A DNA stretch of 64,000 nt from Blautia glucerasea (GTDB taxonomy: Bacteria > Bacillota > Clostridia > Lachnospirales > Lachnospiraceae), in assembly GCF_013304385.1 (NCBI RefSeq), contig NZ_JAAITU010000013.1, forward strand, positions 1 through 64,000. The letters run 5' to 3'. The stretch's first letter is position 1. The number at the start of each line of letters is the position of its first letter. Below, piece after piece: positions 1-64,000 of the stretch. The translations under genes and the position numbers were made by a program. The notes under the pieces were generated by a model that saw nothing but the letters and a program-made list of their open reading frames with translations, did no database searches and was not told the origin of the DNA.

Positions 1-69
1 TGTAAAAAAGGGTATTGACACTACTAACCTACGTGTTAAATTATAATCAAGAACTCAATAAAACGAGTT
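1..69 (+). repeat. 69-bp direct repeat, copy 1
   Basis: Identical base for base to 2285-2353, and it may extend left beyond the window. It contains a regulator-gene 3' end (stop at 44-46), a TTGACA hexamer (15-20), a TATAAT hexamer (42-47) and the half-sites GAACTC (51-56) and GAGTT (65-69). The two copies diverge from position 70 onward, and each is followed by a different small gene. Confidence 0.95.
2..46 (+). CDS. 3' end of a probable HTH regulator gene (partial)
   Basis: The window opens inside a sequence identical to the last 14 codons and stop of the regulator gene at 1947-2330; read in the same frame it ends at TAA 44-46. This suggests that another copy or paralogue of that regulator lies just left of the window. 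Only the tail is visible, so the identity of the body of the gene is inference. Confidence 0.35.
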   Translation, partial: VKKGIDTTNLRVKL

Positions 70-100
70 AAAATATGACGAAGCACAGTGAGGAGAAAAA

Positions 101-307
101 ATGAGAAAATTTGAGGTCGGAAAAAGATATGCAAGCGGAGCAGTGATGTTTGAAATCGTTGCAAGAACAGCAAAAACTGTTACATACAAGTTGATTCAGC
201 ACGCTGGTAGAGCAAACGAAAGAGCAGGAGAAGCAAAGAAAGTAAAGGTTAGGGACTGGGGCGATAAGGAGTGTTTCTTTACAGGTGTTTATGAAGTGAT
301 GGCATAG
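101..307 (+). CDS. small hypothetical protein (68 aa)
   Basis: Starts after GAGGAG with good spacing. The 68-residue product is basic and soluble-looking, beginning MRKFEVGKRY and containing a DWGDKECFF segment near its end. It has no signal peptide or membrane segment. It is the first gene after repeat copy 1 and leads into a run of closely packed mobile-element genes. Function not recognised. Confidence 0.6.
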   Translation: MRKFEVGKRYASGAVMFEIVARTAKTVTYKLIQHAGRANERAGEAKKVKVRDWGDKECFFTGVYEVMA

Positions 308-318
308 GAGGGAGGGGC

Positions 319-459
319 ATGGAAAGATACGAACTTGCGAATGGTAAGGTGTACGAGATCACAAGATGGAGTGATACCTGTACTGTAATGCATCAAGGAA
401 TGGTTGTTTATACCGGTTCCTATGCAGAATGCAGAAAATATATCAACAACCTTAAATGA
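319..459 (+). CDS. small hypothetical protein (46 aa)
   Basis: ATG at 319 follows a GGAGGGAGG-type ribosome-binding site and sits 11 bp after the previous stop. It encodes 46 residues starting MERYELANGKVYEITRWS and ending INNLK. A predicted small domain of the type that adjusts mobile-element host interactions cannot be claimed from sequence; the support for the gene is only its RBS, spacing and position in the array. Confidence 0.5.
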   Translation: MERYELANGKVYEITRWSDTCTVMHQGMVVYTGSYAECRKYINNLK

Positions 460-478
460 GAAAGGGAGGACGCAGGGC

Positions 479-979
479 ATGGCACAGATCATTCAGTTTC
501 CTGTAAAAGAACAGGTGGTAAGTAATGGATATAATAATCTGTCCAGGTTGATTTCTGGAGCAGAAACAACGGAGGCACTTAATTGGTATATTGAGAGCAT
601 GGAACGACTTGAGAAAGCTGGAAACCTGCTGGATGGAGAGGCACAGAAGCTAGAAGAACAGGGAAAAAAGAAACGCCTGGAAATGTCAGCTACAGATCCT
701 GTTGAAGTTCCTGGAGTATATTGCTATACACCAGAAATGGGAGGCCAGAAACCAGATTGCCAGATGGAGGCATCCAGAGGATATTACGGAAAGCACTGGT
801 TCATTGATACACCACTGGAACTTAAAGGCAGAGGCATTGAGCTTATAAAGAAATATCAGGAAAAGGACTTCTGTTCAAAAGACCATAGAGTTGGTTGGAA
901 TGAATACCGGGTAACAAACAGAGCTTTTGAAAAACTGAAAGAAAAATACAGTATCTCGCAGGAATGCCTGCTTGATTAA
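479..979 (+). CDS. hypothetical mobile-element protein (166 aa)
   Basis: I place the start at ATG 479 (MAQIIQFPV), after AAAGGGAGG, rather than at an in-frame ATG at 404 that lies inside the preceding gene. The 166-residue product has a charged, probably helical segment around residues 35-75 and a cysteine-containing C-terminal half. The MAQIIQF opening is common in small proteins of Firmicutes phages and conjugative elements. Function not recognised. Confidence 0.6.
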   Translation: MAQIIQFPVKEQVVSNGYNNLSRLISGAETTEALNWYIESMERLEKAGNLLDGEAQKLEEQGKKKRLEMSATDPVEVPGVYCYTPEMGGQKPDCQMEASRGYYGKHWFIDTPLELKGRGIELIKKYQEKDFCSKDHRVGWNEYRVTNRAFEKLKEKYSISQECLLD

Positions 980-1038
980 TAAAGCAATTTGCCTCAGAAA
1001 ACTGGGGCAGAAAAAAATAAGAGGAGGAAGCAAAAGCA

Positions 1039-1482
1039 ATGAAATATCGTTATTACAGCACACAGCGTCCGGTTATGCCAGGAAGCTACCCTAAAAACAG
1101 ATACGTGAAGGTACTGGAAATCCATAATTTCGATCAGAAAGAATTTGTACAGGAGATCGGGCAGGAAGCGTGGGGATATATTGAATACGACAAACCACTG
1201 GGATATTTTGCAGTTGTTGATTATGAACTGGTTGCAGTGAAAGTGAAGACACTCCACCTGAGATACAAGGGCGTAGACAGCTGGGGTAGATATGTATACG
1301 AGGACGAGAACGGAAAACTCTGGAAGAACACAGATTGCTGCAGTCCGAGAGAGTGCTGCGAGGAAAGAGGAGATACACTCAACTCATCAGCAGGAAACGA
1401 ATTTGACGGAGAGCCCGATTGCCATATGGGTACACATATTCAAGTGGTGTATTTGCCTGATGAGGCGGTGCAGGATGAATAA
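1039..1482 (+). CDS. hypothetical protein (147 aa), possible polyvalent-associated domain
   Basis: Preceded by GAGGAGG. The 147-residue product is cytosolic and aromatic-rich. Its C-terminal half (around residues 75-130) has an RYKGVDSWGRYVYEDENGK segment followed by paired cysteines (DCCSP and ECCEE). Similar short segments occur in domains associated with large polyvalent proteins of conjugative elements; that link is a recollection and weak. It overlaps the next gene by 8 bp, suggesting translational coupling. Confidence 0.6.
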   Translation: MKYRYYSTQRPVMPGSYPKNRYVKVLEIHNFDQKEFVQEIGQEAWGYIEYDKPLGYFAVVDYELVAVKVKTLHLRYKGVDSWGRYVYEDENGKLWKNTDCCSPRECCEERGDTLNSSAGNEFDGEPDCHMGTHIQVVYLPDEAVQDE

Positions 1483-1636
1483 TGCAGATAAGATATACCG
1501 GAATAAAGAAACCGGAGAACTGTTTACATACAAAGAAATGCTGAAAGAATGGCGAGAACGGTATGAGGGCATCAACCCGGTAACAAAGTTATATCAATAC
1601 CATTGGCATACCAGATATGACTATATACCTAGATGA
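1475..1636 (+). CDS. small hypothetical protein (53 aa)
   Basis: ATG 1475 lies within the last codons of the preceding gene and reads a 53-residue basic protein starting MNNADKIYRNKETGEL. A much earlier in-frame ATG (1292) would run through the upstream gene and is not favoured. The opening resembles the MTNADKIR openings of the genes at 3841 and 4029, so it may be a distant member of the same small family. Function unknown. Confidence 0.5.
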   Translation: MNNADKIYRNKETGELFTYKEMLKEWRERYEGINPVTKLYQYHWHTRYDYIPR

Positions 1637-1656
1637 TCTGAAGGAGGCGAGGCATT

Positions 1657-1935
1657 ATGTGTGGAATATCTGGCGAAGATGAATACTGGGAACGCCGCCG
1701 GGAGGAACGGGAAAAACCAAAAGCATGGGATGAGAACGAACCGGTATATGAAGATGGGAACTTGTTTCTGGATGAAGAAATTGAAGAGATCGAAAAAGAA
1801 CGTGGTTATTCGATGGAAGAATTGTACGAAGGCGATCTACTTGAGATAGTGGAAGAACAAAAGGGGATTGTAGCTGATTCGGCAGAATGGAATAGTAACT
1901 GCGAATGTATTGAATACAGATACCGAGTAGCGTAA
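1657..1935 (+). CDS. acidic hypothetical protein (92 aa)
   Basis: AAGGAGG precedes the start with ideal spacing. The 92-residue product is strongly acidic, with a glutamate-rich helical stretch (about residues 30-70) and a C-terminal NSNCECIEYRYRVA tail. It lies 11 bp before the regulator gene and probably shares its transcript. High acidity is common in mobile-element accessory and anti-host proteins, but nothing here allows a functional call. Confidence 0.55.
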   Translation: MCGISGEDEYWERRREEREKPKAWDENEPVYEDGNLFLDEEIEEIEKERGYSMEELYEGDLLEIVEEQKGIVADSAEWNSNCECIEYRYRVA

Positions 1936-1946
1936 AGGAGGCAGAA

Positions 1947-2330
1947 ATGCAGAATATTGTAGAGTTTATCAAAAAGGAAATGTCGGACAGAGGAATGACA
2001 TATGATTTGCTGGCAGAGAAGGTAGGAACAAGCCGACAGAATCTTTGGATGAAATTAAACAGAAATACCAGTCCTAATTTTGAGGCAGTAAGAAAGATTC
2101 TTGCGGCTCTTGATTATGATCTTATAGTTGAGAAAAAAGAGTGTGATCAGGATACCGAAGAAAAGAAAATAGCGGATTTCTTTGAGAGCACAGACGAAGA
2201 ACAGGTCAGCTATGAGTTTGTTCAAAAGCTGTTTGCGACAATGGGATATTCTTTGAAATTAAAAACTCATAAAATTGAAGAAAATGTAAAAAAGGGTATT
2301 GACACTACTAACCTACGTGTTAAATTATAA
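1947..2330 (+). CDS. Xre/Cro-C1-type HTH transcriptional regulator
   Basis: The 127-residue protein has an N-terminal helix-turn-helix of the Cro/C1 type (about residues 8-62: helices around MTYDLLAEKVG and TSRQNLWMKLNR, then a third around FEAVRKILAALDY). The C-terminal half is acidic and probably mediates dimerisation or signal input. Its last 14 codons lie within the 69-bp repeat that is also present at the left edge of the window, implying a second copy nearby. GAACTC/GAGTTC inverted repeats immediately downstream are candidate operators. Family call is firm; target sites are inference. Confidence 0.8.
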   Translation: MQNIVEFIKKEMSDRGMTYDLLAEKVGTSRQNLWMKLNRNTSPNFEAVRKILAALDYDLIVEKKECDQDTEEKKIADFFESTDEEQVSYEFVQKLFATMGYSLKLKTHKIEENVKKGIDTTNLRVKL

Positions 2331-2353
2331 TCAAGAACTCAATAAAACGAGTT
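2285..2353 (+). repeat. 69-bp direct repeat, copy 2
   Basis: Exact second copy of 1-69. Here the upstream body of the regulator gene is present, so the repeat starts inside its coding sequence and runs into the region upstream of the 51-residue gene at 2398. In this copy the half-sites continue: AGAACTCA (2334-2341) is matched by TGAGTTCT (2358-2365), giving a perfect 8-bp inverted repeat, with GAGTTC between them. Confidence 0.95.
2299..2331 (+). promoter_or_regulatory. promoter-like sequence inside the repeat
   Basis: A consensus TTGACA (2299-2304) lies in the last codons of the regulator gene. A consensus TATAAT (2326-2331) follows after 21 bp, which is longer than the usual 17; TAAATT at 16-bp spacing is an alternative -10. 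The same arrangement occurs at 15-47. It would drive the 51-residue gene here and the 68-residue gene in copy 1. The GAACTC/GAGTTC inverted repeats just downstream could be an operator for the neighbouring HTH protein; this is inference. Confidence 0.45.
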
Positions 2354-2397
2354 CCAATGAGTTCTGAAAGGCAGGTGAGAAAGTGGAGGATTTTGAA

Positions 2398-2553
2398 ATG
2401 CCAACTAAAAACACTGGGGACATGGTTGTGAGAGCAATGCGATGGGCTTTAGCACATGGACATACAGCAGAAGAAGCATACGACTTAGCAACTTATATGA
2501 CAGGAAATGAACTTCCAGAAAAAGAAGCAGAGAAGAAAGAGAAAAAAGAATAA
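2398..2553 (+). CDS. small hypothetical protein (51 aa)
   Basis: ATG 2398 has GGAGG eight bases upstream; an in-frame GTG at 2383 is the alternative start. The 51-residue product has a helical core (RAMRWALAHGHTAEEAYDLA) and a lysine/glutamate tail. The core resembles short helical DNA- or protein-binding modules, but no family is recognised. It follows the regulator gene and the promoter-like repeat and is followed by a hairpin cluster. Confidence 0.6.
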   Translation: MPTKNTGDMVVRAMRWALAHGHTAEEAYDLATYMTGNELPEKEAEKKEKKE

Positions 2554-2640
2554 GGCTCCGGAGCCTACCTAAGAAATAGAACCGGAGCCAAACCCAATAG
2601 AACCGAGGCGGTATTCACCTGCCCCCGCTTCGGTTTGATA
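2554..2640 (+). terminator. cluster of GC-rich hairpins after the 51-aa gene
   Basis: Immediately after the stop, GGCTCCGGAGCC is self-complementary, and a second CCGGAGCC at 2582-2589 can pair with its first half. A further stem joins ACCGAGGCGG to CCCGCTTCGGT (2601-2636). No long T tract follows, so this could be a weak terminator, an mRNA-stability element or a structured leader for the gene at 2686. Confidence 0.4.
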
Positions 2641-2685
2641 TTAACATAAAGGCAGGAAGAAAGCAAGAAAAATGGAGGATGTACC

Positions 2686-2913
2686 ATGGAATTATTACAA
2701 ATTCTGGATACTTTAAAAGGATATCAGACAATTTCAATAGAGAGAAATGTTATAAAAACAGATGAGGAAACGGGAGAAACGAAATCAGAAAAGGTAACAA
2801 TTTATTCTGGAAAAGTTATTGATTTCAATCCAAAGCTGAATGACATCAGAGGATTACGTGTTGAAATGGTTTATTGCGGATATTATGACAGCGTAAGCAT
2901 CACACTGAAATAG
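2686..2913 (+). CDS. small hypothetical protein (75 aa)
   Basis: Starts at ATG 2686 after GGAGG. The 75-residue product alternates short hydrophobic and charged stretches (IYSGKVIDFNPKLNDIRGL) consistent with a small beta-rich domain. It has no signal peptide. It lies 16 bp before the next gene with a GAGGAGG site between, so the two are probably co-transcribed. Not recognised. Confidence 0.55.
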   Translation: MELLQILDTLKGYQTISIERNVIKTDEETGETKSEKVTIYSGKVIDFNPKLNDIRGLRVEMVYCGYYDSVSITLK

Positions 2914-2929
2914 AGGAGGAAAAGGAAGA

Positions 2930-3844
2930 ATGAGAGAACGAATCTATTATGAAATCAATGAGCAGTCCGCAAGGTCTGCTCATGAGATGATGTCTTTCCG
3001 GGATTACAAAGAAGGCAGCCTGACAGCAGAATACAAAGGATATGTTGACGAGGCATATGATCTGGCAGACAAGGTTGCTGAGAACAGACCGGAGGAAGCT
3101 GACCGGGTATATGGTATTGCAGAGAGATATTCTAAAAAGATGGCAGCCAATTTGAACGATCGAAGCCGTATCGGTTGTATGTGTCCGTCAGTTATGATTT
3201 GCGGACCTGCAAATTTTCCGGTAAGGAAGAAAGAAAAACAGAATGCTGCATCCGATAGAAACTACCAGGAGTTCAAGGAAATCCAGAAGATGTTGAACAG
3301 GATCCGGAGTATTGGAAACGGAAAGGGCATTATCAAGTCCGGTGATGCCGATGCAGTAGAACGTTTGGAAAAGAAGCTTAACGGATTAAAGGAATTACAG
3401 GAGAAGATGAAAGCTGCAAATGCCTACTATAGAAAGAATAAAACCTTAGATGGCTGCCCTGTATTGACACAGGAACAGATTGATAGCCTGAAAGAGAAAA
3501 TGCAGAAGGACTGGCATTATGAGGACAAGCCTTTTGTTACATACCAGCTTTCAAACAATAATGCAGAGATTCACCGGATAGAAGGCAGACTCAAGAAGCT
3601 CAGAGCGGCTAAAACGGAAGGAAATACCGAGAGTGAAAATAAGTATTTCCGTACCGTAGAAAATACGGAAATCATGCGTTTACAGCTGTTCTTTGATAGT
3701 AAACCAGAATCAGATATACGAGATATTTTGAAAAAGAATGGTTTTAGATGGAGTCCGAAAAATGATTGCTGGCAGAGACAGCTTACAGATAATGCCAGAT
3801 ATTCACTGGAAAGAGTGAAAAAGGATTTGGAGGCGTTGAAATGA
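2930..3844 (+). CDS. conserved mobile-element protein with DUF3560/ArdC-like C-terminal motif
   Basis: The 304-residue protein has an N-terminal helical domain (about 1-90), a basic helical middle with probable coiled coil (about 105-235), and a C-terminal domain with the pattern F-D-x-K-P-x-x-x-I-R-x-x-L-K-x-x-G-F-R-W-S-P followed by W-Q-R (about 255-285). That C-terminal pattern recurs in proteins of conjugative plasmids and phages that are often labelled DUF3560 or ArdC-related (family memory, not a search). Its biochemical role is unclear. It overlaps the next gene by ATGA. Confidence 0.6.
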   Translation: MRERIYYEINEQSARSAHEMMSFRDYKEGSLTAEYKGYVDEAYDLADKVAENRPEEADRVYGIAERYSKKMAANLNDRSRIGCMCPSVMICGPANFPVRKKEKQNAASDRNYQEFKEIQKMLNRIRSIGNGKGIIKSGDADAVERLEKKLNGLKELQEKMKAANAYYRKNKTLDGCPVLTQEQIDSLKEKMQKDWHYEDKPFVTYQLSNNNAEIHRIEGRLKKLRAAKTEGNTESENKYFRTVENTEIMRLQLFFDSKPESDIRDILKKNGFRWSPKNDCWQRQLTDNARYSLERVKKDLEALK

Positions 3845-4032
3845 CAAATGCTGAGTGGATTCGTTCGATGAGTAATGAGGAGCTGGCTACATGGCTGCAT
3901 AATATATGCGCATTTGTATCATTGTATGATGAGGAACCGTACTTATCGGTGCTTGATAACAAAGGGAATGCTGCTGAAATCCATGATGCGTTTGGAGATA
4001 TATTACATTGGTTAGGAAAGGAAACAGCATGA
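3841..4032 (+). CDS. small MTNA-family protein 1 (63 aa)
   Basis: The start overlaps the previous stop (ATGA), implying coupled translation. The 63-residue product begins MTNAEWIRSMSNEELATWL, the same opening as the next gene (MTNADKIRNLSDEELVNLL). Short proteins with this N-terminal helix are common in Firmicutes phages and conjugative elements; their function is not known to me. The remainder is acidic with tryptophans near the C-terminus. Confidence 0.6.
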   Translation: MTNAEWIRSMSNEELATWLHNICAFVSLYDEEPYLSVLDNKGNAAEIHDAFGDILHWLGKETA

Positions 4033-4232
4033 CAAATGCGGATAAGATCAGAAATTTATCTGACGAGGAACTTGTTAATCTGTTAGCGTGGGGAGAAGTC
4101 TATGACGAGGGATTGAAAGTACCAAGTTGTGATGAAGGATGCGAGGACTGCGAGAGTGGCTGCGCTCTTGAATGTCCGATAGAAAAGAGAGAAAAGAATG
4201 TCAGAGAATGGCTACAGGCACAGGAGGAATAG
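4029..4232 (+). CDS. small MTNA-family protein 2 (67 aa), cysteine-rich
   Basis: I place the start at ATG 4029, overlapping the preceding stop by four bases, rather than at ATG 4008 inside that gene. The 67 residues share their first helix with the upstream gene and then contain five cysteines in SCDEGCEDCESGCALECP, a pattern that could bind zinc or an iron-sulfur centre. The paralogous openings suggest tandem duplication followed by divergence of the C-terminal part. Confidence 0.55.
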   Translation: MTNADKIRNLSDEELVNLLAWGEVYDEGLKVPSCDEGCEDCESGCALECPIEKREKNVREWLQAQEE

Positions 4233-4234
4233 CA

Positions 4235-4543
4235 ATGGCAAAAAGATGCACAGGAGGTTATACAACTACCAGAGAAGTGTACAAGACAGTAAAGAAATAT
4301 GATCATCAGCAGTTTGATGAGTTTTGCACACGTATTTATACCAATGGTTTCAATGATGGCAAAAAGGCAGTAGTCGAAAAACCTATCAAAGCGATTAACG
4401 GTGAACAGCTTATGGAAGTGATCGGAGAGGTAAAGGGAGTAGGCCCAGCATTAAAAGGCAAAATCAAAAATGCAATCGAAGCAAAGCTTGGGAGTATAGG
4501 AAATGATGAAAAATCAGATGAGCAGGAGGGAACAGCTTGCTAA
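4235..4543 (+). CDS. small protein with helix-hairpin-helix-like C-terminus (102 aa)
   Basis: ATG 4235 follows AGGAGG, so it is preferred over an in-frame ATG at 4172 within the upstream gene. The product starts MAKRCTGGYTT. Its C-terminal third contains VIGEVKGVGPALKGKIKNAI, matching the hairpin (GVGPAL) and following helix of helix-hairpin-helix DNA-binding motifs (about residues 68-92). A nonspecific DNA-binding role in element maintenance or replication is plausible but inferred. It overlaps the next gene by about 40 bp. Confidence 0.55.
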   Translation: MAKRCTGGYTTTREVYKTVKKYDHQQFDEFCTRIYTNGFNDGKKAVVEKPIKAINGEQLMEVIGEVKGVGPALKGKIKNAIEAKLGSIGNDEKSDEQEGTAC

Positions 4544-5102
4544 GAGTATTGGGAAATCTCACGCACATTGGATAAGACTTCGGGAGAATGGGGGCAATGA
4601 TCCATTCTGGCCGGATGGAGTAAATCTGAACCTGTTGAGGAATCATATTATTTATGATCGTAGATTATGTGAAGAAGAGCTGCAGGAAGAGGATTATCCA
4701 GACGAATATTACATACCACTTCCAGAAGAAATGCCTCCAAACTTTATGGTTAAGAGCGAAGAAATCAGGAAGCAAGCATTTAGAATGATACATAGAATTA
4801 AAGAAAATTCTGATTATATGGAATTGGTTGGAAAAAGTGAAAAAGGTCAGAAGGCAACTACCATGATCCGTTATGTTTCTGGGTATAGTCAGAGTATTTT
4901 AGATGATGATCTTGTTGCAATGCGAAGATTTATTCATTGGGATTTTTCAGAAATGATGAAACAGGCAAAAGAGGAACTAAAAGAAATGATGCCTGTTATA
5001 AAAAATGAAAAGCCATTACCAGAAGGGCAGTTATCAATATTTGATTTATTCGATGTTTATAGTACAGGAGGAACAGGATATGAAACATACAAGAAACGAT
5101 AG
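4503..5102 (+). CDS. hypothetical protein with C-terminal clamp-binding-like motif (199 aa)
   Basis: The 199-residue protein is soluble and charged, with an acidic centre (EEELQEEDYPDEYY about residue 60) and helical C-terminal half. Near the end is QLSIF (about residues 176-180, bases 5028-5042), within the context PLPEGQLSIFDLFD, which closely fits the QL(S/D)LF sliding-clamp-binding pentapeptide of bacterial replication and repair proteins. The motif is seen; its function is inference. The gene overlaps both neighbours, fitting a compact mobile-element transcript. Confidence 0.55.
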   Translation: MMKNQMSRREQLAKSIGKSHAHWIRLRENGGNDPFWPDGVNLNLLRNHIIYDRRLCEEELQEEDYPDEYYIPLPEEMPPNFMVKSEEIRKQAFRMIHRIKENSDYMELVGKSEKGQKATTMIRYVSGYSQSILDDDLVAMRRFIHWDFSEMMKQAKEELKEMMPVIKNEKPLPEGQLSIFDLFDVYSTGGTGYETYKKR

Positions 5103-5505
5103 CTTATTTGGGGAAAATTGGAAAGAATCTTTTAACAAACAGGACCCTGAACAGGAGGATGGATACAAAGGATTTCTGTATGTAAAATGTCCGTCTTGTG
5201 GGAAAATAAAGGGATTTTGCACCAAGAAAATTATTTCAGGGGAAAATTGCTCTTGTGGTGAAAGAATACTGTTGAAGAATCTTAGACCAATGTATGTTAA
5301 ATGTGACTGTGGGAAGGATTTCAGATACTTTACAAATATGACGGATAGTTCATTTACATGCAAATGCATTAATTGCGGTTCAAATGTAAAGATCAGGATC
5401 AACACAAGAGGTACAGCATATGTATCGGACTGTAGAAAACCGGAAGAAACACGGTTCAACTACAGAACTGGAAGAGGAGCGAGATATTATGGCGGTCGTT
5501 TCTGA
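5080..5505 (+). CDS. zinc-ribbon-type small protein (141 aa)
   Basis: Start chosen at ATG 5080 after AGGAGG; an in-frame ATG at 5005 lacks such a site. The 141-residue product carries four paired-cysteine knuckles: CPSCG, CSCG, CDCG and CKCINCG, spread over about residues 33-105, consistent with two zinc ribbons. The C-terminus is basic and arginine-rich (RTGRGARYYGGRF), suggesting nucleic-acid contact. It overlaps the previous gene by 23 bp. No specific family is recognised. Confidence 0.6.
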   Translation: MKHTRNDSLFGENWKESFNKQDPEQEDGYKGFLYVKCPSCGKIKGFCTKKIISGENCSCGERILLKNLRPMYVKCDCGKDFRYFTNMTDSSFTCKCINCGSNVKIRINTRGTAYVSDCRKPEETRFNYRTGRGARYYGGRF

Positions 5506-5528
5506 GACGACTAGGAGGGAGCAGCAGA

Positions 5529-5810
5529 ATGATTAACGAGTTTGAAAGAAAAGCTCTTTTATTCAGAATCGCAATGCAGGACGTATATAGAGATGAGGAC
5601 GATAGAGAATTGGGAGCTGCTGGCAAATTGGAACTTAAAATTGAAACATTGACAGAAGATTTTACGGCAATCTTGATAGCTATGTACACCTGGTACCAGT
5701 CAGTAACAGGTGATGATGAACTGGATGTTTTTGATTTCATTGGCGTGTTAAACAGGCTTGCTATGCAGTGGGTGTTTAAGTCAAAGGAAGAAGGAGAACG
5801 GAATGATTGA
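5529..5810 (+). CDS. hypothetical helical protein (93 aa)
   Basis: Preceded by AGGAGGGAG. The 93-residue product is acidic and predicted helical, without cysteines or a signal peptide; it starts MINEFERKALLF. Its stop overlaps the start of the next tiny gene. Not recognised. Confidence 0.55.
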   Translation: MINEFERKALLFRIAMQDVYRDEDDRELGAAGKLELKIETLTEDFTAILIAMYTWYQSVTGDDELDVFDFIGVLNRLAMQWVFKSKEEGERND

Positions 5811-5907
5811 GATCATCAGTACAGAGAAACAAAAGATCACAGATCAGGAGGCAATAGAAGCCATGCGAACAATCAGGCGGTATTGCAAGGAGCATGAAAA
5901 ATGGTAA
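5803..5907 (+). CDS. very small hypothetical protein (34 aa)
   Basis: ATG 5803 lies eight bases inside the end of the previous gene, after GGAGAACGGA, and reads 34 residues (MIEIISTEKQK to HEKW). Its own stop overlaps the start of the next gene at 5901. Perfect nesting between two coupled genes is the main support; it could also be a non-coding coincidence. Confidence 0.4.
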   Translation: MIEIISTEKQKITDQEAIEAMRTIRRYCKEHEKW

Positions 5908-6236
5908 TCAGAAGTCAGGATAAAAGCCGATTAATTAATTTTGACAACATACACGAATTAAGATTCTGGGAATGCGAACAGGGTTTTGACATAACGGATT
6001 GTGTGTGCCCAGTCGGACATTATTCGAGCAAAGAAAAAGCCCTCAAAGTGTTGGACATGATTCAGGAAGCTTATGCAAAATATGAAACTATTCATACATC
6101 AGCTACTGGACTTGCTACAATGTCACTTTTTATAGAATCAACAAATGAAGTTAATGAATTGTATATGAAAATCCAGAATGTTTTAGAAAAGGCTGTTGTA
6201 TTCCAGATGCCGGAAGATTTGGAGGTAGAAGCATGA
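5901..6236 (+). CDS. conserved mobile-element protein (111 aa)
   Basis: The 111-residue product begins MVIRSQDKSRLINFDNI and continues to a GHYSSKEKALKVLDMI segment. Short proteins with this opening (RSQDKxxLxNFxN) and the KAxKVLDMI helix are frequent in Firmicutes phages, plasmids and conjugative transposons; I recall the family as conserved hypothetical without known function. The stop overlaps the next start (ATGA). Confidence 0.6.
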   Translation: MVIRSQDKSRLINFDNIHELRFWECEQGFDITDCVCPVGHYSSKEKALKVLDMIQEAYAKYETIHTSATGLATMSLFIESTNEVNELYMKIQNVLEKAVVFQMPEDLEVEA

Positions 6237-6649
6237 GTCATGTGAGGAACAAATTGAAAATATTAAAAAAGGAGCTTAGTGATTCAAGCGATGAAGCATT
6301 TTTTTCAAAGCAAAACCTAATGAATGTTGTAGATTGGCTTCTTGAAGATACGAAGCTGGATGAAAAGGAAAATATGAAGTTACAGGAAGCAATCCAAAAG
6401 CAAATTCCGGTAGAGCCTAAACTTTATATGAATGAGAAATGCCCGATATTCATTGAGTTTGCTGATGGACATGGAGAAAGCAGAATGCAGTACAAACACT
6501 TATGGCATTGTCCAAGGTGTGGGGGTGTGGTTGGGGAAAGAAAGATTTTGTATCAAGGTCGAGTACATGATCAAAAACGGAAAGTATATTGCGATAGATG
6601 TGGACAGAAAATGGAATGGAGAACAACATGGAAAGAGAATCTAAACTGA
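6233..6649 (+). CDS. zinc-ribbon protein (138 aa)
   Basis: Start overlaps the previous stop (ATGA). The N-terminal 70 residues are charged and helical; the C-terminal part has CPRCGG and CDRCGQ knuckles separated by about 24 residues (about 93-130), a classic zinc ribbon. It is coupled to the downstream methyltransferase gene, whose start lies inside it. A DNA-associated role is plausible; no family is recognised. Confidence 0.6.
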   Translation: MSHVRNKLKILKKELSDSSDEAFFSKQNLMNVVDWLLEDTKLDEKENMKLQEAIQKQIPVEPKLYMNEKCPIFIEFADGHGESRMQYKHLWHCPRCGGVVGERKILYQGRVHDQKRKVYCDRCGQKMEWRTTWKENLN

Positions 6650-7464
6650 AATGTGAAATATATAGAGATTCTATGCAGAATTACAAAAAATATGCGATTC
6701 CCCCTGCACAGCTTATCATTGCTGATGTTCCTTATAATGTTGGGAATAATTTCTATGGCTCAAATCCAATGTGGTATAAGGGCGGCGATAATAAAAATGG
6801 AGAAAGTAAATTTGCCGGGAAAGCTGCATTTAATTCTGATTTTAATTTTAACTTGTATGAGTATTTCCATTTTTGCTCTAAAATGCTGAGAAAGGAAGAT
6901 AAAAGGCCAGTGCAAAGAGGGCGTAGTAGTAATTCGCCATGCATGATCGTGTTCTGTTCATTTGAACAGATACAGACTTTAATTAAGGCAGCTGAAAAGC
7001 ACGGTTTTATTCATTACATACCTCTTGTATTTTGCAAAAATTACAGCCCACAAGTGTTAAAAGCAAACATGCGAATTGTGGGGGCTACTGAATATGCTCT
7101 TATTTTGTATAGGGATCGTCTTCCAAAGTTCCGTAATGGAGCAAAGTACGATGAAGATGGAAAAACAATCAGAGGAACAGGACATATGATTTTCAACTGG
7201 TTTACCTGGAAGAAGGATGGAAAAGAAATCCCTAAAATTCATCCGGCTCAAAAGCCTGTAGAAGTTCTGAAAGATCTGATAAAAGTATTTACAGATCCTG
7301 GCGATGTTGTAATTGATCCGTGTTGCGGAAGTGGAAGCACATTACGAGCAGCACATGAATTGGGACGCAATGCATTTGGGTTTGAAATTGACAGGATTTT
7401 TTATAACAGGGCAAAAGATGAAATGCTGAATTTTGATAATACTCAAATGGTGCTGACCTTATAG
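6628..7464 (+). CDS. beta-class site-specific DNA methyltransferase
   Basis: Transfers a methyl group from S-adenosylmethionine to adenine-N6 or cytosine-N4 in DNA. The catalytic motif IV is DVPY (about residue 32) and the AdoMet-binding motif DPCCGSGST comes near the C-terminus (about residue 230) with HPAQKP before it; IV-before-I is the beta-class order. The second proline position usually seen in DPPY is V here, which I recall from related element-borne enzymes. ATG 6628 is preferred, though ATG 6598 and 6616 are possible. No restriction enzyme lies nearby, so it is probably an orphan anti-restriction or regulatory methylase. Confidence 0.85.
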   Translation: MERESKLKCEIYRDSMQNYKKYAIPPAQLIIADVPYNVGNNFYGSNPMWYKGGDNKNGESKFAGKAAFNSDFNFNLYEYFHFCSKMLRKEDKRPVQRGRSSNSPCMIVFCSFEQIQTLIKAAEKHGFIHYIPLVFCKNYSPQVLKANMRIVGATEYALILYRDRLPKFRNGAKYDEDGKTIRGTGHMIFNWFTWKKDGKEIPKIHPAQKPVEVLKDLIKVFTDPGDVVIDPCCGSGSTLRAAHELGRNAFGFEIDRIFYNRAKDEMLNFDNTQMVLTL

Positions 7465-7482
7465 AAATGGAGATAAAAAGCT

Positions 7483-7926
7483 ATGAATAAAGTAATATTG
7501 ATGGGGCGACTGACCAGGGATCCGGAAGTAAGATATTCCCAGGGTGATAATGCAACAGCTGTTGCAAGATTTACCCTTGCTGTAGACCGGAGAATTAAGA
7601 GAGATAATGAAGCATCTGCTGATTTTATTAACTGTGTATCGTTTGGAAGATCGGCAGAATTTGCAGAAAAATATTTCCGGAAAGGTACAAAGATTGTAAT
7701 TTGCGGAAGGATTCAAACGGGAAGCTATACGAATAAAGATGGACAGAAAGTATATACAACTGATATAGTGATCGAGGAACAAGATTTTGCAGAGAGTAAA
7801 GCAACCAGTCAGCAGAACAATTCCGGAAGTGTTCAGGATAACTCAAACAGTACGCAATTGCAGAAGCCACAGCCGGATCCGGATGAATTTATGAGCGTAG
7901 ACGATGATGATCTACCATTTAACTAA
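7483..7926 (+). CDS. ssb: single-stranded DNA-binding protein
   Basis: Binds single-stranded DNA as an OB-fold tetramer and recruits replication and repair proteins through its C-terminal tip. The 147 residues begin MNKVILMGRLTRDPEVRY, the standard SSB opening, followed by FTLAVDR and an FINCVSFGRSAEF core. A low-complexity Q/N/S linker (about 105-130) leads to the acidic tip DDDDLPFN, with one residue after the usual terminal phenylalanine. Located at the end of the mobile-element cluster, so it is likely the element's own copy for DNA transfer or replication. Confidence 0.95.
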   Translation: MNKVILMGRLTRDPEVRYSQGDNATAVARFTLAVDRRIKRDNEASADFINCVSFGRSAEFAEKYFRKGTKIVICGRIQTGSYTNKDGQKVYTTDIVIEEQDFAESKATSQQNNSGSVQDNSNSTQLQKPQPDPDEFMSVDDDDLPFN

Positions 7927-7941
7927 GGGGGAATATAAAAG

Positions 7942-8115
7942 ATGGCAGGGAAATGTTCAGCAGCATATTGTACGGATGAATATCACGGATATGGATGTAG
8001 CATAACAGAAGGTTCATGCATGTTTTTTTATCCTGATAGCAAGAAGTGTGCAGAGATTTATGGAGAAGGACCTGATGCAGAGGCTTATTGTAGTGAAGAA
8101 TCACAGGAAGATTAG
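7942..8115 (+). CDS. small cysteine-rich protein (57 aa)
   Basis: ATG 7942 follows AAGGGGGA, 15 bp after ssb. The 57 residues begin MAGKCSAAYCTDEYHGYGCS and contain seven cysteines, suggesting a metal-binding mini-protein. It is the last gene of the accessory region. Related short Cys-rich proteins occur near ssb genes in conjugative elements, but the function is unknown. Confidence 0.55.
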   Translation: MAGKCSAAYCTDEYHGYGCSITEGSCMFFYPDSKKCAEIYGEGPDAEAYCSEESQED

Positions 8116-8284
8116 GGAGAAATTTCCTATTAAATGCACAACCTAACAAATGTTGGATTTTGATTACAATACATAATTATGGGGGATGCCATGTTCATTG
8201 ACAGCAATCCATAATGAATATTTGTTGTAATTATTCAGCAGATAGTAGCTTTGAGGGTATTGAACAGTTATGAATTAATAGAAA
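8116..8284. other. boundary between accessory region and chromosome
   Basis: AT-rich, no convincing gene. It contains a GGGTATTGAACAGTTATGA motif (8255-8273) that recurs with one mismatch at 11339-11357. No tRNA, integrase or clear attachment-site repeat can be seen, so the exact element border is not resolved. Confidence 0.4.
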
Positions 8285-8312
8285 AAGCCAAGGGTCAGTT
8301 CCCTTGGCTTTT
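8285..8312. terminator. bidirectional intrinsic terminator
   Basis: AAGCCAAGGG (8285-8294) pairs perfectly with CCCTTGGCTT (8301-8310) around a six-base loop. T-rich runs flank it on both strands (TTTT on plus; TTTTTC on minus), so it can stop transcription of the mobile-element genes and of the oppositely oriented capA gene. Confidence 0.85.
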
Positions 8313-8373
8313 GCAGATTCTATTATAATTCTGTAAGAAATTGTTGGTAATGAGATGATGCTATATTTAAACA

Positions 8374-9618
8374 TCAGGATAGGGTATCAATCATGGAACT
8401 GCGTTCCTGGATTTTTTCCATGATTCGTGTTTTTTCATCCCCCTCTGCAGGCGTTGGCTGATAATTATTATAGCCTTGTGCAGAAGAAATAGAGCAGGGG
8501 ATGATATTGGTAACATTGTCATTCTGAAGAGAGCCATTGCTGAAGGTAAAGGACTGCTGGAAGATCATGGAATCCATATCGCTTGGAGCACTGTTGCCTC
8601 CGAAGCAGAAATTTCCAAGACTGTATACAATATTCTTACCTTTGTATGTTTCAATGCCCTGAAGTACATGAGGATGATGTCCGCATACCAGGTCAGCACC
8701 CTGATCAATGGCCAATCTGCCTAATGTTATCTGATTGGAATCAGGAACAGTTTCCTTTTCATTGCCCCAGTGGAAGATCACAATGGTAAGCTGGGCACCT
8801 TCGGATTTTACTTTTGCTATATTGTCTTTTAACTGCTGTTCCCGTTCAAGATGGTCATTTAACTCGTAAATACCAACCAGTCCCACCTTGATCCCTTTCA
8901 CATCCATAACTGCTGTTTCGTCATAGCCAAAATGAACAATCCCTGCATCATCCAGGGCAGATAATGTATCCGTAAAGCTTTGCTCTCCATAATCATGACT
9001 GTGGTTATTGGCTGTGTTGACTGCTTCCACAGAACCACTGGTAAGGATTCCGGCATAAGAAGCAGGGGCTTTAAATGCAAAGGTTTTGTCAGCTCTCTGA
9101 GTGGATTCGGTAAGGGTTCCTTCCATATTGGCGATGGTCAGGTCATCTGCCTGGAAAATGCTTTTTACATTCTGGAGGAAATATTCTTTCCCGTAATTTT
9201 CGTAGTAGGCATTCAGACTGGTACTGTAATCAAAGGTTTCATCTGTACCAAGTGTACAGTCGCCTACAACACTGATGGTTAAAGTGACAGGAGCCTGCGT
9301 AGGAGTTGATTCTGCCTCAGAAGTAGTATCCTCAGTATTGCTGTCTGGGATTTCTTGCTTATTTGAAACTGGTGCATCCTGTGTACCTGTGCTGGAAGCA
9401 GGCTTTGCTGAAGAAGAACAGGAGTGAAGGGAAATGCCTACGATGAGAACCAGCAGGACAGCCAGGACCCCTAGACAAATATGGATGCGACGCTGTCTTT
9501 GCCGATAATATCTGGATTTACGATATATATTTTTTCTGTGTCCCTGTATGGACGGTTGTGCTTTCTTCCCGCCAGGTTTGGCAGAACGCTTCGGGCGGGT
9601 ATTTCTCTTTTCGGCCAT
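8374..9618 (-). CDS. CapA family (poly-gamma-glutamate capsule synthesis-type) protein
   Basis: A membrane-tethered metallophosphatase-like protein of 414 residues. An arginine/lysine-rich cytoplasmic N-terminus (1-47) is followed by one membrane segment (about 47-66) and an S/T/A-rich linker (67-110). The CapA domain (about 112-380) shows VVGDCTLG, IANMEGTLT, NTANNHSHDYG, IVIFHWGNE and GHHPHVLQG. No capBCD/pgs genes are adjacent, so a role in capsule polymer is not implied; many stand-alone CapA proteins are of unknown substrate. Transcribed divergently from nfo. Confidence 0.85.
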   Translation of the reverse strand: MAEKRNTRPKRSAKPGGKKAQPSIQGHRKNIYRKSRYYRQRQRRIHICLGVLAVLLVLIVGISLHSCSSSAKPASSTGTQDAPVSNKQEIPDSNTEDTTSEAESTPTQAPVTLTISVVGDCTLGTDETFDYSTSLNAYYENYGKEYFLQNVKSIFQADDLTIANMEGTLTESTQRADKTFAFKAPASYAGILTSGSVEAVNTANNHSHDYGEQSFTDTLSALDDAGIVHFGYDETAVMDVKGIKVGLVGIYELNDHLEREQQLKDNIAKVKSEGAQLTIVIFHWGNEKETVPDSNQITLGRLAIDQGADLVCGHHPHVLQGIETYKGKNIVYSLGNFCFGGNSAPSDMDSMIFQQSFTFSNGSLQNDNVTNIIPCSISSAQGYNNYQPTPAEGDEKTRIMEKIQERSSMIDTLS

Positions 9619-9699
9619 AGTAAAAATCTCCTTGTAAATATATATTTGAGATGTTTGGTGTAAAAGTCAGAAATATAATTAGATACTTTCACAAATTTT

Positions 9700-9728
9700 A
9701 GTATACAAATATTTCCTGTTTTCGTCAA
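9700..9728 (-). promoter_or_regulatory. promoter for the CapA gene
   Basis: On the minus strand TTGACG (9728-9723) is separated by 17 bp from TATACT (9705-9700). This would give a leader of about 75 bases before the capA start at 9618. Confidence 0.7.
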
Positions 9729-9850
9729 TAAGCATATGTCCGCTGCACCAGAACTGCCTAAGCTGTATAGGGATTTTCAGAATACAAAAACGAGGAAAAA
9801 AGGAGTATAATATTTCCCATAAAACTATTTTACACCAGAGAGGAATAAGA

Positions 9851-10696
9851 ATGTTATATATAGGTAATCATACATCATCTGCCAAAGGTTATGCATCTAT
9901 GGCAAGACAGACCATAGCCAATGGAGGCAACACCTTTGCCTTTTTTACCAGGAATCCCAGAGGAGGCAAGGCAAAGGAGATCAATCCGCAGGATGTGGCA
10001 AAGTATCAGGTGCTTGCTGCAGAACATCACTTCGGGAAGATTGTAGCTCATGCACCATATACACTGAATGCTTGTGCTGCCAAAGAAAATCTTCGGGATT
10101 TTGCCAGAGATACCATGAGAGATGATCTGAGACGTATGGAGTTTACACCAGGTAATTACTACAATTTTCATCCTGGCAGCCATGTGGGACAAGGTACAGA
10201 AGAAGGGATCCGGAAGATTGCAGGAATCTTGAATGATGTGCTGACAAATGAGCAGACCACAACCGTTCTTCTTGAGACTATGGCAGGTAAGGGGACAGAA
10301 GTGGGCAGGAGTTTCCAGGAACTGAGGCAGATCATTGATCTTACAGACCAGAAGGATAAGCTGGGGATCTGTCTGGATACCTGCCATGTGTGGGATGCAG
10401 GCTATGATATAGCAGACCATTTGGATCAGGTTCTGGAAGAGTTTCAGGAGCAGATCGGTCTGGAAAGGCTGAAGGCCATTCATCTGAATGACAGTATGAA
10501 TGAGCTAGGCAGCCATAAGGACAGGCATGCCAGGATCGGGGAAGGGAAGATCGGTCTTGAAGCACTGGTCCGAGTGATCTGCCACCCGGCTCTTCAAGGG
10601 CTGCCGGTTATCCTTGAGACACCGAATGATGATGAAGGATGGACAAGGGAGATTCATCTGCTTCGGGAAAAACATGAATCACTAATACTAATATAG
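9851..10696 (+). CDS. nfo: endonuclease IV (AP endonuclease)
   Basis: Cleaves DNA 5' of abasic sites in base-excision repair. The 281-residue TIM-barrel protein has the family signatures IGNHTSSAKGY-type opening, NFHPGSH (about 106), LLETMAG (about 144), GICLDTCHVWDAGYD (about 176-190), HLNDSMNELGSHKDRH (about 215-230), and ILETPND (about 261), supplying the His/Asp/Glu ligands of the trizinc centre. An RBS (AGAGGA) precedes ATG 9851, and TATAAT lies at 9806-9811. Monocistronic or linked to the downstream lipoprotein gene. Confidence 0.95.
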   Translation: MLYIGNHTSSAKGYASMARQTIANGGNTFAFFTRNPRGGKAKEINPQDVAKYQVLAAEHHFGKIVAHAPYTLNACAAKENLRDFARDTMRDDLRRMEFTPGNYYNFHPGSHVGQGTEEGIRKIAGILNDVLTNEQTTTVLLETMAGKGTEVGRSFQELRQIIDLTDQKDKLGICLDTCHVWDAGYDIADHLDQVLEEFQEQIGLERLKAIHLNDSMNELGSHKDRHARIGEGKIGLEALVRVICHPALQGLPVILETPNDDEGWTREIHLLREKHESLILI

Positions 10697-10702
10697 GAAG
10701 AT

Positions 10703-10768
10703 GTTGGGGGCAAAAGCCACCAACTATGATATCTGTAAATAATACAGGAAAATGAATTATCCTGTATT
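10703..10768 (+). other. two tandem hairpins between nfo and the lipoprotein gene
   Basis: GTTGG...CCAAC forms a stem at 10703-10724, and AATACAGGA (10741-10749) pairs perfectly with TCCTGTATT (10760-10768). There is no T run, so full termination is doubtful; they may trim or stabilise the nfo transcript. Confidence 0.5.
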
Positions 10769-10801
10769 ACAAATATAGAGAATCAGCACAGGAGGTATCA
10801 T

Positions 10802-11140
10802 ATGAAGCGATATAAATTATTATTATTTATTGGAATTATTTTTGCTTTTACATTTACGATAACAGGCTGTGGAAATAAAAGCGAAGAAGATGCATTTGAA
10901 GATGATATGGAGCCATTGGACAGCGATGAACTGGCAGATCTGGAAGTAATGGGAGATGATGATGTTCAGAGTGTTGATGACAGCCAGGTATCAGAAGAGG
11001 AGCGTCAGGCAGCAGAAGAACTGGAGAAGAATGCAGCCGAAAGCGGCGTATTTGAGGACGAAGGCGTTACAGAGGATGAGATTGACAAAGAAGTACAGCA
11101 GGAGCTGGAAGAAGCAGGGCTGACTGACAGTCAGCAGTAA
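10802..11140 (+). CDS. small acidic lipoprotein
   Basis: The 112-residue precursor has a lipoprotein signal peptide (about 1-23, lipobox ITGC) that would place a diacylglyceryl-modified cysteine at about residue 23 on the outer membrane face. The mature part is extremely acidic (many D/E, few aromatics) and probably disordered, with helical E/A-rich segments. AGGAGG precedes the start. No enzymatic motif is visible; function unknown. Confidence 0.8.
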   Translation: MKRYKLLLFIGIIFAFTFTITGCGNKSEEDAFEDDMEPLDSDELADLEVMGDDDVQSVDDSQVSEEERQAAEELEKNAAESGVFEDEGVTEDEIDKEVQQELEEAGLTDSQQ

Positions 11141-11216
11141 AGCATATTCCGAAAATACAGTCTCCGGCAGGATTTAAGATGTCAGGACAAAAGCATGTGA
11201 TGGGCTTTTAGATGAG

Positions 11217-11248
11217 CCTCCGGCAGTAAGAACGCCGGAGGTATTTTT
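11217..11248 (+). terminator. intrinsic terminator after the lipoprotein gene
   Basis: CCTCCGGC (11217-11224) pairs perfectly with GCCGGAGG (11234-11241), followed by TATTTTT. A second CTCCGGCAG occurs upstream at 11162-11170 and could compete for the 3' arm. Confidence 0.85.
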
Positions 11249-11350
11249 GGTGATGGAAATACATAACTATCCTCTGCCTTGCATATGAGAAAATCATTCT
11301 GCGCCAATATAGCAGATACTTCATTTTCACTGTACTAGGGTATTGAACTG

Positions 11351-12340
11351 TTATGATAATACTTCGTTTTTAAGCTCTTTCTGATTCATGAAATCAGCAG
11401 CATTCTGAAGGGTAGTCTCTGCGATATTGGATAGAGCTTCTTTTGTAAAGAATCCCTGATGGGAAGTCATGGTAACATTCGGGAAGGAAAGCAGTCTCTG
11501 GATCAGGGACGTCTGCATGATCTCCTCAGACATATCCTCGTATACATAGTCTGTTTCCTCTTCGTATACGTCAAGACCTACAGCAAAGAATTTATGCTCA
11601 CGGATTCCTGTGATCAGATCCTCTGTTTTGATCAGACCGCCTCTGGATGTATTTACAAGGATTACTCCATCCTTCATTTTATCAATGGTCTTAGCATTTA
11701 CCAGATGCTTTGTTTCATCTGTCAGCGGGCAGTGAAGGCTGATCAGATCACTGGTTGCCAGAAGCTCATCAAGGGATACATACTCCAGAAAATCCAGGTT
11801 TTTGTTTGGATAAAGATCATAAGCGATAACTTTCATGCCAAATCCCTTGCATATCCGTGCCATAGCCTGACCGATCTTACCGGTACCGATGATACCAGCT
11901 GTTTTATGATAAAGGTTCACACCCATCAGACCATTTAAGGAAAAATTATTTTCACGTAATTTGATGTAAGCTTTGTGGGTATGACGGTTGGCAGTAAGTG
12001 CCAAAGCCATGGCATGCTCTGCAACAGCTTCTGGGGAATAACCGGGAACACGCAGCACATGGATTCCATGTTTATGTGTGGCTGTCAGATCTACATTATT
12101 GTATCCTGCACAACGCATCAGGATCAGCTTCACACCCTGTTCTGCCAGAGCATCAATAACAGGAGCACTAAGATCTGCATTTACAAAAGCACAGATTGCA
12201 TCATAACCTTTGGAAAGAGAAGCAGTTTCTTCGTAGATATTGGCTTCAATAAATTTAATTTGAATCCCCGGGTAATCCGGAAGGATCTTCTCGAAAAATT
12301 CTTCATCGTAATTTTTAGTACCATAAAATAAAATTTTCAT
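11351..12340 (-). CDS. ldhA: D-2-hydroxyacid dehydrogenase (D-lactate dehydrogenase type)
   Basis: NAD-dependent reduction of a 2-keto acid, most likely pyruvate to D-lactate. The 329 residues show GTGKIGQAMA (nucleotide-binding Rossmann loop, about 151), a following acidic residue (YDLYP) that favours NAD, and catalytic Arg in NTSRGG (about 232), Glu in DVYEEE (about 260) and His in TSHQGF (about 295). Length is typical. A candidate Rex site upstream suggests control by the NADH/NAD ratio, fitting a fermentative role. Confidence 0.9.
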   Translation of the reverse strand: MKILFYGTKNYDEEFFEKILPDYPGIQIKFIEANIYEETASLSKGYDAICAFVNADLSAPVIDALAEQGVKLILMRCAGYNNVDLTATHKHGIHVLRVPGYSPEAVAEHAMALALTANRHTHKAYIKLRENNFSLNGLMGVNLYHKTAGIIGTGKIGQAMARICKGFGMKVIAYDLYPNKNLDFLEYVSLDELLATSDLISLHCPLTDETKHLVNAKTIDKMKDGVILVNTSRGGLIKTEDLITGIREHKFFAVGLDVYEEETDYVYEDMSEEIMQTSLIQRLLSFPNVTMTSHQGFFTKEALSNIAETTLQNAADFMNQKELKNEVLS

Positions 12341-12443
12341 GTGCGAATACCTCCTGGTCAGTCATAAACAATTTTGTAACTATTTCATTGGCAGCAAGTG
12401 TGTCTGAAGAGTTACACAATTTTATTATTTCCTTACGAAGGGG

Positions 12444-12449
12444 ATTATA
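12444..12449 (-). promoter_or_regulatory. -10 element for ldhA
   Basis: TATAAT on the minus strand about 100 bases before the ldhA start. The -35 position is a T-run rather than TTGACA, suggesting a weak or activator-dependent promoter. Confidence 0.45.
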
Positions 12450-12504
12450 CACGCTTTTTTGTCTGAAAAAAACCAAAAAATAGCAAAAAAATGAAAATCT
12501 CACT

Positions 12505-12522
12505 TTGTTATAAAATTAACGA
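12505..12522. promoter_or_regulatory. candidate Rex operator
   Basis: TTGTTATAAAATTAACGA matches the redox-repressor Rex consensus TTGTTAA-N4-TTAACAA at all but two specified bases. It lies upstream of a fermentative lactate dehydrogenase, a standard Rex target. It is about 55 bp upstream of the -10, further than usual for direct occlusion. Confidence 0.5.
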
Positions 12523-12730
12523 ATTAATATGTGAAAAAATTGTCAAATATGAACAAGAAAAAAAGCGCCTGAATCTCAAAAAGAAATCATAAAGACTTAT
12601 AGAGAAACTCCATCATTTTCTCAAAAATCTATCAGTTTCACATGAGATCAGACACTTGGCAATGAAAGCTTCAGATTGTGCTACATGGGAAATATTTCAT
12701 GCATGATCTATTTACAATCCTGAACTTGTG
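12523..12730. other. AT-rich spacer between aroA and ldhA
   Basis: Part of a 390-bp gap between the stop of aroA and the start of ldhA, both on the minus strand. I see no gene and no strong terminator in this stretch; it is AT-rich, with long A runs. Confidence 0.5.
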
Positions 12731-14002
12731 TTACAATAGGCTGTACAAATCTGTATAAAATTCCGGATAAGAGATATTGACACATTCTCCGTCAGTAATA
12801 GTAAGCGATCCTTCACAGATACCGCCTGCCACTGCAAAGGACATGGCAATACGGTGATCCTTATGGGAATCAATTGTGGCTCCATGTAAAGGCTTGCCTC
12901 CATGTATGATCATTCCATCCGGTAATGCCTCTACATCTGCACCCATCCGGGTAAGATTATCCGTCATAACCTGGATGCGGTCAGATTCCTTGACTTTAAG
13001 CTCTGCAGCGTCCCGGATCACAGTAGTGCCCTCAGCAAAGGCTGCCATTACAGCAATCATGGGGATCTCATCAATCAAGGTAGGGATGATCTCACCCTTT
13101 ATCTCTGTGCCATGAAGAGAACTGCTTCTTATAAGAAGGTCTGCAGTAGGCTCCCCGTCATTTCGTACATTCAGTAACGTAATATCACCGCCCATAGCCT
13201 GACATACACGAAGCAGACCGTCCCTGGTAGGATTGATACCCACATTGCACAGCAGAATCTCACTTCCTGGCACTAGAAGTCCTGCAGCAATAAAGTATGC
13301 AGCAGAAGAGATATCGCCGGGGACTGTAATGTCACGGGCCTTAAGATCAGGCTGTGGAAGTATGGCAGCGGTGGTGCCTTTTGAAGTAACCTGTGCACCG
13401 AAGTAATTCAGCATAAGCTCAGTGTGATTCCGGGAAAGAACTGGTTCAGTAACGCTGGTTGGTGCATCGGCATACATACCTGCTAGAAGCACACAGGATT
13501 TTACCTGGGCAGATGCCACAGGTGACTGATAATGTATTCCGTGGAGGTGTCCTCCCTGAATGGTGAGAGGGGCGCAGCCATTCTGATTCTGGCTTGTGAT
13601 CTGAGCACCCATCATGGAAAGTGGAGTAATGATCCGTCCCATAGGACGCTGGCAGATAGAGGCATCCCCGGTAAGCCGGCTGGTGAAATCCTGGCCGGCT
13701 AAGATGCCGGAGATCAGCCGGGTAGTAGTACCGCTGTTGCCAACATCAAGAATATCTAAGGGAGCCTGAAGCCCGTGAAGTCCTTTTCCTTCTACCAGCA
13801 CTTCATCTTTGTTTTTCTGGATATGAATCCCCATTGCCTGAAAACAGGAAATTGTGGAAAGACAGTCAGCGCCCTCCAGAAAATGGGTGATCCTTGTGGT
13901 GCCCTGTGCCAGGGCTCCAAACATAACAGCCCTGTGGGAAATCGATTTGTCTCCGGGAATGGTAAGCTTCCCGTGAAGCTTGTTCAGTTTTGGGATTTCC
14001 AT
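12731..14002 (-). CDS. aroA: 3-phosphoshikimate 1-carboxyvinyltransferase (EPSP synthase)
   Basis: Joins shikimate-3-phosphate with phosphoenolpyruvate in the shikimate pathway. The 423-residue protein has PGDKSISHRAVM (about 17-28), the hallmark GNSGTTTRL (about 88), QVKSCVLLAG (about 166), and the C-terminal catalytic segment LKVKESDRI (about 334) with HKDHRIAMS (about 380). In the RPM segment the sequence is ICQRPMG. It is 15 bp downstream of tyrA on the same strand, forming an aromatic amino-acid biosynthesis operon. Confidence 0.95.
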   Translation of the reverse strand: MEIPKLNKLHGKLTIPGDKSISHRAVMFGALAQGTTRITHFLEGADCLSTISCFQAMGIHIQKNKDEVLVEGKGLHGLQAPLDILDVGNSGTTTRLISGILAGQDFTSRLTGDASICQRPMGRIITPLSMMGAQITSQNQNGCAPLTIQGGHLHGIHYQSPVASAQVKSCVLLAGMYADAPTSVTEPVLSRNHTELMLNYFGAQVTSKGTTAAILPQPDLKARDITVPGDISSAAYFIAAGLLVPGSEILLCNVGINPTRDGLLRVCQAMGGDITLLNVRNDGEPTADLLIRSSSLHGTEIKGEIIPTLIDEIPMIAVMAAFAEGTTVIRDAAELKVKESDRIQVMTDNLTRMGADVEALPDGMIIHGGKPLHGATIDSHKDHRIAMSFAVAGGICEGSLTITDGECVNISYPEFYTDLYSLL

Positions 14003-14017
14003 GATGCCTCCTGTAGT

Positions 14018-15109
14018 CTATCGGTCATAAACAATATAGTTACGTTTTTTAAGGAGAGCCTTGCCTCGCTCCATAGCTTCTTCTTCATAGAATTCGATCT
14101 TAAGTACACCTTCTTCAAACTCACGGTTGTGGATGATGCCGATATTTTTGATACTGATATTATCCATTGCCAGAATAGTAGTGATGGTAGCAATGCCGCC
14201 GGCTTCGTCTGCCAGGTCAAGATAAAGGACATAAGCCTTCCTGGTCAGGCCGTTGTCTACCACGTCAATGGAATCACGATAATCTCTGGAACTTGCAAAC
14301 ATCTGATAAATGTAATCTGGATCCTTGTTGTCAATGGCACACCGGATCTGTATCAGCATACGGATATAATCGTCCAGTACATTGGAAATATTCTGGGTGT
14401 TTTCCAGGCAGATCTGCTGCCACATCACAGGAGAGGAAGAGGCGATCCTTGTAATATCACGGAATCCTCCGGCTGCAATGGTCTTCATATATCCTGCATC
14501 ATTATCCAGGGTCTTTACAAGATTCACAAGGGCAGAAGCAATAATATGAGGAAGATGGCTAACTCCGGCAGTGATAAAATCATGTTCATCAGCAGTGAGC
14601 ACCATGGGAATAGCGCCAATGGAAGCAATCATCTCTGTCAGATCGGTAAGACGTTCAAGAGGGATCTCTCCGCCTGGGGTCAGGATATAATAGGCATTTT
14701 CCACAAGACGGTCGGTGGAATGCTCAAAGCCTGATTTTTCAGAGCCTGCCATAGGATGACCGCCTACAAAACAGTCTGTCATACCAAGAGCTTCAACCTT
14801 TTCATGGATGATGCCTTTTACGCTGCCTACATCTGTGATGATACAGCCTGGCTGACGGATCTCTTTCAGAAATTCAAGATACTTTAGGTTATATTCTACT
14901 GGGGCACAAAGAAAAACATAATCACAGCTGCCAAAACGGTTATCCTTTTCTTCGCAAACCCCATCTATAATATTGTCGCTTACAGCGGCTGCAAGAGTGC
15001 CACGGTTCTGGTCAAATGCCAGAATATGATAGTCCGGGTGATATTTGCGAATCGCCTTGGCAATGGAGCCGCCGATCAGTCCCAGACCTATAAAACCAAT
15101 GGTTTTCAT
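14018..15109 (-). CDS. tyrA: prephenate dehydrogenase with ACT domain
   Basis: NAD-dependent oxidative decarboxylation of prephenate to 4-hydroxyphenylpyruvate for tyrosine synthesis. The start is ATG 15109 (MKTIGFIGLGLIGGSIA), preceded by GGAAGGA; a longer in-frame start would add 25 unlikely hydrophobic residues. Rossmann GLGLIGGS is at about 8-15, the catalytic region VGGHPMAGSEKSGFEHS at about 113-130, and a C-terminal ACT domain (about 290-360) probably senses tyrosine. Cotranscribed with aroA. Confidence 0.93.
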   Translation of the reverse strand: MKTIGFIGLGLIGGSIAKAIRKYHPDYHILAFDQNRGTLAAAVSDNIIDGVCEEKDNRFGSCDYVFLCAPVEYNLKYLEFLKEIRQPGCIITDVGSVKGIIHEKVEALGMTDCFVGGHPMAGSEKSGFEHSTDRLVENAYYILTPGGEIPLERLTDLTEMIASIGAIPMVLTADEHDFITAGVSHLPHIIASALVNLVKTLDNDAGYMKTIAAGGFRDITRIASSSPVMWQQICLENTQNISNVLDDYIRMLIQIRCAIDNKDPDYIYQMFASSRDYRDSIDVVDNGLTRKAYVLYLDLADEAGGIATITTILAMDNISIKNIGIIHNREFEEGVLKIEFYEEEAMERGKALLKKRNYIVYDR

Positions 15110-15155
15110 TAAAAAAACATCCTTCCCGCATAGTTTATAGTAAAACAACAGGTTT

Positions 15156-15184
15156 ATTTTATGATATATAGGAAAAAAAGTCAA
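15156..15184 (-). promoter_or_regulatory. promoter of the tyrA-aroA operon
   Basis: TTGACT (15184-15179, minus strand), 17-bp spacer, TAAAAT (15161-15156). It sits about 50 bp upstream of the tyrA start and back to back with the promoter of the divergent EF-G-like gene. Confidence 0.65.
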
Positions 15185-15253
15185 TTCCCTGTAAAAATGA
15201 CAGTATTTTATCTGAAAACGACAAAAAAATATTGTTAAAACTATATAAAATAC

Positions 15254-15282
15254 TTGAAAGTTGAAAGAAAGTTTAGTAAAAT
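15254..15282 (+). promoter_or_regulatory. promoter of the EF-G-like gene
   Basis: TTGAAA (15254-15259), 17-bp spacer, TAAAAT (15277-15282), about 35 bp before the start codon. Confidence 0.65.
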
Positions 15283-15316
15283 ATGAACATATTAGACAAA
15301 CAGGGAGGTATTACAT

Positions 15317-17404
15317 ATGGACGTTTTTAGAACTGACCGAATTAGAAATGTAGTCCTATTAGGTCATGGTGGGGCTGGTAAGACAACTTTGGCAGAGGCT
15401 ATGGCCTACTTGGCAGGTTTGACGAACCGACTTGGCAGAGTTGAAGATGGCAACACTGTCAGTGATTATGATAAAGAAGAAATCAAACGGCACTTTTCTA
15501 TTTCTACATCTGTGATCCCGGTTCCATGGCAGAAGATAAAGATCAATATTCTGGATACACCGGGCTACTTTGACTTTGTTGGTGAAGTAGAAGAGGCAGT
15601 TAGTGCAGCTGATGCAGCGATCATCGTTGTTTCCGGTAAGGCAGGCGTTCAGGTTGGTACACAGAAGGCCTGGAATCTGTGTGAGAAGTATAAGCTTCCC
15701 CGCATGATCTTTGTTACAGATATGGACGTAGATGATGTAAGTTACAGGAAAGCAGTTGAGGATCTTACCGAATTATATGGCAAGAAGATCGCACCTCTTC
15801 ATTTCCCGATCCGTGAGGATGGTAAGTTTGTAGGCTATGTAAATGTTGTGAAACAGGCCGGCAGAAAATATATTGACAAAGGCATGAAAGAAGAATGCCC
15901 GGTTCCGGATTACCTGGAAGAGTACCTTGAAAAATACCATGATATCCTGATGGAGTCTGTAGCTGAAACAAGCGAAGAATTTATGGATCGTTATTTTGAA
16001 GGCGATGAGTTCTCTGTTACAGAGGTTTCTGCAGCACTTGCTACCAATATCCAGGAAGCAAGTATTGTGCCGGTGTGCATGGGTTCCCCTGTGAATCTGC
16101 GGGGCGTTTCCAACCTGCTGGATGATATCTGCGGATATTTCCCAAGCCCTGATAAAAGATCCTGCAATGGTATTGCACAGAAGACCAATGAGATCTTTGA
16201 GGCTAATTATGACTTTGCTAAGGCTAAATCTGCCTATGTATGGAAGTCTATTGTAGATCCGTTCCTTGGCAAATATTCCTTGATCAAGGTATGCTCTGGT
16301 GTAATTAAGGCAGATGACACACTTCTTAACGTAGAGAAGGGTGTTGAGGAACGTCTGAATAAGCTGTATGTGCTTCAGGGCTCCAAGCCCATCGAGGTTC
16401 CTGAACTTCATGCAGGAGATATTGGCGCCATTGCCAAGCTTGTAAGCGTACAGACAGGCGACAGTCTTGCTACAAAGGCCAATCCGATCCTTTATCCAAA
16501 AGCTGTTCTTTCTGTTCCTTATACCTATAAGAGATTTAAGGCAGTGAACAAAGGGGATGAGGATAAGATCTCCCAGGCTCTTTCCAAGATCATGAGTGAA
16601 GATTGCACCGTTCGAGTTGTTAATGATGGCGCTAACCGTCAGAGCCTTATTTATGGTATGGGTGATCAGCATCTTGACATTATTGTCAGCATGCTGAAAG
16701 AGAGATATAAAGTAGATGTGGAACTTTGCAAGCCTAAGGTTCCGTTTAGAGAGACGATCCGCAAGAATTCCGATGTGGAAGGAAAGCATAAGAAACAGTC
16801 TGGCGGACATGGCCAGTATGGTCACGTTAAGATGCGCTTTGAGCCATCTGGCGATCTGGAAACACCGTATGTATTTGAGCAGGTGGTAGTAGGTGGTGCT
16901 GTACCGAAGAACTACTTCCCGGCTGTTGAGAAAGGTCTGCAGGAGTGCGTTCAGAAGGGACCTCTTGCTGCTTATCCGGTAGTTGGTGTGAAGGCTACTC
17001 TTTATGATGGATCTTATCATCCGGTAGACTCCTCTGAGATGGCATTTAAGATGGCAACTATCCTTGCATTTAAGAAAGGCTTTATGGATGCATCACCGAT
17101 TCTTCTGGAGCCGATCGTTTCCATGAAGGTTACAGTTCCGGACAAATACACAGGCGATGTAATGGGCGATCTGAACAAACGCCGTGGCCGTGTACTGGGA
17201 ATGAATCCTGACCATAATGGAAATACCATTATTGAAGCAGACGTGCCTATGTTGGAGATTTATGGATATTCTACAGATCTGCGTTCCATGACTGGCGGAA
17301 GCGGAGAATTCTCGTTTGAATTTGCCCGCTATGAGCAGGCTCCTTCTGATATACAGCAGAAGGAGATTGAAGCGCGTGCCAGCAAGCTGGATGCAGCAGA
17401 TTGA
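15317..17404 (+). CDS. EF-G-like GTPase (EF-G paralogue)
   Basis: A 695-residue translational GTPase with the five-domain EF-G layout. G1 is GHGGAGKTT (about 15-23), the switch-I threonine lies around SISTSV, G3 is DTPGYFDF (canonical EF-G has DTPGH), and the G4 position reads TDMD rather than NKxD. The HGQYGH segment of domain IV and the C-terminal EF-G domain V (YGYSTDLRSMTGGSGEFSF) are present. These changes mark the EF-G-like (EF-G2) subfamily rather than the housekeeping factor; its role is not established. Preceded by GGGAGG; transcribed alone. Confidence 0.85.
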   Translation: MDVFRTDRIRNVVLLGHGGAGKTTLAEAMAYLAGLTNRLGRVEDGNTVSDYDKEEIKRHFSISTSVIPVPWQKIKINILDTPGYFDFVGEVEEAVSAADAAIIVVSGKAGVQVGTQKAWNLCEKYKLPRMIFVTDMDVDDVSYRKAVEDLTELYGKKIAPLHFPIREDGKFVGYVNVVKQAGRKYIDKGMKEECPVPDYLEEYLEKYHDILMESVAETSEEFMDRYFEGDEFSVTEVSAALATNIQEASIVPVCMGSPVNLRGVSNLLDDICGYFPSPDKRSCNGIAQKTNEIFEANYDFAKAKSAYVWKSIVDPFLGKYSLIKVCSGVIKADDTLLNVEKGVEERLNKLYVLQGSKPIEVPELHAGDIGAIAKLVSVQTGDSLATKANPILYPKAVLSVPYTYKRFKAVNKGDEDKISQALSKIMSEDCTVRVVNDGANRQSLIYGMGDQHLDIIVSMLKERYKVDVELCKPKVPFRETIRKNSDVEGKHKKQSGGHGQYGHVKMRFEPSGDLETPYVFEQVVVGGAVPKNYFPAVEKGLQECVQKGPLAAYPVVGVKATLYDGSYHPVDSSEMAFKMATILAFKKGFMDASPILLEPIVSMKVTVPDKYTGDVMGDLNKRRGRVLGMNPDHNGNTIIEADVPMLEIYGYSTDLRSMTGGSGEFSFEFARYEQAPSDIQQKEIEARASKLDAAD

Positions 17405-17477
17405 TCCTGCACTCTGACAGAGATATTGTTATATTTTGTATCCTGCCTGATTTATCTGTCAAAGGCTGTCAGTAACT

Positions 17478-17528
17478 GTCAATCGAATCTGATTGACGGA
17501 TCGTATCAGACCATATATAATCTGATAC
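17478..17528 (+). other. two tandem perfect hairpins in the 451-bp gap after the EF-G-like gene
   Basis: GTCAATC (17478-17484) pairs with GATTGAC (17491-17497), and GTATCAGA (17503-17510) pairs with TCTGATAC (17521-17528). No T run follows either. The rest of 17405-17632 has no convincing gene. The pair could be a structured 3' UTR or part of an unidentified RNA. Confidence 0.5.
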
Positions 17529-17632
17529 ATAGCCGGAGACAAAAGGGTATGTTACGGCAGGGGAGAAGTATCAGATCGATTGGGCAAGTGGATATTCCAG
17601 TCCGCTTCGCTGTTTGATTCGGTTAAATAAGG

Positions 17633-17710
17633 GGACACTTTCATATGTTTCTGGTTTCTGTTTTTGACAGTATCAGAGCATTATGAGAGTGTCCTCTTTT
17701 GCTTTTTTTA
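17633..17710 (+). terminator. intrinsic terminator downstream of the EF-G-like gene
   Basis: GGACACTTTCAT (17633-17644) pairs with ATGAGAGTGTCC (17683-17694), 12 bp with one wobble, followed by TCTTTTGCTTTTTTT. The loop is long (about 38 bases). Confidence 0.8.
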
Positions 17711-17755
17711 ACTTTTGATTTCCGTATTTTTAATGGAAAAAAATACAAAAATAGC

Positions 17756-17784
17756 TTGACATATCTAAGTATATTAAATATAAT
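17756..17784 (+). promoter_or_regulatory. consensus sigma-A promoter for the cell-wall hydrolase gene
   Basis: Perfect TTGACA (17756-17761), 17-bp spacer and perfect TATAAT (17779-17784), about 70 bp before the start codon. Such a full match predicts strong constitutive transcription in vegetative cells. Confidence 0.85.
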
Positions 17785-17855
17785 TTTCTCATACGTTACA
17801 AAGTTGTTACAAATTAAATAACGAAAGAAAAGAAACCATAACAAAGAAGCAAGGA

Positions 17856-18839
17856 ATGAAAAGCATGAAAGTTAAAAAAGAATTACAAGGCGTAACAAAA
17901 AAAGAAAAGAGACAGGAAAGCAGGAATGACGCATTCCGTAATTTCGCACTTGTTTCCGGATGCGCTCTGTTATCTGTCAGCATTGCGGTTGGTTCCAAAT
18001 TTGTTGATAATGGTGACCGCAGCCAGGTTTATGCCGCTTCTGAAGCTGAAGAGAATATGGTTTCTGCTTCGTCGGAGAGAGGAACTTTTGACGGCAGTGA
18101 GCTTCCTACAGGGATCGCAGGTGTTGTGTCAGGAGTTTCTGAGACACCCGCTGCAGGAACCAGGATCACAAGGATCGGTACTTCCTGCGAGAATGTGCTG
18201 GTAGGGCAGAGGGTTAAGGTGGTAAAGGATGGTGCAGCCAGACTGAACGTAAGCTCCTCTATGGAGAACACCGTGGAGAATCTTGACCAGACAGCTGCGC
18301 ATATGGCTGAGAATCCAACCATTATGTCTGATGAGGATTATGATGTCTTCTTAAGGATCGTGGAGGCAGAGGCAGGCACAGAGGATCTTAAGGGCCGTAT
18401 CCTTGTTGCCAACGTGATTCTGAACCGGGTCAAGAACGATGAATTCCCTGATACGGTAACGGATGTGGTGTGGGATTACAGATATGGAGTACCTCAGTTT
18501 TCACCTACTTATGACGGCCGGATTTATCAGGTCACAGTTACAGATAAGACCAGGGAGGCCGTGAAGCAAGCTTTGGAGGGTGTGGATTATTCCCAGGGAG
18601 CATTATTCTTTGTTGAGAAAGAAGCGGCAGAGAAAAAGAATGTAGCCTGGTTTGAAAAAGATTTACAGAAACTTTTTAAATACGGGGTTCACGAATTTTA
18701 TAAATATCCGGATGAAGTCAGCGGTAAGGAGGATGCTTCATCTAAGGATGCTTCTTCACCTAAGGACGATTCTTCATCCGATAAGAATAATGATCAGGAA
18801 ACTGTGGTACAGATGGTAAAAAATGATATTAAAAACTGA
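17856..18839 (+). CDS. SleB-type cell-wall hydrolase
   Basis: A 327-residue exported peptidoglycan hydrolase. A basic N-terminus precedes a signal/anchor segment (about 28-48, ALVSGCALLSVSIAVG). A linker leads to the Hydrolase_2 (SleB/CwlJ) domain (about 160-275) with LRIVEAEAGTED, containing the catalytic-type glutamate, VANVILNRVKN and the later FSPTYDG and GALFF segments. The tail (about 285-315) is S/D/K-rich low complexity. SleB proteins cut cortex, but the strong vegetative promoter suggests a wall-remodelling role. Start at 17856 or the nearby ATG 17865. Confidence 0.85.
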   Translation: MKSMKVKKELQGVTKKEKRQESRNDAFRNFALVSGCALLSVSIAVGSKFVDNGDRSQVYAASEAEENMVSASSERGTFDGSELPTGIAGVVSGVSETPAAGTRITRIGTSCENVLVGQRVKVVKDGAARLNVSSSMENTVENLDQTAAHMAENPTIMSDEDYDVFLRIVEAEAGTEDLKGRILVANVILNRVKNDEFPDTVTDVVWDYRYGVPQFSPTYDGRIYQVTVTDKTREAVKQALEGVDYSQGALFFVEKEAAEKKNVAWFEKDLQKLFKYGVHEFYKYPDEVSGKEDASSKDASSPKDDSSSDKNNDQETVVQMVKNDIKN

Positions 18840-18867
18840 TATTAGAAACTGAACAGCAGTAATTATA

Positions 18868-18902
18868 GAGGGGACAGCGAAAAAGCGCTGTCTCCTCTTT
18901 TA
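18868..18902 (+). terminator. intrinsic terminator after the cell-wall hydrolase
   Basis: GAGGGGACAGCG pairs with CGCTGTCTCCTC (one wobble) around AAAAA-type loop bases, followed by TTTT. Confidence 0.9.
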
Positions 18903-18933
18903 ACATTTTGATGTGGTAATTTAAAAAAGCATG

Positions 18934-18942
18934 TGCTATAAT
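18934..18942 (+). promoter_or_regulatory. extended -10 promoter for thrC-dgt
   Basis: TGCTATAAT is a TGnTATAAT extended -10; no good -35 hexamer is seen at the right distance. About 70 bp before thrC. Confidence 0.55.
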
Positions 18943-19012
18943 GGCAGAAACCACAGGGCATTGTTGGATTTAATGTCGAAAAACACTTATCATAGAAAGG
19001 CAGGAACACATA

Positions 19013-20503
19013 ATGGAGGTAATGTATCAGAGTACAAGAGGCAAAGGTGATCTGGTGACTGCGTCACAGGCCATATTAAAAGGACTTTCTGATGACGGAG
19101 GTTTATTTGTACCTACACAGATCCCAAGGCTGGATATTCCCATGGAGAAGCTTTCCAGAATGACCTACCAGGAGACAGCCTATGAGGTGATGAGCCGTTT
19201 CCTTACAGATTTTACAGAAGATGAACTGAAGTATTGTATTCGCAGTGCATATGATGAGAAATTTGATACAGATAAGATCGCACCGATCCATCAGGCGGAC
19301 GGGGCATATTTCCTAGAATTGTACCATGGTGCTACCATTGCATTTAAAGATATGGCATTATCCATCCTTCCATATCTGATGACTACAGCAGCGAAGAAGA
19401 ATGGAGTTACCAACGAGATCGTAATCCTTACGGCTACATCCGGAGATACAGGTAAGGCTGCAATGGCAGGTTTTGCTGATGTGCCGGGCACCAGGATCAT
19501 TGTATTTTATCCGAAGCATGGTGTCAGTCCGGTCCAGGAAAAGCAGATGGTAACACAGAAGGGCAAGAATACATATGTTGTAGGGATTACTGGCAACTTT
19601 GATGATGCCCAGACAGCAGTAAAGAAGATGTTTAATGACAAAGACCTGGAGAATTTACTTGGCAGTGCCGGATTCCAGTTTTCTTCTGCCAATTCTATCA
19701 ATATCGGACGTCTTGTGCCGCAGATCGTATATTATGTATATGCGTACAGCACCCTGATCCGCCAGGGCAGCATCAAAGAGGGAGAGAAGATCAATATTGT
19801 TGTGCCTACCGGCAATTTTGGTAATATCCTGGCTGCTTTCTATGCGAAACAGATGGGACTTCCAGTGAATAAGCTGATCTGTGCTTCTAATGAGAATAAA
19901 GTACTTTATGATTTCTTTGCCACAGGTACTTATGACAGGAAGAGGGATTTCATCCTGACTACTTCCCCGTCTATGGACATCCTGATTTCCAGCAACCTGG
20001 AAAGGCTGATCTTCCGTCTTACAGGAGAGGATCCGGCTGCTTGTGCAAAACTGATGGAAGAACTGTCAAAGGGAGGAGAGTACACCATCACTCCCCAGAT
20101 GAAAGCTGGACTTTCTGATTTCTATGGTAATTACTGTACAGAAAAGGAAACAAGCGAAGCCATTCACCAGGTATTTGAAAAGGATCATTATGTGATTGAT
20201 ACGCATACAGCTGTGGCTGCCGGCGTATATAAGAAATATAAGGCTGATACAAAGGATGACACACCTACTGTGATCGCATCTACAGCCAGCCCGTATAAGT
20301 TTACCAGAAGTGTTATGGAAGCCATAAGCAGTGACAGTGAAACTATGGATGATTTTGCACTTGCAGATGCCCTTGCAAAGCTGTCCGGTACCAGCGTGCC
20401 GAAAGCGGTAGAGGAGATCCGTACAGCACCTGTTCTTCACGATTGTGTAGTTGATGCCCAGGATATGCCGGCTACAGTGAAGAAGATCCTGGGTATTTGC
20501 TAA
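19013..20503 (+). CDS. thrC: threonine synthase
   Basis: PLP-dependent conversion of O-phosphohomoserine to threonine. The 496-residue protein has the ThrC N-terminal domain (MYQSTRGKGD, about 4-13), the PLP-lysine segment YHGATIAFKDMAL (about 104-116; lysine at about 112), LTATSGDTGKAAM (about 139-151), and the phosphate-binding VVPTGNFGNILA (about 263-274). Length fits the longer bacterial/yeast type. ATG 19013 is kept because AAAGGCAGG precedes it; ATG 19022 is an alternative. One base separates its stop from dgt. Confidence 0.95.
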   Translation: MEVMYQSTRGKGDLVTASQAILKGLSDDGGLFVPTQIPRLDIPMEKLSRMTYQETAYEVMSRFLTDFTEDELKYCIRSAYDEKFDTDKIAPIHQADGAYFLELYHGATIAFKDMALSILPYLMTTAAKKNGVTNEIVILTATSGDTGKAAMAGFADVPGTRIIVFYPKHGVSPVQEKQMVTQKGKNTYVVGITGNFDDAQTAVKKMFNDKDLENLLGSAGFQFSSANSINIGRLVPQIVYYVYAYSTLIRQGSIKEGEKINIVVPTGNFGNILAAFYAKQMGLPVNKLICASNENKVLYDFFATGTYDRKRDFILTTSPSMDILISSNLERLIFRLTGEDPAACAKLMEELSKGGEYTITPQMKAGLSDFYGNYCTEKETSEAIHQVFEKDHYVIDTHTAVAAGVYKKYKADTKDDTPTVIASTASPYKFTRSVMEAISSDSETMDDFALADALAKLSGTSVPKAVEEIRTAPVLHDCVVDAQDMPATVKKILGIC

Positions 20504-20504
20504 G

Positions 20505-21947
20505 ATGAAATGGGAGCGGCTTCTTTCCACAAAAAGAGTCAGCACCTCCATGTGTGACCTGGCACAGCCTGCTCATTTAAGGGATCTGAGAAGTGAATTT
20601 GAAAAGGACTATCACAGGATCATTGGAAGTTCTTCTTTTCGAAGGCTTCAAGATAAAACCCAGGTGTTTGCCCTGGACAAAAGTGATTTCATCCGCACAA
20701 GGCTGACCCATTCTTTGGAGGTGTCTTCCTTTGCCAGATCTCTGGGACAGAATATTGGAGAATGTATTATGAACCAGGGCTTGGATGCTGGTTTCACAAG
20801 AGAGATGCAAAGGGATATCTGTGATATCCTTCAGTGTGCCGGCCTGATCCATGATATTGGAAATCCTCCCTTTGGACATTTTGGGGAGGAAGCGATCCGG
20901 GATTGGTTTGCCAGGAAGCTGGAAAGTCTGTTCTATAAAGGTAAGCCTTTGATGCAGGTGCTTACCAGTCAGATGCTTCAGGATTTCCTTTATTTTGAGG
21001 GAAATGCACAGGCTCTCAGGCAGGTGACCAAGCTTCATTTCCTTTCTGATGAGAATGGCATGGACCTTACCTATGCCCTTCTTGATACTATGATCAAGTA
21101 TCCGGTTTCATCCTGTGATATGGATCCGGAGGGGGATAGGATCTCCAGGAAGAAAATGGGTTATTTTTACGGGGAGCAGTCTTTATATCAGCAGATCGCC
21201 GGTGACATGGGTACTCTTGGGGTGCGGCATCCACTTACCTTTATTCTGGAAGCTGCCGATGATATAGCTTATCGTACCGCTGATATTGAGGATGCATTTA
21301 AAAAAGGCTTTATTACTTATCCTATCCTTGCAGAGGAACTGGAAAAGGGCCAGAAAAAGGCTGCCAGGGAAGGAAAGTATGCAGACAGGGAACATATGGA
21401 TCCTTTAAAGGTGCTGGCTGACCAGTATCAGGCAGGAAAGACAAAGGGAGTAGTAAGTCCTGAACTTTATGCTGTTCAGAATTTCCTTTCCTGGCTGCAA
21501 AGCGAGCTTCTTTTCTGTGCTGCCACAGGCTTTGTTTCCCATTATGAGCAGATCATGGCTGGTACTTATGAAAAGGATCTGTTTTATGGCACCTGTGGTG
21601 ACTGGGTGATCCGGCTTCTTGGTGATATAGCTTACAGAAGAGCCTTTCTTTCAAAGCAGATCCTGTCTATGGAGGTTTCTGCCTGGACGATCCTGAATTT
21701 TCTTATGGATTTGTTTGTGCCTGCAGTGATACATTATGATACAGATCAGCCTCAATCCATGATGGATCAGAAGATGGTTGCCCTGATTTCGGAGAATTAC
21801 AGGCAGATCTATCTTATGCACAGACGCCATACTGCCAACGAAGAAGATCAGCTTTATCTGCGGCTGCTTCTGGTAACAGATTTTATTTCAGGGATGACAG
21901 ACACCTATGCAAAGGATCTGTACCAGAAATTAAACGGGATCAGTTAA
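20505..21947 (+). CDS. dgt: deoxyguanosinetriphosphate triphosphohydrolase (dGTPase)
   Basis: HD-domain enzyme hydrolysing dGTP (and related dNTPs) to the nucleoside and triphosphate. The 480 residues include FRRLQDKTQVF (about 45), TRLTHSLEV (about 66-74; metal-binding His) and AGLIHDIGNPPFGHFGE (about 125-141; HD pair), and a later LEAADDIAYRTADIEDA (about 247). It starts one base after thrC and has no good own SD, so it is likely translated by coupling. Confidence 0.93.
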   Translation: MKWERLLSTKRVSTSMCDLAQPAHLRDLRSEFEKDYHRIIGSSSFRRLQDKTQVFALDKSDFIRTRLTHSLEVSSFARSLGQNIGECIMNQGLDAGFTREMQRDICDILQCAGLIHDIGNPPFGHFGEEAIRDWFARKLESLFYKGKPLMQVLTSQMLQDFLYFEGNAQALRQVTKLHFLSDENGMDLTYALLDTMIKYPVSSCDMDPEGDRISRKKMGYFYGEQSLYQQIAGDMGTLGVRHPLTFILEAADDIAYRTADIEDAFKKGFITYPILAEELEKGQKKAAREGKYADREHMDPLKVLADQYQAGKTKGVVSPELYAVQNFLSWLQSELLFCAATGFVSHYEQIMAGTYEKDLFYGTCGDWVIRLLGDIAYRRAFLSKQILSMEVSAWTILNFLMDLFVPAVIHYDTDQPQSMMDQKMVALISENYRQIYLMHRRHTANEEDQLYLRLLLVTDFISGMTDTYAKDLYQKLNGIS

Positions 21948-22008
21948 ACGATCTGTCAGTAAATTGTGCAATAAGTCATAAAAAACATAAAAATACTTGT
22001 ATTTTCTG

Positions 22009-22037
22009 TTGAAAAAGGGCATATACTAGAGTATAAT
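22009..22037 (+). promoter_or_regulatory. promoter of the 6S-type RNA
   Basis: TTGAAA (22009-22014), 17-bp spacer, TATAAT (22032-22037); predicted transcription start about 22044. Confidence 0.75.
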
Positions 22038-22043
22038 GAATTT

Positions 22044-22305
22044 TAGAAAAAAACAGTATCCTGGAATGTGCGAGCACCCTTTTATTTTTGAACCTACATT
22101 GACATTAAGGGACTCCAAGATCGCAGTTTGGATGTCAGACCTCTCGCTGTGGTAGGCAGAAGGACTGTTGAGGACACCCACCTGGCCGCAGGCTAGGCGT
22201 CAAAAAGAAGGGAACGGCATTCTGGGACCAACAGAAAATTACAGGGCCGTTGCATGATGGGCATACACAGTAAGTGGAGCCTGTGCAGCGGCTTCTTTTT
22301 TTATT
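22044..22305 (+). ncRNA. ssrS: 6S RNA
   Basis: A 260-base non-coding transcription unit with its own promoter and terminator and no ORF. CCTGGAATG (22060-22068) can pair over nine bases with CATTCTGGG (22218-22226), closing a long rod of about 165 bases, as in 6S RNA. Internal segments (GAACCTACATTG, GGGACTCC, GGATGTCAGACC, GAGGACACCCACCT) match my recollection of clostridial 6S sequences. 6S RNA binds the housekeeping RNA polymerase by mimicking an open promoter. The family call rests on structure and remembered motifs, not a covariance search; the mature 3' end is probably near 22235. Confidence 0.72.
22246..22305 (+). terminator. terminator of the 6S-type RNA
   Basis: GCCGTTGCA (22246-22254) pairs with TGCAGCGGC (22284-22292, one wobble), and an inner GGAGCC/GGCTTC pairing is an alternative. 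A TTCTTTTTTTATT tail follows. Confidence 0.8.
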
Positions 22306-22327
22306 ATGATTCACGGGAGGAAAGAAG

Positions 22328-23386
22328 ATGGGCGTAACAGAACGAAAATTCGGAGAACTTTCAACAGGCCAGGATGTGCTGATCTATCATCTTGAGAATT
22401 CATCCGGGGCTTATGTGGAGGTCACAGAGCTGGGAGCAGTTCTGGTAAAAGTATGCGTGCCTGACAGGGAGGGTGTGCTTACAGATGTTGTTCTTGGTTT
22501 TGATAATGTGAAGCAGTATGAGGAGAATCCGTTTTTTTTCGGTGTTGTGGTAGGACGTAACTGCAACCGTATCGGTGGTGCGAAGTTCAATCTTTTTGGT
22601 AAGGAGATCAGACTTGCTGCCAATGAGAACGGAAATAACCTGCACAGCGGCCCTGATGGGTTTGAAACGAAAATGTGGAAGGCTACAGAGATCTCCCAGG
22701 AGAAGCAGTCGGTTACTTTTACAAGGGTAAGCCCGGACAATGAGAATGGTTTTCCAGGAGAATTTAAGGTATCTGTAAAATACGAGTTTACAGATACGAA
22801 TGAACTGCGTATCCATTATGCAGGGATCTGTGACAGAGATACAGTAGCTAATATGACCAATCATTCCTATTTCAATCTTGGCGGAGAAGGCAGTGGAGAT
22901 GTGCTGGATCAGTTCCTTACCATCCACAGCAAATTCTATACGCCTGTAGATCGGGAGTCGATTCCTACAGGTGAATACGCTCCTGTAGAGGGTACTCCTA
23001 TGGATTTTAATCATCCTAAGAGGATCGGACAGGACATTGAAGCGGACTTTGAGCAGCTTCACTTCACCGGCGGATATGACCACAATTATGTGACAGACAA
23101 TTATGCCAAAGGGAACTGCCGCCTGATTGCCAGCGCTTATTGCCAGGAAAGCGGTATTGTGATGGATGTGGCTTCTGACTGTCCATGTGTTCAGTTCTAT
23201 GCAGGCAACTTTATCCAGCCGCCGATCAAGGGCAAATGTGGTCATACATATACCAAGAGGAATGGCTTCTGTCTGGAAACGCAGGTAGAACCAAATGCTG
23301 TAAATGTAGAGAATTTCCATTCTCCCATCTTGGAGGAAGGGCAGTTATATTCCTCTGTAACTACTTTTGCTTTCCGTGTGAAATGA
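22328..23386 (+). CDS. galM: aldose 1-epimerase (galactose mutarotase)
   Basis: Interconverts alpha and beta anomers of galactose and glucose in the cytosol. The 352 residues contain GRNCNRIGGAKF (about 76-87), the NHSYFNLGG segment with catalytic histidine (about 178-186), GGYDHNYV (about 237) and LETQVEPNAVN with the catalytic glutamate (about 318). Preceded by GGGAGGAAAG. No other galactose genes flank it. It follows the 6S-RNA terminator and is itself ended by the hairpin at 23417. Confidence 0.93.
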   Translation: MGVTERKFGELSTGQDVLIYHLENSSGAYVEVTELGAVLVKVCVPDREGVLTDVVLGFDNVKQYEENPFFFGVVVGRNCNRIGGAKFNLFGKEIRLAANENGNNLHSGPDGFETKMWKATEISQEKQSVTFTRVSPDNENGFPGEFKVSVKYEFTDTNELRIHYAGICDRDTVANMTNHSYFNLGGEGSGDVLDQFLTIHSKFYTPVDRESIPTGEYAPVEGTPMDFNHPKRIGQDIEADFEQLHFTGGYDHNYVTDNYAKGNCRLIASAYCQESGIVMDVASDCPCVQFYAGNFIQPPIKGKCGHTYTKRNGFCLETQVEPNAVNVENFHSPILEEGQLYSSVTTFAFRVK

Positions 23387-23416
23387 TTTAAGTGTGCATG
23401 ACACATTCTATTTTCT

Positions 23417-23456
23417 AAGGCTCTTTCATATACTAGGTATATGAGGAGCCTTTTTT
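23417..23456 (+). terminator. terminator of galM that also contains the spoIID ribosome-binding site
   Basis: AAGGCTC...GAGCCTT with an inner TCATATAC/GTATATGA forms a long stem (23417-23452) and a T6 run. The spoIID SD (AGGAG, 23444-23448) lies in its 3' arm, and the ATG begins right after the T run. Confidence 0.85.
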
Positions 23457-24737
23457 ATGCATAAAATATCAGGAAAAACATACAAAAAGATCATGTTTGC
23501 AGTTTCTTTTCTTGCCTGTCTGATGCTTGCAGGCGAAGCACTTTTGATCCATATGAAAGATCAAAGCCTGAAAGACAAGGCACAGGAAGCTATGAAGACA
23601 AACACAAAGGAAAAAATGATCCCTGTCACACAGCAGTCTGTAATCAGGGAAACAAAAAAGATGGAGCCAAAGATCCGGGTATTGCTTATGGATTCCGGAT
23701 ATGATACCTACCAGCATACTAAAGTATCTGTACTGATCCAGGGGAAAGCGGTATCCTATACAGCAAAAGACCTGAAAAAACCAGGGGAAATCATAACGCT
23801 GGATGGAGGAGATGAAGGGATCACTGTCACATCCATACAGAGAAATTATGGGAATCCTACCTACAAGGGGGCGTTGAAGATCAAGAAGACCGAAAATCAG
23901 GAAGCATTGTATCTGATCAATGAGCTGCCGCTGGAAACTTATCTGGAGGGGGTGGTGCCAAGTGAAATGCCTTCTTCCTATCATCAGGAGGCTCTGAAGG
24001 CTCAGGCAGTCTGTGCCAGAACTTATGCTTGGAAACAAATAGAAGATGGCTGCCTGGAGAAATATGGAGCGGATGTAGATGACAGTGTGAATTTTCAGGT
24101 TTATCAGAATCAGGCGCAGGCAGAAATCACGGACGATGCAGTGGCATGTACAAAAGGGCAGGTCATGACACACAATGGAGAACTGATCCAGGCATATTAT
24201 TTTTCAACCTCTGCAGGGACAACCAGTACAGATCAGATCTGGGGAGCCGACAGTGCTGCTCCATTTCTGAAAAGCGTTGCTTGCAGGTTTGATCAGGATC
24301 AGCCCTGGGGCAGCTGGAAAGTGGATATTCCCTGGGAAAAGCTTGAAGACAGTACAGCCGTGTACAACAAGGGAAAGCTGCAGAGTCTGCTTGTCACAAA
24401 GAAAAGTGAAAGCGGTGCTGTTACAGGATTAACTGTAAATACAGATCTTGGAAGCTTTCTTGTAGAAGGGGAATATGATGTGCGAAGTTTCCTCACAACG
24501 GCCGGCTGCCAGATTACCGAGCAGGATGGCAGCACAACAGTTGGCGGTGACTTACTGCCAAGTGCCTATTTTACCATGGAACAGAAGGCTGGCAGTGTAG
24601 TATGCATCCAGGGAAAGGGATATGGACATGGAGTTGGAATGAGCCAGTGCGGGGCAGATCAGATGGCAGCAGAAGGCTATACCTGGAGGGAAATCCTGGA
24701 ATATTTTTTTAATGACATTCAGATTACCAGCCGATAG
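23457..24737 (+). CDS. spoIID: SpoIID/LytB-domain protein (stage II sporulation protein D)
   Basis: Lytic transglycosylase-type membrane protein needed for engulfment during sporulation. The 426-residue protein has an N-terminal membrane segment (about 12-31), then the SpoIID domain (about 110-420) with LPLETYLEGVVPSEMP (about 159-174; the EMP glutamate is the catalytic-type residue), EALKAQAVCARTYA (about 180-193), YYFSTSAGTTS (about 242), and GKGYGHGVGMSQCGA (about 384-398). It is not next to spoIIQ/spoIIID here, so it could be a SpoIID-like paralogue. Confidence 0.88.
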   Translation: MHKISGKTYKKIMFAVSFLACLMLAGEALLIHMKDQSLKDKAQEAMKTNTKEKMIPVTQQSVIRETKKMEPKIRVLLMDSGYDTYQHTKVSVLIQGKAVSYTAKDLKKPGEIITLDGGDEGITVTSIQRNYGNPTYKGALKIKKTENQEALYLINELPLETYLEGVVPSEMPSSYHQEALKAQAVCARTYAWKQIEDGCLEKYGADVDDSVNFQVYQNQAQAEITDDAVACTKGQVMTHNGELIQAYYFSTSAGTTSTDQIWGADSAAPFLKSVACRFDQDQPWGSWKVDIPWEKLEDSTAVYNKGKLQSLLVTKKSESGAVTGLTVNTDLGSFLVEGEYDVRSFLTTAGCQITEQDGSTTVGGDLLPSAYFTMEQKAGSVVCIQGKGYGHGVGMSQCGADQMAAEGYTWREILEYFFNDIQITSR

Positions 24738-24801
24738 GCTGTTCTCTTGTCAGAATAATTAATTCATGATATGATACAAGAAAATTTTCAGGAGCAGAGG
24801 T

Positions 24802-25764
24802 ATGGATGAGAAAAAGGAAAAACAGAATATTCCCAAGCTGCTTTTAGGGTTTGTGGAGCGGATCAATGGGGATCATGTGGGAGCCTATGCTGCACAGGCG
24901 GCTTACTTTATGATTATGTCCTTTATTCCCTTTCTGCTTTTTTTAACAACTTTGATACAATATACACCATTGACCTACAATGTGGTCAGTGATGCAATCC
25001 GTGGATTTATGCCGGACAGTCTTCAGAATTTCGTGCTTTTGATCGTAGCAGAGGTATATAATCGAAGCGTTGCAGTTGTGCCGATTTCCGCACTTCTGGC
25101 TTTATGGTCCGCAGGAAAAGCCATGCAGTCCCTTACCAATGGATTGAATACCATCTATCATGTGAAGGAGACACGTAACTGGCTGCTGAACAGGATTTAT
25201 GCAGTTCTTTATACTTTGCTTTTCGGAGTGGCGCTGATCGTTTCTTTGCTGCTTCTTGTACTTGGCAATAAGATTCAGGCAGCATCTTCAAAATATATAC
25301 CAGTACTTGGAAAGCTGATCGGCAGTATTATCGGGGCAAGGACTCTTCTGGTTTTTGGCGTGCTTTTTCTTGTGTTCCTGTTTCTTTATAAAGTCCTTCC
25401 AAACAGGCGGGCAACCATGAAAAGCCAGGCGCCGGGAGCACTTATGATCGCTGTAGGATGGTCTGTTTTTTCATTTTTCTTTTCTTTGTATTTTGAAATT
25501 TTTCCTAATATAAGCAATATGTATGGAAGCCTGACAGCATTGATCATGCTGATGCTTTGGCTGTATAGCTGTATGTATCTTGTACTGTGTGGCGCAGAGA
25601 TCAATGCTTACTTTGAAAAGCAGTTCAGGATGGCACAGGCATCCATGCGGGAGATGCTTAACAGAGAAAAAGCAGAAAATGATGATGGAAAAGAGAAAGC
25701 TTCTTCTGATGCAGGACAAGAAGAGATGGTTGCTGATATAGAGAAAGAGAAAGATCCCTCTTGA
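24802..25764 (+). CDS. YihY/virulence factor BrkB family membrane protein
   Basis: A 320-residue inner-membrane protein with about six membrane segments (around residues 32-50, 95-110, 130-160, 180-205, 215-240, 245-270). Signature stretches are AYAAQAAYFMIMSFIPFLLF near the N-terminus and YGSLTALIMLMLWLY near the C-terminus. The tail (about 285-320) is K/E/D-rich and cytosolic. The family was once called ribonuclease BN, but that is not supported; function is unknown. GAGCAGAGG-like RBS upstream. Its stop codon overlaps the promoter proposed for the pheST leader. Confidence 0.88.
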   Translation: MDEKKEKQNIPKLLLGFVERINGDHVGAYAAQAAYFMIMSFIPFLLFLTTLIQYTPLTYNVVSDAIRGFMPDSLQNFVLLIVAEVYNRSVAVVPISALLALWSAGKAMQSLTNGLNTIYHVKETRNWLLNRIYAVLYTLLFGVALIVSLLLLVLGNKIQAASSKYIPVLGKLIGSIIGARTLLVFGVLFLVFLFLYKVLPNRRATMKSQAPGALMIAVGWSVFSFFFSLYFEIFPNISNMYGSLTALIMLMLWLYSCMYLVLCGAEINAYFEKQFRMAQASMREMLNREKAENDDGKEKASSDAGQEEMVADIEKEKDPS

Positions 25765-25789
25765 CAGATGAGAAGTGGTGTGGCATAGT
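25761..25789 (+). promoter_or_regulatory. candidate promoter for the T-box-pheST operon
   Basis: Consensus TTGACA (25761-25766) overlaps the stop of the upstream gene; with a 17-bp spacer the -10 is CATAGT (25784-25789, 4 of 6). Confidence 0.5.
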
Positions 25790-25807
25790 AAGAAATGATG
25801 AAAAGTT

Positions 25808-25827
25808 GCTGTGGACAGTAACATGAA
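25808..25827. repeat. short palindromic intergenic repeat
   Basis: GTTGCTGTGGACAGTAAC is an imperfect palindrome resembling the right end of the MITE-like element at 34787-34928 (GTTGCTGTG...ACAGTAAC). Confidence 0.5.
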
Positions 25828-25828
25828 A

Positions 25829-26118
25829 AGGCGTAGAAAGTGTTTCAGGAAATGATTTTCTTACAGAGAGAGGGAGCCACCGGCTGTAAGCCCCCTTAAG
25901 TTCAGATTGTTTCTCAGTTTCCCACTGGAGCCGCATTTCTGAAGTATACTGGTCGTCATGATAAGACCCAGTCTGAGGATGGTACTGGAGGTTAGTTGAT
26001 CAGGCAGTAGGAAGTGACGTAAGCTGTGCGTTAAACAGATCAGAGAGCCTGTTTATAACAGGAATCAGGGTGGTACCGCGGAAGTATGCTCCGTCCCTTT
26101 GGGGATGGGGCTTTTTTT
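25829..26118 (+). promoter_or_regulatory. T-box leader (tRNA-Phe-responsive) of pheST
   Basis: The leader ends with the diagnostic GGGTGGTACCGCG (26068-26080) T-box that pairs with the tRNA acceptor end, followed by a terminator (CCGTCCC with GGGGATGGGG, then T7 at 26112-26118). Upstream stem-I elements include AGAGAGAGGGAGCC. TTC at 25937-25939 is a candidate phenylalanine specifier. Uncharged tRNA-Phe would stabilise the antiterminator and raise pheST expression. The class is certain; the specifier is inferred from the downstream genes. Confidence 0.93.
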
Positions 26119-26196
26119 ATGTAATAAATTCCGTAATGTTCTTATTACATAGAAGTTTCCCATATGTGCTTAAAAACCAAAAAAGGAGATAAGTTT

Positions 26197-27222
26197 ATGG
26201 ATATGAAAGAAAGACTCCAGGAACTGGCTGAGAATGCCAGGAAAAGAATCGAAGATTCAGAAGGCCTGGACAAATTAAATGAAGTCAGAGTGGCATATCT
26301 TGGTAAAAAAGGTGAATTGACAGCGATTTTAAAGGGCATGAAGGATGTAAGCCCGGAGGAACGTCCAAAGGTAGGACAGCTTGTAAATGAAACAAGAAGC
26401 AAGATCGAGACTCTTCTGGAAGAGTCTAAGCAGAAACTGGAAGAAGCTGTTCGTGAAGAGAAAATGAAAGCAGAAGTGATCGATGTGACACTTCCTGCAA
26501 AAAGAGCTAAGCTGGGACATCGTCACCCTAATTCCATTGCCCTGGAAGAGGTAGAGCGTATCTTTATCGGAATGGGCTATGAGGTAGTAGAAGGCCCGGA
26601 AGTGGAATATGCTGATTATAACTTTACAAAGCTGAATATCCCGGAAGACCATCCGGCAAGAGACGAACAGGATACATTTTTTATTACAGACTCCATTCTG
26701 CTCAGATCCCAGACCTCTCCGGTACAGGCACGTACCATGGAGAAAGGTAAACTGCCCATCCGTATGATCGCACCTGGAAGGGTATTCCGTTCTGATGAAG
26801 TAGATGCTACACATTCACCCTCCTTCCATCAGATCGAAGGTCTTGTTGTGGATAAGAATATTACTTTTGCAGACCTTAAGGGAACACTGGAGGAATTTGC
26901 CAAGGAGCTTTTTGGGCCGGAAACTAAGACAAAATTCCGTCCTCATCATTTCCCGTTTACAGAGCCAAGTGCAGAGGTAGATGTTTCCTGCTTTAAGTGC
27001 GGAGGAAAGGGCTGCCGTTTCTGCAAAGGATCCGGCTGGATAGAGATCCTTGGCTGCGGTACAGTTCATCCAAATGTGCTGCGTATGTGTGGCATTGATC
27101 CGGATGAATATACAGGCTTTGCATTTGGGGTAGGTCTGGAACGTATTGCATTGCTGAAATATGAGATCGATGATATGCGTCTGCTGTATGAGAATGATAT
27201 CCGATTCTTAAAACAGTTCTAA
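26197..27222 (+). CDS. pheS: phenylalanyl-tRNA synthetase alpha subunit
   Basis: Catalytic subunit of the (alpha-beta)2 class II enzyme charging tRNA-Phe. Start is ATG 26197 ([17 protein letters not shown]), after AAAAGGAG. A coiled-coil N-terminus (about 1-85) precedes the catalytic core with motif 2 [19 protein letters not shown] (about 197-215) and motif 3 [15 protein letters not shown] zinc-knuckle insertion [17 protein letters not shown] (about 265-281) is present, as in many clostridial PheS. 341 residues is the normal length. Followed after 36 bp by pheT. Confidence 0.97.
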
Positions 27223-27258
27223 AAAGGGAAACCATAGTAAACGGAGGTTAATATACAG

Positions 27259-29676
27259 ATGAATACTTCATTATCCTGGATAAAAATGTATGTGCCGGAT
27301 CTGGATGTGACAGCACAGGAATATACAGATGCAATGACTCTTTCAGGAACAAAGGTAGAAGGCTTTGAAGAGCTGGATGCTGACTTGGATAAGATCGTGA
27401 TCGGACAGATCACAAAGATTGACAGACACCCGGATGCAGATAAACTGATCATCTGCCAGGTGAATATTGGTAATGAAACCATACAGATCGTTACCGGTGC
27501 CCCTAATGTAAAAGAAGGGGACAAGGTTCCGGTTGTATTGGACGGAGGAAGAGTGGCCGGAGGTCATGATGGAAAGATGACGCCTGGTGGTATTAAGATC
27601 AAAAAAGGCAAGCTTCGCGGGGTAGAGTCCTATGGTATGATGTGCTCTATCGAGGAACTGGGCAGCAGCCGTGAGATGTATCCGGAAGCACCGGAATATG
27701 GTATCTATATTTTCCCTGAAGATGCAAAAGTAGGGGAAAGTGCCATCAATGCTCTTGGCCTTGACGATGTGGTTTTTGAATATGAGATCACATCCAACCG
27801 TGTGGACTGCTATGGAGTACTGGGGATCGCAAGAGAAGCAGCAGCTACCTTTGATAAGAAATTCTGCCCTCCAAAAGTGAAGGCTACAGGGAATGATGAA
27901 AAAGCTTCTGATTATGTAAAAGTAACGGTACAGGATCCGGATCTTTGCACCAGATACTGTGCAAGAGTGGTAAAAAATGTTAAGATCGGACCTTCACCAA
28001 AGTGGATGCAGAGATGTCTTGCTTCCAATGGAATCCGTCCTATCAATAATCTGGTAGATATTACAAATTATGTAATGGAAGAATATGGACAGCCAATGCA
28101 TGCTTACGATCTTGAGCACATTGAAGGCAGGGAGATCGTTGTACGCAGAGCTGAAAAAGACGAGAAGTTTGTTACTTTGGATGGACAAGAGCGCACCATG
28201 GATGATTCTGTTCTGATGATCTGTGACGGCAAAAAGCCTGTTGGCATTGCAGGTATCATGGGCGGCGAAAATTCCATGATCACAGACAATGTTCACACCG
28301 TTCTTTTTGAGGCAGCCTGCTTTAACGGAACCAATATCCGTCTGTCCTCTAAGAAGATCGGACTTCGTACAGATGCTTCCGGTAAATTCGAGAAAGGCCT
28401 GGATCCAAACAATGCACAGGCAGCTATCGACCGTGCATGTCAGCTGATGGAAGAACTGGGCGCAGGAGAGGTTGTAGGTGGCATGGTAGATGTATGTAAT
28501 GAAGTACGTCTTCCTTCCAGAGTCAAATTTGAGCCTGACCGTATTAATGCACTTCTGGGCACCAGCCTTACAAAAGAGGAAATGCTTGGCTATCTGGCAA
28601 AAGTGGAACTGACCTATGATGAAGCTTCCGGTGAGATTGTAGCACCTACTTTCCGCCAGGATATCCACTGTATGGCAGATGTGGCTGAGGAGGTTGCAAG
28701 ATTTTTTGGATATGACAAGATCCCTACTACACTCCCTACCGGAGAAGCTACTACAGGAAGACTTCCATTTAAGCTTCGCATTGAGAACGTTGCAAGGGAT
28801 ATTGCAGAGTACTGTGGATTCTCAGAGGGAATGACATATTCCTTTGAAAGTCCTAAGGTATTTGATAAATTACGTCTGCCAGAAGATCATATGCTTCGCA
28901 GTGCTATTACCATCAGTAATCCGCTGGGGGAGGATTACAGTATTATGCGTACCAGCACCTTAAACGGTATGCTGTCTTCACTGGCTACCAACTATAACCG
29001 GCGAAATAAAGATGTAAGACTGTATGAGCTGGGAAATGTTTATCTTCCCAAAGCACTTCCTCTTACGGAACTTCCGGATGAGCGTACACTGTTTACGCTT
29101 GGAATGTATGGCAAAGGTGACTTCTTCGATATGAAGGGTGTATGCGAGGAATTTTTTGAAAAAGCAGGCATGAAGAAAAGAGTAGAGTACGATCCTGCAG
29201 ACAAAAAGCCTTACCTTCATCCAGGACGTCAGGCAGATATGCTTTATGAAGGCAAGAAAGTAGGATATCTGGGTGAGGTGCATCCACTGACAGCAGATGC
29301 CTATGGCATTGGAGAGAGAGCATATATTGCAGTGATCGATATCTTAAGTGTACTGGAATTTGCAGGATTTAACCACAAATATACAGGTATTGCCAAATAT
29401 CCGGCAGTATCCCGTGATTTAAGTCTTGTAGTGCCTCATCAGGTTCTGGCAGGCCAGATCGAGAATGTACTGATCCAGAGAGGCGGAAAGATCCTGGAAA
29501 GCTATCAGCTGTTTGATATTTACGAGGGCAGCCAGATTCAAGCAGGGTATAAGTCCATGGCATACTCTCTTGTATTTAGGGCCAATGACAAGACTCTTGA
29601 GGAAAGTGAGATCTCTGCAGCAATGAAGAAGATCCTGAACGGACTTGAGGATCTTGGAATCCAGCTGAGAAGCTGA
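27259..29676 (+). CDS. pheT: phenylalanyl-tRNA synthetase beta subunit
   Basis: Provides tRNA binding and editing for the PheST complex. The 805-residue protein has a tRNA-binding OB domain (about 40-150, including HPDADKLIICQVN), B3/B4 editing domain (about 205-380, with GIRPINNLVDITNYVM), B5 (about 400-470), a synthetase-like core (about 485-690) and a C-terminal ferredoxin-fold anticodon-binding domain (about 710-805). Normal length. Its last base overlaps the start of the following phosphatase gene (TGATG). Confidence 0.97.
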   Translation: MNTSLSWIKMYVPDLDVTAQEYTDAMTLSGTKVEGFEELDADLDKIVIGQITKIDRHPDADKLIICQVNIGNETIQIVTGAPNVKEGDKVPVVLDGGRVAGGHDGKMTPGGIKIKKGKLRGVESYGMMCSIEELGSSREMYPEAPEYGIYIFPEDAKVGESAINALGLDDVVFEYEITSNRVDCYGVLGIAREAAATFDKKFCPPKVKATGNDEKASDYVKVTVQDPDLCTRYCARVVKNVKIGPSPKWMQRCLASNGIRPINNLVDITNYVMEEYGQPMHAYDLEHIEGREIVVRRAEKDEKFVTLDGQERTMDDSVLMICDGKKPVGIAGIMGGENSMITDNVHTVLFEAACFNGTNIRLSSKKIGLRTDASGKFEKGLDPNNAQAAIDRACQLMEELGAGEVVGGMVDVCNEVRLPSRVKFEPDRINALLGTSLTKEEMLGYLAKVELTYDEASGEIVAPTFRQDIHCMADVAEEVARFFGYDKIPTTLPTGEATTGRLPFKLRIENVARDIAEYCGFSEGMTYSFESPKVFDKLRLPEDHMLRSAITISNPLGEDYSIMRTSTLNGMLSSLATNYNRRNKDVRLYELGNVYLPKALPLTELPDERTLFTLGMYGKGDFFDMKGVCEEFFEKAGMKKRVEYDPADKKPYLHPGRQADMLYEGKKVGYLGEVHPLTADAYGIGERAYIAVIDILSVLEFAGFNHKYTGIAKYPAVSRDLSLVVPHQVLAGQIENVLIQRGGKILESYQLFDIYEGSQIQAGYKSMAYSLVFRANDKTLEESEISAAMKKILNGLEDLGIQLRS

Positions 29677-30284
29677 TGCTGATGTATATTATCCGCCATG
29701 GGGAAACAACATGGAATCATCTTCATAAGATCCAGGGAAGCGCAGATATTTCCCTGGATGAAGCCGGGATTTCCCTGGCCAGGCGGACCGGGGAAGCGCT
29801 GAAGGATGTGAAATTTGATCTTTGTTTTTCAAGTCCCCTCCTTCGTGCAAGACAGACGGCTGAGGCTGTGCTTGGAGAACGAAAGATTCCAATGATCCTG
29901 GATAAAAGGATTCAGGAGATTGACTTCGGTGTTTTGGAAGGCGTTGTGTGGCTGGACAAAGACGGCCATGCAATCAGCAAGGAGATGGAAGTGTTTTTTA
30001 ACGATCCTGTTCATTTCCAGAAGCCAAAAGGAGGAGAAAGCCTGGAGGATGTACTTGCAAGAACCAGGGATTTCTGGCTGGAAAAAACAAGTGATCCGCA
30101 GCTTTCCGATAAAACCATCCTTGTTTCTTCTCATGGATGTGCAGTAAGGGCTCTTTTACAGAATTTATACAAGGATCCGGAGCATTTCTGGCATGGCTGT
30201 GTGCCGCCGAACTGCAGTATCAATCTGGTGGAAGTAAAGGACAAAAAAGCACGTTTTTTGGAAGAAGACAAGGTTTATGCCTGA
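29676..30284 (+). CDS. histidine phosphatase family protein
   Basis: A 202-residue phosphoglycerate-mutase-like phosphatase. RHGETTWN (about 7-14) holds the phospho-accepting histidine; SSPLLRARQTAE (about 52) the second arginine; EIDFGVLEG (about 86) the acid; SSHGCAVRAL (about 151) the second histidine. The start overlaps the pheT stop (ATG 29676; ATG 29682 also possible), so it is translationally coupled to an aminoacyl-tRNA synthetase operon. The substrate cannot be told. Confidence 0.88.
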   Translation: MLMYIIRHGETTWNHLHKIQGSADISLDEAGISLARRTGEALKDVKFDLCFSSPLLRARQTAEAVLGERKIPMILDKRIQEIDFGVLEGVVWLDKDGHAISKEMEVFFNDPVHFQKPKGGESLEDVLARTRDFWLEKTSDPQLSDKTILVSSHGCAVRALLQNLYKDPEHFWHGCVPPNCSINLVEVKDKKARFLEEDKVYA

Positions 30285-30333
30285 TGGCAGAAATGATTCA
30301 TGAAGCATAAAGAATTAAAACCTGAGAATTATG

Positions 30334-30376
30334 AAAAGGGGATTTTTGCCTGAAAAGGCAGAAATTCCTTTTTCGC
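30334..30376 (+). terminator. terminator of the pheST operon
   Basis: AAGGGGATTTTTGCC pairs imperfectly with GGCAGAAATTCCTT across a TGAAAA loop, followed by TTTTTCGC. Confidence 0.7.
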
Positions 30377-30385
30377 TGTTATACC

Positions 30386-30414
30386 TTGTCCTGTTTTGGA
30401 ATTTGTGATATTAT
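30386..30414 (+). promoter_or_regulatory. promoter of the ZorA/ZorB-like pair
   Basis: TTGTCC (30386-30391), 17-bp spacer, TATTAT (30409-30414), about 60 bp before the start codon. Confidence 0.55.
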
Positions 30415-30473
30415 GATAAAAAATGTGGTTTTTAGCATCTTTACCATAAAAAGCAGCCAAAAGGAGGTACAAC

Positions 30474-32099
30474 ATGGCAAAAAAGACAACAAATACACTT
30501 CTATTTGTGCTGGTGTTAGCAGCTGCAGCCGGGATGACCGTCTACGTTGCAAAGGGAACACCCAGCGTACTGATCTATAACTTTATTTTTCTTGGTACAA
30601 TGTCCGTGATCTATATGATCACATTGTTTGGCGGCATGTTTCGTATGGATAATCTGGGAGAAGCCTTTCACAGGGCAGCAGATGAGCTGACAAATATTTT
30701 TAAGACCCCTGGTAAGACAGACACCAAGAATCTGGCATATCTGGACGAGCTGTTTGATGATCGTTACCTTGATAAGAAGATGGGGAATTTCTCCGAAAGC
30801 ATCAGCCAGAGCAAGGAAGGCATTGGGGATATTGAAGAGTATATCAATGATGATGAGCTGGATATCCATATACATAAAAGACTTCTGGAGATGGTGCCGG
30901 ATATTTTTACCAGCCTTGGTATTTTAGGTACTTTCATTGGCCTTGTATGGGGACTTAAGAATTTCCAGCCTACCAATTATGAGGCTATGACAACTTCCGT
31001 ATCTTCACTGGTAGATGGTATTAAGGTAGCATTCCTTACATCTATTTATGGTATTGCATTTTCCATTATTTATTCCTGGGGTATGAAGCGGGAATATTCC
31101 TTTATGTCTCAGAATCTTCAGAATTTCCTTGAGAAGTTCCATGCATACGTGATGCCCACTGCTGAGAATGAAGCCAGGAATCTTCTCCTTTCCAGCCAGA
31201 AGATGCAGACAAAGGCTATGGCCCAGATGGCAGAGCAGTTTTCTGTGCAGATGGCAGACAGCTTTGAAAAAGTGATCACTCCTACATTCCAGAAGATGAA
31301 CGATTCTCTGGATATGCTGGTGGCATCTGTGACAAGATGTCAGCAGGATGCTGTAAGGGATATCCTTCAGGCGTTCCTGAAGCAGATGCGAGGTTCCTTT
31401 GACACGGAATTTTCTGGATTTAATGAGGCTCTTGCCAGTCTGAAGCAGGCACAGAAGGAGAATACAGCCTATACCACTGCACTTTATCAGACCATGAGCC
31501 AGCAGCTGGGCCAGTCCTATGAGAAGCAGGAAAAGGCTATGCGGGATATGGTTACAGAGCTTGGAGGTATTTCCAGCCGCTATTTGGATACAGCTACAAG
31601 GATCACCCAGGAGAACAGGGAGATCCAGAAGATCCAGCAGCAGGATTATCAGCATGTGGTAGATTATATGAAGGATGCAGAGAAGTCTGCAGCCAAGTTC
31701 TGGGTAGCATGTAACCAGGCAATGCAAAAATATGTGGAGACAGCAGCAGCCGGCATGGAGAAGGCTTCTGCATCCAACCAGGCGGGTACAGATCTTCTGA
31801 CATCAAACAGCAGGCTTGTTGAGCAGCTGGGCCAAGAGCTTCAGGAGTTTACCAGATATCAGCAGCAGTCCTATAAGACTATGGAACAGGTACGCAGACT
31901 GCTTTCTGAGCTTTCGGCAGTAGGTGACAGAAGTGTTTACCTGATGAGCGGCGGCAGCAGCCAGGAGTCCATGGACAGAATGGAGAAGCTGATGGAGCAG
32001 CAGGCTGCAGACCAGCAGGCAGTTCTGGAGGAGATTTCCAGGAATATCAAAGAGCTTTCCAAAGGAGCACAGAAAGGAAAATTTGGTTTATTTAAATAA
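30474..32099 (+). CDS. MotA/TolQ/ExbB-like proton-channel protein with long coiled-coil tail (ZorA-like)
   Basis: A 541-residue membrane protein. Two N-terminal membrane segments (about 7-25, 31-55) are followed by a cytoplasmic stretch and two more (about 143-162, containing SLGILGTFIGLVWGL, and about 182-205, IKVAFLTSIYGIAFSIIYS), the order of MotA/ExbB/ZorA channel subunits. The remaining 330 residues are Q/E/K-rich coiled coil projecting into the cytoplasm, as in ZorA of the Zorya phage-defence system. AAGGAGG precedes the start. It is paired with the MotB/OmpA-like gene 11 bp downstream. No ZorC, ZorD or ZorE gene is adjacent, so a complete Zorya system is not shown. Confidence 0.75.
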   Translation: MAKKTTNTLLFVLVLAAAAGMTVYVAKGTPSVLIYNFIFLGTMSVIYMITLFGGMFRMDNLGEAFHRAADELTNIFKTPGKTDTKNLAYLDELFDDRYLDKKMGNFSESISQSKEGIGDIEEYINDDELDIHIHKRLLEMVPDIFTSLGILGTFIGLVWGLKNFQPTNYEAMTTSVSSLVDGIKVAFLTSIYGIAFSIIYSWGMKREYSFMSQNLQNFLEKFHAYVMPTAENEARNLLLSSQKMQTKAMAQMAEQFSVQMADSFEKVITPTFQKMNDSLDMLVASVTRCQQDAVRDILQAFLKQMRGSFDTEFSGFNEALASLKQAQKENTAYTTALYQTMSQQLGQSYEKQEKAMRDMVTELGGISSRYLDTATRITQENREIQKIQQQDYQHVVDYMKDAEKSAAKFWVACNQAMQKYVETAAAGMEKASASNQAGTDLLTSNSRLVEQLGQELQEFTRYQQQSYKTMEQVRRLLSELSAVGDRSVYLMSGGSSQESMDRMEKLMEQQAADQQAVLEEISRNIKELSKGAQKGKFGLFK

Positions 32100-32110
32100 A
32101 GGAGAGAATC

Positions 32111-33058
32111 ATGCACAAGAAAAGAAAATCAGAGGATGGAAGCTTTAATATCTGGCGCTCCTATTCCGATATGATGTGTGGTGTATTGCTTCTCTTCGTA
32201 CTGATTATGTGCGTAACCCTTTTCCAGGCGCAGAAGAGTTATGACGAGAGTATTAAAGAGCAGCAAGAGAAGAATGAGATGCAGGCCAATTATATTGCTG
32301 AGATCACTGCACAGCAGAATACCCTGGACGATCAGGATGCAAAGCTGAAGACACAGGATGAGAAGCTGTCTGCCCTGGCACAGCAGCTGGCAGAGCAGGC
32401 ACAGAAGCTTAAGGAACAGGAAGCAGCCCTGGCACAGCAGCAGGTGGATCTGGATGAGAAAACCCAGCTGATCAGCACCCAGCAGGCCAAGATCGATAAT
32501 ATCATCGGTGTAAAGGCAGAGGTTGTTGAGTCCCTGCAGCAGGAATTTGCCAAGAATAACCTGAATGTAAATATTGATTCCCAGACAGGAGCATTGACAC
32601 TGGATGCCAGCGTTCTTTTTGCTTATGATGATGCAGAGCTTACTGAAGAGGGAAAAACAGCCCTTCGCAGTGTTCTGCCGATTTACTGCAAGGTGCTTCT
32701 GGAAGACAGCTACAAGTCTTATCTGGCAGAGATCATTATTGATGGTTATACTGATACAGATGGAGATTATGCTTATAACCTGGAGCTTTCTCAGCGCAGA
32801 TCCCTGGCAGTTGCCCAGTATCTGCTGGAAATCCAGGGAGAATTTCTTACATCTGATCAGACAATTGATCTGCAGGATTATCTTACAGTCAACGGTCATT
32901 CCATGGCGAATCCTATCCTGGATGCGGATGGCAATGTAGATAAGGATGCTTCCCGTCGTGTAGAAGTTAAGTTCCGTCTGAAGGACGACGAGATGATCGA
33001 TGAGCTGAGCAGCATTATGACTACAGATCAGGCTTCATCAGATAATGCGCAAGAGTGA
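32111..33058 (+). CDS. MotB/OmpA-like stator partner (ZorB-like)
   Basis: A 315-residue single-pass membrane protein. Short basic N-terminus, then YSDMMCGVLLLFVLIMCVTLF (about 18-38), where the aspartate at the membrane entry is where MotB/ZorB carry the proton-binding Asp. A long A/Q/E/K coiled coil (about 45-125) links to an OmpA-like peptidoglycan-binding domain (about 155-300) with VLFAYDDAELTEEG, IIIDGYTDTDGDYAYN and LSQRRSLAVAQYLL. It forms a two-gene unit with the channel-like protein. Its 3' end overlaps the convergent sfp-type gene by 21 bp. Confidence 0.8.
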   Translation: MHKKRKSEDGSFNIWRSYSDMMCGVLLLFVLIMCVTLFQAQKSYDESIKEQQEKNEMQANYIAEITAQQNTLDDQDAKLKTQDEKLSALAQQLAEQAQKLKEQEAALAQQQVDLDEKTQLISTQQAKIDNIIGVKAEVVESLQQEFAKNNLNVNIDSQTGALTLDASVLFAYDDAELTEEGKTALRSVLPIYCKVLLEDSYKSYLAEIIIDGYTDTDGDYAYNLELSQRRSLAVAQYLLEIQGEFLTSDQTIDLQDYLTVNGHSMANPILDADGNVDKDASRRVEVKFRLKDDEMIDELSSIMTTDQASSDNAQE

Positions 33059-33754
33059 TTCCGTAGAAAGCCGGCAAATATTAGGCTTTGTGGCAAGTGC
33101 AGAGCATACAGCGATCCGGTAATCATTAAATGCAAATTCCCGGGCTTGGCAGGTTCTGTCCGTAGAATATATAGTAGAAATACAAGTGGAAAGCCGGCCC
33201 CATTCAGAACCATCAGAAAGGATGTCATAAGAACCGGGATAAACCTGAAAGGATTTCAGGGGGAGGGATAAACCCTCCCCTTTATATTTTACATAGCTTT
33301 CCTTTAGTGCCCAGATCCGTGTAAACATGGAAACACCATATTTCTGTACAAGGGCATATTCAGATTCAGTAAAGAAAATACGGGCGATATTGGAACGGTC
33401 TTCTTTTTCTTTCTGGATATCGATCCCACAGGGGACAGAGCCAAAAGCACAGACTACATACCCATTGCTGTGGGAAAGATTAAAATGAAAATCATGATTT
33501 TTCAGGAACGGCTTACCCTTTTCGGAAACAGAAAGAGCCTCCAGTGGAAGACTGTTTTCCAGAAGAAGAGTACGGAGCATAAGCCCTGCCACAAGGCTTT
33601 CCAGACGGCTTTCCTGGCGGCGCAGCCTGGAAATGGATTCTTTCCGTTCTTTCCAGGAACCGAAATCAGGAAGCAGTGCCAGTCCTTTTTGAAATAACTT
33701 TGGATCTTTAAATTCGTCAACAGATGTGATCAAACATTGAATCTTATGGTTCAT
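33038..33754 (-). CDS. 4'-phosphopantetheinyl transferase (Sfp type)
   Basis: Transfers phosphopantetheine from CoA to a carrier-protein serine. Start is ATG 33754 (MNHKIQCLITSV), overlapping the stop of map (TAATG). The 238-residue product has GIDIQKEKED (about 114-123; Mg-binding Asp) and WALKESYVKYKGEG (about 150-163; Mg-binding Glu, WxxKExxxK signature). The Sfp class usually serves NRPS/PKS or siderophore carriers, but no such gene is in the window; it might serve the fatty-acid carrier. Cotranscribed with map. Confidence 0.85.
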   Translation of the reverse strand: MNHKIQCLITSVDEFKDPKLFQKGLALLPDFGSWKERKESISRLRRQESRLESLVAGLMLRTLLLENSLPLEALSVSEKGKPFLKNHDFHFNLSHSNGYVVCAFGSVPCGIDIQKEKEDRSNIARIFFTESEYALVQKYGVSMFTRIWALKESYVKYKGEGLSLPLKSFQVYPGSYDILSDGSEWGRLSTCISTIYSTDRTCQAREFAFNDYRIAVCSALATKPNICRLSTESLLRII

Positions 33755-34629
33755 TACCAGCAGATCACCTCGCATCCGCTTTCTGTTACCAGCACGGTGA
33801 CTTCCCACTGGGCAGAAGGCTGTCCGTCACAGGTACGCACTGTCCAGTCATCCATTTCATCGGTATAAACTTCATCAGATCCCATATTTACCATTGGCTC
33901 AATGGTAAACATCATACCTGGAACCATCAGCACACCGCTTCCTTCTTCTGAAGTGTAACTTACCCATGGATCCTCATGGAATTCCAGCCCTATGCCATGG
34001 CCGCCGATTTCTTTTACAACTGAGTAACCATTTTCAAGCGCATGCTGGTGAACGGCGTGCCCCATATTTCCAATCGGTGTCCAGGGCTTTACCTGTGAAA
34101 TGCCGATCTCTACACATTCTTTTACAACCTTTACCAGCTTTTCTTTTTCCGGGCTTACATTTCCGATACAGAACATACGTGAGGAATCAGAAAAATATCC
34201 ATTATAAATGGTGGAAACATCTACATTGATAATATCTCCTTCTTTCAGAACCACATCTGTGGATGGGATCCCGTGGCAAACCACCTGGTCAATGGAGGTG
34301 CATACACTCTTTGGATAGCCTTCATAATTCAATGGGGCAGGGATCCCGCCATGGCGGATGGTCTCTTCATGTACCCAGTCATCGATCTCCTGGGTAGTAA
34401 TGCCTGGACGGATGTGATCAGCCACATAATCCAGCACGGCAATATTGATCTTACAACTTTCTTTGATCTTCTCAATCTGCTCCGGGGTTTTGATCAGGTT
34501 GTGGTCAAGTACCGGATAGCCTTTTTGTTTCATTTGTTCCAGCTTTTCGTCAAATGCTTCGTGGCACTTTTTGTATTTTTTGCCGCTTCCGCACCAGCAG
34601 GGATCATTTCTTCCTATTTTTAAAGACAT
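33754..34629 (-). CDS. map: methionine aminopeptidase with N-terminal SEC-C motif
   Basis: Removes the initiator methionine from new proteins. The 291-residue protein carries an N-terminal zinc-binding SEC-C motif (GRNDPCWCGSGKKYKKC, about 6-22), a known variant of clostridial MetAP, then the pita-bread fold. Metal ligands are the aspartates in NVDVSTIYNGYFSDSS (about 135-150), His in GHGIGLEFHED, Glu in TIEPM and Glu in QWEVTV. AGGAGCG-like RBS. Followed without gap by the phosphopantetheinyl transferase gene. Confidence 0.95.
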   Translation of the reverse strand: MSLKIGRNDPCWCGSGKKYKKCHEAFDEKLEQMKQKGYPVLDHNLIKTPEQIEKIKESCKINIAVLDYVADHIRPGITTQEIDDWVHEETIRHGGIPAPLNYEGYPKSVCTSIDQVVCHGIPSTDVVLKEGDIINVDVSTIYNGYFSDSSRMFCIGNVSPEKEKLVKVVKECVEIGISQVKPWTPIGNMGHAVHQHALENGYSVVKEIGGHGIGLEFHEDPWVSYTSEEGSGVLMVPGMMFTIEPMVNMGSDEVYTDEMDDWTVRTCDGQPSAQWEVTVLVTESGCEVICW

Positions 34630-34660
34630 TTTACTCGCTCCTTATCCGATGATATATGGT

Positions 34661-34687
34661 GTAACTGTTCAGTATTCTTACAGTTAC
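34661..34687. repeat. palindromic hairpin upstream of map
   Basis: GTAACTGT (34661-34668) pairs perfectly with ACAGTTAC (34680-34687). The core resembles the ends of the MITE-like element 100 bp to the right. It lies close to the map start and could be in its leader. Confidence 0.5.
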
Positions 34688-34778
34688 TGTATATATTGTT
34701 TTTTCAGCAAATAGAATATCACAATTCAGAGGTAAAGTAAAATCTGATATGAGAGAAAAATATATGATATGAGAGGAA

Positions 34779-34936
34779 ATTTATCGCTACTGTTCACAGG
34801 TAATATTCCGCGAGGTGTTTTGCCATGTATATGGCAAAATCCCGAGACATACGGGGCAAAATCCCATCACCGAAGGTGATATGGAATGGATTTTGACCAA
34901 GTTGCTGTGAACGGAGTGAACAGTAACAATTTATCG
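34779..34936. mobile_element. MITE-like element with terminal inverted repeats and 8-bp flanking repeat
   Basis: A 142-bp non-coding element (34787-34928) with TACTGTTCAC at the left end and its reverse complement GTGAACAGTA at the right. It is flanked on both sides by ATTTATCG (34779-34786 and 34929-34936), like a target-site duplication. Inside, TTTTGCCAT pairs with ATGGCAAAA, and ATCACC with GGTGAT. No transposase is encoded. It would depend on a transposase elsewhere. Confidence 0.65.
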
Positions 34937-34968
34937 TTTACGGTCTTTTATAGAGGATGAAAATTGTG

Positions 34969-34997
34969 TTGTGTGAAGTGAAGGGGTGTGCTATACT
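34969..34997 (+). promoter_or_regulatory. promoter of the TPP riboswitch-thiT unit
   Basis: TTGTGT (34969-34974), 17-bp spacer, TATACT (34992-34997), just before the riboswitch. Confidence 0.6.
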
Positions 34998-35007
34998 GTA
35001 GAACGAA

Positions 35008-35121
35008 CCAAGGGAGCTTGCAGGCGCAGGCTGAGAGGAAGCAATCACCAGGGAGGACATTCTTCCGGTGACCGGAGGCTTCGACCTTTTAACTTGATTT
35101 GGATAATGCCAACGTAAGGAG
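35008..35121 (+). promoter_or_regulatory. TPP riboswitch (THI element)
   Basis: The conserved thiamine-pyrophosphate aptamer is present: GCAGGCTGAGAGGAAGC (about 35022-35042), GACCTTTTAACTTGATTTGG and ATAATGCCAACGTAAGGA at the 3' end. The thiT SD (AAGGAGG, 35116-35122) immediately abuts the 3' strand and no terminator lies between, suggesting control of translation: TPP binding would hide the SD. Confidence 0.95.
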
Positions 35122-35129
35122 GAAAACAA

Positions 35130-35816
35130 ATGATGGATTTTCTAGTAACTGCTGATGGTGGGCTGACTACTGCCGGCTATGTAACAAGTATTGCTGCCAT
35201 GGTGATCCTGGTGGTGATCGCAGCTGTGCTTTTCCATAAGAAAAGCTCTTCAGGAAAGCTGACTACACAGCAGCTTGTAACCTGTGCAGTGGCACTTGCC
35301 CTTGCTTATGCCACATCTTACCTTAAGGTATTTTCTCTGCCATTTGGTGGCTCTGTGACCTTATGCAGCATGCTTTTTATCGTACTCATCGGATATTGGT
35401 ACGGACCTAAGATCGGTATTCTGACAGGTCTTGTTTATGGTATCTTCCAGTTCTTGCAGGAGCCATATGTACTTAGCTTTTTCCAGGTATGCTGTGATTA
35501 TATCCTGGCATTTGGCGCTATGGGTATTGCAGGCTTTTTCTCAAAATCAAAGAAATACGGTTTGCAGAAAGCATATGTGGCAGCGATTCTTGCCAGAGGT
35601 GTATTTCATGTTCTGGGCGGATATCTGTACTGGATGAGCTACATGCCTGAGAATTATCCTAAGTCATTATCTGCTATATATCCTATCGTTTACAACTATA
35701 GCTACATTCTTGCTGAGGGAGTTATAACACTGATCCTGATCTCTATTCCGGCTGTTTCAAAAGCACTGGTTCAGGTTCGTAAGATGGTGACAGTACCGGG
35801 AGAGCAGAACGCATAA
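35130..35816 (+). CDS. thiT: thiamine-specific ECF transporter S component
   Basis: Binds thiamine and partners with the shared ECF AAT module. The 228-residue protein has about six membrane segments. ThiT signatures: GGSVTLCSMLFIVLIGYWYG (about 71-90), GIFQFLQEPY (about 103), RGVFHVLGGYLYW (about 153-165) and YNYSYILAEG (about 186). An extra N-terminal segment (about 16-36) precedes the core. Placed directly under a TPP riboswitch, which confirms the substrate. Followed by its own terminator. Confidence 0.95.
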   Translation: MMDFLVTADGGLTTAGYVTSIAAMVILVVIAAVLFHKKSSSGKLTTQQLVTCAVALALAYATSYLKVFSLPFGGSVTLCSMLFIVLIGYWYGPKIGILTGLVYGIFQFLQEPYVLSFFQVCCDYILAFGAMGIAGFFSKSKKYGLQKAYVAAILARGVFHVLGGYLYWMSYMPENYPKSLSAIYPIVYNYSYILAEGVITLILISIPAVSKALVQVRKMVTVPGEQNA

Positions 35817-35853
35817 ATAAATAATGATATTGAATCTATCCAAATCCATAACA

Positions 35854-35884
35854 GCCGTCGGAACCCTTGTCCGGCGGCTTATTA
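35854..35884 (+). terminator. terminator of thiT
   Basis: GCCGTCGGA (35854-35862) pairs with TCCGGCGGC (35870-35878), followed by TTATTATAAT. Confidence 0.8.
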
Positions 35885-35910
35885 TAATAGTGAAACCATA
35901 GAAAAAACTC

Positions 35911-35939
35911 TTGCAATGGCAGGAGTTCTATAGTATAAT
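35911..35939 (+). promoter_or_regulatory. promoter of rplS
   Basis: TTGCAA (35911-35916), 17-bp spacer, TATAAT (35934-35939). The roughly 75-base leader may carry an L19-type autoregulatory structure, but I cannot verify it. Confidence 0.7.
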
Positions 35940-36019
35940 CAATCATGTTGTGAAAAAAGATGGTCCTCTGTTACCTCATGTGTATTAAGAACATCCAATA
36001 GAAGAATAGGAGAAAGAAC

Positions 36020-36367
36020 ATGAACGACATTATTAAAAACATCGAAGCAGAACAGTTAAAAGCAGATGTTCCTCAGTTCAATGTAGGTGATACTGTAAGA
36101 GTACACGCACTGATCAAAGAGGGAAACCGTGAGAGAATCCAGGTTTTCGAGGGAACAGTATTAAAGAAACAGGGCGGAAGCACAAGAGCAACTTTCACAG
36201 TAAGAAAGAGCTCCAATGGTGTTGGCGTTGAGAAGACATGGCCGCTTCACTCCCCACACGTAAAGAGTGTAGAAGTTATTCGCCACGGTAAAGTACGTCG
36301 TGCAAAACTTAACTACTTAAGAGACCGTGTAGGTAAGGCTGCTAAGGTTAAAGAGCGCATTAAATAA
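36020..36367 (+). CDS. rplS: 50S ribosomal protein L19
   Basis: Protein at the 30S-50S interface. 115 residues, normal length. Signatures: [28 protein letters not shown] (shown here as [17 protein letters not shown] and FEGTVL), [20 protein letters not shown] (about 60-79) and [11 protein letters not shown] near the end. AGGAGAAAG RBS. It is monocistronic here, lacking the usual trmD-rimM upstream genes, and has its own terminator. Confidence 0.98.
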
Positions 36368-36389
36368 TCCATACCTGATTATGAGAATG

Positions 36390-36428
36390 ACTGCCGTCGG
36401 ATTGATTTCCGGAGGCAGTTATTTTTTA
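36390..36428 (+). terminator. terminator of rplS
   Basis: ACTGCCGTCGGA pairs with TCCGGAGGCAGT (one mismatch) around TTGATT, followed by TATTTTTT. Confidence 0.9.
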
Positions 36429-36482
36429 CTTTATAGGAAATTACTCCGTAATGTTATGGGCTTACATATTTTGGCGGATTCC

Positions 36483-36512
36483 TTGCTTTTACAGTTTACA
36501 GTGTGTTATACT
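36483..36512 (+). promoter_or_regulatory. promoter of lepB with overlapping inverted repeat
   Basis: TTGCTT (36483-36488), 18-bp spacer, TATACT (36507-36512). TTACAGT and ACTGTAA form a 7-bp inverted repeat that overlaps the -10, a candidate repressor site. Confidence 0.5.
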
Positions 36513-36540
36513 GTAACAGCTAATCGAAAAACAGGAGCAT

Positions 36541-37185
36541 TTGAATAATATGTTAAAAAATAGAAGAAAGAAACGATCCAGGGAGCAATGGGAGAACTGG
36601 CGGGCTACCTGGAGAGAGAATAAATCTATAGCAGAAGCGAAAGAAAAACTGGAAGATAAGAAGGTCCGGGGTGTATTGCGCCTGGTTTTTGAAATTATTG
36701 TAACGCTGGCTTTTGCAGCACTGGTAGGGATCGCCATGTTTCAGTCTGTGACTATGCAGGAAAGTTCCATGGAGCCCACCATCTCTGTAGGAGACAGATA
36801 TTTTATGAACCGGGTGATTTATCGTGTATCTTCCCCTAAAAGAGGAGATGTGATTGTTTTCCGTACAAACGCCAGTGATGATGCAGCATTGCATATCCGC
36901 AGGGTGATCGGGCTTCCGGGAGAGACTGTGCAGATCGTGGATGGACAGATCCTGATCAATGGAGAGACTTACAAAGAGGGCAGGGATTTTCCTGTGATCA
37001 GTAATCCGGGGATGGCATCCAGTCCGGTAACACTGGAATCAGGAGAATATTTTGTGCTTGGTGATAACAGGAATAACAGTGAGGACAGCCGGTATGGCAG
37101 TATCGGGAAGGTAAATAAGAAATATATTACCGGCAAGCTGTGGTTTAAACTTTTCCCTGTGAAATCCATAGGCTTTTTTGAATGA
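36541..37185 (+). CDS. lepB: type I signal peptidase (bacterial type), Arg at catalytic-Lys position
   Basis: Cleaves signal peptides from exported proteins outside the membrane. The 214-residue protein has a basic N-terminus (1-45), one membrane segment (about 47-67), the nucleophile-serine motif ESSMEPTI (about 75-82), and LHIRRVIGLPGETVQI (about 117-132). In family members the general-base lysine is the first base of the KRxxGxPGD motif; here that position is arginine (HIRR). The later GDNRNNSEDSRYGSIG (box E, about 174-190) is intact. Length is normal. No clear SD precedes ATG 36541; ATG 36550 is also possible. Confidence 0.88.
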   Translation: MNNMLKNRRKKRSREQWENWRATWRENKSIAEAKEKLEDKKVRGVLRLVFEIIVTLAFAALVGIAMFQSVTMQESSMEPTISVGDRYFMNRVIYRVSSPKRGDVIVFRTNASDDAALHIRRVIGLPGETVQIVDGQILINGETYKEGRDFPVISNPGMASSPVTLESGEYFVLGDNRNNSEDSRYGSIGKVNKKYITGKLWFKLFPVKSIGFFE

Positions 37186-37270
37186 TTTTGCAAGCTTATT
37201 TAAGTGATTTTGCAAGCGTATTTGAATGATTTTGAGGACTTATTTAAGTGATTTTGAAGACTAAAATGAA
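37183..37270 (+). repeat. four tandem 22-bp repeats between lepB and rbgA
   Basis: Units at 37183-37204, 37205-37226, 37227-37248 and 37249-37270, each beginning TGATTTTG. The first three keep a TATTT(A/G)A tail; the fourth diverges at its end. The lepB stop codon is the first TGA of unit 1. Copies 1 and 2 share CAAGC, copies 3 and 4 share (G/A)AGACT-like middles. Confidence 0.9.
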
Positions 37271-37284
37271 TGGAAGTGACAAGA

Positions 37285-38166
37285 ATGGATAATCGTGAAA
37301 ACAGAATCAATATTAACTGGTATCCTGGTCATATGACCAAGGCAAAAAGGCAGATGCAGGAGGATATCCGTCTGATCGACCTGATCATTGAACTGGTGGA
37401 TGCAAGAGTGCCTCTTTCTAGCAGAAATCCGGATATTGACCAGTTGGGAATGAACAAAGCAAGATTGATCCTTTTGAATAAAGCAGATCTGGCAGACGAC
37501 AGGCAGAATGAAAGATGGAAGGAATATTTTCAGGAAAAAGGCTTTCACGTGGTAAAGGTGGATTCCAGAAATGGGGCAGGGATCAAGGCTATTCAGGCTG
37601 TGATCCAGGAAGCCTGCAAGGAAAAGATCGAAAGGGACAGAAGGCGCGGGATCAAGAACCGCCCGATCCGTGCCATGGTAGCAGGCATCCCAAATGTGGG
37701 CAAATCCACCTTTATTAATACCTTTGCTGGCAAAGCTTGTGCAAAGACCGGCAATAAGCCAGGTGTAACAAAGGGGAAGCAGTGGATCCGTCTGAATAAA
37801 GGTGTAGAGCTACTGGATACGCCGGGGATCCTCTGGCCCAAATTTGAGGATCCGGATACAGGAAAAAAACTGGCTTTTGTAGGATCTATTAAAGATGATA
37901 TTCTGAATATGGAAGAGCTTTCCCTGGAACTGATCGGTTTTTTAAGAGAGTATTATCCGGGAGTTATTCATAAAAGATATGATGTACCGGAAGAAGGAAG
38001 GGATGTGGAGATCCTGGAAGCTATTGCAAAAGTGCGGGGCTGCTTGAAAAAAGGAGAAGAGCTGGATTATGGAAAAGCATCTGGCATCCTTTTTGATGAT
38101 TTCCGTTCCGGCAAGCTGGGCAGGATCACAGTAGAGTGGCCGCCGGTGAAAGAGGAAAAAGCATGA
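37285..38166 (+). CDS. rbgA: ribosome biogenesis GTPase YlqF/RbgA
   Basis: Circularly permuted GTPase for late 50S assembly. The 293-residue protein has the order G4 (NKADLA, about 62), G1 (GIPNVGKST, about 131-139), and G3 (DTPG, about 176), with the N-terminal WYPGHMTKAKRQM signature (about 13-25). The C-terminal domain (about 210-290) resembles the ANTAR-like rRNA-binding domain. ATG 37285 is preferred because GGAAGTGA precedes it; ATG 37270 falls at the end of the repeat array. Overlaps rnhB by ATGA. Confidence 0.93.
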   Translation: MDNRENRININWYPGHMTKAKRQMQEDIRLIDLIIELVDARVPLSSRNPDIDQLGMNKARLILLNKADLADDRQNERWKEYFQEKGFHVVKVDSRNGAGIKAIQAVIQEACKEKIERDRRRGIKNRPIRAMVAGIPNVGKSTFINTFAGKACAKTGNKPGVTKGKQWIRLNKGVELLDTPGILWPKFEDPDTGKKLAFVGSIKDDILNMEELSLELIGFLREYYPGVIHKRYDVPEEGRDVEILEAIAKVRGCLKKGEELDYGKASGILFDDFRSGKLGRITVEWPPVKEEKA

Positions 38167-38918
38167 GTTCTATCGGGGAGATCAAAGGAGAATTTGAAAA
38201 TGCCAGCCGGCAGGAATGGCCAGCGCTTTATGAGAAATATGGCAGCGACAGCCGCAGTGGTGTGCAGAAGCTTCTGGAGCAATACCATAAAAAAGAGGCT
38301 GCTTACCAGGCAGAGCTTGTGCGTACAGAGTCCCTGAAGGTATATGAGCATAAATACGAACATTTGGGATATGTGTGTGGGATTGATGAAGTGGGACGGG
38401 GACCGCTTGCCGGTCCGGTAGTAGCCTGTGCTGTGATCCTTCCCAAAGATTGTCAGATCCTGTATCTGAATGATTCCAAGCAGCTTTCTGCAAAGAAAAG
38501 AGAAGCTTTGTATCAGCAGATCCTTGACCAGGCAGTGGCAGTGGGGCTTGGCATTGTAGGTCCTGCACGTATTGATGAGATCAACATCTTACAGGCTACT
38601 TATGAAGCGATGCGTCAGGCCATCAGCAAATTATCTGTGAAGCCACAGATCCTTCTGAATGATGCAGTAAGGATCCCGGGTGTGGAGATTCCTCAGGTAT
38701 CTATTATCAAGGGAGATGCCAAAAGTGTATCCATTGCTGCTGCAAGTATTGTGGCAAAAGTTACCAGGGACCGGATGATGGAGGAATATGATCCTGTGAT
38801 GCCGGAGTATGGCTTTGCTTCCAATAAAGGATATGGTTCCCAGGCACATATTCAGGCTCTTGAAAAGTATGGGCCATCCCCAATACACAGAGCTACCTTT
38901 ATTAAAAATTTTATCTAG
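38163..38918 (+). CDS. rnhB: ribonuclease HII
   Basis: Cuts RNA in RNA-DNA hybrids and excises single ribonucleotides. ATG 38163 overlaps the rbgA stop and is preferred over the in-frame ATG 38136. The 251-residue protein has an N-terminal extension typical of Firmicutes RNase HII (about 1-70), then GIDEVGRGPLAGPVV (about 74-88; catalytic Asp-Glu), LNDSKQLS (about 102), NDAVRIPG (about 164-171; catalytic Asp) and AAASIVAKVTRDRMM (about 190-204). Confidence 0.95.
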   Translation: MSSIGEIKGEFENASRQEWPALYEKYGSDSRSGVQKLLEQYHKKEAAYQAELVRTESLKVYEHKYEHLGYVCGIDEVGRGPLAGPVVACAVILPKDCQILYLNDSKQLSAKKREALYQQILDQAVAVGLGIVGPARIDEINILQATYEAMRQAISKLSVKPQILLNDAVRIPGVEIPQVSIIKGDAKSVSIAAASIVAKVTRDRMMEEYDPVMPEYGFASNKGYGSQAHIQALEKYGPSPIHRATFIKNFI

Positions 38919-39021
38919 TAAAGTGAAAATTAAGGCAAGTCAATATGGTGGCTACTTAATGTTCACTGTGCCAGGCCGGCTTACGTTGGCTGGATTTTTA
39001 CTGACATCAGGAGAGAGTGTT

Positions 39022-39381
39022 TTGAAAAGATGTGTAAATCAAAGGAAAATAGGCAGCTGCTATGAAAATCTTGCAGCTGATTTTCTTACAGAACATGGCT
39101 TACACATAAGAGAAAGAAATTACAGGTGCCGGATAGGAGAAGTAGATCTGATTGCCATGGATGGGAAATATCTGGTGTTTGTAGAAGTGAAATACAGAAA
39201 AAACGGCAGCTATGGAAATCCGCTGGCTGCTGTAAACCTTAAGAAGCAGCAGACTTTGGGGAAAGTGGCAGAGTATTACCTGTTGACCCATAAATGTACC
39301 GTAAATACGCCCTGCAGGTTTGACGTGATCGGGATCCTGGACGGAAAGGTGCAGTGGGTCCGGGATGCGTTTCAGCTATAA
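39022..39381 (+). CDS. YraN family (UPF0102) endonuclease-like protein, TTG start
   Basis: A 119-residue PD-(D/E)XK-fold protein. Core: GSCYENLAADFL (about 11), NYRCRIGEVDLIAMDGKYLVFVEVK (key residues E-V-D and E-V-K, about 33-57) and FDVIGI (about 105). The start I choose is TTG 39022, six bases after AGGAGAG; this gives the normal family length, whereas upstream ATGs add segments without homology. Its partner and substrate are not established. Confidence 0.85.
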   Translation: MKRCVNQRKIGSCYENLAADFLTEHGLHIRERNYRCRIGEVDLIAMDGKYLVFVEVKYRKNGSYGNPLAAVNLKKQQTLGKVAEYYLLTHKCTVNTPCRFDVIGILDGKVQWVRDAFQL

Positions 39382-39411
39382 GATATACGACTATGGTGGA
39401 GGAAATGGCTT

Positions 39412-40269
39412 ATGAAGATCCGTTGGCATAATGAACAACAGCCTAAAATGAAGATCAATGAAAATAACGGGGTTACGTACCTTACCTGGCCGGTGATCGA
39501 TAAGATGCCATGGATCTGCCATGGCTTTAGTACCCGGCTTGGGGGAGTGAGCCAAGGATGTTTCTCTTCCATGAATCTGAGTTTTGCCAGAGGCGATGAA
39601 AAGGCGAATGTACTAGAGAATTATAACAGGATCACAAAGGCTATAGGATGCAGTATGGAGGATCTTGTGGTGTCGCATCAGACCCATACCACCAATGTGC
39701 GGGTGGTAACTGACAAGGACAGGGGGAAGGGTGTGCTATATCCCAGGGATTATCAGGATGTGGACGGTCTGGTGACGGATCAGCCTGGGATCGTACTTAC
39801 TACATTTTATGCAGATTGTGTGCCCTTGTATCTGATCGATCCTGTACACAAGGCAATCGGATTATCCCATTCCGGGTGGAGAGGGACAAAAGGCAGGATG
39901 GGCCAGGCCACGATTAGGAAAATGAGGGAAGTTTATGGGACAAACCCGAAAGATCTGGTCGTTGCCATAGGACCATCAATTTGTCAGGAATGCTATGAGG
40001 TCAGTGAAGATGTGATCGAAGAATTTAAAATGGCCTTTCACAGTCGTCACTGGCAAAGTTTGTTCTATAAGAAGGAAAACGGCAAATATCAGCTGAATCT
40101 ATGGGAGGCAAACCGGATCATATTTATGGAAGCAGGAGTTTTGCCGGAAAATATCCATATGCCTGATCTTTGCACCTGCTGTAATCCGGATTTCCTTTTT
40201 TCACACAGGGCTTCCGGCGGAAAAAGAGGAAATCTGGCAGCTTTTCTCGGAATATATAATAACAAATAA
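39412..40269 (+). CDS. pgeF: peptidoglycan editing factor PgeF / YfiH family (polyphenol oxidase-like)
   Basis: Cu/Zn-dependent family with laccase-like and purine-nucleoside activities reported, and a role in correcting peptidoglycan precursors. The 285 residues show the metal-binding SHQTHT (about 88-93), YADCVPLYL (about 136-144), and SHSGWRGTKGRM (about 155-166), with CTCCNPDFLFSHRASGGKRG near the C-terminus (about 255-274). GGAGG RBS precedes ATG 39412. Stands 30 bp after yraN and 14 bp before the symporter gene. Confidence 0.88.
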   Translation: MKIRWHNEQQPKMKINENNGVTYLTWPVIDKMPWICHGFSTRLGGVSQGCFSSMNLSFARGDEKANVLENYNRITKAIGCSMEDLVVSHQTHTTNVRVVTDKDRGKGVLYPRDYQDVDGLVTDQPGIVLTTFYADCVPLYLIDPVHKAIGLSHSGWRGTKGRMGQATIRKMREVYGTNPKDLVVAIGPSICQECYEVSEDVIEEFKMAFHSRHWQSLFYKKENGKYQLNLWEANRIIFMEAGVLPENIHMPDLCTCCNPDFLFSHRASGGKRGNLAAFLGIYNNK

Positions 40270-40283
40270 AGGGGAATTTACGT

Positions 40284-41705
40284 ATGTTGATTACATTGAT
40301 CGAAAAGGTATACCAGTTTTTATGGGGGGATCTGGTATATATACCGCTTCCAGGCGGAGGAAGTCTTGGGATTTCCCTTCTCATCTTATTTCTGATACCT
40401 GCAGGCATCTATTTTTCTGTACGTACACGGCTTCTGCCTGTTCGGCTGTTTCCGGATATGGTGAAAGCCCTAACAGAGAAAAAGACTCATAAAAGCAGTC
40501 TGTCATCCTTTCAGTCATTGTTGATTTCCACTGCTACCCGAGTAGGAATGGGGAATCTGGTAGGCGTTGTGGCGGCTATTTCAGCAGGAGGCGCCGGCGC
40601 TGTATTCTGGATGTGGGTGACAGCGATCATTGGTTCTTCCACTGCCTTTGTAGAGGCAACGCTGGCCCAACTGTACAAAGAAAAAGATCCTCTTTATGGG
40701 GGATACCGAGGCGGCCCGGCTTATTATATCCACAGCTATATTGAACGGAAACAGGGGAAAAAGAGAAAGCATGTGGTAATTGCCACACTGTTTGCTATCT
40801 CAGGCCTGATCTGCTGGTGCGGGATCAGCCAGGTGATCAGTAATTCTGTGGTATCTTCTTTTAAAAATGCTTTTTCTGTACCGCCGATCGTAACAACCAT
40901 TCTTCTGGTAGCCCTTGCGGCAGTGATCGTGCTTCGCAAAAATGCTACAGTAAAAGTTTTGGATATGATGGTTCCTTTTATGGCAGTGTGTTATTTTGCC
41001 ATTACTGTTGTGATCATCCTGATGAATCTGGGAAACCTTCCGGGTGTGTTTTCAAGGATTTTTCAGGAGGCGTTCGGGATCCGACAGGTGGCAGCCGGAG
41101 GCTTTGGGGCAGTGCTTATGAATGGAGTAAAAAGAGGGCTTTTTTCCAATGAAGCTGGATCCGGCTCTGCTCCTTGCGCAGCAGCCGCAGTAGAGTGCAG
41201 CAGTCCTGTAAAAGCAGGTCTTGTGCAGGCGCTGGGAGTATTTATCGATACAGTTGTGATCTGCAGCTGTACTGCATTCATCATGCTTCTTGCTCCTGAA
41301 GACCTGACTGCCGGTCTTACCGGGATGGATCTGATGCAGAAAGCCATGGAGTACCATCTTGGCAGGTTTGGAGTAATATTTATTGCAGTAACCCTGTTCC
41401 TGTTCAGCTTTTCCACTTTTCTCGGGATTTTGTTTTATGCAAGAAGTAATGTTGCCTACATTTTCGGAGACAAATGGTGCTGGCAAACTGCTTATAAGGT
41501 ACTGGCACTGGTAATGCTTTTTATTGGCGGTCTGGCAGCGTATACCTTTGTGTGGGATCTGGGAGATGTGGGAATCGGTTTGATGACGATCTTCAATATT
41601 ATATTGCTTTATCCGCTGGGTGGGGAAGCATTGGCAGAATTGAAGAAATACGAGAAAGAGAAAAAGACGGAGAAAATATCTGGAGCTTATAAGGCGATGC
41701 AGTAA
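40284..41705 (+). CDS. alanine/sodium symporter (AGCS family)
   Basis: A 473-residue transporter with about 10-11 membrane segments for sodium-coupled uptake of alanine or glycine. Signatures: GTRVGMGN-like ATRVGMGNLVGV (about 84-95), GGYRGGPAYYI (about 138-148), NGVKRGLFSNEAGSGSAPCAAA (key NEAGxGSAP, about 284-297), and VTLFLFSFSTFLGILFY (about 372). AAGGGGAA RBS. Substrate within the family is inferred. The 3' end runs toward prs. Confidence 0.9.
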   Translation: MLITLIEKVYQFLWGDLVYIPLPGGGSLGISLLILFLIPAGIYFSVRTRLLPVRLFPDMVKALTEKKTHKSSLSSFQSLLISTATRVGMGNLVGVVAAISAGGAGAVFWMWVTAIIGSSTAFVEATLAQLYKEKDPLYGGYRGGPAYYIHSYIERKQGKKRKHVVIATLFAISGLICWCGISQVISNSVVSSFKNAFSVPPIVTTILLVALAAVIVLRKNATVKVLDMMVPFMAVCYFAITVVIILMNLGNLPGVFSRIFQEAFGIRQVAAGGFGAVLMNGVKRGLFSNEAGSGSAPCAAAAVECSSPVKAGLVQALGVFIDTVVICSCTAFIMLLAPEDLTAGLTGMDLMQKAMEYHLGRFGVIFIAVTLFLFSFSTFLGILFYARSNVAYIFGDKWCWQTAYKVLALVMLFIGGLAAYTFVWDLGDVGIGLMTIFNIILLYPLGGEALAELKKYEKEKKTEKISGAYKAMQ

Positions 41706-41781
41706 CAAAGAACCTGCGTACAAGCAGATTCTTTAAACCAACACCTGATTTGTTAGGTTTTAGTGGCAGAGGAACATGTAA

Positions 41782-41828
41782 AAAGGCACAGTCAACGGAT
41801 TTGGTTACCGCAGACTGTGCCTTTAGTT
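41782..41828. terminator. bidirectional terminator between the symporter gene and prs
   Basis: AAAGGCACAGTC (41782-41793) pairs with GACTGTGCCTTT (41813-41824). T-rich runs lie on both sides (AGTTTTATT on plus; TTTTTAC on minus), so it can serve both convergent genes. Confidence 0.9.
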
Positions 41829-41845
41829 TTATTCATTATATGGAA

Positions 41846-43015
41846 TCATGCATTGACTCTTTTCATCAGGGACATGATCTTCTCATTGCTGGAACGTACC
41901 TTCTCAACGGATACATCATGGTTGATGATATCGATAATGCTTGCAAGGTATTTGCTCATATTTGCTTCTACATAGTATGGCTTTGTGAGAAGCTCTGGAA
42001 TACGGTAATTCAGGTTGGTGGTGATCACTTTATCGATCCATCCCTTTTCGTAGTATTCATCAAATTTGGCAAGTCCATCTGTGAAAAGACCATAAGTGGT
42101 GCATACAAATACACGTTTTGCATGACGCTCCTTGATCTGCTTTGCCACATCCAGCATACTCTCGCCAGAGGAAATCATATCATCGATGATAACAACATCC
42201 TTGCCTTCTACAGAATCACCAAGAAATTCGTGGGCTACGATAGGATTCTTGCCGTTTACGATCACAGAATAGTCCCTGCGCTTATAGAACATACCCATGT
42301 CAACGCCCAGAATATTGGAGAAATATACGGCTCTTGACATAGCTCCCTCGTCCGGGCTGATGATCATCAGATGATCATTATCAACCTTGAAATCAGGAAC
42401 ACTTTTTACAAGTGCTTTCAGGAACTGATACGTAGGGAAGAAATTATCAAAACCACTTAAAGGAATGGAATTCTGTACTCGGGGATCGTGTGCGTCAAAG
42501 GTAATAATATTGGAAACACCCATCTCGCCAAGCTCCCGAAGTGCAAGTGCACAGTCTAAAGACTCTCTCTTGGAACGGCGATGCTGACGTCCTTCATAAA
42601 GGAAGGGCATGATCACACTGATACGATGTGCTTTTCCTGTGGCAGCGGAAATGATCCTTTTAAGATCCTGAAAATGATTATCCGGGGACATGTGATTCTC
42701 ATGGCCGCATACGCTGTAGGTAAGGCTGAAATTAGTAACATCTACCATAACAAAAAGGTCTGTACCGCGGACAGATTCTTTGATGATTCCTTTGCCTTCG
42801 CCAGTACCGAAACGCGGACATTCACAGTCTACAAGAAAAGTTTCTTCGCTGTAACCCTGTGGTATAATACTTAATTTCTTATTTTCCACCAGTTCTTTAC
42901 GGAATTTTACCAGCTTTTTGTCTACTTCCTCTGCCAGATCCCGGCATCCTGCCAGTGCTGCGATCCGAATCGGGGCAACAGGTATAGATTTTTCAAGCAA
43001 TTCAATATTGGGCAT
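41846..43015 (-). CDS. prs: ribose-phosphate pyrophosphokinase, long form
   Basis: Makes PRPP from ribose-5-phosphate and ATP for nucleotide, His, Trp and NAD synthesis. The 389-residue protein is about 70 residues longer than the classic ~315. The PRPP-binding loop DVVIIDDMISSGES (about 278-291) is intact, as is the flexible catalytic region YKRRDYS. The N-terminal region (1-60) is extended, and the usual DLHA segment reads FDAHDPRVQNSIP (about 173). This long type is common in Lachnospiraceae. AGGAGG precedes the start (minus strand). Confidence 0.9.
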   Translation of the reverse strand: MPNIELLEKSIPVAPIRIAALAGCRDLAEEVDKKLVKFRKELVENKKLSIIPQGYSEETFLVDCECPRFGTGEGKGIIKESVRGTDLFVMVDVTNFSLTYSVCGHENHMSPDNHFQDLKRIISAATGKAHRISVIMPFLYEGRQHRRSKRESLDCALALRELGEMGVSNIITFDAHDPRVQNSIPLSGFDNFFPTYQFLKALVKSVPDFKVDNDHLMIISPDEGAMSRAVYFSNILGVDMGMFYKRRDYSVIVNGKNPIVAHEFLGDSVEGKDVVIIDDMISSGESMLDVAKQIKERHAKRVFVCTTYGLFTDGLAKFDEYYEKGWIDKVITTNLNYRIPELLTKPYYVEANMSKYLASIIDIINHDVSVEKVRSSNEKIMSLMKRVNA

Positions 43016-43399
43016 AATATTCCTCCTAAAGTATTAAGATGCAAAAAGAACGCTCATCTCTTATTTATAACATCAGAGCCAGGTAAGGTCAAGGCATTTG
43101 TTGATTTTTGTACCTGAAAGCAGAAAAAACGGGGCACTGTTTTAAAAAAAGAACAAAACGAAAGACATATAATAAATGCGAATAGAATAATCAAATCTGT
43201 AAATAAATGATGTTTTTTGCATTTGCTGTGACGAAGAATTAAAGATAATTGATTATATTCAATGATTTTATAAATATATGCGTTATAATTATAAAAAAAT
43301 GGCACATTATATTGTAAAATACAAATAAAAGTGGGTCAGTTTATGCTTTTTTAGAAATGGATCTGCTTGCTACAGAGCCACATAACAGGGAGGAATGAA
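43016..43399. other. AT-rich 384-bp intergenic region, divergent promoters
   Basis: No gene. On the minus strand TTGATT-N17-TATATG (43194-43166) could drive prs. On the plus strand a TATAAT (43284-43289) lacks a good -35 but may start the SipW/TasA operon about 110 bp upstream of its first gene. Long A/T tracts and two TATA-rich segments are all I see. Confidence 0.45.
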
Positions 43400-44053
43400 A
43401 TGAAGCAGACACAGGAAAAAGAGAAAAATTCTCTTGGACATAAGATACTTACAGGCATTGGCATTATATTATGCGTGATCTTGATTCCTATATTGGTGAT
43501 CAACTGTACACTGATCATCAAAAGTTATACGAATAAAGATCAGGTTCCCAGTATCAGCGGGATTTTTCCTATGATAATACTTACTGACAGTATGTATCCG
43601 GAGTTTGAATCCGTCGATCTGATCATTTGCAATACAGCTGAGCCGGAGGAAATTAAGGTCGGTGATGTGATCTGTTTTTATGATCCGGCAGGAAATGGCA
43701 CTGCCACAGTTACCCATCGTGTTCAGGAAGTTGTTACAGATGATGAAGGCAATCTGGCATGGATCACCAAGGGTGATGCCAATAATACAGAGGATCTGCC
43801 TACCGTTCCAGCAAAAAATCTGATCGGTGTATATAAGACCCGCTTGAAAGGACTTGGCAATGTGGCCGTGTTCATGCAGACTACCCAGGGCCTGATCATT
43901 TGTGTGATCTGCCCGATCATCTTTCTGGTGGCTTATGATGTGATTCGTCGCCGGGCATATGAAAAGTCCAAGAAGAAGGATACAGACGCACTTCTTGCTG
44001 AGTTGGAAGCACTTCGTGCGGAAAAAGAGAAAAACAATTCAAAGGATATTTGA
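43400..44053 (+). CDS. sipW: SipW-type signal peptidase I, copy 1
   Basis: Archaeal/ER-type (Ser-His) signal peptidase. ATG 43400 follows AGGGAGG and is chosen over ATG 43367. The 217-residue protein has an N-terminal membrane segment (about 15-40, GIGIILCVILIPILVINC), the nucleophile serine in LTDSMYPEF (about 61-69), histidine in VTHRVQEV (about 103), KGDANNTED (about 123) and a C-terminal membrane segment (about 160-185). SipW processes TasA-like matrix proteins in Bacillus; the substrates here are the downstream genes. First gene of the surface-fibre locus. Confidence 0.88.
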   Translation: MKQTQEKEKNSLGHKILTGIGIILCVILIPILVINCTLIIKSYTNKDQVPSISGIFPMIILTDSMYPEFESVDLIICNTAEPEEIKVGDVICFYDPAGNGTATVTHRVQEVVTDDEGNLAWITKGDANNTEDLPTVPAKNLIGVYKTRLKGLGNVAVFMQTTQGLIICVICPIIFLVAYDVIRRRAYEKSKKKDTDALLAELEALRAEKEKNNSKDI

Positions 44054-44222
44054 TTCCGGGATGCCACATCGGAATTAGATATAAATTAAATCCTGTTCCG
44101 GAAGGTGAGGAATGGTCTTGACCGTTCCGGCATTATCGGAATGGCGAACCGCCTGTTCTGTGGAACGGCGAGGAGCATTCCTGACAACCGGGAACGCGAG
44201 AAAGAAGGGAGAAAAAAGAACT
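44054..44222 (+). promoter_or_regulatory. structured leader upstream of the first TasA-like gene
   Basis: A 169-base non-coding stretch dense in TTCC/GGAA pairs. Hairpins: TTCCG/CGGAA (44054-44074), and CCGTTCC (44122-44128) that can pair either with GGAATGG upstream (44109-44115) or with CGGAATGG downstream (44137-44144). These two stems exclude one another, as in attenuators. No T run follows. Confidence 0.55.
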
Positions 44223-44867
44223 ATGAGAAAAAACAAAATGATGCGTGCTGCATCCGGTCTTCTGGTTGCAGTTCTTCTGAGCACATGTGCAATCTCCGGT
44301 ACTTTTGCGAAGTATACTACTTCTGTAAGCAGTAGTGACAAAGCAAGGGTTGCAACTTGGGGCTTTACTCAGACGTCCATTAGCCTTACAGATTTGTTCA
44401 AGACAACATATGATAAAAATGTGCTGGGTACTGCTGACGTGATTGCACCAGGTACAACAAATTCAGCAACATTTACATTTAAATATGATGGACAGGAAAC
44501 AGCTCCAGAAGTTGCATACACTTTTAAAGTAGACACCACTGGAAGTACAATTGCTGAAGATATTAAGAACAATCCCAATATTGTATGGCAATTAGACAAT
44601 GGACCAGAGGGAGATTGGGATACATTGCTTGCCAATATTAAGAATTTGTCAGGTGATGCTACTGGAGAAAAGACATATCAGCCTGGACAGCTGCCAACTG
44701 GTTTTACAGCTGCTGATGATGTACATACAATTACATGGAATTGGAAGTTTGAGACAGAAGGAACTGGCATGAATGCTCAGGATGTAAAAGATACCGCTAT
44801 GGGCAACAAGGTTAAACTTGATGAAGTTACCCTGAAGATCACCGTTACTGCAACCCAGATCGACTAA
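44223..44867 (+). CDS. TasA/CotN-like SipW-dependent secreted protein 1
   Basis: ATG 44223 with AAGGGAG upstream; 214 residues. The N-terminus has a basic region, hydrophobic core (LLVAVLLSTCAIS) and the SipW-type cleavage context GTFAKYTTSVSSSDKARVA (about 26-44). The mature part (about 29-214) is T/D-rich, a predicted beta-sandwich typical of TasA/camelysin-like matrix subunits, containing APGTTNSATFTFKYDGQETAPEV. No cysteines after the signal. It lies directly after SipW copy 1, suggesting that peptidase-substrate pairing. Confidence 0.8.
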   Translation: MRKNKMMRAASGLLVAVLLSTCAISGTFAKYTTSVSSSDKARVATWGFTQTSISLTDLFKTTYDKNVLGTADVIAPGTTNSATFTFKYDGQETAPEVAYTFKVDTTGSTIAEDIKNNPNIVWQLDNGPEGDWDTLLANIKNLSGDATGEKTYQPGQLPTGFTAADDVHTITWNWKFETEGTGMNAQDVKDTAMGNKVKLDEVTLKITVTATQID

Positions 44868-44907
44868 TCCATCTGCCTGCATTAGTAACAATGCGAAAGT
44901 GATTCCT

Positions 44908-44956
44908 ACCAGAGAATCCTCTTCCCAGTGGCAGGGAAGAGGGGCTTCTGGTTTTT
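44908..44956 (+). terminator. terminator after TasA-like gene 1
   Basis: ACCAGAGAATCCTCTTCCC (44908-44926) pairs with GGGAAGAGG...TTCTGGT (44934-44951) and is followed by TTTTTC. A strong stop here would uncouple SipW1-TasA1 from the genes downstream unless read-through occurs. Confidence 0.85.
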
Positions 44957-44998
44957 CAAAGAAGGAGAGACATCTGCTTTTTTGAAAAGCCAAAAGCT

Positions 44999-45090
44999 AC
45001 AGGAAAGAGAATAGATAACATAGCAGATAACACATAACAGATAATAACAGATACCATACAGAAGCAGCAATAAATCTGAAATAATAACAG
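44999..45090 (+). repeat. degenerate ATAACA-type short repeats
   Basis: In the gap before the next gene, GATAACA/ATAACAG motifs recur about seven times with irregular spacing. AT-rich, no ORF. Possibly slippage-derived or part of a promoter region for the second transcript. Confidence 0.5.
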
Positions 45091-45131
45091 AAACCACATA
45101 GAATGATCCGGGAACAGGAGGAAGGGACAAT

Positions 45132-46139
45132 ATGCCGGAGAGACAATTACAGAGAATAAAATTACATAATCAGGAGCGAATCCTCTGGCCTGCAGTTATT
45201 TTACTGGCAGTGATGGTGATCGCCACAGCAGCTCTGGTTGGCACCTATCTATTTCCTTTTATCAGAAAGAGCGATTGTGAGATCAGCCTGTACCAAGGAC
45301 AGACTTATTCTGAAAAGCAGCAGCTGTCAAAGAATAAAGCAACCACAGGCAGCAGTACCGGAACTTCATCTGGCAGTATGACCGGCAGCGGTGCAGGAAC
45401 GACTGTGGGAAATACCACTACAGGGAGCACATCTGCAGGCAATAACTCTACCGGCAGCACAGCAGGCAATGCAAATGCTGGTCTTCAGGTTTCAGATGAC
45501 CAACAGATCTGGAGCACGGATACCTCCATTGATCTTTTTCATATCCGATATACCAATGGATACGGAGAGATTTCTGTGCAAGGGGAAAACGGTGATAAGA
45601 TCGTAGCACCTGGTACAGATGGACAATATACCTTTTCCCTGAAAAACACAGGGAGCAAAGAAGCTGACTATAAGGTCTGGATAGAGGCAGGTACAAGCTC
45701 AGGAGATATAGATTTTCCGGTGCTTACAAAAATGAAGAATACAGACGGATGGCTTCTTGGAAGTGATGATACATGGGAAAATGCAGAAGACCTGAACGGT
45801 GTATCTGCCCAGGGACAGATGGAAGCTGGGAAAAGCCAGGATTACACCATTTACTGGCAGTGGCCGTTTGAGCAGGAGGAAGATGAAAGGGATACAGCTC
45901 TTGGAAATCTTAATGATGGACAGAAACTTACCTATACAGTTACCATCCACACACAGGTTTCTATGGATACAGACAGCGGCGCAGCAGACAGAAGCCAGGG
46001 CACAGCCATAAACTCAGTTAAGACAGGCGACTATACACCGGTTATAAGGTGGATCCTGATCCTGACGGCAGCTGCAGCAGTGTTTGGCATGGGATTGTAC
46101 TTTATATATAAAAGGAAGAAAGAACAGGACAGATCATGA
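45132..46139 (+). CDS. membrane-anchored TasA-locus protein with S/T/G linker and sorting-like tail
   Basis: 335 residues. An N-terminal signal-anchor (about 19-41), an S/T/G/N-rich low-complexity linker (about 60-115) and a beta-rich ectodomain (about 120-285) with FSLKNTGSKEADYKVWIEAG, as in TasA/camelysin-type domains. The C-terminus is SVKTGD, a hydrophobic segment (about 306-325) and YKRKKEQDRS. This has the layout of a sortase signal, but with SVKTG instead of LPxTG. Preceded by GGAGGAAGGGA; overlaps the next gene by ATGA. It may anchor the fibre to the cell. Confidence 0.7.
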   Translation: MPERQLQRIKLHNQERILWPAVILLAVMVIATAALVGTYLFPFIRKSDCEISLYQGQTYSEKQQLSKNKATTGSSTGTSSGSMTGSGAGTTVGNTTTGSTSAGNNSTGSTAGNANAGLQVSDDQQIWSTDTSIDLFHIRYTNGYGEISVQGENGDKIVAPGTDGQYTFSLKNTGSKEADYKVWIEAGTSSGDIDFPVLTKMKNTDGWLLGSDDTWENAEDLNGVSAQGQMEAGKSQDYTIYWQWPFEQEEDERDTALGNLNDGQKLTYTVTIHTQVSMDTDSGAADRSQGTAINSVKTGDYTPVIRWILILTAAAAVFGMGLYFIYKRKKEQDRS

Positions 46140-46780
46140 AAAATGCAAAAAGAAAGACAAGTCCGGTTCTGAGAAGGATCCTGCTTGCGGTGATTGGTCT
46201 GATCCTGGGAGTGAATGTGTATTTTGCAAATGCATCCGGGATCGGAGGCAATCATCTGCCAATGCCCTTTGGCTATGGGATCGCCAATGTGCTTTCTGGC
46301 AGTATGGAACCTACGTTTTCCAAAGGAGCCTTGCTTTTAGTAAAAGAAGAAAAACAGACAGAACCAGGACAGATCGTTGTATATCAGTCAGGTCAGGAGC
46401 TGATCGTCCATCGTGTGATCCGGATCGAGGGAAATCTGGTGACTACAAAGGGCGATGCCAATGAAGCTGCAGATCCGGTTTTTGATGCAAGCCAGATCAA
46501 AGGAGTGGTGGTGGGCTGGATCCCCTTTCTTGGAAGCTTGGTCAGTTTTTTGAAAACACCGGTGGGGATCATTTTGCTGCTGATATGTGCAGTGCTCTTG
46601 ATGGAAGGCTCTTTCAGAAAGCAGAAGGTATCAGATGACCGACAGCTGGAAGGAATCAAGGAAGAGATCCGCAGGCTGAAAGAAGAGATGAACCAGGGCG
46701 AAACAATAAAGACAGAGAACACACAGGAATCCAAGAACAGAAAGGAGAGAGAAGATGGAGAAGGAAAACAGAATCAGTAG
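46136..46780 (+). CDS. sipW: SipW-type signal peptidase I, copy 2
   Basis: A second archaeal/ER-type peptidase, 214 residues, distinct from copy 1. N-terminal membrane segment (about 12-30), serine in LSGSMEPTFSKG (about 53-64), histidine in IVHRVIRIEG (about 92-101) and KGDANEAADP (about 106-115). A C-terminal membrane segment (about 140-160) is followed by an acidic K/E coiled tail. Starts on the ATGA of the preceding gene and overlaps the next start by 26 bp, so the three are translationally linked. Confidence 0.88.
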   Translation: MKNAKRKTSPVLRRILLAVIGLILGVNVYFANASGIGGNHLPMPFGYGIANVLSGSMEPTFSKGALLLVKEEKQTEPGQIVVYQSGQELIVHRVIRIEGNLVTTKGDANEAADPVFDASQIKGVVVGWIPFLGSLVSFLKTPVGIILLLICAVLLMEGSFRKQKVSDDRQLEGIKEEIRRLKEEMNQGETIKTENTQESKNRKEREDGEGKQNQ

Positions 46781-47333
46781 CCGGATCTATCAGGCTGTGG
46801 CAGTACTTTTGTGTCTGGTCATGCTTTCTCTCTGGATGCTGGGAAATGTATATGCCAGGTATACAACGGAAAGTTCCGGAGGCGATACCGCCAGGGTGGC
46901 GGCTTTTGTGTTTCAGCTTGCAGATGGCAATGGGAGCCAGATGATCGATCTGAAAAAAGTGCAAAAGCCAGGAGATACCTGTGAATACCATTTTACAGTA
47001 AGTAACGAGAAAGACAGCAAAGTGAATGAGGTCACTACGGAATATACCATCGGGCTGGAGCTGACAGGCAGCATGCCCCTTGAATGCAAAGTAACAGAAG
47101 TGGATCCTGAAGAATCCGGGATCAGCAAAGAAATGTGCAAGGTAAAAAGTTTTGGGGACCATGCAGTTCTGGTTCAGGAATCAGCTGCAGTTACCTTTGC
47201 ACCGGCAGAAGCGTTGGAAAAGAATTATGTGTTAAGTGTAAGCTGGCCCAGTAAAGAAGCAGATGCAAAATACGCAAATACAAGCGGTACATCCTTGCTT
47301 GTATTAAATGTGAATGCAAAGCAGACAGACTAG
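46755..47333 (+). CDS. TasA-like SipW-dependent secreted protein 2
   Basis: 192 residues. Basic start, hydrophobic core (AVAVLLCLVMLSLWML, about 14-29) and the SipW-type context VYARYTTESSGGDTARVAAF (about 32-51), matching the KYTTS...ARVA pattern of protein 1. The mature region is a predicted beta-sandwich with a single EC and MC cysteine pair, possibly disulfide bonded. Overlaps the upstream peptidase gene, and so is its likely substrate. Confidence 0.78.
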   Translation: MEKENRISSRIYQAVAVLLCLVMLSLWMLGNVYARYTTESSGGDTARVAAFVFQLADGNGSQMIDLKKVQKPGDTCEYHFTVSNEKDSKVNEVTTEYTIGLELTGSMPLECKVTEVDPEESGISKEMCKVKSFGDHAVLVQESAAVTFAPAEALEKNYVLSVSWPSKEADAKYANTSGTSLLVLNVNAKQTD

Positions 47334-47355
47334 AAGAGAGCGGTGAAGATTCAAA

Positions 47356-48147
47356 ATGATGAAAAGAGAGATCAATACAAGCCGGACAGGCAATCATAAG
47401 AAAAGAAACAGATTCGGGAAGAAATGGCTGTGGCTGTTCCTTCTATTGGTTCTTGTGGGTATTCTGGCAGGAGGGGTTCTGGCCAGATACCGAGCAGATA
47501 ATCAGAAACAGGAAGAAATGAAGTCATCCGATTTTCATATAACCTCCGATCTTTTGGAAGAAGAAGGAGCCTTCTATGATGTAACAGACTGGAGATCCGG
47601 AATTGACATTCTTCTATATAATTACGAAAAAGAGAATGTTGCCCTTATTGCAGGGGACGACATCAGCTATACAGTAAACGTGGATGGAAAATGGGTATGT
47701 AGTGATCCTAATAAAGGCGTTTTCAAAAAGAGTAAAGACCGCACATCCCAGACCATTCATCTTACTCCTGGTACAGATGTAAAGAAGGGTGATAAAGTAA
47801 CCATTACTGTAAATGTTACAGCACCTTATAAGAAAACACTTTCAGCTACTTTTAAGGTCGTATCGGAGGGCATCCCATCTTATACAGTAAAGGATCAGTC
47901 AGATGGATCTGTACTTCTTACCATCTTGACCAATGACTACAGTGGAAATATTACAGTCAAATGGCAGACCGGGCAGCTGGATCCTGACAGCACCAACCAA
48001 GATATGGCAAATTGGTCAGATGCATCCGGACAGGGGATTCTTAAAGCAGAAGATAATACTACATATCAATTGCTGTTTTTCAAGAATATTACAGATAACT
48101 TTACAGAACGATCCGGCATGGGGACTGAGATCAATCTGACAAAATAA
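47356..48147 (+). CDS. TasA-locus SipW-type secreted protein 3
   Basis: 263 residues. Very basic N-terminus (about 1-24), a hydrophobic core (LWLFLLLVLVGILAGGVL, about 25-42) and ARYRADNQKQEEMKSSDFH (about 43-61), recalling the AKYTT/ARYTT cleavage context of the other two, with less similarity. The mature part is beta-rich, with immunoglobulin-like stretches (KKGDKVTITVNVTAPYKKTL, about 140-160). AAAGAG-type RBS is weak. Directly precedes the giant gene and probably shares its transcript. Confidence 0.68.
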   Translation: MMKREINTSRTGNHKKRNRFGKKWLWLFLLLVLVGILAGGVLARYRADNQKQEEMKSSDFHITSDLLEEEGAFYDVTDWRSGIDILLYNYEKENVALIAGDDISYTVNVDGKWVCSDPNKGVFKKSKDRTSQTIHLTPGTDVKKGDKVTITVNVTAPYKKTLSATFKVVSEGIPSYTVKDQSDGSVLLTILTNDYSGNITVKWQTGQLDPDSTNQDMANWSDASGQGILKAEDNTTYQLLFFKNITDNFTERSGMGTEINLTK

Positions 48148-48165
48148 AACGAGGAGGGAAAAGGC

Positions 48166-51100
48166 TTGAACAGAAAAGACAGAAAAATGAACAAATTAAT
48201 AAGTATCCTCCTCGCATTTGCAATGATCATGCAGAGTGTTTCAGGAACGGTTGTACTGGCTGATGATACCCAGCCGGAAGTCCTGGAAAGTACTCAGGTC
48301 ATGGATGTGGAAGATACAGAAGAACCGGAGGAGGTACAGCTGCCTCAGGAAGAACAGCCCCAGGAAACTGAGGGGCAGGATGCGTCTGCAAAAGAAGAGA
48401 CAGATGCTTCTGCATCCGGGGAAACAGAGATATCTGGAGAAACCGAAATATCTGGAAAAACACCGATTTCCCAGGAAACACAGATAGCAGAAGAAGGCCA
48501 GACAGAGGAGATTTTTACAGATCATCCAATGGCTGATCCGATGCCTGCTGCAGAGGAAGGACTTACAGAAATTAATTTAAGTACAGTATCTGTGGAACAG
48601 GTTTATCTTCTCACCAATGCACAGTTTGTTTCTACTTCTGCAGGCGACATTTTGACAGGCACTGGAAACGGATACCGCCTTACCGGAAGCGGACAGGATG
48701 CAGGTACAAGAACCGTTTATGTGGGTGACAACACATACAATGGAAATCCTTATTCCGGACAGCAGGATATTTCCGTGGACCTTGCTGGTACAGGAAGTGA
48801 ACTGTCTGTTTTGCAGATCAATCCCATTGCAAAAGGAGATGGGGGATTTGGCTCCGTCAGGCTTTCAGTAAGTAAAAGCTCCAGGATCGGCACTTTAAAA
48901 CTGATGGAAAATGCACAGGCTGTGTTGACCCTTTCTGATGTTTTGGAGATCGGGAATATGGAACTGGCAGCAGGCAGCAGTCTGACTATCCAGGCTGGCA
49001 GCTATTCATTTACTGTAACAGGAAGTACCACAGGCAGCGGATCCATTGCCCTTTTTGGAAGCAGCCTGGTATTTCATGATCTGGATGCCGGCTCCATTAC
49101 ACTGGATAATGCAGTAATGGATGCCTCAGACTGCAAAGTGGCAGCAACAGACCATCTGATTGTAAATAGCAGTACAGTGCAGAACGCCTCTCTTCTTGGA
49201 TTTGAAGAAGATGTAACCGGTGCAAAGACTGTGTCCTTTACAGGAAGCGGAAATGCACTTCATAATATAGGAGCTGTTGGAACTACTGAAAATGGAACAG
49301 CCAATGTGTCCATCACAGGTGCAGAGACAATTTCCAATGCTTCTGATACTAATTTTATCTGTGATTATGGAATTACTTATTTACATGATAAGGCTGAGCT
49401 TACAAAGGAAGACACATGGCCGGATACCTATCGTGTAAAGTATACCGGAACCATCAGCGGCACAGGAGAGATGATCGGATTTCACCAGGCATCCGGTACT
49501 TATGTTGGGACAGCAGATCAGATCCAGCTGCCTGTATATGTACAGAAAGGCTATACCTGCAAAGGCTGGACCTGCGGAGAGGATAGTACAGTTAATACGG
49601 TGCTACCTGCCGGATATGCCAGCAACCTTACCTTAAATGCAAAGATGGAACCAGCATCGGTAACAGTAAGTGTAGACCTGGGCTATATTCCGGATGAAAA
49701 CAGCAATGATGACTACCAGACCCTGAATCAAGTGACTACATATGAGAATCGTGTCTGGGGAGATGTGTTAGCACTACCTGCACCTTATCGGTTTGGATAC
49801 AAGTTCCAGGGATGGAAGATCCTGCCTGGTGATGAAAACAGTGCACTTATTAAGGACAGTTATACAGTATCTTTGGAGGATGCTACAGAATCGGAAGATG
49901 GTACTTTTTCTATAGCGCTTACGGCCGTATGGACAGCAGATCACTTTCCTATAAGATTCCTGATCTCCAGTAATGTAGATCTGACCAAACTGAAGGTTCA
50001 GACAGATGATACTACAATTTATGATTCGGTTTCTGCTTTTGCACAATCCAATTCATATGTGATTTGGGATGAGGCCAATCATCTGCTGCAATTTGACGAT
50101 TTTGTATATGGGGAAAAGCTGTCCGATTATCTTGCGGGAATCGGTCTTTCACAGCTGCCGATATTATTGGATCAGAGGGAAGGAGCAGAGAAACAGGAGT
50201 TTGCAGGCTGGTCTACACCTTCAGGAGCAATGCTTTTAGAAGACATGACCTTCTCTGCGGGAAGCATCCTGGATAATAAAGGAGAAGGGGAGTCCCTTGC
50301 TCACTATGAAGCCAAGATCATAAGTACCCCGATACTGCTTACAAGCTTATGGGGAACCGGCCAGTATAAGCTGACTGTGGATGTGGTTGATGGATGGGAG
50401 CTTCTGGTGAATGGTCAGGTTCAGACACCTAATGGCTCTGAAAAGACCATGACCATTTCTGTTACAACCGGCAGTGAACTGGTTTGGAGATGCAGCGCGA
50501 CAAATCCGCTGAATTTCTGCAGGTGGACATTTACGGAAGGCTTTTTGCCAGAGGAAACCACCTATGATTCAGGTGCCAGTTATCTCACATGGAAGGCTGT
50601 GATGCCTTACAGAAATATTAAGGCAAGCTATACGTCTGATCTTTCCTCTTTATATGTGGATCTGTCTGTAAGCAAGATCACTTTTGAAGAGAAGGTGACG
50701 ATGCCTAATGGCCGTACAGTGGATGGCTTCTGGTATACGCAGGTGATGACCCCTTCTGAATATGATGGCATGAAAGTAAATGCCTTAAGCCCTGCATTTC
50801 AGGCAGACGCTTCTTATGCAGGCCATCAGGACGAGTATTTCTATGTCTGGGATTATACAGATTCATTCTGTATTACAAGTAAAAATAAGGAAACTCAGAA
50901 TCAGCTGACTCTTGTATCAGCCATGACCATTACCCTGAAAGACTGTAAGATGATTGCCACAGATGCTTACAGGGATCAGGCAGCAGGAACAAAGCTGGGC
51001 GGGATCGAACTGGAGAATCTGTCTGACGATCAGGGAAAAAGTATGAGTCAGACTCTTGCAAATACAGATCTTACCCAGTATGCCAATGTGGTTCTGGATA

Positions 51101-54100
51101 CAGATAAAACCAATCAGTATACGGTTTATTTGAATCTGAAAGGCGATAACAATGTGATCGCTGATATTTCCACTTCAGGATTTCATGCGGAGGCAAAATT
51201 CGGAGGAACCGTCTATGTACAGGGAATTGATACTGGAAACAGTAAAGCTGTACTGGGAACGATTTTCGGCGATTTTAGCTGCACGATTCAGAAGCTGGAC
51301 GTAACTGCTTATGAGAAGGAAAATCCATTTCGTTATCTTACCTATACCTCACGGGTTGGATCGGTGAATTTCAACCAATCCAGTATTCAGGCAAAAGACA
51401 GGACTATATTCACCTACAGCATGTATATGAACGTGGCAGACAGTCAGTTATATGTAAGAGAAGCACGTGGATATTATTATGGCATAAACATAAGCGGTGC
51501 CAGCTATGCTCACATTTATGGGGATGTTTTGTCCAACCGTCACTCCATGTCTGTTAAGGGTTCTTCTTCTGTGGTTATTGATGGAAACGTATTGACCACA
51601 AATCAGGATCAGTATGCTTCCGGTGATATTAATACCAGTGGATATGTGATCGTAAAGGGTACCGTGTATGATGCATCCAATACCAGATTCACCAATGGAA
51701 CAGTAATTTGTAATACACTGATCGTTGGTTCTTATATTACCACAAATGGATCTGCACGGCTGGTCACCAACCTGATCACCACCAATACCTATTCAAACAT
51801 CCGATATGATAAAGAGACAAGCAGGTATTATCCATCTCTAAACAGTAGTGATAGTCGTATTTATTCTATTGCACAGGCAAATCAGAACGAGGATGATTAT
51901 CCCTTCAGGGTATTCTCTTCCAGTGTTGCTACCACAAGAACCTATAGTTTTGGAGGAGCCTCTACCAGGATTTATCTGTTCGGTTATTATAAAACCACAG
52001 CTGTAGGCGGAGTGGATTATTACAATCTCTCTATTACATCTATGGATCAGGAGAACCCGGTTCGGGAGTATGTGCTTCAGTGCCTGGATGACAATGGGGA
52101 TTTGAGATCTCAGGTTTCACTTGATGATACGGCTTTGCAAAATGGGGTAAAAGCAGCTTCCGGTTATGCAAACAATGAATGTGTGATGCTTGGAAACAGT
52201 ACTTATATACCAGGCACAAACACACCAAGGTTTGTTGCTTTTTCCGGGGCACAGGTTTATGCAGCCGGCAATCTTACATTCTTTAATGAAACCACAGTAT
52301 CTGATGGCTTGATCTGGTGCGACGGAAGCTTTGGTACAAAAAGTGATCTTACAGTTTCAGGCGGACAGGTAACGGCAAAAACCGTAGGAAATGTGTATCA
52401 TCTGAATACGGTTTATGCAGACGGCACCAGGCGCTGGAAAAAAACACTTATTACCGGCGGTACCGTGAATGCAGATGAGATCGGAGCAAGAGCCAGCCAT
52501 GGAACGAAAGGAAGCATTCAGCGAAGCCTGGTAGAAATCACCGGTGGCACGATCCAGGGTAAAACAACCCAGGGCACAACAACTGTTCAAAGTGATGAAT
52601 ATATTAATTATATTTATGATAATACAGATTTTCCAGAGGCTTCCAATAGATTTGCATCCATGCCGGATAATGTTCGTTTAGCTGCACAGGATACGGATGG
52701 AACTACAAAAAGCTGGCTCACAGATCCGATCAGCTTTAAACCGCCAGTTGCAGCCGATGGAACTACAGGATCCTGGCAATTTGGTTCTCTTTCCGGACCA
52801 GAGACAACAGGCATTGATGCAGATGGATTTTTACTTCCTGAAAGCACTAATATTAATGTTAGTCAGAAAGATCAGCTTCTGTTATATGCTGCAAAAGATA
52901 AGTATAATCTGACTAAGGTTTATGGTACAGATCTGTATACTTTGACGGCGAAAGGTGATGATGCTGTATTTACATCTAATACCATGACGGATATTTCAAA
53001 TCTGCAGCAGATTGAAGTAAAGACGGCATCAGTATCCGGAGGCACTGAGATCACCCTTACGGTACAGTCTGAGCTATATCGTACACGGACTGTGGTGTGG
53101 TATATTGATGGAAATGGCCAGTATCACAATGCACTTGCAGGAAAAAACTGGCAGGGGAACAGTATCACCTTTGATATGCCAAAGGGAAATACCTATATCT
53201 ATGTGGTGGATGATGTACATGCCCTACCATTGGATCTATGGGTCAGCAGCTACAGCTTTGACAGCAATGGATTTGTAACTCAGCTTGTGGATGTAGACAG
53301 TTCCGGAAAACTGACTGCCACGGATGCGGATAAAAGATTTACTTATTCCGGAAATTATAGGATCGTGCAGTCTAATCTGAAAAATGACCAGATAAAAGAT
53401 CCTGATAAGGCAGCTCTTACGGGTGTAAATGCAGCAGATATGACAGGCAATCGGATCCGTTTTGCATCAGATTTTAATAATCAGACCATTTCCGATAATC
53501 AGATCATATTGTCCAGGATCTATCAAAAATGTCAGGACGATCAGTTTGGAGTTTTGGTGGAAGGCTCATCAGATGGAAGCCAGGGTGGAAATGTAAAGCT
53601 TCAGTTGGATGGGAAAATTGCTCTTTTCCGTTTCAAGCTGAAAGATCCTTCTTCCCTTACGCTTGCCGGGATGAATGGCACAGGTAAAGATGTGCTGTAT
53701 TTTAACCGTGCACAGACCAATTCGCCTTCTGATTATTTGATCAATGCCGGGACGATCGCAGGAAAACCTGGAAATCTGACACTTGAGGATCTTAAGCTTA
53801 ATTATAAATCCGGTTATGGTGGATATCTGCTGTATGGAACACAAAAAGGCGGTTCCCTTACCACAAAAGACTGTACGTTCTACAGTAAAGCATGGGGAGA
53901 CAGCACCGGGTTTGCAAGGAAGGTTGAAGACATAAAGATCCAGGGAAGTAACATTGATATTACCACCGGATATTCCTATACCACTGAATTGTTTTCCGGT
54001 TGTGGGAATGTGACAGTCAGTGATAATAGTAAGATTCAGTGGAAATCCATTGGAAGTGAAAGTACTGGAGGTTATCCTTTTGATTATGGAATTAGCGGCA

Positions 54101-57100
54101 CCTTAACGGTTGACGATTCGGAAATTGTTACGAATTTTGAGCCATCAGCTGACACAAGAACCCATACCATCAATGATTACGAAACAAGTAAGGCCAAAGA
54201 AGTGATTCTTAAAAACGGCGCTAAGTATACGGCAGACAGTCGCCTTTGGTTTACCAAGGTACAGGTTCTTACGAATGCTGTTTTAACAGTAAAGTCTTTC
54301 GGAAGTGAAGAAAGCTATTTCTTTTCCAAGGATATTCTGGTGGATGGCGGTACCGTTAAAGCAGATTATGTAGTTGTCAGTGGATTCTATTCGCCTCAAA
54401 GCAGCGGCTCTTCTTACTGTGCTTCCACAAAGGCTGTACTGGATCAAAGAATCAGTAAGCAGACCAACGTAATCAATGGAAATGATTTCCCTGGCCTTGT
54501 GATCAAGTCTGGTACTGTAAATGCCAGGAAATTTGCAGGTGGTGACTGGAACGGAAAGGTTACAGTATCCGGTGGAACGTTAAATACGGCAGCAGTAGGT
54601 ACATCCGGTTATTTGTACGGCTTTATACAGCAGCTTCCTGCAAACAAGCTGGACTACGTATATAAGTATCCCATCTATGATTACAGCAATTATCAACAGT
54701 CTTCTGCAGTAACCATAAATGGTGGCACTGTGAATATTGAAGATGGAGGCTATTTGGGCGGCGCCAATACCACGGTTCAGTTTTCTGGCGGACAGGTGAA
54801 TCTGGGAGAAAATGCTGTGCTTGGTATGAACCAGTCGCAGACAAAGGCTCTTTCCGATTATTACTCAGCAAAAGGGGATAGTATTAGAAATCACGTACCT
54901 GCAAGCAAACTCCAGATCGCAGGAGGCAGCGTAGCTATGGCAGATGCTGCTGCCACAGGCAGTATATGTGCGCCCTATGGTCAGATCCAGATTTCAGGCA
55001 ATGACACCAGCATTAAAACCGCTAAGATCAGTGCAGACTATGGGACTGTTGAGATTAAAGAAGCTAAGAATGCATTTGATAATCCATATCAGGGCAATGA
55101 GCCAAGTAGATACAAAAGCAGTTATATTGGTGTGTGGGTAACAGATTCTCTGTCAGCCCAGAACCTGACTATTACAGAGGGAGCCCAGGTCTATGCACCA
55201 AATGCTTATGCTCAGATTACAGATGGACAGGGACGGCTGAGGGTTCAGGAGGCAGGCCTTTATTCTGCAGCTTATGGGGAAAAAGGTATTTCTAGAGCTG
55301 AGGATGACAAGCAGTACAATGACAGATCCGGTGCTAAGGATCAGACCGTATTTGGCACCCATCTTGTATCTATTACATATGTGCTGAATCCACAGGGAAT
55401 CCTTCTGGATGCTGATGAAAAGCTTGTGAATAATGAAAATCCTGAGAACTATACATCCACTGCAACAGATCAGCAGCTTCCTCTTAAGGACGGGTTCTGT
55501 GAAGGCTATTATTTCAGAGGCTGGTACAACAATCCGGAGTGTACAGGAAGTCCTTCCACCCAGGTTAATACTACAGTTGCAAATGACTTTACCCTGTATG
55601 CAAAGTGGGAAAAGGTCAAGGTGAAATTCCAGCTGAGGATGGATGAGAGCAGTGCTGCCGGGTATTATAATGAAGCAGAATTTGCAGGCAACAGTCATTG
55701 GCAAAAGGCAGAGGACGGCAATTCCTATGTGTCTTCTGAAATGGCTTATGTTACATATGGGGACAGGATCCTTACCGCCTCCGGTGTAAACCTGATTAAT
55801 TATTCCACCAATACCCTTGGCGTGACGGAGGTGAAGATCCAGGAGGACGGCTACACAGGAGATAAGTCCATTAGTGCCATCAGCACTGTGACAAAGGCAC
55901 TGGCAGAATATTACAAAACAAAGGATACAAACGGGGATGGCACGGCAGTGATCATTCTTCATGTACATTTGGTACAGAAGAGATATGCAACGGTGATCTT
56001 CGATCTGAATCAGAAAAACGGCAGACCTGTGGATGCATCATTTACTACAGGGGTTTCTGCTATCCGGGAAAATGTTGGAGTAGATAAAACACTTGGAACA
56101 ATTCCGGCGTTTACAGATGCAAGTGTAACACAAGGAAACAGTGAAGGTCTGGTACAGGCAGCATCCAAAGGCTATACCTTCTTTGGCTGGAATACAGATA
56201 AAGATGCTACAAAGGACAGCGCTGAGGGATGGGTAAATAAAGACAGCATTTTCACTGCCAATACTACCATCTATGCCATCTGGCAGGTGAATACCTATAA
56301 GGTACAGTTTTTAGCAGGAGAGGGCAGCTGGGTTACTGCAGGTCAGCAGGCACCATCTGCAGGTCAGCCACCAATCACTTCGCTGGAATGCTACTGGGTA
56401 TATGATACGCCGGTAACAGAGGCAAACAGCTTCTGGTATCAAGATGCACAGGGAAATCGTTACATGACAGAACTTCCTTATGCATGGAAAGAAGGAAGCA
56501 CCTTTGATAATGAAAACGGATGGTTTTATTCGTATAAAGAGAATGGAACAACTGTAAAAGAAAAGATTTCTTCTGCCCAGGCCTTAAGTGCACTGCTGAT
56601 CCGCACTCTGGATGTAACTCTTGGTTCTCCGGACGGAACCCCGGATCAGATAGCGCTAAGCGTTACAGCGGAATATACGCCGGTAAATGTAACCTATGAC
56701 CTGAATGGCGGACACTGGACAGACAATACACAGGCAAGTACCCAGAATCCGGCATACGGAGCTCCTCTTGCCGGTTATCATACAGAAGCAGCAGATAACA
56801 CTACACAGGTGCTGGAAAGTACTACCGGTGAGAATGGGATTACTTATCGTGTACTTGGAACTACAGCAGCATATTACAATACTAACAAGCAGTATGCAGC
56901 TGCAGACTACAGAACACTGCTTTCCAGAAAGGGCTATACCTTCCTTGGATGGTACACCAGCCTGGAAGATGCTGCAAAAGCAGAGGCAAACCCTTCCAAA
57001 GTATCTTCTGTAGGAACAACGCCAAGGTTTACAGATGTGAATCTGTATGCTGCATGGAAAGCCAATACCTATCAGGTGGATCTGTACAGCAAGGATACCA

Positions 57101-60100
57101 GCAAAACCTATCATTACACCTACTTTAATCGGGTGAATCCTGTAACAAGGATATCCGTAACCGTTGGCCAGACCATAGATTCTAGTATCTGGCCCAGCAG
57201 GGACGGAAACTGGTATGCATATAACAGCAGCACAACAGGAACACCGGAGGAAAACGCCAAAAGATTTTTCCTGGGAGGAACCTTTGCCGCACTGGATCCT
57301 GGAACTACAGACCAGGCAATTGCTGCAGGGTATAAAACCTATCAGAATTATGCAGAGGCTGTAACTGCAATATCCAATAGCGGAACCCTGTACCAGGCAG
57401 GAAGTTCTTTGTTCTTCCTGCCTGAGGATGATGCTTATTCCAAAGACATTGCCGCAAATTATGGAAGCAGTTATTCTGTGCCGGATTATCCGGACGGATC
57501 CACTATTTCCATGTACGCAGTTTACAGGGAAAGATCCCTTGTATTCGTGGAACGATATATTGATCCTGCCGGCCAGGAACAGCAGACCATCAAATACAGC
57601 GGTCCCTGGAATGTATGGTCTGATTATCCTACAAAGTACGGTACTGCAGGAAATTCACAAGTGACAAAACAGGGATACTCCCTTGTTGGTTGGTATGTAA
57701 ACGGTCCTACTACAACTGCAGAAATATATCCTTCCACAAAAGAAGAGTACGATGCTAAAAGTGAGTCCTTTAAACAAGTAGCTAAGCAGCTTGGAACCTA
57801 CGACATTATGGTTTACACTGTCTATGCAGCACAGGTAAACAGGAATGTGACCATGAATTCTAAAACAGATCCGGTTACTTCAGATCTGACAGTGGATTCC
57901 TATACACTGCCTGCAAGTATGCAAAATGGCAGAGTTACCATGAGCCTGACCATGGGATCGGCTGCACTTCAGCTGGTATCCAAAGAAGTGATGGAAGCCC
58001 ATGCTTATGACCGCACCTGGACAACCGATGGCAAGCAGTACAGCGCAGAGAATACAGCGGCACTGCTTGTGACCCTTAGTAAAGGTACAGACACAAAGAC
58101 TCTGGATCTGTCAAAAGCAGTAAATGGCACCCTGGACTTTGAAAAAGAAATCGAAGCAGGATGGCAGGTTACTCTGACCCTATATCACTCAAAGGTGATA
58201 TCTGCAGATCATACCTACATCTTTGATCTTAAGATGAACTTTGCAAGCAGCGGATCCGGCGAAAACACGCTGAAGGATCAGTTCATCAATAACCATGTAT
58301 CTGTACGGCTTCAGCCAACTATTTATACGGTGAATTATTCTGTACAGCTTCCGGAAAAAGCAGGACTGCTTACGATAGGAAGCTGGGGAGACTTTACACA
58401 GCCGGATGATACAGATGCAGTGGAAGTGACCAGACAGGTGAAACAGGCATACGGAAGCGACCTGATCAGCAATCTGATCCAGATCGAAGGCTATAAGCCT
58501 GCATCTGATCTGTGGATCTATGGGAATGGTACGACTGCTTACAAAAAAGCAGATATGCAGGTGTCTGCAGCAAATAACGGCCAGATCGATGTAGCGCTTT
58601 CTTATCAGGCAAAGACCTGGCGCTTGACAGCAGATGCAGATACCTTAAAATACTGGACCATTACATACGGTGACGGTGTAGGAAGCAACGCTATGACAGA
58701 ACTTACCAGTGCAGGCGCTGATGTGAAATATCACTCTGATATTCACTTTACACCAAAGGGCACTGGCTATGATTTCGCACCGGAATTTGTAACGATTACC
58801 CGTACACCGGATGGCCAGGGCAGCTTGCAGTATAAGCTTCCTGATTATGCACAGAAAGCAGCAGATGGAAGCAGCTATGGGGTGCAGATGAATGCAGCAG
58901 CCCTTGATGCCACTTATGTAACCGTGATGACCATGTATTTGGAAGAAGGAACCATTACCCTTGCACCGGATAAATATACCCAGGAAAGAGCCGAGGGCAC
59001 AGTGACAAAGACCTGGCCGGGCACTTATGTGGTTCTCCAGAACAGGCAGAACAGCGGAGCAAATGCAACAGCAAACCGTCTGATCATTGATGGAAATCTG
59101 GAGGGCAGGGAGATTGCTCTTGGAAACCTGAATATCAGCTCCAATAATTCTGTGGAACTGAAAACAAATACAAAAGCAGCCCTTACACTGGACTATGATG
59201 GACAGGCATCTGCCCTTACAGGAAAGAATATTCTGGTACCTGGTGGCTCTGTTGTACAGCTGAAAGGAAGTAGTACAGCTCACGGAACCATTACATTAAC
59301 ACCAGGGGTTGGTGATGCGGCCATTGGAGGCACAGCAGCACAGCCGGCAAACGGAAGGATTGCCTTGACCGATCTGGATATATCCTTAAATATGCCAGCA
59401 GGCTCTTCTGCCTCCGGCATCGGTGCAGCCTCTGATGGAACAGGTGCAGGAAACATCAGTATTACTGACTGTACCATGAAAGTAAAGGAAGGCTCTGATA
59501 CGGATGTTTACTCCGGCGCATGGATCGGCGGCAAGGATGTACATATGGTGGATCTGAAAAATGTTACACTGTCAAAGATTGAAACCACTCATATGGCAGG
59601 CCCATCCATTACAAAAGGAAAGCATGTTACCATTGATTCCTGTAAGCTTGGAAGCGCAGACAGCAGTCTGACAGATCCGGTTTACGGAGAAGATATACTG
59701 ACGATCACAAATTCTGAGATCTACCTGAACCTTCAGGATAATATTTCAGGAAAAGAAATATCTGCACCTGTGGGAAGCAGCAGTACTGGCAGCGTAACAG
59801 TGACCGATTCAAAAGTAAAAGCAATCTGCACCGGTCATGGTATTAATGGTATTTCTGATCTGTATACCGGCATCCTGTACATAAAGGATGCAGTGTCAGA
59901 CGTAAATGTGGATGGTACCCAGATCCTGGAAATGACCAACGGATCCGTCACGATAGACGGAAACAGCTACACTCAGGCAGAAAATTCTCATGCTGCCGAC
60001 AATGCAAGAAAAGATTATCTGCTGATCCAGGAAGGCACAAAGACTGCTGCACCTGATCTTACTGTTTCGCAGATCACCAGTACCCTGGAAGTGCGGACAC

Positions 60101-62229
60101 CGAAAAATACAGCAAACACATCTGTGGATGTTGGGGATCTTGCAATTAACACAGATACACAGCTTCAGCTAAAAGGCATGCTCACTGTAAGCAAAACAGC
60201 AACAGTGTCAGCTAATACTGCAATCACAGCAACCGCTGATGCTGATGCAGGCATCACCTTTACAGGTGGGAACACCATATTTGCAAATGCAGATGGTTCT
60301 TCTTATACACAGGAAGGCGGTGTATTAAAAGCAAGTGGTGCACCTGCTGCAACAGGAGACTTTGGTGACGGAACTATGGATATCACCCTGAAAGGTGTAA
60401 CCACAACCGTAACGAACCTGTATGCAAATGACCTGACCATTCAGGGCGGCAGCGTGGCAGCTTCCACAGGCAGTATTGGAAGCAAGCCAGCACACGGCCA
60501 GGTGACTACAGTAACCCTGACAGGTACTACAGTCACCGCATCAAAGATCGGTGCACTTGGAGCTTATGGAGATACCTTCACTAAAGTGACAGAGACAAAC
60601 AGCAGCTTGTCCGGCACTCTTGTACAGGATCATTACAGGATCACCTATGATGTAAAGGGGACAGGATTTAATACAGACAAACTTGAAAAAGTACTCCGCA
60701 CGGAACAGAATTATACGGAAGGTGGCGCTGTAGGCGCAATCACCATCACACCAGTTGATGGTGTACCTGGAAAACCGGAAAATGATAAGTCAAATATTTT
60801 TGCCGGCTGGTATATCAACCAGAATGGAAAGCGTACTGCCCTTGTAAAAGAAGGGGAACCACTTCCGGCAGGACTTACTGACAGCACAACTCTTTTAGGA
60901 ACAACCATTAACAAAGCGGACACAAAGGATGTTTCTGATAATGCAGATGGCACAAAAACACTGACTGTACATGTATGGCTACTGGCAACAGGAACCACAT
61001 CCATAAAAGAAGGCCGTGTATTTGCAGACTTTACAGATGGGAAAGCATTTGTAAACATCCAGACCAATCAGGCTTGGACTACGCGTCTTACAAGCACAGG
61101 CACATCCATCCAGGGACGAGATTACATGGCATCATTCAGTTCGGCTCTTCCGGCAGGAACAAAGCTGACACTCACTGTTCCAAAGACAGCGGACAGTGCA
61201 GGACAGTATTACTACTACACAGTTCCTGATGGCGGCATATCCAGCGTAAAGTTCTCACAGTTTACTGTGATGGGCGGAACCACAAAATTCCAGACCAAGG
61301 TTTACACTGACAATGCACCTGAACAGGAAGTATTCCTTCTGTCCGCAGACTTTGCCGGAACAAAGATTACGCAAAACAGCAGCAGAAACGTAACATTCAC
61401 CCTGCTTCCAGACTCTGAAGGAACATCATCCATCAACATGGGAACAAAGGTAAGCTACAGCTACACCTCTGTAACACAAGGCACTGTAACAGCTAGGGTG
61501 GACAGTGCTGGCGGCCGGACAACGATTAAGGCAAGTGTTAGTGTGTTGCCCGCTGATTCGGCAAACCTGACAGGACAGAACCTGTACCTGATGGCAGAAC
61601 TGAAAACAGAAAGCGGAGGAGATGTATCCGTATCCTACAGGACAAAAGCCAAATGGAACCAACTGGAAGGCATATGGATCAGCAAAGACAAAGTGCTGTT
61701 CCCTGTATCAGAAGCCACAAGTAGTCAGACAGTGACCTTTACAGACCTGCCTGGCGGAACCTACACCATAAAATGGTGTCTTGTATACGGCAAGGACCCA
61801 AGAGGAAACATCGCAGGAAACAAAGTCAGCAACACAGCAAGCATTACATACACCAACACCGTTCTCGCAGACCGGCCACTGCTGGATGTAGTACTGAATC
61901 CTAAAGTTGACTCCTACGTGATCCCACAAGGCACCCAGACGAAGCTTCAGTTCCACCTGGAAACATCCTGCAATCAAAGTGAGACAGACAAAGTAGTTTC
62001 AATCACTATTGAAAAGCAGGGTACACTGTGTAACTTTACACCTGTTGATAAAGACAGCACTGACTTTGTGGTATGGGAAGGTACACTTACCCATCAGGCA
62101 ACTACATCTATAAGAGAGGATGCTGTTACATTCACATCAGCTGTTGCAGCAGGAACCTACAGGATCTGCTTCTCCATGGATCCTGACTCAACAGAAGACA
62201 ATGTATACTTTACATTTATTGTAAAATAA
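48166..62229 (+). CDS. giant secreted surface protein with InlB/Flg_new-type repeats (4687 aa), TTG start
   Basis: A 14-kb open frame. TTG 48166 follows GAGGAGGG at ideal distance; ATG 48187 is the alternative. Signal peptide about 8-32 (LLAFAMIMQSVSGTVVLA). Residues 33-130 are an acidic E/P/Q/T linker with short ISGETE-type repeats. From about 130 onward it alternates long parallel-beta-helix-like tracts (recurring SGGTVN, NGGTVN, SGGQVN turns, about 1430-2210; GGSV and GAAS-type turns, about 3620-4140) with List-Bact/Flg_new-type beta-grasp repeats of the form GY-x-F-x-GW ending in YA-x-W (about 460, 545, 680, 2450, 2670, 2925, 3170, 4210). Residues about 4290-4687 form beta-sandwich-like segments. 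There is no LPxTG, SLH, LysM or choline-binding module and no C-terminal membrane segment; the chain ends FTFIVK. It probably works as an adhesin or matrix scaffold outside the cell. The domain family is clear, the biological target is not. Confidence 0.85.
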   Translation: MNRKDRKMNKLISILLAFAMIMQSVSGTVVLADDTQPEVLESTQVMDVEDTEEPEEVQLPQEEQPQETEGQDASAKEETDASASGETEISGETEISGKTPISQETQIAEEGQTEEIFTDHPMADPMPAAEEGLTEINLSTVSVEQVYLLTNAQFVSTSAGDILTGTGNGYRLTGSGQDAGTRTVYVGDNTYNGNPYSGQQDISVDLAGTGSELSVLQINPIAKGDGGFGSVRLSVSKSSRIGTLKLMENAQAVLTLSDVLEIGNMELAAGSSLTIQAGSYSFTVTGSTTGSGSIALFGSSLVFHDLDAGSITLDNAVMDASDCKVAATDHLIVNSSTVQNASLLGFEEDVTGAKTVSFTGSGNALHNIGAVGTTENGTANVSITGAETISNASDTNFICDYGITYLHDKAELTKEDTWPDTYRVKYTGTISGTGEMIGFHQASGTYVGTADQIQLPVYVQKGYTCKGWTCGEDSTVNTVLPAGYASNLTLNAKMEPASVTVSVDLGYIPDENSNDDYQTLNQVTTYENRVWGDVLALPAPYRFGYKFQGWKILPGDENSALIKDSYTVSLEDATESEDGTFSIALTAVWTADHFPIRFLISSNVDLTKLKVQTDDTTIYDSVSAFAQSNSYVIWDEANHLLQFDDFVYGEKLSDYLAGIGLSQLPILLDQREGAEKQEFAGWSTPSGAMLLEDMTFSAGSILDNKGEGESLAHYEAKIISTPILLTSLWGTGQYKLTVDVVDGWELLVNGQVQTPNGSEKTMTISVTTGSELVWRCSATNPLNFCRWTFTEGFLPEETTYDSGASYLTWKAVMPYRNIKASYTSDLSSLYVDLSVSKITFEEKVTMPNGRTVDGFWYTQVMTPSEYDGMKVNALSPAFQADASYAGHQDEYFYVWDYTDSFCITSKNKETQNQLTLVSAMTITLKDCKMIATDAYRDQAAGTKLGGIELENLSDDQGKSMSQTLANTDLTQYANVVLDTDKTNQYTVYLNLKGDNNVIADISTSGFHAEAKFGGTVYVQGIDTGNSKAVLGTIFGDFSCTIQKLDVTAYEKENPFRYLTYTSRVGSVNFNQSSIQAKDRTIFTYSMYMNVADSQLYVREARGYYYGINISGASYAHIYGDVLSNRHSMSVKGSSSVVIDGNVLTTNQDQYASGDINTSGYVIVKGTVYDASNTRFTNGTVICNTLIVGSYITTNGSARLVTNLITTNTYSNIRYDKETSRYYPSLNSSDSRIYSIAQANQNEDDYPFRVFSSSVATTRTYSFGGASTRIYLFGYYKTTAVGGVDYYNLSITSMDQENPVREYVLQCLDDNGDLRSQVSLDDTALQNGVKAASGYANNECVMLGNSTYIPGTNTPRFVAFSGAQVYAAGNLTFFNETTVSDGLIWCDGSFGTKSDLTVSGGQVTAKTVGNVYHLNTVYADGTRRWKKTLITGGTVNADEIGARASHGTKGSIQRSLVEITGGTIQGKTTQGTTTVQSDEYINYIYDNTDFPEASNRFASMPDNVRLAAQDTDGTTKSWLTDPISFKPPVAADGTTGSWQFGSLSGPETTGIDADGFLLPESTNINVSQKDQLLLYAAKDKYNLTKVYGTDLYTLTAKGDDAVFTSNTMTDISNLQQIEVKTASVSGGTEITLTVQSELYRTRTVVWYIDGNGQYHNALAGKNWQGNSITFDMPKGNTYIYVVDDVHALPLDLWVSSYSFDSNGFVTQLVDVDSSGKLTATDADKRFTYSGNYRIVQSNLKNDQIKDPDKAALTGVNAADMTGNRIRFASDFNNQTISDNQIILSRIYQKCQDDQFGVLVEGSSDGSQGGNVKLQLDGKIALFRFKLKDPSSLTLAGMNGTGKDVLYFNRAQTNSPSDYLINAGTIAGKPGNLTLEDLKLNYKSGYGGYLLYGTQKGGSLTTKDCTFYSKAWGDSTGFARKVEDIKIQGSNIDITTGYSYTTELFSGCGNVTVSDNSKIQWKSIGSESTGGYPFDYGISGTLTVDDSEIVTNFEPSADTRTHTINDYETSKAKEVILKNGAKYTADSRLWFTKVQVLTNAVLTVKSFGSEESYFFSKDILVDGGTVKADYVVVSGFYSPQSSGSSYCASTKAVLDQRISKQTNVINGNDFPGLVIKSGTVNARKFAGGDWNGKVTVSGGTLNTAAVGTSGYLYGFIQQLPANKLDYVYKYPIYDYSNYQQSSAVTINGGTVNIEDGGYLGGANTTVQFSGGQVNLGENAVLGMNQSQTKALSDYYSAKGDSIRNHVPASKLQIAGGSVAMADAAATGSICAPYGQIQISGNDTSIKTAKISADYGTVEIKEAKNAFDNPYQGNEPSRYKSSYIGVWVTDSLSAQNLTITEGAQVYAPNAYAQITDGQGRLRVQEAGLYSAAYGEKGISRAEDDKQYNDRSGAKDQTVFGTHLVSITYVLNPQGILLDADEKLVNNENPENYTSTATDQQLPLKDGFCEGYYFRGWYNNPECTGSPSTQVNTTVANDFTLYAKWEKVKVKFQLRMDESSAAGYYNEAEFAGNSHWQKAEDGNSYVSSEMAYVTYGDRILTASGVNLINYSTNTLGVTEVKIQEDGYTGDKSISAISTVTKALAEYYKTKDTNGDGTAVIILHVHLVQKRYATVIFDLNQKNGRPVDASFTTGVSAIRENVGVDKTLGTIPAFTDASVTQGNSEGLVQAASKGYTFFGWNTDKDATKDSAEGWVNKDSIFTANTTIYAIWQVNTYKVQFLAGEGSWVTAGQQAPSAGQPPITSLECYWVYDTPVTEANSFWYQDAQGNRYMTELPYAWKEGSTFDNENGWFYSYKENGTTVKEKISSAQALSALLIRTLDVTLGSPDGTPDQIALSVTAEYTPVNVTYDLNGGHWTDNTQASTQNPAYGAPLAGYHTEAADNTTQVLESTTGENGITYRVLGTTAAYYNTNKQYAAADYRTLLSRKGYTFLGWYTSLEDAAKAEANPSKVSSVGTTPRFTDVNLYAAWKANTYQVDLYSKDTSKTYHYTYFNRVNPVTRISVTVGQTIDSSIWPSRDGNWYAYNSSTTGTPEENAKRFFLGGTFAALDPGTTDQAIAAGYKTYQNYAEAVTAISNSGTLYQAGSSLFFLPEDDAYSKDIAANYGSSYSVPDYPDGSTISMYAVYRERSLVFVERYIDPAGQEQQTIKYSGPWNVWSDYPTKYGTAGNSQVTKQGYSLVGWYVNGPTTTAEIYPSTKEEYDAKSESFKQVAKQLGTYDIMVYTVYAAQVNRNVTMNSKTDPVTSDLTVDSYTLPASMQNGRVTMSLTMGSAALQLVSKEVMEAHAYDRTWTTDGKQYSAENTAALLVTLSKGTDTKTLDLSKAVNGTLDFEKEIEAGWQVTLTLYHSKVISADHTYIFDLKMNFASSGSGENTLKDQFINNHVSVRLQPTIYTVNYSVQLPEKAGLLTIGSWGDFTQPDDTDAVEVTRQVKQAYGSDLISNLIQIEGYKPASDLWIYGNGTTAYKKADMQVSAANNGQIDVALSYQAKTWRLTADADTLKYWTITYGDGVGSNAMTELTSAGADVKYHSDIHFTPKGTGYDFAPEFVTITRTPDGQGSLQYKLPDYAQKAADGSSYGVQMNAAALDATYVTVMTMYLEEGTITLAPDKYTQERAEGTVTKTWPGTYVVLQNRQNSGANATANRLIIDGNLEGREIALGNLNISSNNSVELKTNTKAALTLDYDGQASALTGKNILVPGGSVVQLKGSSTAHGTITLTPGVGDAAIGGTAAQPANGRIALTDLDISLNMPAGSSASGIGAASDGTGAGNISITDCTMKVKEGSDTDVYSGAWIGGKDVHMVDLKNVTLSKIETTHMAGPSITKGKHVTIDSCKLGSADSSLTDPVYGEDILTITNSEIYLNLQDNISGKEISAPVGSSSTGSVTVTDSKVKAICTGHGINGISDLYTGILYIKDAVSDVNVDGTQILEMTNGSVTIDGNSYTQAENSHAADNARKDYLLIQEGTKTAAPDLTVSQITSTLEVRTPKNTANTSVDVGDLAINTDTQLQLKGMLTVSKTATVSANTAITATADADAGITFTGGNTIFANADGSSYTQEGGVLKASGAPAATGDFGDGTMDITLKGVTTTVTNLYANDLTIQGGSVAASTGSIGSKPAHGQVTTVTLTGTTVTASKIGALGAYGDTFTKVTETNSSLSGTLVQDHYRITYDVKGTGFNTDKLEKVLRTEQNYTEGGAVGAITITPVDGVPGKPENDKSNIFAGWYINQNGKRTALVKEGEPLPAGLTDSTTLLGTTINKADTKDVSDNADGTKTLTVHVWLLATGTTSIKEGRVFADFTDGKAFVNIQTNQAWTTRLTSTGTSIQGRDYMASFSSALPAGTKLTLTVPKTADSAGQYYYYTVPDGGISSVKFSQFTVMGGTTKFQTKVYTDNAPEQEVFLLSADFAGTKITQNSSRNVTFTLLPDSEGTSSINMGTKVSYSYTSVTQGTVTARVDSAGGRTTIKASVSVLPADSANLTGQNLYLMAELKTESGGDVSVSYRTKAKWNQLEGIWISKDKVLFPVSEATSSQTVTFTDLPGGTYTIKWCLVYGKDPRGNIAGNKVSNTASITYTNTVLADRPLLDVVLNPKVDSYVIPQGTQTKLQFHLETSCNQSETDKVVSITIEKQGTLCNFTPVDKDSTDFVVWEGTLTHQATTSIREDAVTFTSAVAAGTYRICFSMDPDSTEDNVYFTFIVK

Positions 62230-62258
62230 GATTTTGATGTTAAAACACCAAACGAAAT

Positions 62259-62306
62259 GCCGCACAGCTAGACGTATACAGCTGTGCGGCGTTTTCGTCC
62301 CCTTTT
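62259..62306 (+). terminator. terminator of the giant surface-protein gene
   Basis: GCCGCACAGCT (62259-62269) pairs perfectly with AGCTGTGCGGC (62280-62290), followed by GTTTTCGTCCCCTTTTT. Confidence 0.9.
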
Positions 62307-62475
62307 TACTGCAATCCGAATGCCACACCCACCCAGGAAAATTTCAGGTTGTTTTTTGCCCCCAAAATTGGTATGATATATCAGATGTAACATGCCACCC
62401 ACCTGCAAGTGGTGGGCAACAAATCATTATCAGTGACGGCAATTGATTCCGGAACTGGTATAAACGGAGTTAATA

Positions 62476-63861
62476 ATGAAAAAAAAGAAAAGACATGTGA
62501 TCTCCCGTATACTTCCCGGCAGCATTGCCCAGGAATTGGAGCTGGCTCCGGGAGACATCCTGTTATCGGTTAATGGACAGCAGGTAGAAGACGTATTTGA
62601 TTATCGATATCTGATGAATGAAGAATACGTAGTCCTTCAGGTAGAAAAAGCAGACGGAGAGATCTGGGAACTAGAAGTAGAGAAAGAATATGAAGAAGAT
62701 CTGGGAGTGGAATTTGAAAACGGTCTGATGGATGATTACAGATCCTGTTCCAATCACTGCGTCTTCTGTTTTATTGATCAGATGCCCCCAGGCATGAGGG
62801 AAACACTGTATTTTAAAGATGATGACTCCAGATTGTCTTTTCTCCAGGGAAACTATGTGACCCTTACCAATATGAGCGACCATGACATTGACAGGATCAT
62901 CCAGTATCATCTGGAGCCTATCAATATATCCTTTCAAACCATGAACCCAGAGCTTCGCTGCAAGATGCTCCATAACCGTTTTGCAGGAGACGCACTAAAG
63001 AAAGTAAAGCGGCTGTATGAGGCAGGGATCACCATGAACGGCCAGATCGTACTTTGCAAAGGCCTTAATGACGGTGCAGAATTGGAATATAGCTTAGCCA
63101 GGCTGGCAGAATATGCCCCGATACTGCAAAGCGTTTCTGTTGTACCGGTAGGACTTACCAAATACAGGGAAGGACTTTATCCCCTGGAACTGTTCGGCAA
63201 AAAGGAAGCGCTGGAAACCCTTACGATCATTGAAAAATGGCAGAAGAAGATGAAAGAACAGTATGACATTCATTTTGTCCATGCTTCTGACGAATGGTAC
63301 ATCCTGGCAGAAAGAGAGCTTCCAAATGAGGATTCCTATGATGGATACCTTCAGCTGGAGAACGGTGTAGGCATGATACGACTTCTGGATACGGAAGTAC
63401 GTCAGGCATTAGGCCAGCTTTCCGGTGATGACCGGAAGGTTACGGGTACAGTTGCAACCGGTGCTCTTGCAGCGCCTTTTATTGCCGGATATGCAGACCT
63501 TGTACGGCAGCAATATCCGGGAGTACAGATCCAGGTACGAAAGATCACCAATGAATTTTTCGGGGAGAAGATCACCGTATCCGGTTTGATCACCGGACAG
63601 GATCTGCTTAAGCAGCTTAAGGATGTGGAGCTTGGAGAAAAGCTATTGCTTCCATGCAGTATGCTTAGAAGTGAGACAGACGTTTTTCTGGATGATATGA
63701 CTGTGGAGCAGTTGTCCCAAAGCTTACAGGTAGAGATCGTAATTGTTGATGAAGGAGGGGCAGAACTTGTATCTGCAATGATCCAACCCCCTGACCATAA
63801 AAAACGTAGAAGGAGACAGATGTATGAGCAAACCGGTAGTTGCAATAGTGGGAAGGCCTAA
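62476..63861 (+). CDS. DUF512 / PDZ-radical-SAM-like protein
   Basis: A 461-residue cytosolic protein. PDZ-like N-terminus (about 8-62, [21 protein letters not shown]), then cysteine motif CSNHCVFCF (about 91-99), spaced CxxxCxxC as in radical-SAM enzymes, and the DUF512 C-terminal domain (about 240-440). Function is not established; conserved in clostridia next to der, as here. The 3' end overlaps der by 38 bp. Confidence 0.85.
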
Positions 63862-64000
63862 TGTAGGCAAATCCACACTTTTTAATGTACTTGCCGGGGG
63901 CAGGATTTCCATTGTACAGGATACCCCCGGTGTAACACGAGACAGGATCTACGCAGATGTTACCTGGCTGGACAGGACATTTACCATGATCGATACAGGT
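63824..64000 (+). CDS. der: ribosome-associated GTPase Der (EngA), 5' end only
   Basis: The window contains the first 59 residues: [20 protein letters not shown] (G1 GRPNVGKST), DTPGVTRDR (G2) and the start of G3 (DTG). This matches the first of Der's two GTPase domains, required for 50S assembly. ATG 63824 has AGGAGA upstream. It begins inside the DUF512 gene, so the two are probably coupled. It continues beyond the window. Confidence 0.92.

Follow-up and report, generated by a model that had tools for sequence, protein, structure and literature searches.

A probable mobile gene cassette for a surface fibre processed by SipW and displaying a giant exoprotein

Gene content of the locus

The window analyzed here comprises the first 64,000 nucleotides of contig NZ_JAAITU010000013.1 of Blautia glucerasea, part of a 3.99-Mb draft genome with the MAG RUG154 as a close relative. 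Its positions 43400-62229 hold seven genes on the forward strand, SipW1, tas1, anc, SipW2, p5, p6 and giant (Table 1), and most of their starts are preceded by a ribosome-binding site. A sequence-only reading of this DNA had proposed the same gene content, and every gene proved to lie on one strand and where that reading had placed it. No riboswitch or other credible RNA family was found in positions 40000-64000.

Table 1. Coordinates of the genes and other features of the inserted block
Feature	Position	Strand	Description
SipW1	43400..44053	+	ER/archaeal-type signal peptidase; TIGR02228; orthologue in each complete cassette
tas1	44223..44867 (ATG at 44223)	+	TasA-like secreted protein, probable major fibre subunit; AKY box
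Hairpin and TTTTT after tas1	44908..44952	+	Probable partial terminator setting the subunit ratio; z -4.5
anc	45132..46139	+	Signal-anchor, Ser/Thr-rich linker, TasA-like domain, KTGD-TM-KRKK tail; probable fibre base
SipW2	46136..46780	+	Second ER/archaeal-type signal peptidase; TIGR02228; own orthologue clade
p5	46755..47333	+	TasA-like secreted protein, probable minor subunit; profile match
p6	47356..48147	+	SipW-type N-terminus, two Ig-like domains; probable giant adaptor; directly upstream of giant
giant	48166..62229	+	Secreted protein of 4687 aa; ordinary signal peptide, InlB-type repeats, conserved C-terminal domain (~61000-62226)
GC-rich hairpin and TTTT	62256..62300	+	Probable operon terminator; read by eye
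Inserted island, ~19.2 kb	43105..62350 (edges approximate)		Between prs and a DUF512 gene; TTG[A/T]TTTTTG at both edges

SipW1 and SipW2 score 96.8 and 76.2 bits, respectively, against TIGR02228, above its cut-off of 51.85, which bears out their earlier assignment as archaeal/ER-type signal peptidases (at 43400 and 46136). Against the Bacillus-type SipW model NF046067 they reach 76.9 and 78.4 bits, below its curated 190-bit cut-off, and the two proteins share about 27% identity. SipW1 has two transmembrane helices and a cytosolic coiled-coil tail. As judged by sequence only, both peptidases have a catalytic Ser-His pair instead of Ser-Lys: the Ser/His motifs are DSMYP and THRV in SipW1, and SGSMEP and VHRV in SipW2, where S56 and H92 are invariant across four orthologues. 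The doubling of the peptidase, singled out by the sequence-only reading, recurs in six two-SipW cassettes, yet the second enzyme is not essential: SipW2 is absent from three cassettes (G230, G551 and G446), and because all three retain p5, p6 and giant, it is dispensable to the design. SipW2 and p5 are joined in a single frame of 550 codons in Adlercreutzia ZJ141 (L040:8225-9877), a possible peptidase-substrate polyprotein, although p5 may have an internal start.

The giant begins at a TTG codon behind the ribosome-binding site gaggagg and carries three Listeria-Bacteroides (InlB-type) repeats (PF09479, E 3.7e-17), in agreement with the 14-kb giant secreted protein with InlB repeats described at the outset. 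The giant frame of Adlercreutzia ZJ141, of 4776 codons, has 33% identity to it over 3386 aligned positions.

Recurrence, insertion and transfer of the cassette

Profiles of p6 and of the giant's C-terminal domain were searched in 299 genomes of the family, and the p6 profile only in 199 genomes of the order of Adlercreutzia and 398 of the phylum; in high-GC loci with overlapping open reading frames, SipW1 and SipW2 were annotated on all frames. The cassette is present in 16 genomes from Lachnospiraceae, Eggerthellales and, in one case, another family, and all accepted matches to either profile proved to be this same cassette. Weak p6 matches in G335, G334 and G321 and C-terminal-domain matches in G199 and G363 were rejected as false, with no cassette there. 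Wherever contigs allow, p5 and p6 stand directly before a large exoprotein gene, with SipW upstream. The full order SipW1-tas1-anc-SipW2-p5-p6-giant is found in the window, G054, Adlercreutzia ZJ141, G246, G462 and G947; the G237 cassette is without anc, and that of G022 is divided between contigs. In a short subtype (G263, G106, G305, G161 and G279), one SipW lies beside an operon of p5-like, p6 and giant genes, with a tas1-like gene in most members; G263 has another SipW at a greater distance upstream.

Recurrence of these genes in one and the same order across 16 genomes puts the pattern far beyond chance. The sequence-only reading had taken the genes, giant included, as a single system and had set conservation of gene order across relatives as its test beforehand, and that order is conserved. 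In G246 and G279, moreover, the cassette was predicted from the giant's C-terminal domain alone and the remaining genes were then found there, a forward test of the link between giant and cassette.

Two side observations concern the short subtype. A gene for a membrane protein that begins with MNA[FY]F[FN]YFY precedes the cassette in G279, G106 and G305 (L160:7978-9672, L061:16149-17708 and L099:5644-7215), and this protein and a second neighbouring gene may be part of the short-subtype system. The giants of G305, G161 and G279 end in TVTKLKTD[LM], and the next gene encodes a membrane protein of about 515-526 residues (L098:5767-7347, L096:6031-7578 and L095:4695-6245).

In all nine congeners whose site could be read, the genes that flank the block, prs and the DUF512 gene, are direct neighbours; the eight empty sites measured show a distance of about 141-228 bp from one match to the next. 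The window has this congener intergenic sequence in two pieces, the left one ending near 43109 and the right one beginning near 62349, and the island edges carry TTGATTTTTG and TTGTTTTTTG, one at each edge. The adjacency in the nine congeners identifies the block as a clean insertion of about 19.2 kb. In G022 the giant adjoins DUF512; in G054 the prs-DUF512 site is empty and the cassette is located elsewhere. No integrase or transposase was seen inside the island. The direct repeats TTG[A/T]TTTTTG at its edges (~43101-43120 and ~62340-62360) have CCTGAAA/TTTCAGG just inside them, a possible 7-bp inverted repeat that may be due to chance. Promoter inversion upstream of SipW1 was also considered and rejected, as the inverted repeats there (79-93%) look like chance.

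In phylogenetic trees, Adlercreutzia ZJ141 groups with the window type (supports of 98/100 for SipW1, 96/97 for p6 and 100/99 for SipW2), and the other three Eggerthellales cassettes group with that of the Lachnospiraceae genome G230 (90/94 for SipW1 and 94/96 for p6); some rows have long branches, and resolution is poor in the p5 tree. These groupings suggest that whole cassettes crossed phyla, and transfer between Bacillota and Actinomycetota, in either direction, is the simplest reading of the trees.

Relationship of the small proteins to TasA

Standard models say little about the small proteins: Pfam and NCBIfam name none of tas1, p5 and p6, all three of which stay below TasA-family cut-offs, and the TasA/camelysin model PF12389 matches no window protein at E up to 1 and, among 14 tas1/p5 members, a single one (E 0.09). 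Profile-based sequence searches of the PDB returned no relative, and scans of viral contigs returned none for anc or tas1. Comparison of the tas1/p5 profile with a single TasA sequence (its mature part identical to PDB 8aur) was weak, at probability 14, so a comparison of family against family was needed. The mature p5 profile, without signal peptide, matches a profile of TasA and 14 Clostridia camelysin-type proteins with probability 91 and E 1.1e-6, scoring 44.5, where the highest score among 100 column shuffles was 19.7 and reversal of the profile left no match. The alignment covers the final two strands and closes with A-x-Q, which TasA has as well. Taken by itself, the profile of mature tas1 has no significant match to TasA; tas1 is clearly related to p5, matching its profile at E 1.8e-17 with the signal peptide included. 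The protein between the peptidases had been described simply as anchored, a description we correct here: anc carries a TasA-like domain, which matches the tas1/p5 profile at E 1.1e-14 with no signal peptide involved. Together, these comparisons support tas1, p5 and one domain of anc as remote TasA/camelysin relatives, p5 at the profile level and tas1 and anc indirectly, via tas1/p5.

Three TasA-like small proteins had been proposed, and this holds for tas1 and p5 in the body of the protein; p6 shares only the SipW-type signal and mature start. Mature p6 has no significant profile match to TasA-like domains, and its resemblance to the family is confined to the signal and early mature sequence. 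A structural model of p6 (pLDDT 63) matched many unrelated Ig-type chains, the best at Z 6.9, within typical background; TasA was not among these matches, which carries no weight either way. With modest confidence, p6 looks like two Ig-like domains. AlphaFold gave pLDDT 38 for tas1 with five alignment rows.

The description of anc as a membrane protein with a sorting-like tail stands as to its two hydrophobic helices (residues 17-35 and 307-325) and its VKTGD-TM-KRKK tail, and falls short at the LPXTG-type sortase anchor model PF00746, where the tail scores 10.5 bits (E 0.63) against a cut-off of 20. The K/QTGD-TM tail is found in three long-subtype A anc members only.

The N-termini in the window read AKYTTS..ARVA in tas1, ARYTTE..ARVA in p5 and ARYRAD in p6, the same motifs in which a similar cleavage context had been noticed before. 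An A-[KR]-[YF] box stands right after the hydrophobic core, at the signal peptide end, in all p5 proteins of the two long subtypes and in tas1 (10/10); 14 of the 15 p6 members, across all subtypes, have it as well, the remaining one reading SRY. It is absent at the corresponding place in 9 anc proteins and 8 giants, and tas1-like and some p5-like proteins of the short subtype are without it. In tas1, p5 and p6 the box reads as a SipW-type cleavage site with an aromatic P2' residue as in the TasA/camelysin family. An aromatic second mature residue is reported to make TasA a poor LepB and natural SipW substrate (PMC10269814). TasA assembles by a donor strand that includes Phe29 (PMC9674648), and the aromatic of the box corresponds by position to this residue. 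Given the distribution of the box and its aromatic residue, tas1, p5 and p6 look SipW-processed and strand-donating, anc probably stays in the membrane, and the giant would use the general secretion route.

A model for fibre assembly and display of the giant

The B. subtilis tapA-sipW-tasA operon has three genes and one peptidase and, to our knowledge, includes no TasA-domain membrane anchor, p6 or giant. The cassette resembles it in its SipW-type peptidase, TasA-family subunits, aromatic mature position 2 and separate minor subunit (PMC9674648, PMC10151520). The sipW-bsaABCRSD operon of C. perfringens is alike in layout: in the accessible text of its description, SipW adjoins a SipW-dependent, filament-forming secreted protein, a terminator stands right after the major subunit gene, and further secreted proteins lie downstream, whereas the operon has one SipW and an internal two-component system and no giant is described there (PMC7395162). 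The TasA/CalY/CapP system of B. cereus likewise forms a sortase-independent filament from several subunit types with an accessory protein; its CapP is a chaperone-like polymerisation regulator, however, and the accessible text describes no pair like p6 and giant (PMC13082335). Camelysin/M73-type operons of Clostridia also have SipW next to a number of small secreted proteins with an A-[WYF] box, sometimes with an anchored protein, but their box is A-W-F or A-Y-x and their bodies match the M73 model; the operons we looked at showed neither p6 nor the conserved C-terminal domain of the giant. The genome of the window itself has a second, classical camelysin-type operon (contig C87, ~96261-103698; L035:4261-11698), which encodes four small proteins bearing an A-Y/F box, one anchored protein, the third SipW of this genome and a secreted protein of 1018 residues, and the Clostridia genome G967 has an unusual expansion of 13 camelysin-model matches.

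A stable hairpin lies 3' of tas1 in all seven cassettes tested (z -4.5 in the window and -2.8 to -7.3 in the six others), and the hairpins of the window and G054 have the loop AGTGGCA in common and run into TTTTT. In C. perfringens, a terminator behind bsaA is reported to give rise to a transcript of sipW-bsaA, with read-through into the remaining genes (PMC7395162). By this analogy, the conserved hairpin suggests that tas1 is the major subunit.

Starting from a conserved and cleanly inserted unit with remote TasA homology, restricted SipW-type boxes and a C-terminal domain common to its giants, we consider it reasonably probable that the block has been transferred horizontally as a self-contained cassette and that it encodes a surface fibre, processed by SipW, on which the giant exoprotein is displayed. 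By analogy, it would work like the TasA and BsaA fibre operons, to which it adds a base in the membrane, another peptidase, a candidate adaptor and the giant. SipW1 and SipW2 would cleave tas1, p5 and p6 at the conserved A|[KR]-[YF] site, and the N-terminal strand set free would have its aromatic at the place of the donor-strand Phe29 of TasA. Since a hairpin follows its gene, tas1 would be made in excess, and it may polymerise by donor-strand exchange; anc, its N-terminus held in the membrane, would offer its TasA-like domain as the fibre base, and p5 would be a minor subunit. We propose that p6, entering the fibre by way of its N-terminal strand, holds the giant at its C-terminal domain; the giant would leave the cell by its ordinary signal peptide and act as an adhesive or matrix part.

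This docking and the role of the giant are suggested by the invariant adjacency of the two genes and by a fusion: every continuous locus has p6 directly before giant, and G237 encodes a single protein of 883 residues that joins p6 to the C-terminal domain and lacks the giant's middle (L063:8497-11148). It is conceivable, though unlikely, that the small proteins form a TasA-type fibre and the giant is only co-regulated with them, acting separately and not bound to the fibre. In favour of this, the giant lacks a SipW-type box and carries an ordinary signal peptide of its own, and its central part differs among cassettes, the same-genus G054 giant matching that of the window near the C-terminus only. 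Conservation of the C-terminal domain in the giants of all subtypes, though the remainder is not conserved, argues against such separation, as do the adjacency and fusion with p6. We also regard as improbable a block that is mainly a display machine for the giant, in which tas1, p5, p6 and anc make a short membrane stalk or complex and no long fibre. It would fit the N-terminal membrane anchor that anc keeps in the long-subtype cassettes examined, and a long fibre is itself something we infer; the conserved tas1 hairpin, by contrast, fits an excess of one subunit, like that of the filament-forming BsaA of C. perfringens (PMC7395162). That two independent SipW operons came to lie side by side by chance next to an unrelated giant gene, as the two peptidases and the 265-bp gap after tas1 with its terminator-like hairpin might suggest, is very improbable and already contradicted by the recurrence of the whole order in distant genomes and the insertion and transfer of the block as one unit.

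More tentatively, the fibre-displayed giant may typify a class of donor-strand fibres, SipW-dependent and transferable, that occurs in gut Lachnospiraceae and Eggerthellales, with giants made interchangeable by a dedicated adaptor, p6, and a conserved C-terminal docking domain; it is quite possible, if somewhat doubtful, that these Gram-positive bacteria have a form of surface display that swaps its giant cargo without sortase-made pili. We found no such cassette in the open-licence literature, where SipW is mentioned in passing with Lachnospiraceae and not with Eggerthella. Most of what is known of TasA-type fibres comes from Bacillus and from a few biofilms of Clostridium, and our analysis points to the cassette as an undescribed variant of this kind of biofilm fibre. 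With its naturally empty sites, it is a clean genetic unit useful for testing fibre function. If our reading is true, it would be an unrecognised surface organelle for these lineages, one that moves whole between Bacillota and Actinomycetota.
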